Shown: piece by piece, positions 1 to 39,667 of the stretch | Numbering within the stretch: the stretch's first letter is position 1 | Layout: each line of letters starts with the position of its first letter | From: Tsuneonella rigui | GTDB lineage: Bacteria; Pseudomonadota; Alphaproteobacteria; Sphingomonadales; Sphingomonadaceae | NCBI RefSeq assembly: GCF_003958625.1 | Contig: NZ_RSEL01000017.1 | Span: forward strand, 1 to 39,667 | Length of the DNA stretch: 39,667 nt | Direction: 5' to 3' | Notes under the pieces: model-generated | What the model was told of the DNA's origin: nothing | The model's input: only the letters and a program-made list of their open reading frames with translations | Database searches by the model: none | Position numbers and translations under genes: made by a program

Positions 1-1
1 G

Positions 2-21
2 GGTAGTGGGTCCATTTGAAA
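2..21 (+). repeat. Left terminal inverted repeat of the transposon
   Basis: These 20 bases (core GTGGGTCCATTTGAAA) match the reverse complement of 2029-2048 perfectly. The transposase stop codon lies next to this repeat, as is usual for IS elements. Confidence 0.85.
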
Positions 22-22
22 A

Positions 23-898
23 CTAGGCGCCCTTCTTCTTGTAAGGGCCGCGCGGTCCCGGCTTGCTGTCGGCAGCTTCGACCAGCGCAACGATATCCGA
101 GATATCCCAGAGGCGGTCGGTGACGCCAGCGGCCATCGCCGGGGTCACGCGGAGACTCTGATGGATGCGGACGAAGTTGTAATACATGAAGTGAAGCGCG
201 ACGGCGTAGGCGTGGTTCTCGATCTTCTTGGAGAAGCCGTTGGTCAAGCGGGTAAAGCGGCGCATGTGCATCCGCATCGTCAGGTTCTGGCGCTCGACAT
301 GGCTGGTCGAGACTGCATCCAGGTCCGGGTTTCCCTCCACCCGGCGCTTGCGCGTCGAGACGATGTGCGCGGGGCTGTAGCGGCGCTGGCCTTCCGGAGC
401 TTCCCCGTACAGCTTAACGAGCTGCGCGTAATCAACATCGGCGCCAAACGCTTCTTCGACAGCCTCAAGATAGGCTCGGTGGCCGTCTGTGGTGATCTGG
501 ACCCGGTTTGCTAGGCGGCCTGCAAGGTCGTCCATAAATTCGAGAGCGTACTCAGCGTCGCGACCGCCAACGAGGTAGGACACGATCATCTTGCTGTCGC
601 TGTCGAGCGCGGTCCAAGTCCAGGTGTCGCCAGCGTGTTCGGGTGCTGCCTTGGCGGAAGCGACATTCTTTTGCTTCGCGTAGGTGAAGGTCCAGATCTC
701 GTCGCACTGGATGCGCTTTGCGGCAACATCGCGAACATTCTCGTCATGATAGGACATGCAGGCTTTTCCGGCATCAACCAGCAGCCGCGCAACGGTATTC
801 TTGCCTACGCCCAACACGCGCGTGATGGACCGGATGCTGTTGCCCTCGCAAAGCATGTGGATAACTTGAGCGCGATCTTTGGGAGAGAGCCTGTTCAT
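23..898 (-). CDS. IS1-family-like DDE transposase
   Basis: A 291-residue protein that should catalyse excision and integration of the surrounding element. Residues about 1-45 form a helix-turn-helix ('GNSIRSITRVLGVGKNT'). A DDE core follows, with likely catalytic residues in 'QCDEIW', 'TTDGHRAYL' and 'HVERQN', and the C-terminal part reads 'YNFVRIHQSLRVTPAMA', as in IS1-type and related transposases. The frame is intact and runs almost to the left inverted repeat. It lies downstream of the tRNA-like gene and the two passenger genes on the same strand. Family placement is from recognition of motifs; the DDE transposase call is firm, the exact IS subgroup is not. Confidence 0.85.
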   Translation of the reverse strand: MNRLSPKDRAQVIHMLCEGNSIRSITRVLGVGKNTVARLLVDAGKACMSYHDENVRDVAAKRIQCDEIWTFTYAKQKNVASAKAAPEHAGDTWTWTALDSDSKMIVSYLVGGRDAEYALEFMDDLAGRLANRVQITTDGHRAYLEAVEEAFGADVDYAQLVKLYGEAPEGQRRYSPAHIVSTRKRRVEGNPDLDAVSTSHVERQNLTMRMHMRRFTRLTNGFSKKIENHAYAVALHFMYYNFVRIHQSLRVTPAMAAGVTDRLWDISDIVALVEAADSKPGPRGPYKKKGA

Positions 899-1025
899 GT
901 ATCCCTGATAGACCTGTATCCTTTAGCGGTCAAGCATAAAAGTCCGTTTGAATGTGGACGCGCATTGACATTTGGCCGCTAAGCTTTATCAGGGGCTCAG
1001 CGGCTAGAAGCTTGTCAGAAGCGAG

Positions 1026-1097
1026 AGCGGACGACGGGATTCGAACCCGCAACGCCAGATTGGGAAAAACGGTGTTTTGCCATTAAACTACGCCCGC
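1026..1097 (-). tRNA. tRNA-Gly(CCC)-like gene inside the transposon, anticodon arm degenerate
   Basis: Read on the minus strand, the 72 bases fold as a tRNA. The acceptor is GCGGGCG/CGTCCGC with one G-U pair, the D stem is GTTT/AAAC, and the T arm is GCGGG/CCCGT around TTCGAAT. The sequence resembles bacterial tRNA-Gly and has CCC where the anticodon falls. The anticodon stem is poor: CCGTT against TCTGG gives only two Watson-Crick pairs and a G-T pair, with an 8-base loop. CCA is not encoded, unlike the tRNA-Ser at 37.9 kb. It may be a decaying or a repurposed tRNA carried by the element. Function as a decoder is uncertain. Confidence 0.7.
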
Positions 1098-1148
1098 GTA
1101 GGTAGATGGTTTTGCGGCCCCGGAGAGTTTGCCCTCTCCGGGGTCGCG

Positions 1149-1646
1149 TCACTTCATAAGCGGTAGCTCCTTCTCTGTTTCCACGGTTGCGCGCTGCTGG
1201 TCGCCTCTCAATGCAAACCAGCGGTGCCCCTCGCGCCGGACAAGACCATCATTCGCGAGGCGATAGAGGGTCATGCCGGGCGTCTTGTAGTGAACTTCTC
1301 GACCGAGGCGGCGCTCGATTGCCTTCTTGAGTTCGGCGGCCTTCATCCCTGGCTTCTCCTGAAGCTCGTCGAGGATGATCTCGCGCGCAGTGACCGCGCC
1401 GCCTTCCTGTGGCTCCTCGGGGTCGTCAGGCGTTGCCGCGCCGTCATCATCGAGAGGAATGCCCAGAGCACGAGCTGCGTTCAGCAGGTCGCGCGCACGC
1501 TGGATGGCGGCGGCCTTGCCCGCCGCGGCCTCTTGCTCTTGCTTGGTGAACTCTGCGACCTGGTTCAGTTCCGCAACGAACTTGTCCTGCAACTCGGCAC
1601 GCGCGGCATCACGCCAGTTGGCGCTTTGCGTGATCGTGATGGACAT
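1149..1646 (-). CDS. Transposon passenger protein with C-terminal winged-helix-like domain
   Basis: A 165-residue soluble protein. Residues about 25-60 are helical and charged with coiled-coil character, and residues about 68-85 are an acidic Asp/Glu/Pro linker. Residues about 88-150 ('AREIILDELQEKPGMKAAELKKAI ... YKTPGMTLYRLANDGLVRREGHRWFAL', a quotation with a gap) look like a winged helix-turn-helix ending in a beta hairpin. It lies between the tRNA-like gene and the 80-residue passenger gene, inside the terminal repeats. I recognise no specific family. A DNA-binding accessory role in transposition or in regulation of the element is an inference. Confidence 0.6.
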   Translation of the reverse strand: MSITITQSANWRDAARAELQDKFVAELNQVAEFTKQEQEAAAGKAAAIQRARDLLNAARALGIPLDDDGAATPDDPEEPQEGGAVTAREIILDELQEKPGMKAAELKKAIERRLGREVHYKTPGMTLYRLANDGLVRREGHRWFALRGDQQRATVETEKELPLMK

Positions 1647-1718
1647 ACGGCTGCGCTCCCTGAGAATCGGCTGTCCGATCCTCTAGGAGTGTTGGATACC
1701 CAACACAAGGGCATCTTG

Positions 1719-1961
1719 TTACTTTTCTTCGACTCCCTGCCATCGCGCCTTGGCGGCCTTCGCGGCAATCTCCGATTTCCTTTCTGACGATAGGCTTTCC
1801 GCGCGGGCGCGGCCCCCGTGGATGCCGCCCTTTCGCCCCAGAGCTACGGCTGCCGGGTCTTTCCCCGTATCCGGGTTTTCGTCAGCTTTATCCCCAACGG
1901 CGATATCGGCAATCAACCGGGCCAGCTCGTTGGGATCGCGAGGGCGTTTCGGGTTTGTCAT
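1719..1961 (-). CDS. Small basic passenger protein, histone-H1-like tail
   Basis: An 80-residue protein. The N-terminal half is polar ('MTNPKRPRDPNELARLIADIAVG'). The C-terminal half carries 'DPAAVALGRKGGIHGGRARAE' broken by Gly and Arg/Lys, then 'SSERKSEIAAKAAKARW'. Short proteins with this GRKGG...RAE...AAKARW pattern are widespread in alphaproteobacteria and often lie in mobile DNA (recalled, not searched). The basic Ala/Lys tail suggests nucleic-acid binding. It is the gene closest to the right inverted repeat and so probably first in the element's transcription unit. Function unknown. Confidence 0.6.
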   Translation of the reverse strand: MTNPKRPRDPNELARLIADIAVGDKADENPDTGKDPAAVALGRKGGIHGGRARAESLSSERKSEIAAKAAKARWQGVEEK

Positions 1962-2028
1962 GGTCAGACTATGCCATGCGGCGCGTCCGGGTGCTAGGTC
2001 GTGCGGCGTCCGACTGCGCGGAGACGAA

Positions 2029-2048
2029 TTTCAAATGGACCCACTACC
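2029..2048 (-). repeat. Right terminal inverted repeat of the transposon
   Basis: Perfect reverse complement of 2-21. The hydrolase reading frame crosses it and picks up a short foreign tail ending at a stop at 1994-1996, which places the insertion junction at 2048/2049. Confidence 0.85.
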
Positions 2049-3418
2049 AGAAATGGCACCGGCTTGGCCGGGTCCGACACGTAGTCGTCGCTTCCTTTTG
2101 CTCCTGGCGAGAAGTTCAAGCCGCCGTTCGCGCCGAGGTAGATCGGAGTCAGCGACGTGGGACACCCGCGCTCACAGGCAAGCGGCCAAGTAGCCAGCTT
2201 CTCCCACCGGTCCTCGCCGGTGTTGTAAACGGTGGCGACCGGCGTGTCAGCCGCCGGGCCATCCTTCAGATACTGGTTGAAGAACGGCAGGACGATGCGC
2301 TTCCAGTAATAGTCGACTGTGTCGCCGTCCCATTGAAGGATGCCGAGATTGCGTCCGCCCGTCGCCCGATTGACCTGGCTGTGCGACCAGGGGCCAAGCA
2401 CGAGATGGTTGTTGCCGGTCTTACCGGCCGCCCGCAGCGCTTCGAAACTGCGGATCGCGCCGTAACTGTCTTCCTGGTCCCACAGGGGCTGAACCCACAG
2501 CGTCGGCACGTCCGACGGATTGGCGGCCAGGATCTTGTCGAGCGCCTGCGCGCTCCAAGTTTCGTTGTACGCCGGGTTCTCGGAGATCCGCTTCCACGCC
2601 GGCAACTGATCGAAGCCGCGAGCGCGGGCCCAGGCTCCTGCCGAACCGGCGTCGCGAAAAATCTCATAGTCGTCACTTCCGCCATGCGACGGCATCTGCG
2701 CAAAAGTTTTCGCCCCGCTCTGCCGCGCGACGAAACCCAGCATGAGCTGGCGGAATGCCCCATGGTGGAACCAATCGTCTCCCATCCAGCCGTCGATCAG
2801 CGGGCTCTCGGGCGCGGCGACCTTCAGGGCCGGATGCGGATTGAGCAGAGCCGAAGCGGTCGTCAGCCCTTCGTAGGACGAGCCGATCATTCCCACCCGC
2901 CCGTTGCTTTCGGGCAGATTGGCTTTGTCGGTCAGCCAAGCGATGGTGTCATAGGCATCGGTCGAATGGTCGGTGCCGCTCGTATTGACTGGGCCCACCA
3001 AAGGCTCGTTCAGCGTGTAGTCGCCCTCGGAGTTGAACTTCCCCCGGGTATCCTGCCACACCACGATATAGCCGTTGCGGACGAACTCCTCGTTCTCGAA
3101 CGGAAGCATGTTGACCATGTTGCCGCTGGTCGATCGCGTCGAACGTGAAGTCGCGTCGTACGGCGTACGGTTCATCACGATCGGCGCGTCGTGCGCGCCT
3201 TTTGGCACGATAATGATCGTGTGCAGCTTCACCCCGTCCCGCATGGGGATCATGACGATCCGCCGCTCGTGATCCAGATTTGCAGGAAACGGCGTGTACT
3301 CCTTCGGAACTTCGCCACCCGGTTGGACGATCGACGTCACTTTGCCTTCTTGCCCCCAAGCATGCGAGGTTAGAGTGAAGGCCAAGGCGGCCGATAATGC
3401 CAGTACGCTTTTCACCAT
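2049..3418 (-). pseudogene. Secreted CocE/NonD-type alpha/beta hydrolase, 3' end removed by transposon insertion
   Basis: About 456 native residues remain when counted from the ATG at 3418; a GTG at 3436 is a possible alternative. Residues 1-23 form a Sec signal peptide ('MVKSVLALSAALAFTLTSHAWGQ' split at the predicted cut near AWG-Q). The N-terminal catalytic domain is typical of CocE/X-Pro dipeptidyl-peptidase S15 hydrolases: 'MRDGVKLHT', 'RTPYDA', 'WQDTRGKFNSEG', the nucleophile elbow 'GSSYEG', and a catalytic His in 'LGPWSHS'. The family is usually about 600-650 residues with a C-terminal jelly-roll. Here homology stops at the inverted repeat, and about 17 residues from transposon DNA follow before a stop. 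The missing part should lie left of the window. The protein is probably inactive. Confidence 0.8.
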
Positions 3419-3869
3419 GTCCGACTTATCCGTCACGCCGGGGCTGCACTTTCAAGAGATTCTGCCGGATACTGAGCCGGCAGCGCAACGGAGAAACTTT
3501 CAGCAGCAGCGCGAGTTTTTCTGAGGCTTCGAACCAATTTGCCGCGGATTGCTCGCTCTCACAGTTCCGGCAAAAATCTCCATCGCATCAACGTCGCTTC
3601 GTAGCTGATATTTGAGGCATCTCGAATGGCCGAAATTGGGCGCGTTGCGGTCTGGCAGCTTGTGGGCCGTTAGCGGACAGGCGGCTTATGGATGCTCGAC
3701 CGCGCTGAACTGTCGTTCGGCAAACAACCCATTTCGGACTTTGGTCCGTGCTGCTCGCGCCTCCGAATTGCGAGCCTACGGCGCCAATTCGCGACAATCC
3801 TGCTCAATGAAGCGACAAAGCCGCCCAACCCGCGAAGGTATTGAGCGGCCGGTCGGTTTTCACTGATGA
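3419..3869. other. Intergenic stretch without a supported gene
   Basis: This 451-base region separates the broken hydrolase from the first small secreted protein gene. Several short frames are open on both strands, but none has a good ribosome-binding site or recognisable protein features. It should contain the hydrolase promoter. The 11-bp operator pattern found elsewhere in the cluster was not seen here. Confidence 0.5.
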
Positions 3870-4139
3870 TCAGTCGAACCGGTGATCGACAATGAACCAG
3901 GCCCGAGCTTCATCATCGTACTCACACTTCCAATCCTCATGGAAGGTGCTTTGAGCGGCACCGATGGTCGGGAAGATGCCCAAGGCCACCAGCCGCTCGC
4001 GATCCTTCTTCGCGGATTCTGCCGCAGCCCGCTCACATTCGCCACGCGAAGCGTAGGGGACATCGGTCGGGTGAGCCAGCGCGACAGGGCCAGAAGCCGC
4101 CGCGCTAAACGCCAGGACCATAGTGATTAGCTTTTTCAT
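3870..4139 (-). CDS. Small secreted two-cysteine protein, paralogue of 11745-12056
   Basis: An 89-residue precursor with a signal peptide (about residues 1-22, ending near 'PVALA'), leaving a mature part of about 67 residues. The mature part contains 'YASRGECERA' and 'CEYDDEARAWFIVDHRFD'. The two Cys could form one disulfide in the periplasm or outside the cell. The same pattern (RGECE ... CEYDxxxxAWFxxDHR) recurs in the gene at 11745, so the two are paralogues flanking the Slam/lipoprotein cluster. The start has a clear AGGAG about 7 bases upstream. An array of five 11-bp repeats lies 50-104 bases upstream. No family is recognised and the function is unknown. Shared promoter elements suggest it works with the surface lipoproteins. 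Confidence 0.75.
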   Translation of the reverse strand: MKKLITMVLAFSAAASGPVALAHPTDVPYASRGECERAAAESAKKDRERLVALGIFPTIGAAQSTFHEDWKCEYDDEARAWFIVDHRFD

Positions 4140-4188
4140 GTCACTTCTCCTTTCGACGAGGAGCGGAGACTGCGCGGGACTAGAAGTT

Positions 4189-4243
4189 GGTGCGATGATG
4201 GAATCGCGATGTTTTGCCGATGGTTCGCTGATGTTTCACCGAT
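4189..4243 (-). promoter_or_regulatory. Operator array A: five 11-bp direct repeats
   Basis: On the plus strand the triplet GAT recurs at 4197, 4208, 4219, 4230 and 4241, exactly every 11 bases. The best units are GTTTTGCCGAT, GGTTCGCTGAT and GTTTCACCGAT. Read toward the gene at 4139 these are ATCGGCAAAAC-like units, the same as in arrays B, C and D. The spacing matches tandem binding by OmpR/PhoB-type winged helices (known for that family); assignment to the regulator at 8984 is inference. Confidence 0.7.
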
Positions 4244-4333
4244 AAGACACAGTGTGATGTCGGCTTTCCACCCAACTTTGGTCACCAGTCAGCCAGCCGC
4301 AACCTCCATTGCCGACACACGATGGGAGCCTAT

Positions 4334-5683
4334 TCAATAGGCGCGCACGAGGCCGATTTCCGCTCGAATGCGGTTGAAGCGGTGGAGCGTGATAGTGCTC
4401 CGGTTGCGCTGCAGCTCCACCTTCACGAACGGCGCGAAACCGGCGACCTTGAAGGTGCGCATCTGCGCGCTGAGCGAGGCCTGCAGGCTGCTGTCCGACC
4501 GGCGCGAGAGGAACACCGGTAGACGCTCGTCGAACCACAGTCGGCCGTGGGTGGCGGACGCTACCACCGTGGTGGGGCCGAAGTCGCGATAGCCGAACAC
4601 CGTCACTTGGCCGCCGAAGCTCGAATAGAACGGCGCGGCGAGGTCGTCGCGCTGGAGGTTCAGGCTCGCCCCGCCTCCGCTGGCGACTGACAGCGCACGC
4701 TCGTATTGCAGCGAGGCGGACAGGGTGTGCCCGTCCTGGCCAGCGTTGAGGCGGTTGTCGATCACGCCGGCGGCCAGCGTTGCGCGGAGTTGCGAGCGGC
4801 GGTCCAGCGCATGGAGATAGCTCGCGGACAGCGTCCCGGTGCGTGCGTAGGCTTCGCCGCCGAACCAGTGGATGTCTCCGCCAAGCTCCAGGTTGAGCCG
4901 GTCCCTGCCGAGCGCGAACTCCGGCCCGGCGGCAAGTCCCGCGATAACCTCGTTGAACGCGCCCTTCGCGTAGAGGGTGGCCGACGCCGAGGCGCGGCCG
5001 AGGATGCTGGTGTGTGCGCCGAGAGAGTGCCGGGCATAGACCTGACCCCGCGCGGCGAGCCCGATGCCGGAGCGCGCCCGCGCCGCCTCATCGAGCGTGA
5101 GATCGCCGAGCACGGTCCCTAGGACATCGGCACGGGTGGCGCGGTTGACGTTGCTGTCGGGGGCGAGGGCGACTTCGAGGCTGCCGCCAAACGGCTTGCG
5201 CGCGCGCAGGGCGGCCGAATAGCGGTCGACCATCCGCACCACCTCGGGAGGCAGGTCTCCGGCCTGCACCTCGCGCAACGCCTTGCGGGCGCCCGCTTCG
5301 TCGCCCATCAGATCGAGTACGCGCGCATACTCGAGACGCACCCGCTGGGCGCCCGGCTGCTCGTCGAGGATCTCGCGTAGCAGCAGCGCCGCCGCGGGGT
5401 AACGCTCGGCTCGTGCGAATTGGAGGGCCAGCCGGAAGCGCGCCTCCGCCCGCACGTCGCGCGAGGGGTCCGCGAACAGCGCGCGATAGAGCGATTCCGC
5501 GGCCGCGGCATCGCCGGACTGCGCCGCGCGGTTGGCAAGGGCCAGCAGTTCGTCGGCGGACAAGCTGACGCGGTCCGGTGGCGGCTCTTGCGCGCGTGTG
5601 CCCAGCGGCGCGAGCAGCGCCGCTAGGAGCAACGCGCATGATGCGGCCCGGCGCCGCGCCCGGCGGGTCTTGCGCGTCGCCAC
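4334..5683 (-). CDS. Slam-type surface lipoprotein assembly modifier (TPR + DUF560-like barrel)
   Basis: A 449-residue outer-membrane protein predicted to move lipoproteins to the cell surface. After an Arg-rich signal peptide (about 1-31), residues about 40-155 are helical TPR-like repeats ('ALANRAAQSGDAAAAESLYRAL', quoted in part). Residues about 165-449 are alternating beta-strands of a barrel, opening with 'SLEVALAPDSNVNRATR', a hallmark of Slam/DUF560 proteins, and ending in an aromatic residue (RAY). The length fits the family. It starts 7 bases after the stop of the TbpB-like lipoprotein gene at 5691-6683, so the two are co-transcribed, matching the known pairing of Slams with their cargo. 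The second lipoprotein at 10644 is a likely second cargo. Confidence 0.85.
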   Translation of the reverse strand: MATRKTRRARRRAASCALLLAALLAPLGTRAQEPPPDRVSLSADELLALANRAAQSGDAAAAESLYRALFADPSRDVRAEARFRLALQFARAERYPAAALLLREILDEQPGAQRVRLEYARVLDLMGDEAGARKALREVQAGDLPPEVVRMVDRYSAALRARKPFGGSLEVALAPDSNVNRATRADVLGTVLGDLTLDEAARARSGIGLAARGQVYARHSLGAHTSILGRASASATLYAKGAFNEVIAGLAAGPEFALGRDRLNLELGGDIHWFGGEAYARTGTLSASYLHALDRRSQLRATLAAGVIDNRLNAGQDGHTLSASLQYERALSVASGGGASLNLQRDDLAAPFYSSFGGQVTVFGYRDFGPTTVVASATHGRLWFDERLPVFLSRRSDSSLQASLSAQMRTFKVAGFAPFVKVELQRNRSTITLHRFNRIRAEIGLVRAY

Positions 5684-5690
5684 AGCGCGC

Positions 5691-6683
5691 CTAATCGCGC
5701 TTCGCGGCGATGACCCCGCGCGTGGTCAACCAGCTTTGCGTCTGATTGCTGTAGAACGGCAGCTCGAACCGCGAGACGAGCTCGGCCGCCTTGGGCCCGG
5801 CGAAAAGGCCGCTGAAGGTTCCCAGCGATGGTGCGCCCGGCGTCTGCAACTGTCCGCTGAAGGTCGTCGCCCCGTGCAGGAAGCTGGTATTGGTGAAGGT
5901 GTAGGTAGCGCGCGGGGACGTGCAGCCCATCAGGCAGTTGATGCTTGCTGTGAGATTGCCGGACAGGATCGCCTTCGCGAAATCGAAGTCGAAGTGCGCG
6001 ATTCCGGTGATCCAGCTTCCAAACGCATCGCGCTCGAACGCGCCATTGAGTTCGCCGGTGTAGCTGGCGGTTCCGGTGGTGGGCACGTCGCCCGCCTTGG
6101 TCGGCTGGGCGACTGCGAAGAACCCGTACGCGAGCGTAGCCAGCCCGCTCTGGATCGGCGCCTGCGCATAAAGATCGACGAACGAAACGTAGCTGTATTT
6201 CGACTGCGGCTGACCCGCCTGCGCAATCGACAGGGCTGGGCCATAGGCGTTGGTGCTCTTGTTCGCAGGGTCCGCCCGGATCGTCGCGGGGTATGGATAA
6301 GTCTCGAGCGCGCTCACCTGCATCAGCGTGCCGGAACCCGCCACCGGAGCATCGACGGCATAGCGGCCGGAGGCGGCGTCGTAGGTGATCGCAAAGCCCG
6401 TCACGTCGCGTCCGTTCTGGAACGCGCCGGAGTTGGGCGGGGTATCGTACTGCCAGCCCGTGCCGACGGTCGCCAGCGCGGGGTTGTACAAGGGATCTTT
6501 GAACACCGCGGCCGGCTGCGGGGTGAATGCCGCCGTCGGGGTCGGCGTGGGAGTTGGCGTCGGCGTAGGAGTCGGCACCGGAGCGGGACCGGTGCTGATC
6601 ACCGGAGCGGAGCCACCGCTGCACGCCCCGAGCGGCAGGAACGCCGCGCTGGCCGCCAGCAGGATGAATTTCGAGATTTGCAT
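5691..6683 (-). CDS. TbpB-like surface lipoprotein, probable Slam cargo
   Basis: A 330-residue protein. Residues 1-20 form a lipoprotein signal with the lipobox 'PLGAC'. A Pro/Thr repeat linker follows (about residues 33-50), encoded by in-frame 6-base repeats. The rest is beta-rich. The pattern 'LAYGFFAVAQPTKAGDVPTTG' followed by 'SYTGELNG' and 'FDFDFAKAILSGNL' matches the beta-barrel fold of TbpB/HpuA/FHbp-type surface lipoproteins. The start at 6683 was chosen over longer options because the lipoprotein signal begins there. It is transcribed with the Slam gene just downstream and divergently from the TonB receptor at 6871. Operator array B lies 80-112 bases upstream. The ligand is unknown; the TbpA/TbpB analogy suggests capture of an iron source. 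Confidence 0.8.
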   Translation of the reverse strand: MQISKFILLAASAAFLPLGACSGGSAPVISTGPAPVPTPTPTPTPTPTPTAAFTPQPAAVFKDPLYNPALATVGTGWQYDTPPNSGAFQNGRDVTGFAITYDAASGRYAVDAPVAGSGTLMQVSALETYPYPATIRADPANKSTNAYGPALSIAQAGQPQSKYSYVSFVDLYAQAPIQSGLATLAYGFFAVAQPTKAGDVPTTGTASYTGELNGAFERDAFGSWITGIAHFDFDFAKAILSGNLTASINCLMGCTSPRATYTFTNTSFLHGATTFSGQLQTPGAPSLGTFSGLFAGPKAAELVSRFELPFYSNQTQSWLTTRGVIAAKRD

Positions 6684-6762
6684 GAGCGTGGTCCTCTGCC
6701 TCCCCCGCATTGGTGCCGGGTCGGGGCGGAGAAGAGCGCGAGCGCGGCGGTTAAGCCATGAG

Positions 6763-6795
6763 AGGGCGCCGATGGTTTGCCGATGATTTGCTGAT
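6763..6795 (-). promoter_or_regulatory. Operator array B: three 11-bp direct repeats in a divergent promoter region
   Basis: GAT recurs at 6771, 6782 and 6793 on the plus strand. Read toward the lipoprotein start at 6683 the units are CATCAGCAAAT, CATCGGCAAAC and CATCGGCGCCC. They lie between the lipoprotein-Slam operon and the TonB receptor gene, so one array could control both. Confidence 0.7.
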
Positions 6796-6870
6796 GATCG
6801 TCGTGCGGCCGGTCTATCGACCGGATTTCCATCGACAAATGCGCGTCGCGGCGGCAGCTTTGTCCGCCTG

Positions 6871-8940
6871 ATGGGTGCACGGCACAACCGCATCGCCGAT
6901 CGCGCGTTCGCGCACGTGCCGGCCGCGCTGATGCTGTGCTGCGCGGCCGAAGCCCATGCGTCCGAGCCAGCCAACCCGATCGTCGTCACCGGGGAACGCC
7001 AGCGGCGGCCGGTGGTGGATACGCCGTCGAGCGTGGCGGTCGTCTCGGGCGATGAGCTCGACCGACAGATCGGCTCCACTCGAATCGAAGATGTCCTGAC
7101 GGCGATCCCCAACGTGCAGATCGGCTCGGGGAGCGAAGGACCGACCATTCGCGGGCAGGACGGCAACGGCCCGCTGCGCGATCTGCCCGCATTCCTGAGC
7201 GGCAACCGGCCACGGGTGACGCTCCAGATCGATGGCCGCCCGATCGGCTACAACGAGCTCGCCTATGGCGTCGCGAACCTATGGGACCTCGACCGGGTCG
7301 AGGTCTACCGCAGTCCGCAGACGACCACCCAGGGCCGCAACGCGATCGCCGGGGCGATCTTCGCTTATACTAGGAATCCGACCTTCGAATGGGAAGGCCG
7401 CGCGCGCGGGCTAATCGGGACATACGATACGCGGCAGCTCTCCGCGGTCGTCTCGGGACCGGTGGTCGATGACGCTCTCGCGTTTCGGCTGTCGGGCGAT
7501 GTCCGCGCGAGCCGCCCGGCGAGCCGGATCACCGCGCCCGGGGCGGGGATCGACTACAATCGCGATCGCTATCAAATACTCCGCCTGAAGCTGCTCGCAA
7601 CGCCGCCCGGTACGGAAGGTCTCCGGCTCACCGCGACCGCGACGCATAATCGGTCGGCCGGCCCGCAGATCGAAGGCGTGCGGGCGCCGTTCGATGCGCG
7701 CCGCGACCCAGAAGCCACCTACGGCTTTTTTGATCTCCGCGTCGATTCTGCCGCAGTGCAGGGAGAATGGGACTTCGCCCCCGGCTGGACAGCCGCGCTC
7801 ACCGCGACCGCCGGCGATGCGACGATCCGCCGAACCGCTCCGCCCGGGTTCGGCGTGACCGCGGTGAAGGGACGCGACTATGGCCTCGAGAACATCGTCA
7901 CCTGGCGGCCCAATGACACCACGACACTGTTGCTGGGCGCAAACTGGTCGCGCGCGACGCTGGGGCAGGAAATCGATCTCACCGCAGCGCTTCTAGGCCG
8001 CGGGGTTTTCACCGATGCCCAAGAATCGCTCGGGCTGTTCGGGCAGGCCGAGTGGCTGCCGGTGCCGCGCCTCAGGCTCGCAGCCGGAGTCCGCTACCAG
8101 CGCGATGCGCAGGATCGCACGGGCCTGCTCGGTATCGGCACTCCCGCGCCGCAAGCGCTGGACTTTCACCGCGTGTTCGAGCGCATACTGCCGCGCCTGA
8201 GCGCGACCTGGAAGCTGTCCGACGGCGTCCACGTGGGCGCGCTGGTACAGCAGGCTTACAATCCGGGTGGGGTCAGCCTCGATGCCCGGCGCCGCTTGGT
8301 GCAGACCTTCGAAGCGGAGACCCTTTGGGACTATGAGCTGTTCGTGCGCGTCGCCGATCCTGCCGCGACGCTCAGCGGGTCGCTCAACGCTTTCTATTAC
8401 GACCAAGCCAATCCGCAGCGGACCCTGCAGCGCCAGATCGTTACTCCGGCCGGTATCGTCACCATTGCGGAGATCGGCAACGCGATCGCGGGGCGCAGTT
8501 ACGGCGCGGAGTTCGAGGAGCGCTGGCGCCCGTCGAACCGCCTGACCCTGTCGGCGGCAGTGGGCATCTTGCGCACCCGGCTGACCGGCACGGCCTCGGC
8601 CACCGACCCGCTGCTGGGCAAGGAATTCCAGCTCTCCCCGCGCTTGACGGCTTCCGCTGCCGCCGAGTGGCGCCCGCTTGATCGCTTGCTTCTCTGGCTA
8701 CGGGCACGCCATCACAGCGGCTACTTCAGCGACGACGTCAACGATCCTGCGCGCCGGGTGGCCGCGGCCGAGGTGGTCGACGCGAACGCGACCTGGACGG
8801 TGGGCGATCTCGCGGTCTCTGCTTATCTGCGCAACGCTTTTGATGCTTTCTACCTGACCTACCACAGCGGACCGGGCTCGCGCCTGGCGGTGGCCGGCGA
8901 TCCGCGTGAGGCGGGGCTCTCGGTCGATTTGCGGTTTTGA
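6871..8940 (+). CDS. TonB-dependent outer-membrane receptor
   Basis: A 689-residue receptor with a signal peptide ending near 'EAHAS', then a TonB-box-like segment 'NPIVVTGER'. A plug domain covers about residues 45-165 ('SSVAVVSGDELDRQIG', 'VEVYRSPQTTTQGRNAIAGAI'), and a 22-strand type barrel runs to the C-terminal Phe ('SVDLRF'). It should import a ligand with energy from TonB-ExbBD; the substrate cannot be read from the sequence. It is divergent from the lipoprotein-Slam operon across operator array B and is followed at once by the winged-helix regulator. In TbpAB- and HpuAB-like systems a TonB receptor pairs with a surface lipoprotein, and the same division of labour is inferred here. No strong ribosome-binding site was seen at this start. 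Confidence 0.85.
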   Translation: MGARHNRIADRAFAHVPAALMLCCAAEAHASEPANPIVVTGERQRRPVVDTPSSVAVVSGDELDRQIGSTRIEDVLTAIPNVQIGSGSEGPTIRGQDGNGPLRDLPAFLSGNRPRVTLQIDGRPIGYNELAYGVANLWDLDRVEVYRSPQTTTQGRNAIAGAIFAYTRNPTFEWEGRARGLIGTYDTRQLSAVVSGPVVDDALAFRLSGDVRASRPASRITAPGAGIDYNRDRYQILRLKLLATPPGTEGLRLTATATHNRSAGPQIEGVRAPFDARRDPEATYGFFDLRVDSAAVQGEWDFAPGWTAALTATAGDATIRRTAPPGFGVTAVKGRDYGLENIVTWRPNDTTTLLLGANWSRATLGQEIDLTAALLGRGVFTDAQESLGLFGQAEWLPVPRLRLAAGVRYQRDAQDRTGLLGIGTPAPQALDFHRVFERILPRLSATWKLSDGVHVGALVQQAYNPGGVSLDARRRLVQTFEAETLWDYELFVRVADPAATLSGSLNAFYYDQANPQRTLQRQIVTPAGIVTIAEIGNAIAGRSYGAEFEERWRPSNRLTLSAAVGILRTRLTGTASATDPLLGKEFQLSPRLTASAAAEWRPLDRLLLWLRARHHSGYFSDDVNDPARRVAAAEVVDANATWTVGDLAVSAYLRNAFDAFYLTYHSGPGSRLAVAGDPREAGLSVDLRF

Positions 8941-8983
8941 ATGGCCCTCGCGGGCAGCAGCGTCATTCGCTAGATGTGCACCG

Positions 8984-10525
8984 GTGAACGACGGTCAGGT
9001 GCCTTTATCTTCCACACTGCGCGCGACCGCTCAGCCGCTCGCCGCGCGCGCCGATTTTCGCGCCGGCGACCTGCTGATCCGCCCCTCCATGCTGTCTATC
9101 GAAGGACCTGGCGGTAGCGCCAAGGGAGAGCCGCGGGTCATCCGGGTGCTGGTTGCGCTCGCTGACGCGCAAGGCGGCGTGCTGTCGCGTGACATGCTGC
9201 TGGAACAGTGCTGGGATGGCCTGATCGTCGGCGACGACGCGATCAATCGCGCGGTCGCCGAGCTGCGGCGGCTGATCGCGTCGGTTGGCGGGCAAGTCGA
9301 GGTGCAGACCGTCCCACGGGTGGGCTACCGGCTGGAAGCGGGGGATGTCCTGGCTCAGAGTACCGAGGAGAAGCGACCCACTGCTGGCGCCAGCCGCTCC
9401 AGTCGCCGCGCGATGCTGATCGGCGGGGCCGCGTTGCTTGCCGTGGGAGCGGGCGGGACGGCGCTCTATTTAGACCGCAGCCAACGCGGCACGGTGGACG
9501 AGCTGATCGAACGAGGCCGCGTGCTGCAGGCCACGGGCGGCCCCGACACCAAGCAACGCGCCGCCGCGCTGTTTCGGCAAGCGATCGAAGCCGATCCCGG
9601 GCGCGCCGACGCGTGGGGGTGGCTTGCGGCAGTCACTATCGGCAGCGGTAAGGCCATTGCACACGCGCAGCGCGCCCTTGCGCTCGATCCGAGCGAACCC
9701 AACGCGCGCGCGGTGATGGCTGTCGAACGGCTCGATCTCGATGACTGGATCACGTACGAAGACACGTTGCTCGGTATCGTGCGCGATGCCCCCGAATGTG
9801 CCCTCGCGCTCGCGCAGATCGTCCTGTTTTACCAAGGCATGGGTCGGTGCGTGGATTCGCTGCGCTACAACGAGCGCGCTATTGCGGTCGAGCCGTTCAA
9901 TCCCGCGCATCAGGCTCGCCGGTCTATGAAGCACTGGATCTTCGGCGATCTCGCCAAGTGCGATCAGGTGGCCAATCGCGCGATGCAGCTCTGGCCGCGC
10001 GAGCCGATCGTGTGGAACGCGCGGATGATCACGCTCGCTTTTACCGACCGCCCGTACGCTGCCGGGGTGCTGCTCGACGACAAGGCCAAGCGGCCAGGCA
10101 ACCTCAGCCCACCAACGATAGGGGCATGGCGCGCGACCTTGCAGGCCATCGCCGATCGCCGTGCGGGTCCTTCGCGAAACGATGTGGCGGTCATGGTTGA
10201 CACTGCGATGCAGTCGCCGGGCATGGCGGCCAATGCGATCATGGCCCTCTCGTACATCGGCTTGCTCGATGAGGCCTATCAGGTCGCCGACGGCCTGCTG
10301 ACCCAGAGCGGTCAGGTAGTGCAGCGCACCAGCGGCTCGCTCGCGCGCGACATTTACGCCGGCCCGGTGTGGGGTCGCACCCAGTTCGTGTTCGTGCCGG
10401 CGTGCGCGAACTTGCGCAACGATCGGCGGTTCACCGCCTTGTGTGCGCGGACGGGCCACCTCGCGTATTGGCAGAAGCGCGGGATTGGTCCCGACAAGTT
10501 CGTCAGGGGATCGATCAAGCTCTAG
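8984..10525 (+). CDS. CadC-like membrane regulator: winged helix, one TM helix, TPR-like sensor
   Basis: About 513 residues from a GTG at 8984; a GTG at 8999 is also possible, and longer starts fall inside the receptor gene. Residues about 25-120 form an OmpR/PhoB-type winged helix ('GVLSRDMLLEQCW', 'DDAINRAVAELRRLI', 'VQTVPRVGYRL'). Residues 143-163 are a single transmembrane helix. Residues about 175-500 are helical TPR-like repeats predicted in the periplasm ('AALFRQAIEADPGRADAWGWL', quoted in part). There is no receiver domain, so it would be a one-component regulator like CadC/ToxR. It is the only regulator in the cluster, and its DNA-binding class suits the four 11-bp repeat arrays. The regulator-operator link is inference. 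Confidence 0.8.
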   Translation: MNDGQVPLSSTLRATAQPLAARADFRAGDLLIRPSMLSIEGPGGSAKGEPRVIRVLVALADAQGGVLSRDMLLEQCWDGLIVGDDAINRAVAELRRLIASVGGQVEVQTVPRVGYRLEAGDVLAQSTEEKRPTAGASRSSRRAMLIGGAALLAVGAGGTALYLDRSQRGTVDELIERGRVLQATGGPDTKQRAAALFRQAIEADPGRADAWGWLAAVTIGSGKAIAHAQRALALDPSEPNARAVMAVERLDLDDWITYEDTLLGIVRDAPECALALAQIVLFYQGMGRCVDSLRYNERAIAVEPFNPAHQARRSMKHWIFGDLAKCDQVANRAMQLWPREPIVWNARMITLAFTDRPYAAGVLLDDKAKRPGNLSPPTIGAWRATLQAIADRRAGPSRNDVAVMVDTAMQSPGMAANAIMALSYIGLLDEAYQVADGLLTQSGQVVQRTSGSLARDIYAGPVWGRTQFVFVPACANLRNDRRFTALCARTGHLAYWQKRGIGPDKFVRGSIKL

Positions 10526-10547
10526 CGCGCTGTGTAACGCAAGCTTC

Positions 10548-10591
10548 CATCGGCAAAGCATCGGCGAAATGTCGGGCGGTCATCATGGCCT
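10548..10591 (+). promoter_or_regulatory. Operator array C: 11-bp direct repeats before the second lipoprotein gene
   Basis: ATC/GTC triplets recur at 10549, 10560, 10571 and 10582, exactly 11 bases apart. The first two units are CATCGGCAAAG and CATCGGCGAAA. The last unit reads CATCATGGCCT, also present in array D. The array ends about 55 bases before the ATG at 10644. Confidence 0.7.
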
Positions 10592-10643
10592 TGATGTCCG
10601 CGCGCCGCGAAGCTGCTCCACCAACTCAAGTGGAGGACCAGCC

Positions 10644-11627
10644 ATGTTCCGCGCACCTGCCAAAGCCTCGTTGATCGCGCTCGTGCTGCTAGCCGGGGGG
10701 TGCGGCGGCGATGAAGTGGCCCGCATCGCTTCGGCGCCCGTGCCGCTGGCGACGCCCACGCCCTCACCGACACCGACGCCGACACCTACACCGCCTCCGG
10801 TGGCGGAAGGCTTTGCGCTTAAAAGCGACAAGCCGTTCGTCACGTACGGCCTCTCCGAAGTCGACACCTTAGGTTCCGCGTCCAGCCTCTCAGGGTCGAA
10901 GGATAACGAGAAGTTCGTCGCCACCCGTCCGGGCAGCCGCGATCAGAGGGTCGACTTCAGCTACAATAGCGCGACCGGCGAATATTCGCTGGCCTTGCCC
11001 GACGGGCTGGCCGACAAGCTGATCCCCATCGGGCAGCAGTCGACCAACTGGTCGGCGCATCGCGTGAGCGATGGCACGCATGCCGAGGCCTATGTCTCGC
11101 TTCCCAAGCCCGGCAGTGAATGGTCCCCTTATTCCTACTCGCACTTCGGCTACTGGGAGCAAACGGGCGCCGATGCCGGCCTGACGCGAACCTACGGCGT
11201 ATTCGCCTACGGAAGCGAAACGCCCGCCTCCGGCGTGCCGGTCACCGGGACCGGAACATACAACGCATCGATCTTCGCAACGTCGACCGCCGATCCTTTC
11301 TGGGTCGACGGGACGGCGAAACTGGTGTTCGATTTCGGCAAGGGGACGCTTAGCGGCTGGATCCACCCGGTGCACCAGACCAATGGCTGGTATCCCGATT
11401 ACGACTACGACTACGGCCAGTTCGATTTCGTCCAGACGCTCTACGCGTCCGGCAGCGCGCGCTACTCGGGCAAGTTCGCCAAGGACGGCACCACGCTGGA
11501 GGGTTCATTCTTCGAAGGCAGCCTGACCGGGCCCTCGGCTTCGGAAACAGTAGCGCGCTTCGTCGCCCCGTTCGTGCGCAACGGCCAGCCCGGATCGATC
11601 AGCGGGGTGTGGGTCGGCAAGAAATGA
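10644..11627 (+). CDS. TbpB-like surface lipoprotein, paralogue of 5691-6683
   Basis: A 327-residue lipoprotein. The signal ends in the lipobox 'LAGGC', followed by a Pro/Thr repeat linker (about residues 36-51) and a beta-rich body. 'YSHFGYWEQTG ... TYGVFAYGSETPASGVPVTGTGTYNA' (discontinuous quotation) aligns with 'YVSFVDLYAQA ... YGFFAVAQPTKAGDVPTTGTASYTG' of the other lipoprotein, so they are clear paralogues of TbpB-like barrel type. 'VFDFGKGTLSGWI' is the matching strand pair. A Tyr/Asp-rich loop ('YPDYDYDYGQFD') is unique to this one. The start has GGAGG about 8 bases upstream. It follows the regulator on the same strand but has its own operator array C. It is a likely second cargo of the Slam at 4334. 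Confidence 0.8.
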   Translation: MFRAPAKASLIALVLLAGGCGGDEVARIASAPVPLATPTPSPTPTPTPTPPPVAEGFALKSDKPFVTYGLSEVDTLGSASSLSGSKDNEKFVATRPGSRDQRVDFSYNSATGEYSLALPDGLADKLIPIGQQSTNWSAHRVSDGTHAEAYVSLPKPGSEWSPYSYSHFGYWEQTGADAGLTRTYGVFAYGSETPASGVPVTGTGTYNASIFATSTADPFWVDGTAKLVFDFGKGTLSGWIHPVHQTNGWYPDYDYDYGQFDFVQTLYASGSARYSGKFAKDGTTLEGSFFEGSLTGPSASETVARFVAPFVRNGQPGSISGVWVGKK

Positions 11628-11630
11628 AAA

Positions 11631-11674
11631 AATCAGCCAAGCATCGGCGTGCCAACGGCGCCCCATCATGGCCT
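11631..11674 (+). promoter_or_regulatory. Operator array D: 11-bp direct repeats before the second small secreted gene
   Basis: ATC, ATC, AAC and ATC recur at 11632, 11643, 11654 and 11665, 11 bases apart, in the same orientation to the downstream gene as arrays A-C. The unit CATCATGGCCT is shared with array C. It lies about 70 bases before the ATG at 11745. Confidence 0.65.
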
Positions 11675-11744
11675 GATGATCGGCTTCGCGAGAGGTTTGT
11701 GACCGTCCCGCAATCCGGCGGGTTAGAACAAGGAGCATCCTCCA

Positions 11745-12056
11745 ATGAAGATCGTTCTTACCGCGCTTGGCGTGGCCGCCGTTTTGGTCGCCTCGCCGGC
11801 CGTCGCCAATCACATCTTTACCCCCACTGCCTTCGACACGCGGGGTGAATGCGAATCCGAGAACGCGCGGCTCAGCAACGACGATGCCGAGCGGCAATTC
11901 CCGCTGCGACCCGACCTGTTCTCGAGCCTAGGGGAGGCGCGCAGTTTCATGACCCGCGCATTCACCTGCGAATACGATGCCGACGAGGACGCCTGGTTCC
12001 TTACCGACCATCGCAGGGAAATCATCGCCAGCGACTGGTTCAAGCGGCGGCAGTAA
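11745..12056 (+). CDS. Small secreted two-cysteine protein, paralogue of 3870-4139
   Basis: A 103-residue precursor with signal peptide 'MKIVLTALGVAAVLVASPAVA'. The mature part carries 'FDTRGECESEN' and 'CEYDADEDAWFLTDHRRE', the same spacing and residues as in the gene at 3870. Two Cys (one per motif) could pair. The ribosome-binding site is AAGGAG about 10 bases upstream. It is preceded by operator array D and follows the second lipoprotein gene. The lipoprotein-plus-small-secreted-protein arrangement occurs on both sides of the cluster, suggesting duplication of a pair. Function unknown. Confidence 0.75.
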   Translation: MKIVLTALGVAAVLVASPAVANHIFTPTAFDTRGECESENARLSNDDAERQFPLRPDLFSSLGEARSFMTRAFTCEYDADEDAWFLTDHRREIIASDWFKRRQ

Positions 12057-12391
12057 AAGGTTATCAGTGTGCTCCGGGCGCGCTTACCGTAGCGTGCCTG
12101 GAGAGTATCCCGCCTTCCGAACTTGACGGGCCCTCGAACGCCCGGACGCCGAGTTTTAGGGCAAGCTATTTGTGTGGGACGCTGGATTTCGCCCGCGCCA
12201 AGCAAGAAATGGCGAGAGGCGCAGATCCAAAAATTCGGTCGGGTAAACGATGGCTGCTATAAGGCCGCATGTGCATCATCCGAATGACTGGGTTTGGGCG
12301 CAAAGCAGCCGCCATGACAATCGGCCAAAGTAGGGCTAGGATTAGGGTTCGCAAATTAGCGGTCTAAAAGACAACGCAATTTCAGAGCGAT
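12057..12391. other. Intergenic stretch before the tRNA-Ser remnant
   Basis: About 335 bases with no convincing gene. Short frames on both strands lack ribosome-binding sites and recognisable domains. It is bounded on the right by the tRNA-Ser 3' fragment and is probably the inner end of an integrated island. Confidence 0.45.
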
Positions 12392-12424
12392 GTCGCAAGG
12401 GTTCGAATCCCTCCGTCTCCGCCA
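12392..12424 (+). pseudogene. 3' fragment of a tRNA-Ser gene (probable island attachment site)
   Basis: The last 33 bases match the T arm and acceptor end of a tRNA-Ser: T loop TTCGAAT flanked by GGG/CCC, acceptor 3' strand CGTCTCC, discriminator G and encoded CCA. The matching 5' acceptor strand (GGAGACG) and the rest of the tRNA are absent upstream. A terminator follows at once, as at the intact tRNA-Ser at 37.9 kb. Displaced tRNA 3' ends are typical of one end of an element integrated into a tRNA gene. The orientation puts the element, and the restored intact tRNA, to the left. Confidence 0.7.
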
Positions 12425-12555
12425 GCAAAAAGGCCTCCGCGTCGCGGGGGCCTTTTTGCTGTTGGGGATGCGAGCGGTGGACGAACCCTAGGGTTCGGAG
12501 CCGGAGCGAAGCGCAGGCGGCCGCAGCGCAGCGAAGGCCAATCCCTCTGTCCTCT
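12406..12555 (+). repeat. tRNA-tail module, copy A
   Basis: A unit of about 135 bases follows the tRNA-Ser fragment: terminator hairpin, a CGAACCC-TA-GGGTTCG palindrome (12482-12497), a GC-rich segment, and then a second imperfect copy of the tRNA's own 3' tail (AATCCCTCTGTC at 12540, against AATCCCTCCGTC at 12406). The same layout and similar sequence occur in reverse orientation at 37751-37900 next to a different tRNA-Ser. Confidence 0.7.
12424..12460 (+). terminator. Intrinsic terminator after the tRNA-Ser fragment
   Basis: Perfect 12-bp inverted repeat AGCAAAAAGGCC / GGCCTTTTTGCT at 12424-12435 and 12449-12460, with the T run inside the 3' arm. The same hairpin follows the intact tRNA-Ser at 37846-37882. 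Confidence 0.8.
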
Positions 12556-12602
12556 CAACCCATCCCCTTGGCGCAATGAACCGACCCGTCTAGCGCGACC
12601 CT

Positions 12603-14630
12603 ATGCGTCGCTACCCAGCCTTGTTGTATCTCTGCTGTGGCGTACCACTGGCGCTGCTAGCGACACCCGCACTGGCCCAGCAGGCTCAGGCCGACGACAA
12701 ACCCGTCATCGTCGTCACCGGCAACGGCCTCCCCGATACTCCCGCGACACCCGCGTACGACACCGCGGTGCTCGGCCGGGAAGCGCTGACCTCAACCGCT
12801 TCGGGCCGCATCGAGGACGCACTCGCCGCGGTCGCCGGCTTCCAGCAGTTCCGCCGCTCGGACAGCCGCTCGTCGAACCCCAGCGCGCAGGGCGTGACGC
12901 TACGCGCCCTCGGCGGCAATGCCTCGAGCCGGGCGCAAGTGTTGCTCGACGGCGTGCCGATGGCCGATCCGTTCTTCGGCTACATCCCCCTGAGCGCGAT
13001 CGCGCCCGAACGCCTGGCGAGCGCACGAGTGACGCGCGGCGGCGGTTCGGGGCCGTTCGGCGCGGGCGCACTCGCGGGGACGATCGAGCTTACTAGCGCC
13101 GATGCCGCGGCGCTCGGCTTGGTGAGCGGACAGGCGCTGGTCAACGACCGCGGCGAGACCGAGGCGAGCGCGAGCTTCGCTCCGCAGCTCGGAGCAGGCT
13201 TCGCGGTGCTGTCAGGCCGATGGGACCGCGGCCAAGGGTTCTGGACCACGCCCCTCGCGCAGCGCGTGCCAGCCAGCGTGCGTGCAGCTTACGATTCGTG
13301 GTCGGTCCAGCTCCGCGCCGTCGCACCGCTGACCGATACAATCGACCTGCAAGCGCGCGGCCTCGCCTTCCACGACACCCGCACGCTGCGCTTCGCCGGG
13401 GCTGACACGTCGATGGAGGGGCAGGACGCCTCGCTGCGCCTCGTCGGGCGCGGCAAGTGGCAGTTCGATCTCATCGGTTACGTCCAGGCGCGCAATTTCA
13501 CCAACGTGGTGGTGAGCTCGACGGCGTTCGTCCCGACACTCGACCAGCGCAACACGCCCGCGACCGGTGTTGGCGGCAAGCTCGAGGTGCGTCCGCCCAC
13601 CGGTGAGGCGAACGTGCTGCGCCTCGGCCTCGACTACCGCAAGTCAAGCGGCGAGCTGTCCGAGGACGCCATCAGCACCGCCACCGGTGCGGTTACTCAG
13701 CGGCGCAATGCGGGCGGCGTGAATACCGACCTTGGCCTGTTCGTCGAGGATGACCTTACGCTGGGTGTGGTGACCCTGACCGGCGGTGCGCGCGCCGATC
13801 GCTACACGATTTCGGACGGCTTCTTCGTGGCCCGCAATCCCGCTGGGCTGGCCGTCACCGACCGGCGCTTTGCGGATCGATCGGGGTGGGAGGCGTCGTT
13901 CCGCGGGGGCGCGGTCGCCCGGCTCGGCCGTAGGCTGCGCGTGCGCGCCGCAGCTTATACCGGCCTGCGGTTGCCGACGCTCAACGAGCTCTACCGTCCG
14001 TTTACGGTGTTCCCGGTGGTCACCCAGGCCAACGCCGAACTGCGCAACGAGCGGCTCGACGGCTACGAAGCCGGCATCGACTTCACGCCGTCGAGCACGG
14101 TCGATCTGTCGCTCACCGCGTTCGACAACCGGGTCAAGCAGGCGATCGCCAACGTCACCATCGGACCCAACCTGCGCGAACGGCAGAACATCGACGCGAT
14201 CCATGCGCGCGGGATCGAAGCCAGTGCGCAGCTCAAGTTCGGCAAGCTCTCGTTCGCCGGCTCGCTTGCATGGACCGATGCGGAGACGCGCGGATCGGGC
14301 GCGGCGGCGGCGCTCGACGGCAACCGGCCTGCACAAACGCCCCGCTGGACCGCGAGCGGTACGCTGAGCTGGCGGCCGGCAGCAGACGCCTTGGTCGCCG
14401 CCACGCTGCGGCACGTCGGCGATCAATTCGAGGACGATCTGGAGACCGATGTCCTGCCCGCCGCGACCACGCTCGACCTTTACGCGCAGGTTCCGCTGAG
14501 CGGCCGCGTTGCCCTGGTTCTTCGCGGAGAGAACCTGACCGGCGAGACGATCATCACGCGCAACCAGGCAGGCTCGATCGATATCGGCGCGCCGCGCACG
14601 CTGTGGGCCGGGATCAAGCTGGGGCTTTAG
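12603..14630 (+). CDS. TonB-dependent outer-membrane receptor
   Basis: A 675-residue receptor. It has a signal peptide ending 'TPALAQ', a TonB-box-like 'PVIVVTGNG', and a plug at about residues 50-170 ('EDALAAVAGFQQFRRSDSRS', 'LLDGVPMADPFFGYIPLSAI', 'RGGGSGPFGAGALAGTIEL'). A barrel follows, with the TonB receptor C-terminal pattern 'LRGENLTGE ... PRTLWAGIKLGL'. It lies just right of the tRNA-Ser remnant and lacks the 11-bp operator arrays, so it is probably core genome and not part of the Slam regulon. The substrate is not evident. Confidence 0.85.
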   Translation: MRRYPALLYLCCGVPLALLATPALAQQAQADDKPVIVVTGNGLPDTPATPAYDTAVLGREALTSTASGRIEDALAAVAGFQQFRRSDSRSSNPSAQGVTLRALGGNASSRAQVLLDGVPMADPFFGYIPLSAIAPERLASARVTRGGGSGPFGAGALAGTIELTSADAAALGLVSGQALVNDRGETEASASFAPQLGAGFAVLSGRWDRGQGFWTTPLAQRVPASVRAAYDSWSVQLRAVAPLTDTIDLQARGLAFHDTRTLRFAGADTSMEGQDASLRLVGRGKWQFDLIGYVQARNFTNVVVSSTAFVPTLDQRNTPATGVGGKLEVRPPTGEANVLRLGLDYRKSSGELSEDAISTATGAVTQRRNAGGVNTDLGLFVEDDLTLGVVTLTGGARADRYTISDGFFVARNPAGLAVTDRRFADRSGWEASFRGGAVARLGRRLRVRAAAYTGLRLPTLNELYRPFTVFPVVTQANAELRNERLDGYEAGIDFTPSSTVDLSLTAFDNRVKQAIANVTIGPNLRERQNIDAIHARGIEASAQLKFGKLSFAGSLAWTDAETRGSGAAAALDGNRPAQTPRWTASGTLSWRPAADALVAATLRHVGDQFEDDLETDVLPAATTLDLYAQVPLSGRVALVLRGENLTGETIITRNQAGSIDIGAPRTLWAGIKLGL

Positions 14631-14642
14631 CCTCTAACCCGC

Positions 14643-14795
14643 TCAGCGAAACGCGCGGCGAATCAGGTACACCAGCGCCACCGCCCCGGCGACCAGCACC
14701 GCGGGAGACGGCAGGGTGAGCGGCGCGCGCTCCCGATTGTCTTCCTCATCGTGAACGTAAGCGTGCGGTATGGCCGAATTGGGGATCGTGGACAT
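14643..14795 (-). CDS. Small single-pass membrane protein
   Basis: A 50-residue protein starting 'MSTIPNSAIPHAYVHDEEDN' and ending in a hydrophobic helix 'SPAVLVAGAVALVYLI' followed by RRAFR. It has an acidic N-terminal tail and a positive C-terminus. The start at 14795 has GAGGAA about 6 bases upstream, better than a start 12 codons earlier. It is convergent with the TonB receptor gene, with 12 bases between them. No family is recognised. Confidence 0.55.
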   Translation of the reverse strand: MSTIPNSAIPHAYVHDEEDNRERAPLTLPSPAVLVAGAVALVYLIRRAFR

Positions 14796-14859
14796 TGGCG
14801 TTCCTCGTGTGCGACAGGTCTGCCCCGTCAACGGACGCGTCCCCGCGCCGTTCCGAACG

Positions 14860-17379
14860 CTAGGCGGTCAGCTCGCGCACTCGGCTGGCGAGGACATCGA
14901 CCTCGAACGGCTTCGTGAGGAGGTGCATGCCGGGTTCAAGCTGATGGTCGCCGATCACCGAGCTTTCGGCGTATCCGGTGATGAAGAGCACCTTGAGATC
15001 GGGCCGCAGGATACGCGCGGCATCGGCCAGCTGCCGCCCGTTCATGCCGTTGGGCAGGCCGACATCGGTTACCAGCAGGTCGATCTTGTTGGCGGCCTGC
15101 AACATCGCAAGGCCGCTGGGCCCGTCACCGGCTTCCAGCGTGGTATAGCCCAGATCCTCGAGCACGTCGGCGATCAGCGCGCGGATGATGACCTCGTCAT
15201 CCACGACGAGCACGGTTTCACCCCGCCCCGCCTGCGCGTCGGCCTTCGGTTGCGCCGGCTTGGCGTCACCCACCGCATCCCCGCCGGTGCGCGGAAAATG
15301 CAGGACGACGGTCGTGCCCTGGCCCACTTGCGAGCGGATCTTCACCTGCCCGCCCGATTGGCGGACAAAGCCATAGATCATCGACAAGCCCAGCCCGGTG
15401 CCTTCGCCCAGTGGCTTGGTGGTGTAGAACGGATCGAACGCGCGCTCGATGGTGTCCTGCGACATGCCGGTGCCGGCATCGCGCACCGACACGGTGACAT
15501 AGTCGCCCGGTTCCAAATCGAACTCGCGCGCCGCATCAGCGTCGAGCGTGCGATTGGCGGTCTCGATCGTGATCTCGCCCCCGCGCGGCATGGCGTCGCG
15601 CGCGTTGATGCAGAGGTTGAGCAGCGCGTTTTCAAACTGGTTCGGGTCAATCAGCGTGGTCCACAAATCCGCGCCGCTATCGATCCGGACGTTGATCTCC
15701 GGCCCCACCGACCGGCGAAGAAACTCCTCCAGGTTGGCGATGAGCTGATTGATATCGCTCGGCTTGGGATCGAGCGTCTGGCGGCGCGAGAATGCCAGCA
15801 GGCGATGGGTCAGCGCGGCCGCGCGCGTGATGCCCGATTGCGCCATGTCGAGGTAGCGGCCGATCTCCCCGATGCGGCCCTGCTCCAGCCGGCGGCCGAT
15901 CAGTTCGAGCCCGCCCGAAACGCCGGTCAGCAGGTTGTTGAAGTCGTGCGCCAGCCCGCCCGTTAGTTGGCCGACCGCTTCCATCTTCTGTGCCTGGCGC
16001 AACTGCTCCTGAGCCGCTTCGCTCTCCTGCGTTCGCTCGACAACCTGCTGCTCGAGCGAGCCCGCGAGATTCGCGAGCGCCGCCTCCGCCAGCCGCCGCT
16101 CGATCGCGGCCTGTGTCCGGTCGGCGACATCGCGCACGAAGGCCAGCTCGTCCTCGGACCACTCGTGCGCATCGCGGTGGTTGAGATAGAGCAGCGCGAC
16201 GAAGTTGTTGTGATCGATCAGCGGCATGTTCAGCACCGCGCGGGCGTGAATAGCCTCGAGCGCGCTCGCCGTCCCGGCCGTGCGCGGATCGAGCCGGGCG
16301 TCGGCGATCGCCACCGTCTCGCCGCGCTTTAGGTCCTCGATGTACGATCCGTAGTCGCGGAACTGGAGCACGCCGGCGAGGCTGGTGGTGCCCGGCTGGT
16401 TCCAGTCGCGCTTGATGGTGATCGTCTCGGCCACGGGATCGATGATCCCGTAACCCGCGCGGCTGACCCCGATCGTGGTTCCGAGGATTTCGGCGGCAAG
16501 GAACGACATGTCGTCCGGATCGGTGAGCTGCCGCAACCCGTCGCCGAGCGCCAGCAGCGCCGCGCGGCGGTTCTCGCGCTGGCGCCGGGCGGTCACGTCC
16601 TGGGTGACGCCGACCATGCGCACCGGCTTGCCCTGGTTGTTGTGCTCCAGCCGTCCATTGACCTGGATCCAGTGCGTCGAGCCGTCGGGCCAGACGCAGC
16701 GATACTCGATGTCATAGTCGACATCGTTCTCGATCGCATTGCGGACCGCCGCGCGCATCCGCTCGCGATCGTCCGGGTGGATGGCCTCGATCAGCTCTTC
16801 ATAGGTGAGCGTATCCTCGGGCCCGCGCCCGTAATGCGCCATGCCGTCGGGCGAGACCGTCAGTTCGTTCGTCTTGAGAACGGCCGACCACGAGCCCAGG
16901 CGTCCGGCGCCGAGCGCGACCTGCATGCGCTGCTGGCCTTCGCGAATCGCTTCGATCCGCCCGCGCGCCTCGTACTGCCGCAAGCGTGCGCGCCGCGCGG
17001 ACCGTGCGAGGCTGACCAGCGTAGTCGGATGGAAGGGCCGCTCGAGGAAGGTGACGTTGCCGAGCACCTCGAGCAACCGGGCCGCACCGGGATTGCGCTC
17101 CAATCCCCCGCCACGGGCCGTCAGGACGATGAACGGGAAGTCCGACCATTCGTCCTGGTCGGCGATGAATGCCGCCAGCTCGCGCAAGTCGGCCCCGCGC
17201 AAGGTTTCCTCGGTGACGATCGCAAAGCCCGCGCCACGCCGAAGCGCCGCGACGAACGCGCCCAGGTCAGGCTCGATTTCCGCCTCGATCTTCGCTTCGC
17301 GCAGCATTTGCTGCGCGATCAGGGCATCGCGACCATGCGGGGCGAGGATCACTGCCCCTTCGGAGAACGTCCGATTCAA
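14860..17379 (-). CDS. Hybrid sensor histidine kinase (pseudo-receiver, PAS, GAF, HisKA, HATPase, REC)
   Basis: An 839-residue cytosolic kinase with no transmembrane segment. Residues 1-130 resemble a receiver domain without a clear phospho-acceptor. Residues about 150-265 are a PAS domain ('[19 protein letters not shown]'), about 280-430 a GAF domain, and about 430-465 a coiled coil. The HisKA domain has His478 in '[10 protein letters not shown]'. The ATPase domain lies at about 575-695 ('[10 protein letters not shown]', 'DAGTGMS', '[13 protein letters not shown]'). A C-terminal receiver at about 720-835 has phospho-acceptor Asp772 ('LLVTDVGLP'). It starts 6 bases after the KaiC-like gene and is surely co-transcribed with it. 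The pair suggests a KaiC-linked phosphorelay; signal and output are unknown. Confidence 0.85.
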
Positions 17380-17385
17380 GTCGGC

Positions 17386-18864
17386 TTACGCCTCGGCCTT
17401 GTTGAGCAAGCCAGTGGTCTCACCCACCAAGGTCGGCACGCCGCGAAGGACACCCTGGAACCCGACAAGAGGCTCGCCGAGCGTAATACCATTCGAACCG
17501 ATCATATATTCGCGGATCGTATCTTCGTGGCTGCCCGTACGCTTCTTGACGATCGAGATCGCGCGGCGGACACGGCCAAGCGCCTCAAAATAGCGCAGCA
17601 GGATCACCGTATCGGCCAGATAAGTCACGTCGATAGGGGTTTTCATGTCCCCGACCAACCCATGCTGGGCAACGGTGAGGAAGGTCGTTGCGCCTTGGCG
17701 GTTCAGGTATTGCAGCAACTCGTGCATGTGCAGGACCAGCGCCTGCTCTTCCGGCATGGCGGCCTGGAAGCCGTTGAGGCTGTCGATGACGACGGTGCGC
17801 GCTCCGTACTTCTCGACGCAGCGCCGTACCCGTTCGGAAAACTCGCCGGGTGTCAGCTCGGCTGCGTCGATTTGTTCGACAACCAGTTTCTCCGCATCGA
17901 CCATCGCCTGAAGGTCGATTCCCAAACCTTTTGCGCGTTCAAACAGCAGGCCCAGCTCTTCGTCGAACACGAACATCGCGGCGTTCTCTCCGCGCTCGAT
18001 CGCTGCCGTGATGAACGTGAGCGTGAAGAGCGATTTACCAGTACCAGCCGGACCCAGAATGAGGTTGCTCGCGCCCCGCTCCAGCCCGCCGCCCAGCAGC
18101 TTGTTCAGCCGCTCGTTGTCGATCGACACGGTCTCGCGGGTGAAGGGGGACCGGTGCTCTGCGGACACCAGCCGCGGGAACACCCGGATCCCGCCGGTCT
18201 CGATCACGAAGTCGTGGTAGCCACCCCGATAGCGCCGTCCACGGTACTTGAGCACGCGCAGGCGCCGACGCTCGGCACCGTAGTCGGGCGATAGCTCCTC
18301 CAACCGGATGACCGCGTGCGCGACGCTGTGGACGGTCTTGTCCATTACGTCGGCAGTCAGGTCGTCGAGCATCAGGACGGTCGCGCCCTTGTGGGCGAAG
18401 TAGTGCTTGAGCGCGAGAATTTGCCGCCGGTAGCGCAGCGAACTTTGCGCCAGCAGCCGAATTTCCGACAGGCTGTCGAGCACGACACGGGTCGGCTTGG
18501 CCTGCTCGAATGCCTCGAAAATACGCTTGGTGGTCTCACCCAGCTCAAGGTCGGAGGAGTAGAGCAGGCTCTGCTGCTGGTCCTGATCGAGCAGGCTTTC
18601 CGGCGGAATGAGCTCGAATACCTTGAAGTTGTCGCCGAAGCTCCACCCATGCGAGGTGGCGCCGGCACGCAATTCCTCCTCGGTTTCCGACAAGGTGATA
18701 TAGAGCACCGTCTCGCCCGCTTCGGCGCCGGCGAGCAGGAACTGCGTCGCGAGCGTAGTCTTGCCCGCGCCGGGGCTTCCTTCGAGCAGAAACAGACGTC
18801 CGGCAGTGAGCCCCCCAGCGAGAATCTCATCGAGCCCAGCAGCACCCGTCGAATAGTTTTGCAT
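17386..18864 (-). CDS. kaiC: KaiC-like double-domain ATPase
   Basis: A 492-residue protein with two RecA-like KaiC domains. The first has Walker A 'GSPGAGKTT' at residues 29-37 and the Glu pair in 'SETEEEL'. The second has 'GPAGTGKS' at 271-278 and 'FDEELGLL'. The start at 18864 is preferred (GAGAGG 8 bases upstream, family-like 'YSTGAAGLDEIL'); an upstream start at 18897 exists. Aligned with cyanobacterial KaiC, the Ser431-Thr432 phosphosite pair falls at Thr-Tyr in 'DVTYLADT'. No KaiA or KaiB gene is nearby. Such proteobacterial KaiC homologues are known in stress and signalling roles. Here it precedes a hybrid kinase by 6 bases, so it may tune that kinase. A true clock is not implied. Confidence 0.85.
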   Translation of the reverse strand: MQNYSTGAAGLDEILAGGLTAGRLFLLEGSPGAGKTTLATQFLLAGAEAGETVLYITLSETEEELRAGATSHGWSFGDNFKVFELIPPESLLDQDQQQSLLYSSDLELGETTKRIFEAFEQAKPTRVVLDSLSEIRLLAQSSLRYRRQILALKHYFAHKGATVLMLDDLTADVMDKTVHSVAHAVIRLEELSPDYGAERRRLRVLKYRGRRYRGGYHDFVIETGGIRVFPRLVSAEHRSPFTRETVSIDNERLNKLLGGGLERGASNLILGPAGTGKSLFTLTFITAAIERGENAAMFVFDEELGLLFERAKGLGIDLQAMVDAEKLVVEQIDAAELTPGEFSERVRRCVEKYGARTVVIDSLNGFQAAMPEEQALVLHMHELLQYLNRQGATTFLTVAQHGLVGDMKTPIDVTYLADTVILLRYFEALGRVRRAISIVKKRTGSHEDTIREYMIGSNGITLGEPLVGFQGVLRGVPTLVGETTGLLNKAEA

Positions 18865-18967
18865 GAGCCCTCTCCCACGCATTAAGTTGACACGCATAAC
18901 CCTTTGGTTGCGGGGAAAGTTCCGGATTCGTCAAGCATCTTGGGTGGCGTGCGCCTAACCGGCCGCC

Positions 18968-19924
18968 TTAGCGCGGGCGCAGCGCTTGATTTCGCTGCTT
19001 GGTCGGGGCCGCCCCGTAGCGTTCCTTGAACGCGCGCGCGAAAGTGTCCTCGTTCTTGAAGCCGCAGCGCCGCGCCAGGATGGAAATGCGTTCGCGCGCC
19101 GCCGGGTCGATGGTGAGCGCACGATGAGCGAGATCGAGCCGCCGCTCGCGAATGAACGATGCGACGCCGCCCGAACGCCGGAACATCCGATAGAGCGTTG
19201 CGCGCGAAGCTCCGAATTCATCGGCCAGCCGTTCGGCGGAAAGGGTATGATCGGCCAGGTTGGCTTCGATGTACCGGCCGATCTCGGCGAACATCGAGCG
19301 ATCGGTATCGCCGGGCGCCTCGGGCGATTGGCTGCGCCCGACGAATGCCGCTTCGCACAAAGTGGCCGTCAGCATGCCGAGCACGTCGCGATCGAACTGA
19401 TCGGCTATCGGGCTCGCTTGCGCCAACGTGCGCAAATGCCCGCCGAGAACCCGGGCTCGGGCAAGCTGGGCGGGCAGGACTCGGCCGTGCAAGACTCCGC
19501 CGTCTGTCGCCAAGCCAAGCATCCGGCGCGGGATCAGCAGGCTGAAGGCGGCAAACGCAGGCGCTTTGGAAGTGAACGGTTGCGACAGGTCGAGGCACGA
19601 GATGTCGCCGACCTCCACTATGTGGCTCTGGTCGCCGATGGAGCACTCGAAGCCACCGCGGGTGTACATTTGCACCAGCACTTGATCGGCGCCGCTGCGC
19701 GCGATCACCCGCTCGTCGCGCACGAACAATTGGCTGCTGCCTTCGGTGATCGCGAAGACGATCTCGCCAAGGCGAAAAGTCTCGATCGAAGCATGAAAGG
19801 GCGTCTCCAGCGGATCGATGTCGAACAGCGATTCCACGACCGCGCGCCAACCGGCAAGATCAACCGACCCTAGATTGTCCGCTCCCTCATGAAGCGATGC
19901 CTGCACTGATTCTCGGCCGTCCAT
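18968..19924 (-). CDS. AraC-family transcriptional regulator
   Basis: A 318-residue protein. Residues about 30-200 form a cupin-like AraC sensing domain ('VGDISCLDLSQPF'). The C-terminal 100 residues are the AraC double helix-turn-helix: 'SAERLADEFGASRATLYRMF' and 'ISILARRCGFKNEDTFARAF' followed by 'KERYGAAPTKQR'. The start at 19924 has GAGGGA 6 bases upstream; an in-frame start at 19951 is less likely. It is divergent from the pilus operon with about 325 bases between, so the pilus operon is one plausible target. It also lies upstream of the KaiC gene on the same strand. Confidence 0.8.
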   Translation of the reverse strand: MDGRESVQASLHEGADNLGSVDLAGWRAVVESLFDIDPLETPFHASIETFRLGEIVFAITEGSSQLFVRDERVIARSGADQVLVQMYTRGGFECSIGDQSHIVEVGDISCLDLSQPFTSKAPAFAAFSLLIPRRMLGLATDGGVLHGRVLPAQLARARVLGGHLRTLAQASPIADQFDRDVLGMLTATLCEAAFVGRSQSPEAPGDTDRSMFAEIGRYIEANLADHTLSAERLADEFGASRATLYRMFRRSGGVASFIRERRLDLAHRALTIDPAARERISILARRCGFKNEDTFARAFKERYGAAPTKQRNQALRPR

Positions 19925-20250
19925 TTCGATCCCTCGACTCGGCGACCTCACCCGCTGGAAACCGCTTCAAACGGCAGTTTTGGGCCATCGGCTGGCGGCA
20001 TTATCCTGCAAAACGTCTCAATTTGCCACCAAAAAATCTCAAGAAAGGTTAATCTGTTTGACTCACCATGGCTAACGAAAGCACCGGGGAGACAGGACGC
20101 GAACCGCAGAGAAGCTCTCAAGCGGCGTTGAAAGACAAAGATTTTTCACGCCGGCTTATTTTCCTGCAGGTTCACGAGGGTTGCTGAACTTCGTTAATTC
20201 CCCAGCGGAAACCGCGGGGAATCCACTCTGCCTGGCTCCGGCATGTCGCC
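19925..20250. other. Divergent intergenic region before the pilus operon
   Basis: About 325 bases between the AraC-type gene and the first pilin. It should hold both promoters. A hairpin-forming inverted repeat (TTCCCC ... GGGGAA, 20198-20221, with an inner CGG/CCG) lies about 30 bases before the first pilin start and could act in the leader RNA. It lacks the 11-bp arrays of the Slam cluster. Confidence 0.45.
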
Positions 20251-20874
20251 GTGGCCAATGGGGATCAGCACGTGCGCCGATTGGTGATTGCATTGATGGG
20301 ACTGGTGGCGATGGCGCTCAGCGCCGCGCCCGCGTCTGCGCAATTGTCGAGCACGGTCTACGAAGGCCAGTCGATCCCGCTCTCCATCCCGGTCACCGCG
20401 AGCGTCGGCGGACGGTGTCAGTTCGCCACCAACGGCGCGCCGACCGGCAGTTTCGATGCGGGGCTGATCGATCAGGTGACCTGGTCGCATGACTTCGGCT
20501 TCACGATCGACTGCAACACCGCGGCGCGCGTGGCCGTGGTCTCGCTCAACGGCGGGCTCAAGGCCCCGACCACGGTGAGCGACCCCGGCTACCTCGGCCT
20601 CGCTCCCTACACCGTCACGCTCAATCTCGACGGCAACACGGTCGATACCAACGCGTCGTGCCTGGTCGAAACGCTCAAGGCGACCGCCGCGGGCCCCTGC
20701 TCGTTCCGCGGCCCCGCTTCGACCACCGCGGGCCTGCGGCTCGCCGGGCCGTCGCAAAACCAGACCCAATCATATCTGCGGGTCAGCGCGCCCGCCTACA
20801 CCGGGCCCGGCACGCTGATCTCGAGCAACGCCTACGCCGACACCCTGACCATAACCATAGCGGCTGCGCCATGA
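20251..20874 (+). CDS. Spore-coat-U (Csu) type pilus subunit, first gene of the operon
   Basis: A 207-residue secreted protein from a GTG start; a GTG at 20272 is also possible. The signal peptide ends near 'PASAQ'. The mature part has four Cys and ends in the strand motif 'NAYADTLTITIAA', typical of the last strand of SCPU-domain pilins in archaic chaperone-usher systems. It is larger and more Cys-rich than the next four subunits. It heads the operon that runs through the usher and tip subunit. Its exact place in the fibre cannot be told from sequence. Confidence 0.7.
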   Translation: MANGDQHVRRLVIALMGLVAMALSAAPASAQLSSTVYEGQSIPLSIPVTASVGGRCQFATNGAPTGSFDAGLIDQVTWSHDFGFTIDCNTAARVAVVSLNGGLKAPTTVSDPGYLGLAPYTVTLNLDGNTVDTNASCLVETLKATAAGPCSFRGPASTTAGLRLAGPSQNQTQSYLRVSAPAYTGPGTLISSNAYADTLTITIAAAP

Positions 20875-20954
20875 ACGCGGCGGCACTCTTTCGCGGACAA
20901 GGGATCGTTCCGCACCAACTCGGCCGCGCAGCGGCAAACGGAGGTAACGTAACC

Positions 20955-21524
20955 ATGAAGAAGCTTGCTCTGGCGGCGCTCGCCGTCTCTGCCGCGATGG
21001 CGACTCCCGCCGCCGCGCAAAATGTGACCGGCACGGTCAACATCACGGGCAGCGTCGCCCCTAAGTGCTTCGTGCTGCCCAACAATGCGGGCAACACGTT
21101 CGGCACAACGGTGGCAATGGGCGAACTCGCTCAGAGCGATGGCACGCTCAAGGACTCGGCGACTTTGTCGAACACTTTCGCCACCGTCGGCGGTACCGGC
21201 TTGCAGGCCCAAGTTCTGTGCACCTCGGCCACCCCGGGCGTGTCGGTCACTGCGGAGCCGCTCGTGAACACCGCGACGGCCGACACCGGCTATGACAATT
21301 CAGTCGACTATACCGCCGACGTCACTTTCACGCAGGTGGTTGGGACGACCGCCGTGCATGATCCCAGCAACGTGCCCGCCGCTTCGACTGCGACGCTGAC
21401 GAGCCGCCTCAATGGCAGCGGCACCAACGTCGCCGTCGCCACCAGCGGCTGGAACGCCTCGGGCGTGCTCGTCTCGGGCAACTACACCGGCAAGATCACC
21501 ATCGTCGTTTCGCCGGGCACCTGA
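20955..21524 (+). CDS. Csu-type pilin subunit
   Basis: A 189-residue precursor: signal peptide 'MKKLALAALAVSAAMATPAAAQ' (cut after AAA/AQ), then a beta-rich mature domain starting 'GTVNITGSVAPKC' with a second Cys at 'VLCTSATPGVSV', the usual single disulfide. The C-terminal strand is 'SGNYTGKITIVVSPG'. GGAGG lies upstream of the start. It sits 80 bases after the first subunit gene. Low-complexity Thr/Ala/Val composition suits a major polymerising subunit. Confidence 0.7.
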   Translation: MKKLALAALAVSAAMATPAAAQNVTGTVNITGSVAPKCFVLPNNAGNTFGTTVAMGELAQSDGTLKDSATLSNTFATVGGTGLQAQVLCTSATPGVSVTAEPLVNTATADTGYDNSVDYTADVTFTQVVGTTAVHDPSNVPAASTATLTSRLNGSGTNVAVATSGWNASGVLVSGNYTGKITIVVSPGT

Positions 21525-21558
21525 GCCCGGCGCGATTGAACCGTACAAGGACACCATC

Positions 21559-22101
21559 ATGCGTAAGTCACTACTTCTGCTGGCTCCGGTCGCCCTCGCG
21601 GCGACCCCGGCGCTGGCGCAGACCGCCGATGCGACCGGCACCGTCTCGATCGACGGCTCGGTCGCCGGGCGCTGCCTGTTCACCACTCCGAGCGCGACCA
21701 TCTCGCTCAACGAGCTGGCGCTGTCGGGCAGCGACACCAACGCCGGCAAGCTGAACACGGCCGCCGTCAACGGCAAGACCGCGACGCTGGTCGGCTGGTG
21801 CAACAGCGCCGCCGCCGGGATGACCGTCCAGGCCTTCCCGCTGCTCAACGCCGCGACCAGCGCGACCGGCTTCACCAACCGCGTCGATTTCACCGCCACC
21901 GCGACCGCCAACTCCGCCTCGGGCACCGACACGACGCTGGTCGCGGGATCGGGCACGCCGGTCTCGGTCGGGATGTTCACCGGCAATGTCGGCGTCGCGC
22001 TGTCGGCGTCGTCGGCACCCGGCAACGCCCTTCTGGTCGCCGGCACCTACAACGGCTCGGTCGAAGTGACCCTGTCTCCGGTGTTCACCCCGCCGGCCTG
22101 A
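21559..22101 (+). CDS. Csu-type pilin subunit
   Basis: A 180-residue precursor with signal 'MRKSLLLLAPVALAATPALAQ' (cut after ALA). The mature start 'GTVSIDGSVAGRC' parallels the preceding gene, a second Cys follows in 'LVGWCNSA', and the last strand is 'AGTYNGSVEVTLSP'. It is a paralogue of the 20955 gene. AAGGA lies about 10 bases before the ATG. Confidence 0.7.
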   Translation: MRKSLLLLAPVALAATPALAQTADATGTVSIDGSVAGRCLFTTPSATISLNELALSGSDTNAGKLNTAAVNGKTATLVGWCNSAAAGMTVQAFPLLNAATSATGFTNRVDFTATATANSASGTDTTLVAGSGTPVSVGMFTGNVGVALSASSAPGNALLVAGTYNGSVEVTLSPVFTPPA

Positions 22102-22134
22102 GCGGGCTGACCAGTTTGTCCAGGAGATCGTAGC

Positions 22135-22719
22135 ATGCGTACGCTTTTCATCACCTCGGCCCTGACCTTGGCCGCCATCGGCTCGCCCGCGTTCGCGCAG
22201 GCGACCGATAGCGACACCGCCGATGTCGCGATCGAGGGCAACGTCACGCCGCTGTGCGTGCTGGGAGAGCCGTCGCAGGCTTCAATCAACCTGGGCAACC
22301 TGATCGCCACCTCGGGCACGCGGGTCGGCAAGATCCGCACGATCGCGAACCAGAGCGTCACGCTGCCGGCCAGCTTTTGCAATTTCGCAGGGTCGGTCGC
22401 CAGCGTGTCCGCGACGGCGCTGGTCGAGACGGCCAACGGCACCACCGCACCGCCGACGGGGTTCGCGCGGGCGGTCAACTACACGGCGGTCGCCGGCCAG
22501 TGGGGCGGCGGCACCGCCTCGGCGACCACCGCCGCGACCGCCAGCGGCACCAACGCGACGACCACCGGATCGAGCTCGGTTCAGCAGACTCCCCGCCAGA
22601 CCGACCTGACGGTCGACCTCTCGGCCTTCACGGCTCCCGGAGACGGGTTGCTGGTGTCCGGCAGCTACTCGGGCCTCGTCCGCGTGACGCTCGGCCCGGC
22701 GGCGGTCACCGAACAATGA
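22135..22719 (+). CDS. Csu-type pilin subunit
   Basis: A 194-residue precursor with signal 'MRTLFITSALTLAAIGSPAFAQ' (cut after AFA). The mature part has 'VAIEGNVTPLCVLG' and 'LPASFCNFAG' as the Cys pair, a Thr/Ala-rich insert ('TAATASGTNATTTGSSS'), and last strand 'SGSYSGLVRVTLGP'. GGAG lies before the start. Its end overlaps a possible start of the next subunit. Confidence 0.7.
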   Translation: MRTLFITSALTLAAIGSPAFAQATDSDTADVAIEGNVTPLCVLGEPSQASINLGNLIATSGTRVGKIRTIANQSVTLPASFCNFAGSVASVSATALVETANGTTAPPTGFARAVNYTAVAGQWGGGTASATTAATASGTNATTTGSSSVQQTPRQTDLTVDLSAFTAPGDGLLVSGSYSGLVRVTLGPAAVTEQ

Positions 22720-22733
22720 ACAAGGATCTTCTC

Positions 22734-23297
22734 ATGAACGCCCGCGCCCTGACCCTCGCCGCGATCGGCCTCGGCTCCCTGCCGATTGCCGCTCACGCGC
22801 AGGAAGCGACCAGCACCGACACCAAGACCTTCGTGGTGACCGGCAACGTGCCCGCGCTGTGCTCGGGCGGGACGCTCAGCGGCAATCAGGGCACGTTCGA
22901 TCTCGGCGTGCTGATCAACACGTCGACCGGCTTCCTGCGGACCGACCTGTCGGCTCCCGCGCGGACGCTGGCCGGCGCGTATTGTTCGGCTCAGAGCACG
23001 ATCACGGTCGCGGCCACTCCGCTGGCGGCGCAGAACTTCACCGCCACTCCGCCGAGCGGGTTCAGCCGCTCGGTCGATTACACCGCGACCGCATCGGGCT
23101 GGACCACCACCCCGGCGAGCTTCACCACCTCCGCCGCGACCAACACCGCCGCGAAGCAGACCCGTTCGACCGCCTTTACCGGCGACATCGCGGTCGGCGT
23201 GGCGAACTTCGCCACCACCGGCGGCAATGCGCTGCGGCTCGTGGCCGACACCAACTATCGCGGCACGGTGACCGTGACGCTGGCGGCGGCCAACTGA
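22734..23297 (+). CDS. Csu-type pilin subunit
   Basis: A 187-residue precursor. The start at 22734 was chosen over the ATG at 22716, which overlaps the previous stop, because AAGGA lies 7 bases before it and the signal peptide ('MNARALTLAAIGLGSLPIAA') begins cleanly there. Cys residues lie in 'VPALCSGG' and 'GAYCSAQ'; the last strand is 'NYRGTVTVTLAA'. It is a paralogue of the neighbouring subunits. Confidence 0.7.
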   Translation: MNARALTLAAIGLGSLPIAAHAQEATSTDTKTFVVTGNVPALCSGGTLSGNQGTFDLGVLINTSTGFLRTDLSAPARTLAGAYCSAQSTITVAATPLAAQNFTATPPSGFSRSVDYTATASGWTTTPASFTTSAATNTAAKQTRSTAFTGDIAVGVANFATTGGNALRLVADTNYRGTVTVTLAAAN

Positions 23298-23298
23298 G

Positions 23299-23892
23299 AT
23301 GCGCAAGGCGGTGGTCCTGGCGGCGGCAACCTGGGCGGCCTTCGCCGCGCCGGGCGCGCTCGCGCAGTCGGCGACTGCCGTCCAGTCGCTGCCGGTAACC
23401 GGGCAGACGCCGCAAGTCTGCACCCTTCAACAAGGCGATTTGCGGACGGGTGAGCTGATCAATTTCCGCGGCGCCGACGGGGATACCCTGCGGGTTCTGG
23501 AACTGGTCGATCCGCGCACCTTGAAGGCGCAATCGGCGCGCGCCTCGGTGTTTCTGAGCGCGGTGTGCAACTTCCCGCACCGCATCCGGATCGAATCGCG
23601 GGACAACGGGCTGTGGCCGATCGAAGGACCCGTCTCGCCTGACCAGCCGAGCTTCGCCACCGCGCTGCCCTATCAGATCAGCTACACCTGGGCGGATCGG
23701 TCGGGCACGCTGCAGGCGGATGCGAAAGTCCGCCGCGCGCATGAATCCCGCGCCGACGTCGACTCTCCCGCCGCCGGCGACGTGCGGATCGACATCGAGC
23801 TCGATGCCGGCGCCTCCAACACCCAACTCGGCGCGCCGGTTCTCGCCGGCAACTACGCCGACACGCTGCGCATTTTCCTGGAGCCCCGGTAA
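23299..23892 (+). CDS. Csu-type minor pilus subunit
   Basis: A 197-residue precursor with a signal peptide ending 'APGALAQ'. The mature part has Cys in 'TPQVCTLQQG' and 'LSAVCNFPHRIRIESRDNG', and ends 'LAGNYADTLRIFLEP', the SCPU closing strand. It is more charged and less Thr-rich than the four upstream pilins, closer to the next gene, and may be a minor or adaptor subunit. It starts one base after the previous stop and shares its last base with the next start (TAATG). Confidence 0.7.
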   Translation: MRKAVVLAAATWAAFAAPGALAQSATAVQSLPVTGQTPQVCTLQQGDLRTGELINFRGADGDTLRVLELVDPRTLKAQSARASVFLSAVCNFPHRIRIESRDNGLWPIEGPVSPDQPSFATALPYQISYTWADRSGTLQADAKVRRAHESRADVDSPAAGDVRIDIELDAGASNTQLGAPVLAGNYADTLRIFLEPR

Positions 23893-24467
23893 TGCGGTCT
23901 ATCGTTCCCGCGGCAATCGCCCTGCTGGGCTTGTCAAGCGCCGCCTCGGCGCAGGACCTCTCCAACACCAGCGAGGCGGTGCGCGTGTTCGCCGCCGCTC
24001 AGCCGGCGTGCGTGGTCAGCGCGGCCGCCTCGACCGGCGGCGCGCTCAACGCGGTGTTCACCCCGGACGGCACCGGCGGCGGCGCGATCGCGATCACCCA
24101 ACTGGTCGATCCGCAGACCGCCGAGCCCCGCGCCTCCAGCATCGAGCTGAGCCTGCCGGTCGTCTGCAACGCCGCGCATCGGCTGTCGGTGGTGAGCGAC
24201 ACCGGCGGGCTGCTGCGCGCCGGCGGCCAACCCGCCAACCGCCTCGCGCCTGACGCCTTCGCGGACCTGCTGCCTTACACGATCGGCGTAGATTGGGCCG
24301 GGACCACGCTGCAAGCGCCGAGCGACCGGACCGGCGGCATCGAGACGGACCAGCCCGCCCGCAACGGCGAACTGCGGCTGCGCATCGGCACAGCGAATGG
24401 TGGCGGTTTGCTAACCGCCGGCAATTACGCCGACACCGTCACGATCCAGTTTGAACCGGCATCGTGA
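23892..24467 (+). CDS. Csu-type minor pilus subunit
   Basis: A 191-residue precursor with signal 'MRSIVPAAIALLGLSSAASA'. Cys residues lie in 'AQPACVVSA' and 'LPVVCNAAHRLSVVSDTGG', and the closing strand is 'TAGNYADTVTIQFEP'. 'LVDPQTAEPRAS' matches 'LVDPRTLKAQSA' of the preceding gene, so these two form a subunit pair distinct from the Thr-rich pilins. The start overlaps the previous stop. The chaperone gene follows after 28 bases. Confidence 0.7.
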   Translation: MRSIVPAAIALLGLSSAASAQDLSNTSEAVRVFAAAQPACVVSAAASTGGALNAVFTPDGTGGGAIAITQLVDPQTAEPRASSIELSLPVVCNAAHRLSVVSDTGGLLRAGGQPANRLAPDAFADLLPYTIGVDWAGTTLQAPSDRTGGIETDQPARNGELRLRIGTANGGGLLTAGNYADTVTIQFEPAS

Positions 24468-24495
24468 CGTGAACCGGCATCTTCGAGGGACGCAC

Positions 24496-25242
24496 ATGAG
24501 AAATCTGTTTTACCGATCGGTCGCCGCGGTCTGTCTGGCCGCGGCTCCCGTCAGTCAGGCGGCGGCGATGACCGTCCAGCCGGTTGTGCTCGACCTGCAA
24601 ACCGCCGGGCGCGGCATGTCGCAGGTGATCACGGTCGAGAACACCTTTTCCACCCCGCTTCCGGTCGAACTGCAGATCCAGCAGCTCGAACTGACCGAAG
24701 ACGGGGTCAAGCTGACCGGCGTTGACCCCGGCGACCTGCTCGTCTTCCCGCCGCAGGCGCTGATCCAGCCGGGCCAGACCCAATCCTTCCGCGTCCAGTA
24801 CGTCGGCGATCCGGACCTGCAGGAAAGCAAGCACTACTACATCACCGTCGCCCAGCTCCCCGTGAAGCTGCCGGAAGGGCAGTCGGCGATCCAGATCCTG
24901 TACAACTTCCAGGTCCTGGTCAGCATCGGCCCGCAAGGCGGCAAGCCGGCCATCGCGGTGGTCGACAGCGCGGTGTCGGACGACGCCGGTCATCACAATC
25001 CGCTGATCACCGTGCGCAACGATTCGGCGAACTACGGCTACCTGTCGCAGGGCAAGCTGCGGGTCGTCGCGCGTGATGCCGCGGGTAACGAAGTTGCCCG
25101 CGAAACGCTCAACGGCCCCGAAATCCAGCAGCGGATGGGCTTCGGCCTGATCGGCGGCCACCAGACCCGCAAGGTGCGGCTCCCGGTCGAGCTCCCGACC
25201 GCAGCCGGAACGGTCGAAGTGACCTTCTCGCCAGGCGACTAG
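24496..25242 (+). CDS. Periplasmic pilus chaperone (PapD-like, archaic/CsuC type)
   Basis: A 248-residue precursor with a signal peptide ending near 'VSQAAA'. The mature protein has two Ig-like halves. The first contains 'VEDT'-like strands with 'FPPQALIQPGQTQSFRVQYV' and the G1 donor region 'HYYITVAQLPV' with alternating hydrophobics, which complements the subunit groove. The second half follows after 'ILYNFQVLVSIGP'. It caps the six upstream subunits and delivers them to the usher. The start at 24496 follows GAGGGA; an in-frame start 15 codons earlier would spoil the signal peptide. The usher gene begins 1 base after the stop. Confidence 0.85.
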   Translation: MRNLFYRSVAAVCLAAAPVSQAAAMTVQPVVLDLQTAGRGMSQVITVENTFSTPLPVELQIQQLELTEDGVKLTGVDPGDLLVFPPQALIQPGQTQSFRVQYVGDPDLQESKHYYITVAQLPVKLPEGQSAIQILYNFQVLVSIGPQGGKPAIAVVDSAVSDDAGHHNPLITVRNDSANYGYLSQGKLRVVARDAAGNEVARETLNGPEIQQRMGFGLIGGHQTRKVRLPVELPTAAGTVEVTFSPGD

Positions 25243-25243
25243 G

Positions 25244-27721
25244 ATGGAGCGGAGGGGCCTCATCCTGATCCGCCTCGGCGTCAGCGCGCTCGCGCTAGCG
25301 ACGCCGATGGCGCTGTTCGCGGCCGACCAGCCCGAACCGCCGGTCGCCGCACCGCCGCGCGCGCTCAATGCGACCGGGCGCGACGTGGTGCTGACCGTGC
25401 CGGTCAAAGATGGCGCGACCTATCTCGGCGATATCCCGCTGACGATCGGCGCGGACCAGGCCGTGCGCTTCCCCGCCGACCGCGCGTTGCAATTGTTGAG
25501 CGAAGTGCTGGCGCCCGACGTGCTCGACACGCTGCGCGCCTCGCTGCAGCCGGCGGCGCAAGTCGGTCCCGGCGACTTCGCCCCGGTGGGTATCGGCGTC
25601 GAGTACGATGCGCAGCGGATCGAACTCGTCTTCACCATTCCCGTCGAGCGGCGCGCCTCGCGCTCGGTCGCGGTGACCTCGCTCGATCGCGAGCGGATCG
25701 GCGAGGTGCTCGCCCCGCTCGACGCCAGCGCCTACCTCAACATCCGCGGCTCGTTCGATCTGGTCGAAGACGGCTTCGACGAGGGCTTCGAGAACCCCAC
25801 CATGCTGCTCGACGGCGCGATCCGGATGGGCAAGGTGGTCGCTGAAAGCGACGCGATCTGGAGCCCGGGCGCGTTCGGGCACGATTTCCAGCGCCTCGGC
25901 AGCCGGCTGGTCTATGACGATACCCAGGCGATCATGCGCTGGACTGCGGGCGACCTCGAGACGACCGGCCGCGGCTTCCAGTCGGTGCCCGATATCGCCG
26001 GCATCTCGGTCTACCGCTCATACGGCGTGCTCAACCCGCAGCAGATCATCCGCCCGCGCGGCGATCGCAATTTCCGGCTCGAGCGTGCGTCGATCGTCGA
26101 GGTGCTGGTAAACGGCCAGCAGGTCCGCCGGCTGCAATTGGCGCCCGGCAACTACGACTTGCGCGATTTCCCCTTCGCGCAGGGCGCCAACGACATTCGC
26201 CTCAACGTGCTCGACGACACCGGCCGCACCGAGATCCTGCGCTTCAACGTGTTCCTCGACCAGACCCAGCTCGCCGAGGGGCTGAGCGAATTCGGCGTCT
26301 ACGCGGGCGTCCGCGCGCCGCTGCGGCAGGCGGGCCCGCATTACACCGACGATCCGGTGTTCAGCGGATACTACCGGCGCGGCATCAGCGACTACGTGAC
26401 CCTGGGCGCGAACATGCAGGCCGATGAGGACGTGCAGATGGGCGGGCTCGAAGCGGTCCTCGGCACTTCGCTCGGCACCTTCGGGCTGCAGGGGGCGGTC
26501 AGCCATTTCAAGGGCGTCGGTGACGGGGTGGCCCTGCAGGGGACTTTCCAGCGGCTGATCCAGCGCGGCGACGGCCGCAGCGACACCCTCAACCTGTTCG
26601 CCGAACACCGCAGCAAGGACTTCGCGCCGGTCAGCTTCTTTCTGCCCGACAATCCGTTCCGCTACGAAGTCGGGGGCGGCTACAGCCACGCGTTCTCCGA
26701 CCGGTTCTACACCGGGGTCGACGGACGCTATGGCAAGGGCCGCGGCACCCGCCCCGACGTCGCCAGCGCGCGGCTGACCGCCGGCTGGCGCATTTCGGAC
26801 CAGGCGACGCTCAACATGGAGGGCCGCTACACCAAGGATTCGCTCGGCGACGAGGTCAGCGCGTTCGCGTCGCTGACCATCCGCCTGGGCCGCTATTCTT
26901 CGGTCCGCGGCGAGTTCGACAGCCGCGGCGACCGCGCGCGGGTTTCCTACCAGACGCTGCGCGGATCGGGCGTGGGCAGCTACAACGTGACCGCCGACGC
27001 CGAAACGAGCGATTTCGGCAGCGGCATCAGCGTCAACGCGAACTACTTCGCCAACCGCGCCGAGCTCGGCTTCAGCCACTACGGCGCGTTCGACGGTACC
27101 TTCGGCGAGAGCGTCAGCCAGCGCAGCAACTTCCGCCTCGGGACCTCGATCGCAGTCGGCGGCGGCGCGGTGTCGGTCGGCCGGCCGATCTACGACAGCT
27201 TCGCGATCGTGCAGCCGCACCGCTCCTTGAAGGGCGCGAACGTGATCGTCGATCCGACCACCTACGGGTTCGCGGCCGAGAGCGGCGCGTTGGGCGCGGC
27301 GACGATGCCGAGCCTGTCCTCGTATTCGGAGCGCACGGTGCCGGTGGATATCGAGAATGCGCCAGCGGGGACGGACATCGGCCAAGGGGCCTTCCGCCTG
27401 TTCCCGGCGTACCGCAGCGGCTACCTGCTGACCGTCGGGTCCGACTACAACGTCACCGCGCTCGGCACGATGATCAACGCCGACGGCGAGCCGATCGCGC
27501 TGGTTTCGGGCACCGCACGCGAAGTGACGCATCCGGAGCGTGAGGGCATCACGGTCTTCACCAACCGCCAGGGCCGCTTCGGCGCGGCGGGTCTGGCGCC
27601 AGGCAAGTGGCGGGTCGAAATGCTCGACGACGCGCGCTCGGTCTTTATCATCGACGTCCCGGCAGACGCGCAAGGCGTCCTGCGGGTGGGCGAAATCAGG
27701 CCCTCAGGGGAAGTGAAATGA
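25244..27721 (+). CDS. Outer-membrane pilus usher (FimD/PapC/CsuD family)
   Basis: An 825-residue protein of normal usher length. It has a signal peptide (to about residue 28), a periplasmic N-terminal domain that binds chaperone-subunit complexes, a long 24-strand pore region ('SVYRSYGVLNPQQIIRPRGD', 'GNYDLRDFPFAQGANDIRL', the latter typical of the plug-side region), and a C-terminal part with 'NRQGRFGAAGLAPGKWRV'. It secretes and assembles the subunits encoded around it. The gene overlaps the following tip-subunit gene by 4 bases (ATGA). Confidence 0.85.
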   Translation: MERRGLILIRLGVSALALATPMALFAADQPEPPVAAPPRALNATGRDVVLTVPVKDGATYLGDIPLTIGADQAVRFPADRALQLLSEVLAPDVLDTLRASLQPAAQVGPGDFAPVGIGVEYDAQRIELVFTIPVERRASRSVAVTSLDRERIGEVLAPLDASAYLNIRGSFDLVEDGFDEGFENPTMLLDGAIRMGKVVAESDAIWSPGAFGHDFQRLGSRLVYDDTQAIMRWTAGDLETTGRGFQSVPDIAGISVYRSYGVLNPQQIIRPRGDRNFRLERASIVEVLVNGQQVRRLQLAPGNYDLRDFPFAQGANDIRLNVLDDTGRTEILRFNVFLDQTQLAEGLSEFGVYAGVRAPLRQAGPHYTDDPVFSGYYRRGISDYVTLGANMQADEDVQMGGLEAVLGTSLGTFGLQGAVSHFKGVGDGVALQGTFQRLIQRGDGRSDTLNLFAEHRSKDFAPVSFFLPDNPFRYEVGGGYSHAFSDRFYTGVDGRYGKGRGTRPDVASARLTAGWRISDQATLNMEGRYTKDSLGDEVSAFASLTIRLGRYSSVRGEFDSRGDRARVSYQTLRGSGVGSYNVTADAETSDFGSGISVNANYFANRAELGFSHYGAFDGTFGESVSQRSNFRLGTSIAVGGGAVSVGRPIYDSFAIVQPHRSLKGANVIVDPTTYGFAAESGALGAATMPSLSSYSERTVPVDIENAPAGTDIGQGAFRLFPAYRSGYLLTVGSDYNVTALGTMINADGEPIALVSGTAREVTHPEREGITVFTNRQGRFGAAGLAPGKWRVEMLDDARSVFIIDVPADAQGVLRVGEIRPSGEVK

Positions 27722-28803
27722 TTGGTGCAACCACCGTCCGCCGCTGTCTGGCCGGGCTCGCTGCCGCCGCCGCGCTGGCGTGGGGCGGCGCGGCGAGCGC
27801 CGCAACTTGCGGCATCATCGGCAGCGCGACCGCCAACGGCGGGGTCTACGATCCGTTCAGCCCGACCGGCTTTCCGACCGCGACCGTGACTCTGCGGCTG
27901 CAGCGCATCAACGGCGCGGGCGGGCAGAAGACCGACATCGTCAACTTCTACCTCAAGAGCAATTCGACCGCCGCAGACGGCACCTCGATCGTCCCTACCT
28001 CGGTCGCGGTCGACGGCAACGTGACGGGCCTCAACCTCGATATCTTCTACGACTTCAACCAGTCGCCGCCGACCGTTGCACCGACCTCGGTCAATCCGAG
28101 CTCGGCCAACCAGTTTCTGAAGATTGAGTTCACCGGCAACAACGCCGCGTCTGACTTCGCCAACGTGACTTTCCAGGTCACCTTGCCCGCCAACCTGGAC
28201 CTGAACGCCTCCACCACGCTGCCATTCGACGCGGTGTTCGCCTGCTCGACCACCGGCGGCGGGAGCCCGACCCAGCAGACCGGGAGCATCGCCAACGCGG
28301 TGTCCTTCCCGATCACCGTGCTGAGCGCGCTGCAGGCGAGTTACGGCGGCGCCCCGCTCGATTTCGGAGAGATTGGCGACAAGACCAACGCCGACGTCGC
28401 GGGCAGTCCGCTGACCTACGTCACCGCGCCGACCAACTACGTGCGCGTGCAGAGCTCGGGCCCGTACGAAATCTCGCTGACTTCGGCGAACAACTACTAC
28501 ATGACGCCCGGCGGAACCGCGACGGCGAACCCGCTGCAAAAAGTAGGGTACAGGCTCAAGTTCCTCGGCGCGACGCGCGTGCCGACCAATACCGCGGCGA
28601 TCACCACGATCTGCCCGCGCGCCGGTGTCGGCATCGCCGCCGAGGATCACCTGAACATCCAGGGTCAGCTCGCCGAAGGCGGCGCGGGCAAGGTGGTGTC
28701 GGGCAACTACCGCGACACGCTGACGGTCACGATCGCGCCCAAGGCGGCCGCGACCGCGACCACCTCGGGCGGAGAATGTTCTGGACTGAGCGGCCAGTTC
28801 TGA
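27718..28803 (+). CDS. Large two-domain pilus subunit, probable tip adhesin (CsuE-like)
   Basis: A 361-residue precursor with a signal peptide ending 'GGAASAA'. Two beta domains follow: an N-terminal part from 'TCGIIGSATANGGVYDPFSP', and a C-terminal SCPU-like pilin part ending 'VSGNYRDTLTVTIAP' before a short tail. Size, two-domain form and position last after the usher match the tip adhesin of archaic chaperone-usher operons such as csuE. Start codon and previous stop overlap (ATGA), with AGGGGAAG just upstream. The adhesion target is unknown. Confidence 0.75.
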   Translation: MIGATTVRRCLAGLAAAAALAWGGAASAATCGIIGSATANGGVYDPFSPTGFPTATVTLRLQRINGAGGQKTDIVNFYLKSNSTAADGTSIVPTSVAVDGNVTGLNLDIFYDFNQSPPTVAPTSVNPSSANQFLKIEFTGNNAASDFANVTFQVTLPANLDLNASTTLPFDAVFACSTTGGGSPTQQTGSIANAVSFPITVLSALQASYGGAPLDFGEIGDKTNADVAGSPLTYVTAPTNYVRVQSSGPYEISLTSANNYYMTPGGTATANPLQKVGYRLKFLGATRVPTNTAAITTICPRAGVGIAAEDHLNIQGQLAEGGAGKVVSGNYRDTLTVTIAPKAAATATTSGGECSGLSGQF

Positions 28804-28822
28804 CCGCTCGCCGGCGCGAGCC

Positions 28823-29254
28823 TTAGAGCGGTTCGATCCGGAAGCTCAGCGCGCCGCCCTCGACACCTTCGGGCAAGGCGATCGCGAGGCTGCGGCTGTC
28901 GATCGCGGCGCGGTCGGACTGGCTGACCACGGCGGTGCCATCGGCCGGCAGCGCCACTTCCTGACCATCGACGATCAGCTTCGCATTAGCGAGCGAGGCC
29001 GAATAGTCGGCATGCACGCGGTAGCCGTGCGGGCTGTTGCAGAATTCCTTGAGCTCGCCGAGGCTGGCGGTGCCCGGCTGCGCGGCGACCAGATCGGCGG
29101 TCACGCGGGCGTGGCAGATCACCGGCACGAAGCCGCTGATCGTGATCCGCGTCGAATTCGCGCCCAGCGCGACGCCGGGATCGACGCCTACGACGGGGGT
29201 AGCAATCGCTGCCGCAACGACGCCCACGGCGAGCGGGAGTTTGAAAGCGGTCAT
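28823..29254 (-). CDS. Secreted pilin-like protein facing the pilus operon
   Basis: A 143-residue precursor with a hydrophobic N-terminus (about 1-25). 'ISGFVPVICHARVTADL' and 'LKEFCNSPHGYRVHADYS' give a Cys pair like those of the operon's pilins ('VTPLC', 'AVCNFPHRIRIE'), and the protein ends in an amphipathic strand 'ALSFRIEPL'. AAGGAGAG lies about 9 bases before the start. It is convergent with the tip-subunit gene and separately transcribed. It is probably an extra minor subunit or a divergent relative of the pilins; no firm family. Confidence 0.6.
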   Translation of the reverse strand: MTAFKLPLAVGVVAAAIATPVVGVDPGVALGANSTRITISGFVPVICHARVTADLVAAQPGTASLGELKEFCNSPHGYRVHADYSASLANAKLIVDGQEVALPADGTAVVSQSDRAAIDSRSLAIALPEGVEGGALSFRIEPL

Positions 29255-29287
29255 GGCAATACTCTCCTTGAGAACATTGCCCGCTGA

Positions 29288-29493
29288 CTAACGCGATGGT
29301 GGTTAACGCCCTGCGCGCCAGACAAGGTTAACGCCGTGCGAACTGTAGCGCGCTCGTCAGCCGATCCTCAGTGCGAAAAGGCGATGCAATCGAATGGCAT
29401 CGCGGGCACTTCTCTCGCTCGAAATGGTAAACGACAGCGCTAACGCCCCCGCTTTCGAAAGGTATCCGGAGATTTTATGCAGGAAGGCGTTAG
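29288..29493. repeat. Five scattered copies of YTAACGC
   Basis: CTAACGC at 29288, GGTTAACGCC at 29301 and 29326, CTAACGCC at 29440, and its reverse complement GGCGTTAG at 29486. They lie in the gap between the pilin-like gene and the MFS transporter gene. They may be regulatory sites, but spacing is irregular apart from the two 25 bases apart. Confidence 0.4.
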
Positions 29494-29519
29494 TGCCGTT
29501 CACCAGACATCGGCAGGCG

Positions 29520-30851
29520 TCAGCCTCTGCGCCCCGCCCACTCGCGGTTGATGTAGAGCGCACCCAAAGTGCAGACCACGCCTGACAGCAGATAAAGTCC
29601 CACCGACCACAAGCCGAACCGGCTGGCGAGGAACAGCGCCACGAAGGGGGCGAAGCCCGCGCCGATGAACCACGCCGAGTTGGAGACGATCGCCGCGCCG
29701 GTATAGCGGTGCTCCGACGGGAAGCTGGAATTCACCGCGCCCGCGGATTGGCCGAACGCTAGTCCCAGCAAGACGAAGCCGCCGAACATGTACGCGGTCT
29801 CCCCCACCGCCCCTGCGTTCAAGAGCTGCGGTGCAAAGCCGCTATAAGCGCCGATCAGCGCGGCCGATACGCCGAGCACCGCGCGGCGGCCTACCCGGTC
29901 GGCGATCACGCCCGACGCCATGATCGACAGCACGCAGATGAGCGCGCCGACCGCTTCGATGATCAGGAAGCGGACCGGGTTCTCCTCGGTATAGAGGCTC
30001 ACCCACGACAGCGGGAAGACGGTCACAAGGTGGAACAGAGCGAAGCTCGCCAGCGGAGCGAAAGCGCCGAGGAGGATCGTGCGCCATTCGCTGAACAGGG
30101 TCTCGAATGGCGGCGAGGGCTGCAGGTCGCGCGTTTCGAACAGGCGCTTGAACTCCGGCGTCGCGACCAGCCGCAGCCGCGCGAACAGCGCCACGACGTT
30201 GATCGCCAGCGCGACGAAGAACGGATAGCGCCAGCCCCAGCTGAGGAAATCCTCCGAACCGAGCAGCGCGAGGAAGTACGCGAACAGCCCGCTGGCCACC
30301 ACGAGCCCGAGCGGCGCACCGATCTGCGGGATCATCGAATACCATCCGCGCCGGTCCTCGGGCGAATTGAGCTGCAGGAGCGAGGGCAGCCCGTCCCACG
30401 CGCCGCCGAGCGCGATGCCCTGGCCGAGACGGAAGAACGCCAGCAGCCAGGCGCTCACCGCGCCCACCTGCGCATAGCCCGGCAAAAGCGCGATCGCCAT
30501 CGTCGACCCGCCGAGCAGGAACAGCGCGATGGTCAGCTTGACCCCCCGCCCGTGCCGCTGGTCGATCGCTGTGAAGATCAGCGTGCCAAGCGGCCGCCCG
30601 ACGAACGCGAGCGAGAACAGCGCGAACGAATAGAGCGTGCCCGTCAGCCGGTCGACGTAGGGAAACACCAGCGCGGGGAACACCAGCACCGACGCGATTG
30701 CGTAGACGAAGAAGTCGAAGAACTCGCTGGTGCGGCCGACGATCACGCCGATGGCGATCTCGCCGGGGCGGATCTCGTCGTGACGAGCGTTGACGAGCCG
30801 CGCATCGCGCTCGAGCGGCGTAGAGTTCGATGGCGAGGCGGGTGCCGTCAT
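29520..30851 (-). CDS. MFS transporter, metabolite:H+ symporter (MHS) type
   Basis: A 443-residue inner-membrane protein with about 12 transmembrane helices. 'EFFDFFVYAIASVLVFPALVF' (quoted in part as EFFDFFVYAIAS) near the N-terminus, the loop 'GRPLGTLIFTAIDQRHGRG' and 'FFRLGQGIALGGAWDG' are hallmarks of the MHS subgroup, which includes ProP, ShiA and citrate/dicarboxylate carriers. The second half has 'GVIADRVGRRAVLG'. The start at 30851 has GGAGA about 12 bases upstream; a longer frame adds a non-conserved N-terminus. It is divergent from the cyo operon across a perfect palindrome. The substrate cannot be told. Confidence 0.8.
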   Translation of the reverse strand: MTAPASPSNSTPLERDARLVNARHDEIRPGEIAIGVIVGRTSEFFDFFVYAIASVLVFPALVFPYVDRLTGTLYSFALFSLAFVGRPLGTLIFTAIDQRHGRGVKLTIALFLLGGSTMAIALLPGYAQVGAVSAWLLAFFRLGQGIALGGAWDGLPSLLQLNSPEDRRGWYSMIPQIGAPLGLVVASGLFAYFLALLGSEDFLSWGWRYPFFVALAINVVALFARLRLVATPEFKRLFETRDLQPSPPFETLFSEWRTILLGAFAPLASFALFHLVTVFPLSWVSLYTEENPVRFLIIEAVGALICVLSIMASGVIADRVGRRAVLGVSAALIGAYSGFAPQLLNAGAVGETAYMFGGFVLLGLAFGQSAGAVNSSFPSEHRYTGAAIVSNSAWFIGAGFAPFVALFLASRFGLWSVGLYLLSGVVCTLGALYINREWAGRRG

Positions 30852-30949
30852 CGCTGCTGGTCTCCAAATGCCGACGCGCCTTGTCGCCCCGAGACGGGAA
30901 CGACGCAAGCCGTCGACGTTTCCAATGAAGCAACACGGTGCGTTTGAGG

Positions 30950-30968
30950 ATTGGACAAAATGTCCAAT
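30950..30968. promoter_or_regulatory. Perfect palindromic operator candidate ATTGGACA-AAA-TGTCCAAT
   Basis: Perfect 8-bp arms with a 3-base spacer lie 35 bases upstream of cyoA and about 100 bases upstream of the divergent MFS gene. Its symmetry suits a dimeric repressor or activator. The position, near the expected cyo core promoter, suggests control of the oxidase operon. The binding protein is unknown. Confidence 0.6.
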
Positions 30969-31003
30969 GTCGCGTGCGTCTGTGCCGCCGCTAAAGGGAG
31001 GGC

Positions 31004-32161
31004 ATGCTGCAGCGTTTCCCGTTCCGCCGCCTTCGCCCCGCGCTCCTTGTGCCGCTGCTAGGCCTGCTGGCCGCGTGCGACCGCGCGGTGTTCAACCCGG
31101 CGGGCGACGTGGCCCGCCAGCAGCGCGACATCATCTATATTTCCACCGGGCTGATGCTGCTGATCATCGTGCCGGTGATGGTGCTGATCGTCGTGTTCGC
31201 GTGGCGCTATCGCAAGGGCAAGGGCGGCACCTACGATCCGCACTTCGACCACTCGACCGCGCTCGAACTGGTGATCTGGTCCGCGCCGCTGCTGATCATC
31301 ATCATCCTGGGCGCGCTGACCTGGTCGAGCACGCACCTGCTCGATCCGTTTCGCCCGATCGACGTCCACGCGACCGAGCACGAAGCGCACGCGCCGATCG
31401 AACAGCCGCTGCGGGTGCAAGTGGTGTCGCTCGATTGGAAATGGCTGTTCATCTATCCCGACCAGGGCATCGCCACGGTCAACGAACTGGCGCTGCCGGT
31501 GAACCGCCAAGTGCGGTTCGATCTCACCTCGACCAACATGATGAACACCTTCTACGCGCCGACGTTGGCGGGGATGATCTATGTAATGCCGGGGATGCAG
31601 AGCACGCTCCACGCAGTGCTCAACCGGCCGGGCAACTACGAAGGTCTCTCGGCCAACTACAGCGGCGCGGGCTTCTCCGATATGCGCTTCCAGCTCAAGG
31701 GCGTGGACCAGGCCGGGTTCGACGCATGGGTCGCGCAAGCGAAAGCCTCCGGCCGCGCGCTCGACCTCGCCGCCTACGAACAGCTGGTCAAGCCGAGCGA
31801 GAAGGTGCCGGCGATGCAGTTCGCCGCGGTCGATTCCGACCTCTACCGGCGCATCCTCGAGCGCTGCGTCGAGCCGGGCACGCCGTGCATGACCGACCTG
31901 ATGGAGCACGACCGGATGCGCGGCGGCGGCAACCCGCACGACGTCCGCCCGGGGGCTGGCATGCCGCAGCGGGGCAACTCGATGCCGATGCACGGATCGA
32001 AGCCGGAAGGCGCCATGCTCCGCTCGCCCGACGAGAAGGGCGAGATGGTCAACACCAACCGCTTCAAGGCGCCGGCGGACCACCACAAGGCCCCCGCGCA
32101 GCCGCCCGAAGACCGCAAGATTAGCGCCGCGACGCCCGCCAGCGTCGTTGCAGCCGCCTGA
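31004..32161 (+). CDS. cyoA: Cytochrome bo3 ubiquinol oxidase subunit II
   Basis: A 385-residue lipoprotein subunit. It has a signal with lipobox 'LLAAC', two transmembrane helices (about 45-70 and 88-110), then a cupredoxin domain with '[20 protein letters not shown]', characteristic of quinol oxidase subunit II without the Cu-A ligands. '[12 protein letters not shown]' and the COX-ARM region follow. The last roughly 90 residues are a Gly/Met/His/Pro-rich tail ('[15 protein letters not shown]', '[15 protein letters not shown]') beyond the usual end. GGGAGG precedes the start. First gene of a tightly packed oxidase operon. Confidence 0.9.
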
Positions 32162-32181
32162 ATTCCTGGAGCCACGCCCCC

Positions 32182-34182
32182 GTGTTCGATCAATCGCTCG
32201 CCAAGACCATCTTCGGACGGCTGACTTGGGAATCCTTCCCCTATCACGAGCCGATCCTGGTCGGCACGTTCGCCGTCGTGGTCCTGCTCGGCCTCGCGAT
32301 CGTGGCGGCAGTGACCAAGTTCAAGCTGTGGGGTTGGCTGTGGCGTGAGTGGCTGACCAGCGTCGATCACAAGAAGATCGGGGTGATGTACATCATCCTG
32401 GCGATCGTGATGCTGCTGCGCGGGTTCTCAGACGCGCTGATGATGCGCGCGCAGCAGGCGATCGCGTTCGGGCCGAACGAAGGTTACCTGCCCGCGCATC
32501 ACTTTGACCAGGTGTTCACCGCGCACGGGACGATTATGATCTTCTTCGTCGCGATCCCGCTGATCTCGGGCATCATCAACTTGGTGATGCCGTTGCAGAT
32601 CGGCGCGCGCGACGTGGCGTTTCCGTTCCTCAACAGCCTGTCACTGTGGCTGACGGTGGCCGGCGCACTGCTGGTGATGGCGTCGCTGTTCATCGGCGAG
32701 TTCTCGACTGCCGGCTGGCTCAACTACGTGCCGGTGGCGAACCTGCAGAACTCCCCCGGGACGGGCCCCGATTACTATCTCTGGTCCCTCCAGATAGCGG
32801 GTCTCGGCACAACGCTATCCGCGATCAATATGGTGACGACGATCATCAAGATGCGCGCGCCGGGCATGACGATGATGAAGATGCCGGTGTTCTGCTGGAC
32901 CGCGCTGTGCAGCCAGACGCTCGCGATCGCGATCTTCCCCACGCTCACCGCCGCGTTCGCGATGCTGATGCTGGACCGTTATCTCGGGTTCAACTTCTTC
33001 ACCAATGATCTCGGCGGCAACCCGATGATGTACTGGAACCTCGTGTGGGTGTGGGGCCACCCGGAGGTCTACGTGCTCGTCCTGCCGGTGTTCGGCATCT
33101 ATTCGGAAATCACCTCGACCTTCACCGGCAAGCGCCTGTTCGGCTATTCGTCGATGGTTTACGCGACGGTGGTCATCACGATCCTCAGCTACCTCGTGTG
33201 GCTGCACCACTTCTTCACCATGGGATCGGGCGCCAGCGTCAACAGCTTCTTCGGCATCGCCACGATGGTGATCTCGATCCCGACCGGCGCGAAGATCTTC
33301 AACTGGCTGTTCACGATGTACCGCGGATCGATCCGCTTCGAGCTGCCGATGATGTGGGTGGTGGCATTCATGCTGACCTTCGTGGTCGGCGGGATGACCG
33401 GCGTGCTGCTGGCGGTGCCGCCGGCGGACTTCGTGCTCCACAACTCGCTGTTCCTCGTCGCGCACTTCCACAACGTGATCATCGGCGGCGTGGTGTTCGG
33501 CCTGTTCGCAGGCATCGAGTACTGGTGGCCCAAGGCGTTCGGCTTCAAGCTCGACCGCAAGTGGGGCCTGGTCCACTTCTGGGGCTGGGTGATCGGCTAC
33601 TGGGTGGCGTGGACGCCGATCTACATCGTCGGCCTGATGGGCACCACGCGGCGCGTGCGGCACCTCGACGATCCGACGCTGCAGCCGTGGTTCGTGATCG
33701 CGGCGATCGGCGCGGTGATCATCGCCATCGGCATCGCCGCGTTCATCATCCAGATCGCGGTGAGCATCAGGAACCGCGACAAGCTGCGCGATACGACCGG
33801 CGATCCGTGGGACGGCCGCACGCTGGAGTGGTCGACAAGCTCACCGCCGCCGCCGTACAACTTCGCGTTCACGCCGGTCGTCCACGATCTCGACGCGTGG
33901 TACGACATGAAGCAGCGTAACGCCGGCCGGCCGAAGGATGGCTACCTGCCGATCCACATGCCGCGCAACACCGGGATGGGGGTGATCCTCTCCGGGCTCG
34001 CGCTGGTGCTCGGCTTCGCGATGGTGTGGTACATCTGGTGGCTGGCGGCGCTGTCGTTCGCCGCGCTGATCGCCGCCTCGATCGCGCACACCTTCAATCG
34101 TAACCGCGACTACTACGTCCCCGTGGACGAGGTGGAGCGCACCGAACGCGGCCGGCAGCCGCTGCTGACGGCGGGAGCCTAA
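32182..34182 (+). CDS. cyoB: Cytochrome bo3 ubiquinol oxidase subunit I
   Basis: A 666-residue catalytic subunit from a GTG start. It reduces oxygen with quinol electrons and pumps protons. Heme-copper ligands are visible: '[12 protein letters not shown]' (low-spin heme His), '[14 protein letters not shown]' (Cu-B His and cross-linked Tyr), '[11 protein letters not shown]' (Cu-B His pair), and '[13 protein letters not shown]' (high-spin and low-spin heme His). Length and about 15 helices fit CyoB. It starts 20 bases after cyoA; cyoC follows after 3 bases. Confidence 0.95.
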
Positions 34183-34185
34183 GCC

Positions 34186-34818
34186 ATGGCGAAGATCCCT
34201 CACCCGGCCGCCGCCGAACAAGCGCCGACCTTCTACGTCACCGAAGACGACCACGCGCACGCCGGCAGCCCGACGATCCTGGGCTTCTGGATCTACCTGA
34301 TGAGCGACGCGCTCATCTTCGCGACGCTGTTCGCCACCTTCGGCGTGATGAGCACCAGCTTCGCCGGCGGGCCTTCGCCGCGCGAAATCTTCGAGCTGCC
34401 GCTGGTCGCGCTCAACACCGCGCTGCTGCTGATAAGCTCGATAACATACGGGTTTGCAATGCTGGCGCTGGACGGCGGCAAAGTGCGCACGGTGCAGGCG
34501 TGGCTGCTGGTGACCGGCCTTCTCGGCGCGGCGTTCGTCGGGGTCGAGCTGTTCGAATTCGGCACCCTGATTGCCGAAGGCGCAACGCCGCAGCGGAGCG
34601 GGTTTCTCTCGAGTTTCTTCACGCTGGTGAGCACGCACGGGCTGCACGTGACGGTCGGCATCGTCTGGATCGGCGTGATGCTGGTGCAACTATCGCAGAG
34701 CGGCGCGACGCCCGAGAACCGGCGGCGCCTCTTGTGCCTCAGCATGTTCTGGCACTTCCTCGACGTCGTGTGGATCGGCGTCTTCACCTTCGTCTACCTG
34801 CTGGGAATGATCCGATGA
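34186..34818 (+). CDS. cyoC: Cytochrome bo3 ubiquinol oxidase subunit III
   Basis: A 210-residue membrane protein with five transmembrane helices. 'GFWIYLMSDALIFATLFATF' at about 45-65 and 'THGLHVTVGIVWIGVM' are typical of heme-copper oxidase subunit III, as is 'FWHFLDVVWIGVFTFVYLLG' near the end. The ATGA overlap with cyoD shows translational coupling. Confidence 0.95.
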   Translation: MAKIPHPAAAEQAPTFYVTEDDHAHAGSPTILGFWIYLMSDALIFATLFATFGVMSTSFAGGPSPREIFELPLVALNTALLLISSITYGFAMLALDGGKVRTVQAWLLVTGLLGAAFVGVELFEFGTLIAEGATPQRSGFLSSFFTLVSTHGLHVTVGIVWIGVMLVQLSQSGATPENRRRLLCLSMFWHFLDVVWIGVFTFVYLLGMIR

Positions 34819-35177
34819 GCGCGACCAACCACGCTGAGGAAAGTTACGGCCACGGCACGAAGCGTAGCTACCTTATCGGCTTCATCCTGTCGGTCGTCCT
34901 GACCGCGGTTCCGTTCTGGCTGGTGATGACCGGCGTGCTGACCCCGGCCGCCACGGCCATCACGGTGATCGCCATGGCGGTGGTACAGATCCTGGTGCAC
35001 ACGATCTGCTTCCTCCACGTCAACACGCGCGCGGAAGGCGGCTGGACGCTGATCGCCTACGTCTTCACAGCGGTGCTGCTGGTGATCATGATCGCAGGAT
35101 CGGTGTGGATCATGTACCACCTCAATACCAACATGATGCCCGGCATGACCACGGGCGAGGTGAGCTACACTCCGTGA
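34815..35177 (+). CDS. cyoD: Cytochrome bo3 ubiquinol oxidase subunit IV
   Basis: A 120-residue protein with three transmembrane helices. 'RSYLIGFILSVVLTAVPFWL' and 'VVQILVHTICFLHVN' identify CyoD. Start overlaps cyoC stop (ATGA); its stop overlaps the GTG of the SURF1 gene. It assists assembly of the copper-containing subunit I. Confidence 0.9.
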   Translation: MSATNHAEESYGHGTKRSYLIGFILSVVLTAVPFWLVMTGVLTPAATAITVIAMAVVQILVHTICFLHVNTRAEGGWTLIAYVFTAVLLVIMIAGSVWIMYHLNTNMMPGMTTGEVSYTP

Positions 35178-35890
35178 GCGGAGCGCGGGGGAAGCGCCGC
35201 TTCCTCCTGGCGCTGTGCGCGCTCGGCACGCTGCTGTTCGGCGCGCTCGGCGTGTGGCAAGTCGAGCGGCTGGCGTGGAAGCTCGACCTGATCGAGCGGG
35301 TCGATGCGCGGGTGCAGGCGCCGGCTGCACCTATACCTTCGCGTTCGGCATGGCCGGAGATCACCGCTCAATCCGAAGAGTACCGGCACGTCGCGGTGCG
35401 CGGCACATTCCTCCACGACCGCGAGACGCTGGTCGATGCGCTGACCGAGCGCGGTGCGGGCTACTGGGTCATGACCCCGCTGCGCACGGCCCAGGGGACG
35501 ATCCTAATCAATCGCGGGTTCGTGCCTCGCGATCGGGCAAAGCCTTCCAGCAGAGCGGCAGGGCAGGTCGCGGGCGAAGTGGCCATCACCGGCCTGCTGC
35601 GCATGACCGAGCCAGGCGGCCGCTTCCTCCGCCCCAATGATCCGGCGAACAACCGCTGGTATTCGCGCGACGTGGCGGCGATTGCCCGTGCCCGCGGCGT
35701 GTCCGGCGCGGCTCCGTTCTTCATCGACGCCGATGCCACGCCCAATCCCGGCGGACTGCCGGTCGGCGGCCTGACCGTGGTCCACTTCCGGAACGCCCAC
35801 CTCGTCTATGCGCTGACCTGGTTCGGCCTCGCCGTGCTGTGCCTGGTGGGGCTGGCGCTGGTCCTGCGTTCGCGCGAAGAGCGGGGCTGA
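35174..35890 (+). CDS. SURF1-family oxidase assembly factor
   Basis: A 238-residue protein with an N-terminal transmembrane helix (about 8-28, 'LLFGALGVWQVERLAWKLDL' including the typical GxWQxxRxxWK pattern), a soluble beta domain ('VRGTFLHDRETLVDA', 'GYWVMTPLRT', 'ILINRGFVP'), and a second helix near the C-terminus ('YALTWFGLAVLCLVGLALVL'). SURF1 proteins help insert heme a/o into subunit I. Its place inside the cyo operon suggests it serves the quinol oxidase, as in known alphaproteobacterial cases. Start GTG overlaps the cyoD stop; its stop overlaps the start of the next gene. Confidence 0.85.
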   Translation: MSGARGKRRFLLALCALGTLLFGALGVWQVERLAWKLDLIERVDARVQAPAAPIPSRSAWPEITAQSEEYRHVAVRGTFLHDRETLVDALTERGAGYWVMTPLRTAQGTILINRGFVPRDRAKPSSRAAGQVAGEVAITGLLRMTEPGGRFLRPNDPANNRWYSRDVAAIARARGVSGAAPFFIDADATPNPGGLPVGGLTVVHFRNAHLVYALTWFGLAVLCLVGLALVLRSREERG

Positions 35891-37206
35891 TGGATCGGCC
35901 CCTGCTCGCCCTCACCCGCCGCCCCCCGCCGCCAAGCGGGCGCTCGCCTGACGAGGCGGCGGCGGAGAACATGCGCCAGCTCATCCAGCTACGCTGGATT
36001 GCGGTCGCGGGGCAGGTGGTGGCGATCCTATTGGCTCACTTTGCGCTCGGGGTGCGCCTGCCGCTCGCACCGATGCTCGCGGTCGCGGCCGCACTCTCGC
36101 TGGCGAACATAGTGTTCATGCTCAGCCTGCGCCGGTTTCGCGCGGTGCCCGGGGAGTTCCTGCTCGCGCTGCTGCTCGACATGGCCGCGTTAACCGCGCA
36201 GCTCTACCTGAGCGGCGGAGCGACCAACCCGTTCATCTCGCTCTACCTGCTGCAGGTCGTGCTCGGCGCGATCCTGCTGCCGCCCGCGATGGTAATCCCG
36301 CTCGGCGCCTCATGCTGTCTGGCGTTCGCCTTCCTCACCTTGCGCCATCTGCCCCTGCGCCTTCCCGCGCGGCTGTGGGATCGCGAGGCTGACCTCATGC
36401 TGATCGGCCAATGGGTCAGCTTCGTGATGGTCGCGGCGCTGCTGGTGCTGTTCATCACCCGCATCAGCCGCAACCTGCGCGCGCGCGATGCCTATGTTGC
36501 CGAGCTCGCCCAGCACGCGGCGGAGGAGGACGGCATCGTGCGGATGGGCCTGTTCGCCAGCGGAGCCGCGCACGAGCTCGGCACGCCGCTTTCCTCGCTC
36601 TCGGTGCTCGTGGCCGACTGGCAACGCGATGCGCGCCTCTCCGCGCACCCCGAATTGCGCGAGGAGCTCGGTGAGGCGCAGGCCGAGATCCAGCGCTGCA
36701 AGCAGATCGTGTCCAACATCCTGCATTCGGCGGGCGAAGCGCGCGGCGAAGCGATGGGGTCGGTCGCGGTTGCGGATATGCTCGATGATATCGCGGCAGG
36801 TTGGCAAGCGGCTCATGCGGCGATCGACTTCACCTATGCCAGCGACGGTCTCGGGCAGGCCCGCGTGGCCGCCGAACCGGCACTGCGGCAGGCAATCTGG
36901 AACCTGCTGGAGAACGCCGCCGAGGCCTCATCGCCGAACGTCACGCTCGCGGGCGCCCAGGCGCACGAATATGTATCGATCACGGTCGCCGACCGCGGTC
37001 CCGGCTTTACCGACGATCAGCTTCGCAACATCGGCAAGTTGTACCAGTCGAGCAAAGGCCCCGGTCACGGCCTCGGCCTGTTCCTCGCGGTCAATGTCGT
37101 TCGCCGCCTCGGCGGGCGGCTCGCTGTGAGCAACCGCGATGGCGGCGGCGCGGTAGTCGAGCTCAGCTTGCCGCTATTGCCCGAGCTATCGGAACGGGAG
37201 GGATAG
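35890..37206 (+). CDS. regB: RegB/PrrB/ActS-type redox-sensing histidine kinase
   Basis: A 438-residue membrane kinase with six transmembrane helices. The 'GGATNPF' motif at residues 109-115, between helices, is the quinone-sensing signature of RegB. The phosphorylation site is His228 in 'AAHELGTPL'. Cys270 in 'EIQRCKQIV' corresponds to the redox-active Cys of RegB. The ATPase domain has 'NLLENAAEAS', 'DRGPGF' and 'GLGLFLAVNV'. The start at 35890 overlaps the SURF1 stop (TGATG). Coupling to the cyo genes fits the known role of RegBA in control of terminal oxidases by the quinone pool. Confidence 0.9.
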   Translation: MDRPLLALTRRPPPPSGRSPDEAAAENMRQLIQLRWIAVAGQVVAILLAHFALGVRLPLAPMLAVAAALSLANIVFMLSLRRFRAVPGEFLLALLLDMAALTAQLYLSGGATNPFISLYLLQVVLGAILLPPAMVIPLGASCCLAFAFLTLRHLPLRLPARLWDREADLMLIGQWVSFVMVAALLVLFITRISRNLRARDAYVAELAQHAAEEDGIVRMGLFASGAAHELGTPLSSLSVLVADWQRDARLSAHPELREELGEAQAEIQRCKQIVSNILHSAGEARGEAMGSVAVADMLDDIAAGWQAAHAAIDFTYASDGLGQARVAAEPALRQAIWNLLENAAEASSPNVTLAGAQAHEYVSITVADRGPGFTDDQLRNIGKLYQSSKGPGHGLGLFLAVNVVRRLGGRLAVSNRDGGGAVVELSLPLLPELSEREG

Positions 37207-37743
37207 ATGGACGACACCAGCAAAACCCTCGTCATCGTCGAGGACGACCTGACCTTTGCCCGCACCCTCGCCCGATCGTTCGAGCGCCGCGGCTACCGCG
37301 TCTCGACCGCTCACGGCAGCGCGGAATTGACCGCCCTGCTCGAAGTCGAGCGCCCGGATTACGCCGTCGTCGACCTCAAGCTCGGCACCGAGTCCGGCCT
37401 CGGCTGCGTGCGGCTGCTCAAGGAGCGTCACCCAGACACGCGCATCGTCGTGCTCACCGGCTACGCCAGCATCGCGACCGCGGTTGAGGCGATCAAGCTC
37501 GGCGCGATGAATTACCTGCCCAAGCCCGCCAACACCGACGAGATCGAGGCTGCGTTCGGCCGGACGGCCGGCGACACCGAGGCGCCGATCACCCGGCAGG
37601 CGACCTCGATCAAGACGTGGGAGTGGGAGCGCATCAACGAGACGCTGGCCGAGACCGGGTTCAACATTTCGGAGACGGCGCGGCGTTTGGGGATGCATCG
37701 GCGGACGCTCGCGCGGAAGCTTGAGAAGCGGCCGGTGAAATAG
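37207..37743 (+). CDS. regA: RegA/PrrA/ActR-type response regulator
   Basis: A 178-residue regulator that directly follows regB. The receiver domain (about 7-120) has the acidic pair 'VEDD' and phospho-acceptor Asp56 ('AVVDLKLG'). A short linker leads to a Fis-type helix-turn-helix 'NISETARRLGMHRRTLARKL' at the C-terminus, as in RegA/PrrA. RegB would phosphorylate it in response to redox state. Targets likely include the operon it belongs to, though no site was proven here. Confidence 0.9.
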   Translation: MDDTSKTLVIVEDDLTFARTLARSFERRGYRVSTAHGSAELTALLEVERPDYAVVDLKLGTESGLGCVRLLKERHPDTRIVVLTGYASIATAVEAIKLGAMNYLPKPANTDEIEAAFGRTAGDTEAPITRQATSIKTWEWERINETLAETGFNISETARRLGMHRRTLARKLEKRPVK

Positions 37744-37750
37744 CGTTTAG

Positions 37751-37971
<221 letters not shown>

Positions 37972-38125
37972 GCGAGGATTCGTGCCTTGCCCCGCGCGGG
38001 GCCGGTCGAAACGAGCGCGCCGCCTAGCCAATCGCTCGCCGCTTGCCAAGTACCCAAACGACACGGCGGGGGAACAACCGTGGCCGCCAGCTTGTTTGGC
38101 AATTCCCAAGGCTTATATTTGCATC

Positions 38126-38506
38126 ATGGATCGCGCCCAGTTCTTTTCTGCCCAGGCCGGCCGCACGATCGAGGCGCCGCGCCACACCAAGGCCCGCTTC
38201 GGCGTGGGTGAAGTCGTGCGCCACCGGCTGTTCGATTTCCGCGGCGTGGTGTTCGATATCGATCCGGTCTTCGCCAACAGCGACGAGTGGTACGAGGCGA
38301 TCCCCGCCGCCGTCCGCCCGAGCCGCGAGCAGCCGTTCTACCACCTGCTCGCCGAGAACGCCGACAGTAGCTACGTCGCCTATGTCAGCCAGCAGAACCT
38401 CGTGCCCGATGCCGAGAACGGCCCGGTCGATCACCCGCAGGTGAACGAGCTGTTCGATCGCTTCGCCGACGGTCGCTACAAGCTGCGCCGCGGCCTGACG
38501 CACTAA
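38126..38506 (+). CDS. hspQ: Heat-shock protein HspQ (YccV-type, hemimethylated-DNA-binding domain)
   Basis: A 126-residue protein. The core 'KARFGVGEVVRHRLFDFRGVVFDIDPVF' (quoted across the motif as FGVGEVVRHR and FRGVVFDIDP), 'QPFYHLLAEN' and 'YVAYVSQQNL' are diagnostic of HspQ/YccV. Family members modulate Lon protease or bind hemimethylated oriC DNA; which applies here is not known. The stop overlaps the convergent permease gene by 4 bases. Confidence 0.88.
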   Translation: MDRAQFFSAQAGRTIEAPRHTKARFGVGEVVRHRLFDFRGVVFDIDPVFANSDEWYEAIPAAVRPSREQPFYHLLAENADSSYVAYVSQQNLVPDAENGPVDHPQVNELFDRFADGRYKLRRGLTH

Positions 38507-39369
38507 CTCTTCAGCTTCCACCCCGATCGCAGCACGAGGTAGGTGATCAGCGCCAGCACGGCGTTGAACACGCCGAGGCCGACCGCGCCCTGGATCACGG
38601 CGAGGTTAGTGTCGCCGATGTCGCTCCGGCCGAGGAAGCCGAAGCGGAATCCCGAGATCACGTAGAAGAACGGATTGGCGCGGCTGATCGCCTGGAACAC
38701 CGGCGAGAGATTGTGGATCACGTAGAACGTGCCCGACAGCAGGCTGAGCGGTGCGACGACGAAGTTAGTCACCGCCGCGGCGTGATCGAACTTCTCCGCC
38801 CAGATCGAGGTCAACAGGCCCAGCAGCGCGAGCAGGGTCGCGCCCATCAGCCCGAACCACACCACCGCCCACGGATGCGCCATCGCCAGGCTGACGCCCG
38901 GGAACATCAGCATCGCTCCCCCGACCGCCAGCCCCACCGCGATTGCGCGAGTGACCGCAGCGCCGACGATGCCGGCCATTAACTCACCATTGGAGAGCGG
39001 CGGCATCAGCAGGTCGATAATTGTCCCCTGGATCTTTCCCGACAGGAAGCTGAAGCTCGAATTGGCGAAGGCGTTCTGCATCATGCCCATGACGATCAGA
39101 CCGGGCGCAACGAAGGTCGCGAACGGCACCCCCAGCACCATCCGGCCGGATCGCCCCATCGCCACCGTGAAGATGACCAGGAACAGCAGCGTGGTAACGG
39201 CCGGCGCCCAGATCGTCTGGGTCTGCACCTTGAGAAACCGGCGAACCTCCTTAATATAGAGGCTCCACAAACCGATCCGATTGAGCCCCTGGATCACCGG
39301 CTGCCCGCGCGGGATGAAAGCGCCGGGTGCGCGGGTTTCCACCGCAGGGGAGTGGGCTTGATCGGGCAT
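38503..39369 (-). CDS. ABC-2 type transporter permease
   Basis: A 288-residue inner-membrane protein with about six transmembrane helices. 'LYIKEVRRFLKVQTQTIWAP' and 'PFFYVISGFRFGFLG' with 'LSLLSGTFYVIHNLSPVF' match the YadH-like ABC-2 permease family, which exports polymers or drugs with a separate ATPase. The start at 39369 is chosen by fit to the family; a longer frame to 39429 would run close to the divergent gcrA start. No ATPase gene is visible; it would lie downstream of this gene in the convergent direction if present, but hspQ is there instead. Confidence 0.8.
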   Translation of the reverse strand: MPDQAHSPAVETRAPGAFIPRGQPVIQGLNRIGLWSLYIKEVRRFLKVQTQTIWAPAVTTLLFLVIFTVAMGRSGRMVLGVPFATFVAPGLIVMGMMQNAFANSSFSFLSGKIQGTIIDLLMPPLSNGELMAGIVGAAVTRAIAVGLAVGGAMLMFPGVSLAMAHPWAVVWFGLMGATLLALLGLLTSIWAEKFDHAAAVTNFVVAPLSLLSGTFYVIHNLSPVFQAISRANPFFYVISGFRFGFLGRSDIGDTNLAVIQGAVGLGVFNAVLALITYLVLRSGWKLKS

Positions 39370-39455
39370 GGCGCCGCGACTAGGGCCAAGCGCCCCCTGA
39401 AACAAGACGCTTGGGCGACCGGCGCCCACACGACCGACAGGACGAAACCGACCCG

Positions 39456-39667
39456 ATGAGCTGGACCGACGAACGCATCGCCACCTTGAAGAAGATGTGG
39501 GAAGGCGGCGCGACCGCCAGCCAGATCGCCGATGAGCTCGGCGGGGTCAGCCGCAACGCGGTGATCGGCAAGGCGCATCGCCTTGGCCTCAAGGCGCGTC
39601 CCTCCCCGGTGAAGCCGAACGAGGAAAAGCCCGAGCCGAAGAAGGCCGCCGCTCCCGCGCCTGCCGC
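39456..39667 (+). CDS. gcrA: GcrA cell-cycle regulator, 5' part (runs off the window)
   Basis: The first 70 codons are present: 'MSWTDERIATLKKMWEGG' followed by 'SASQIADEL'-like sequence (here ATASQIADELGG) and 'SRNAVIGKAHRLGL', the DNA-binding signature of GcrA. A Lys/Pro/Ala-rich linker follows and the window ends inside it. GcrA is an alphaproteobacterial activator that works with sigma70 at promoters methylated by CcrM. It is divergent from the permease gene. Confidence 0.92.
   Translation, partial: MSWTDERIATLKKMWEGGATASQIADELGGVSRNAVIGKAHRLGLKARPSPVKPNEEKPEPKKAAAPAPA

Follow-up and report, generated by a model that had tools for sequence, protein, structure and literature searches.

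The window, meaning the whole stretch of DNA analysed here, covers positions 1-39,667 (39,667 nt) of Tsuneonella rigui contig NZ_RSEL01000017.1 (GCF_003958625.1). It carries a cluster of surface-protein genes, which were called with our own heuristic script and are rough:

3870..4139, minus strand: SM1, a small protein with a signal-peptide-like start, from the sequence
4334..5683, minus strand: SLAM, TPR plus SlipAM outer-membrane barrel, start uncertain (Pfam SlipAM, 9.7e-7)
5691..6683, minus strand: LIPO1, a TbpB-like Slam-type lipoprotein (Pfam TbpB_B_D, 7.5e-7; NCBIfam slam_lipo, 1.2e-5, below its cut-off)
6871..8940, plus strand: TBDR1, a TonB-dependent receptor with plug and barrel (Pfam, NCBIfam)
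8984..10525, plus strand: REG, the proposed array binder, with a CadC/PhoB-type winged helix at the N-terminus, a single membrane segment and a C-terminal TPR region (Pfam Trans_reg_C, 1e-10, and TPR_14, 1.7e-5; CadC 5ju7, E 1.2e-11; hydropathy)
10644..11627, plus strand: LIPO2, a second Slam-type lipoprotein (NCBIfam slam_lipo, 1.8e-7, below its cut-off)
11745..12056, plus strand: SM2, a small protein of the SM1 family (34% identical in a comparison with SM1)

The SlipAM match of SLAM (29.0 bits against a Pfam cut-off of 22) assigns it to the Slam (T11SS) barrels, and the TbpB_B_D match of LIPO1 (30.1 bits, cut-off 26) is that of a cargo protein with a C-terminal TbpB-type barrel. LIPO2 is assigned from a single match, to slam_lipo, which lies under that model's cut-off. 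SM1 had no match in Pfam or NCBIfam at E ≤ 0.01, and the Pfam matches of TBDR1 did not include an STN domain. As in Slam/T11SS lipoprotein clusters, a SlipAM barrel, TbpB-like lipoproteins and a TonB receptor lie together, a co-occurrence described in PMC12282271; a term search of the main text of that paper gave 0 occurrences of the word "regulator", and relative to that text a regulator and its operators are the additions made here.

Upstream of four of these genes or operons lie arrays of short repeats, located by matrix:

4190..4244, minus strand: operator array a1, 51 bp before SM1; five units, TATCGGTGAAA CATCAGCGAAC CATCGGCAAAA CATCGCGATTC and terminal CATCATCGCAC (4190-4200)
6753..6796, minus strand: operator array a2, 70 bp before LIPO1-SLAM; four units, CATCAGCAAAT CATCGGCAAAC CATCGGCGCCC and terminal TCTCATGGCTT
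10548..10591, plus strand: operator array a3, 53 bp before LIPO2; four units, CATCGGCAAAG CATCGGCGAAA TGTCGGGCGGT and terminal CATCATGGCCT
11631..11674, plus strand: operator array a4, 71 bp before SM2; four units, AATCAGCCAAG CATCGGCGTGC CAACGGCGCCC and terminal CATCATGGCCT

Each array consists of three or four CATCRGCRAAN-like units and, nearest the gene, a unit that differs from them (TCATGGC or TCATCGC). A sequence-only reading had reported four arrays phased at 11 bp, always in the same orientation to the gene, and both statements held for a1-a4. When a 44-bp matrix was made from the other three arrays, the held-out array ranked 1 of 78,534 window positions every time, at 33.7-41.0 bits with the runner-up site at no more than 18.5 bits, and because of this ranking a chance repeat was rejected. 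For a2 that reading had given 6763-6795; the array is indeed there, but this range misses the terminal unit at 6753-6763 (minus strand), and 6753-6796 is in register. Tandem pairs at a spacing of 11 reached 31.8 bits in the window, compared with at most 16.6 at spacings 8-10 and 12-15, in a test whose matrix was made from nine units of the window arrays themselves. Motif-free self-similarity is weaker evidence than these matrix tests: at offset 11, 22-base windows placed 6766 and 4207 on top (18/22 and 17/22) and 11628 in a tie for fourth to sixth (14/22), 33-base windows ranked 4207, 6755 and 11642 highest, the six sites listed did not include the array at 10548, and at other places in the window offsets 12 and 15 likewise reached 17. 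An 11-bp period of direct repeats, head to tail, is the operator spacing of the OmpR/PhoB class, and the window arrays are most likely promoter operators. Arrays directed at TBDR1 were considered and rejected, none being present in the window. At one other locus (L115), an array precedes an unclassified gene, with TBDR1 further downstream.

The likeliest binder of the arrays is REG, a protein with a predicted OmpR/PhoB fold, membrane anchor and TPR region. Residues 49-117 match Trans_reg_C at 41.9 bits, Pfam found no Response_reg receiver domain at E ≤ 0.01, and this combination is that of a ToxR/CadC-like one-component regulator, in agreement with the earlier prediction of a regulon not tied to a receiver-domain phosphorelay. 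The membrane anchor and TPR sensor proposed for this protein were also recovered, as a hydrophobic segment after residue 142 (KD 1.78, from hydropathy only) and weak C-terminal TPR matches in Pfam that mark a putative sensor domain. The DNA-binding domain is nearest to that of CadC, followed by other OmpR-type domains, ToxR and PhoB. Its DNA-reading part was placed as follows:

9227..9268, plus strand: recognition-helix region VGDDAINRAVAELR of REG, predicted helix 3 by alignment to CadC (11-regulator alignment)

V82, G83, D85, N88, R89 and R95 of REG are invariant in the 11 aligned regulators. Comparison of recognition-helix variants with array presence revealed no code: Q or H replacing the recognition-helix Asn was seen with arrays (L135, L068, L075, L083), Q also without arrays (L066, L134), and D in two regulators (L070, L212), both without an array.

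Conservation was examined by the matrix scan of related clusters that the sequence-only reading had proposed, and similar arrays were found beside REG relatives in many genera, so that the lack of conservation named by that reading as refuting its proposal was not observed. With the four window arrays as the sole training set of a matrix, arrays were present about 400 bp away or nearer at 60 of 115 regulator relatives and at 2 of 115 reversed controls (up- or downstream in the two locus sets, 19/51 and 41/64 against 1/51 and 1/64). The search behind one of the locus sets demanded a helix motif or a motif of the EPRV type and retained 80 of 162 relatives as the best, with rough E-values; 15 of the 80 loci of this set were dropped because the last 150 residues of the regulator equalled those of an earlier locus, and two loci (L082, L247) had no called regulator. 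Regulator loci are not independent of one another; thinning of the relatives by identity left 32/73 against 1/73 reversed controls at 50% and 17/41 against 1/41 at 40%. With the same training set, scores above 12 bits occurred at 19/51 regulator starts, 0/51 reversed controls and 16/634 other gene starts in these loci (Fisher p 2e-14). Without any motif, repetition at offset 11 was found upstream of 24/112 regulators against 18/1040, and the next offset was 8 (5/112 against 11/1040). A 33-bp matrix was also used; its 23 training arrays came from loci that were later scanned with it (L054-L089, apart from L059, lay outside the training), and its matches are register matches, several per array.

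Presence was patchy. At the matrix threshold used, 55/115 regulator loci lacked an array inside about 400 bp, and array presence changed 26 times on the regulator tree, compared with a mean of 36.6 and a minimum of 29 in 100 shuffles. Among TBDR-linked regulators, surveyed after omission of 3/116 regulators shorter than 400 residues, 7/25 had no near array; for six of the seven an array lies at another place in the locus or genome, and the seventh is at a contig end. Thirteen of 31 regulator-bearing genomes had no profile match; a regulator relative and no profile match at E ≤ 0.01 were seen in G227, G264, G058, G105, G240 and G139, with weak matrix matches adjoining the regulators of G058 and G139.

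It is unlikely that the arrays bind another OmpR/PhoB-type protein, such as the classical response regulator PhoB, with REG in the cluster merely by chance. The genome contains 13 Trans_reg_C matches, 12 of them beyond REG, which is the one match on this contig, consistent with the earlier statement that the cluster has exactly one winged-helix protein. The same-genus genome G326 keeps an array with a regulator relative only at the level of the DNA-binding domain, not a full-length REG. The PhoB box, too, is a direct repeat with an 11-bp period, TGTCA-N6-TGTCA (PMC11358694). Against this stands the co-occurrence across genomes: a composite pattern gave 24 matches in 397 genomes (23 places, two matches overlapping in a2; 16 genomes) and 0 when read backward, and among the 11 composite-pattern genomes outside the making of the pattern, 10 had a regulator relative, 8 of them beyond the DNA-binding domain alone, with a baseline of 31/249 genomes in which fewer candidates were scored per genome. 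All 18 array-bearing genomes of the 249 fall within those 31 and 0/16 genomes without a regulator match had a profile match, although the 30 training arrays of profile R1 had been picked next to regulators, so that its genome counts lean towards them. Next to REG paralogs with quite different targets, too, the divergent gap contains arrays. Response regulators are presumably present in all genomes compared. Since the pattern recurs beside one family of membrane-anchored regulators, it is probably a landing strip by which that switch would control secreted or surface proteins.

The position of the arrays was analysed by aligning 81 of them on a terminal unit picked by a TC[AC]T rule; 20/101 arrays were removed as near copies, arrays without such a unit were dropped uncounted (L114 among them), and for L052 and L087 the terminal unit was assigned too far along. 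The sole clear signal past the terminal unit was a -10-like A/T pair at a fixed distance, starting 17 bp on, with A at +29 in 66% and T at +33 in 45% of the arrays, and both together in 27/81, compared with a mean of 3.5 over 79 offsets. In the window the corresponding candidates, assigned from this alignment, are:

4167..4172, minus strand: candidate -10 of a1 (CAGTCT), start 17 bp past the terminal unit
6730..6735, minus strand: candidate -10 of a2 (TCTTCT), without the conserved A
10609..10614, plus strand: candidate -10 of a3 (GAAGCT)
11692..11697, plus strand: candidate -10 of a4 (GAGGTT)

From this spacing the terminal unit is predicted to cover -35, and a distinct terminal unit at that position is a feature beyond the earlier reading. 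A search of 4130-12100 for a consensus sigma-70 promoter gave none, a result of little weight because shuffles average only 0.8. The predicted geometry is class II and PhoB/TcpP-like: the box nearest the gene would lie on -35, and its distance to the predicted -10 is constant.

A mobile or selfish (REP-like) repeat, or a chance run without regulatory role, is very improbable as an explanation. The composite-pattern match in L122, which is still among the 81, has no target and presumably resembles a REP element, and the array of L114 lies inside a called gene. Of the 81, however, only one (8052-8084 in L131) is wholly within a called gene, close to the 3' end of that gene, and three overlap a called gene partly; a same-strand gene start follows within 450 bp in 71/81. 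We rejected the REP-like element on the fixed orientation to genes, the fixed distance to the -10-like signal and the mostly unrelated downstream sequence (81/101 arrays distinct).

We consider it quite probable that the winged helix of REG uses the arrays as head-to-tail operators, and that they serve class II activation of the surface genes. REG would be a one-component transmembrane regulator placing one DNA-binding domain on each 11-bp unit, with several domains aligned on one DNA face. The gene-proximal domain would sit on the terminal unit TCATGGC, in place of a -35 element and 17 bp before -10, and recruit RNA polymerase as PhoB does, while the upstream units would provide cooperative binding. 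We infer that REG itself binds and activates, several copies together, in response to a sensed signal; the output would be the Slam-type lipoproteins, Slam and the small secreted protein, with the neighbouring TonB receptor probably on the signal or ligand side. Counting against this model, no more than 27/81 arrays have both -10 bases, and the A is missing in a2. A repressor could likewise cover -35, and REG may bind the arrays at the terminal unit and block RNA polymerase until a signal releases it, just as ToxR activates ompU and represses ompT (PMC6733452); we regard repression as improbable, the fixed distance from terminal unit to -10 and the extra upstream units being better suited to an activator site.

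The proposed activation by REG can be compared with known systems. PhoB has a winged helix of the same Pfam family, and its operator lies on or adjoins -35. Unlike PhoB, REG lacks a receiver domain and is predicted to be membrane-anchored, and unlike the pho box, REG-type arrays mostly have three to five units, of which the terminal one is distinct. In Vibrio cholerae, TcpP is a membrane-anchored transmembrane one-component activator of the PhoB family, a role that is putative for REG, and TcpP is not known to carry a TPR. Its site is an 11-bp direct repeat, TGTAA-N6-TGTAA (PMC11358694), located at -55 to -37 at toxT (PMC8546550); unlike the window arrays, it has two repeats of a different motif and is ToxR-aided. 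CadC of E. coli, a ToxR-like receptor, offers the closest solved DNA-binding domain (5ju7) and shares with REG the order of DNA-binding domain, membrane segment and sensor. CadC binds two AT-rich TTAxxxxT sites arranged head-to-head (PMC5430869), whereas the window arrays are head-to-tail with a GC-containing core, and the REG sensor differs in its TPR matches. The open-access papers searched contained nothing on regulators of the REG family, on the targets of this family or on a CadC protein of Tat type.

The regulon looks closed in this genome, because the profile finds just the four window sites and no other to E ≤ 10 (of 616 first-look candidates 150 were scored; the 30 training arrays of the profile include these four). 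At this sensitivity the closed regulon proposed earlier stands for this genome, but we rejected it as a general rule: in G047 and G347, of the same genus, arrays are dispersed far from the regulator, and all eight unlinked arrays precede Slam-type lipoproteins (six, one by a weak match) or a small secreted protein (two). G347 has five regulator relatives. The arrays of REG paralogs precede PEP-CTERM, UrcA and further envelope genes and have one core motif in common, and by this comparison the arrays belong to a wider predicted regulator family whose envelope targets are of several kinds. REG paralogs adjoin UrcA genes in L200 and L215, which recalls UzcR of Caulobacter, whose site lies upstream of an UrcA gene at an activator position (PMC8963506). 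Unlike REG, UzcR is a two-component regulator, and its m_5 motif is described as CATTAC-N6-TTAA (PMC8963506), in contrast to 11-bp CATCRGC arrays.

A further feature concerns the sensor:

9404..9472, plus strand: Arg-Arg (R141 R142) and the following Gly/Ala-rich membrane segment, a possible internal Tat signal-anchor (regulator alignment, base rates)

Arg-Arg precedes the membrane segment in 104/108 aligned regulator rows with residues there, which suggests that the TPR sensor of the REG family is Tat-exported. A strict twin-arginine regex matched 73/84 regulators and 16/1106 internal hydrophobic segments of other proteins, the control chosen because other membrane regulators were too few (5 proteins). 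A twin-arginine before a weakly hydrophobic segment is the motif of Tat substrates, here recognized by regex, and TatC is present in the genome. The broader proposal is evenly balanced between true and false: a large alphaproteobacterial one-component family would export its folded sensor by Tat through an internal twin-arginine signal-anchor, keep its DNA-binding domain inside and share an 11-bp head-to-tail operator code with the terminal unit replacing -35, each member driving secreted or surface genes (Slam-type lipoproteins, PEP-CTERM proteins, UrcA).

If these readings are true, an unannotated class of membrane-bound regulators would become readable from sequence, with the matrix finding the operator and the operator pointing to the targets and placing the promoter. 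Slam surface display would have a dedicated regulator, and a small secreted protein family without a database match would be placed beside the Slam output. How regulators held in the membrane reach scattered promoters could be tested on a natural case, and the idea of Tat export for the sensor of a transcription factor would be raised.

The window, one complete contig of 39,667 bases from a genome of 2.86 Mb, carries on its minus strand, in this order, genes for the small secreted-looking protein SM1, the SlipAM barrel SLAM and the Slam-type lipoprotein LIPO1, and on its plus strand those for the TonB-dependent receptor TBDR1, the winged-helix regulator REG (8984-10525), a second lipoprotein (LIPO2) and a second small protein (SM2). 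Candidate operator arrays precede four of the transcription units.

Units of the four arrays, in register and read towards the gene
a1, before SM1: TATCGGTGAAA CATCAGCGAAC CATCGGCAAAA CATCGCGATTC CATCATCGCAC
a2, before LIPO1-SLAM: CATCAGCAAAT CATCGGCAAAC CATCGGCGCCC TCTCATGGCTT
a3, before LIPO2: CATCGGCAAAG CATCGGCGAAA TGTCGGGCGGT CATCATGGCCT
a4, before SM2: AATCAGCCAAG CATCGGCGTGC CAACGGCGCCC CATCATGGCCT

The sequence-only reading had described four arrays phased at 11 bp, and both parts of this description held: each array, when held out, ranked first among 78,534 window positions scored by a matrix built on the remaining three, and strong tandem pairs occurred at spacing 11 only, with a matrix built from the arrays' own units. 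Self-similarity without a motif, in the window alone, was less telling than the matrix scores. The terminal, gene-proximal unit differs from the others (TCATGGC or TCATCGC), a feature absent from that initial reading.

REG relatives (E<=1e-20) were present in 31 of 249 genomes of the family. We scanned up to 18-20 kb of sequence around each, together with 80 named-genome loci (the best 80 of 162) that overlap in part with the genomes of the first set. With a 33-bp matrix, 1.13 Mb (training loci included) contained 76 register hits above 8 bits, versus none in reversed sequence, and the named loci, 1.16 Mb, contained 106 above 12 bits, again versus none. In a stricter test, for which only the window's four arrays went into the matrix, arrays scoring above 12 within about 400 bp of the regulator were found at 19/51 and 41/64 loci (reversed controls 1/51 and 1/64), counts inflated by near relatives among the loci. 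With regulators thinned at 50% identity the figures were 32/73 versus 1/73, and at 40% identity 17/41 versus 1/41. Absence of conservation in related clusters, the refuting condition set by the sequence-only reading, was not observed; a near array was missing at 55 of 115 regulator loci at the chosen threshold. Start regions scored above 12 for 19/51 regulators versus 16/634 other genes of the same loci (p 2e-14), several of the 16 being array targets themselves. Motif-free periodicity upstream of regulators was strongest at offset 11 (24/112 vs 18/1040), with offset 8 a weak runner-up (5/112 vs 11/1040), and 30 arrays aligned without gaps across 44 bp.

The two strongest positions of the -10 hexamer are an A and a T four bases apart. 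When 81 arrays were aligned on the terminal unit, the single clear signal beyond it was A at +29 (66%) and T at +33 (45%), occurring jointly in 27 arrays, with a mean of 3.5 over 79 offsets and 12 at the next-best offset, +30. This places a candidate -10 starting at +28, 17 bp past the 11-bp terminal unit; at the window arrays its T is present in 4/4 and its A in 3/4. Given this candidate, the terminal unit would lie on about -40 to -30, with upstream unit centres near -46, -57 and -68. Counted loosely, 34 arrays had three contiguous units, 23 four, 14 five and 10 fewer. The predicted layout is that of PhoB- or TcpP-type class II activation, and by analogy the REG system is predicted to work as those do: PMC11358694 reports direct repeats of 11 bp for PhoB and TcpP alike, and PMC8546550 a TcpP site at -55 to -37. 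We found no account of the present operator pattern in the open-access literature searched.

REG contains a Trans_reg_C domain and weak TPR matches, with no receiver domain by Pfam at E<=0.01. The closest solved structure to its DNA-binding domain was CadC (5ju7, E 1.2e-11), with ToxR and PhoB also matched, and its architecture resembles that of CadC/ToxR-like transmembrane regulators. Its putative operators differ from those of CadC, which, according to PMC5430869, binds two AT-rich sites arranged head-to-head. A term search of the transmembrane-regulator survey PMC10269533 found no use of the word tetratricopeptide. A recognition-helix region, VG[DE]D[SA][LIV]NR, is common across the regulator family, as is the operator core. 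An unexpected feature was an Arg-Arg pair where the membrane segment begins, present in 104 of 108 aligned rows (gap in 5/113; window site 9404-9472); the residue before it is mostly S, D or T, and after it come x-L-[LIV] and a run rich in Gly and Ala. The strict twin-arginine pattern occurred in 73/84 regulators versus 16/1106 internal hydrophobic segments of other proteins, and plain Arg-Arg at this position in 110/122 versus 73/1106, or 69/398 of the internal segments whose preceding charges look cytoplasmic. Charge rules account for part of this, since these proteins are rich in arginine (10.7%) and poor in lysine (1.5%); the near-invariance of exactly two arginine columns would hardly be due to them. 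TatC is present in the genome, and the Arg-Arg with its Gly/Ala-rich segment possibly forms an internal Tat signal-anchor in a transcription factor.

The proposal of a closed regulon stood for this genome, where a profile trained on 30 arrays beside regulators, these four included, found the four and no others to E<=10, and failed as a general rule, because arrays lie far from any REG relative in two genomes of the same genus (4/4 in G047, 4/5 in G347, the fifth adjoining a REG paralog). The eight distant arrays precede six lipoproteins matching the LIPO type (one at only E 6e-4) and two SM genes. All 18 profile-positive genomes were among the 31 with a REG relative, an agreement inflated by training at regulator loci; the other 13 had no profile match. 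Profile matches were absent from all 16 genomes without a regulator match that entered a further profile scan (12 from the 249-genome search, four from a second regulator search), and six genomes with a regulator relative gave none. A composite pattern, which recovers a2 alone among the window's arrays, matched 23 places in 16 of 397 genomes, 24 matches in all (backward control 0); two of these hits, L114 and L122, look like chance. A fairer agreement came from the pattern-search genomes outside pattern building: 10/11 had a REG relative, 8/11 beyond the DNA-binding domain. One array (L130, 2844-2876) precedes a lipoprotein-like gene in G326, a genome that lacks a full-length REG relative, and is either read by another regulator or a relic. 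A good array in L123 of G113 (6003-6035, 34.7 bits) has no called same-strand gene downstream; its target may have been missed in gene calling or have decayed.

Elsewhere, REG paralogs share the core operator motif, their array lying between the paralog and a divergently transcribed gene that encodes some other envelope protein. Domain scans covered ten such candidate targets with an array.

Candidate targets, with an array, of REG paralogs
PEPxxWA-CTERM proteins: L065, L060, L191
UrcA proteins: L215, L200
Outer-membrane barrel: L115
PD40 protein: L197
SM protein, no matches: L126
Lipoprotein, sub-threshold matches: L125
No matches: L139

The SM family comprises small, secreted-looking proteins of 89-104 residues with two invariant cysteines and an RG-x-CE motif (window 3870-4139, SM1, and 11745-12056, SM2; L126, L129, L120, L192, L201, L131). 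The three members scanned had no Pfam or NCBIfam match, and an array lies upstream of each of the eight members aligned. Elsewhere in the window, a small-protein run at 20296-28803, with a PapD-type chaperone (2.2e-6) and an usher (8.7e-7) after it, is perhaps an atypical chaperone-usher cluster, and at 14860-18897 a PAS/GAF hybrid histidine kinase adjoins a KaiC-like ATPase.

REG and a TBDR1-like receptor are recurring neighbours, often tail to tail, even with arrays elsewhere (L051-L053, L055, L058, L059, L115, L120, L131, L192, L195), and the pair may be the system's input side. In a tree built with FastTree from 113 regulators, whose deep branches are weak, the 25 TBDR1-linked ones cluster (7 changes vs 22.9 when shuffled), and array presence is patchy (26 vs 36.6). 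Most named array carriers belong to the Sphingomonadales; some are Phenylobacterium and one is a Caulobacter. Since arrays were found in both halves of the tree, they may be ancestral.
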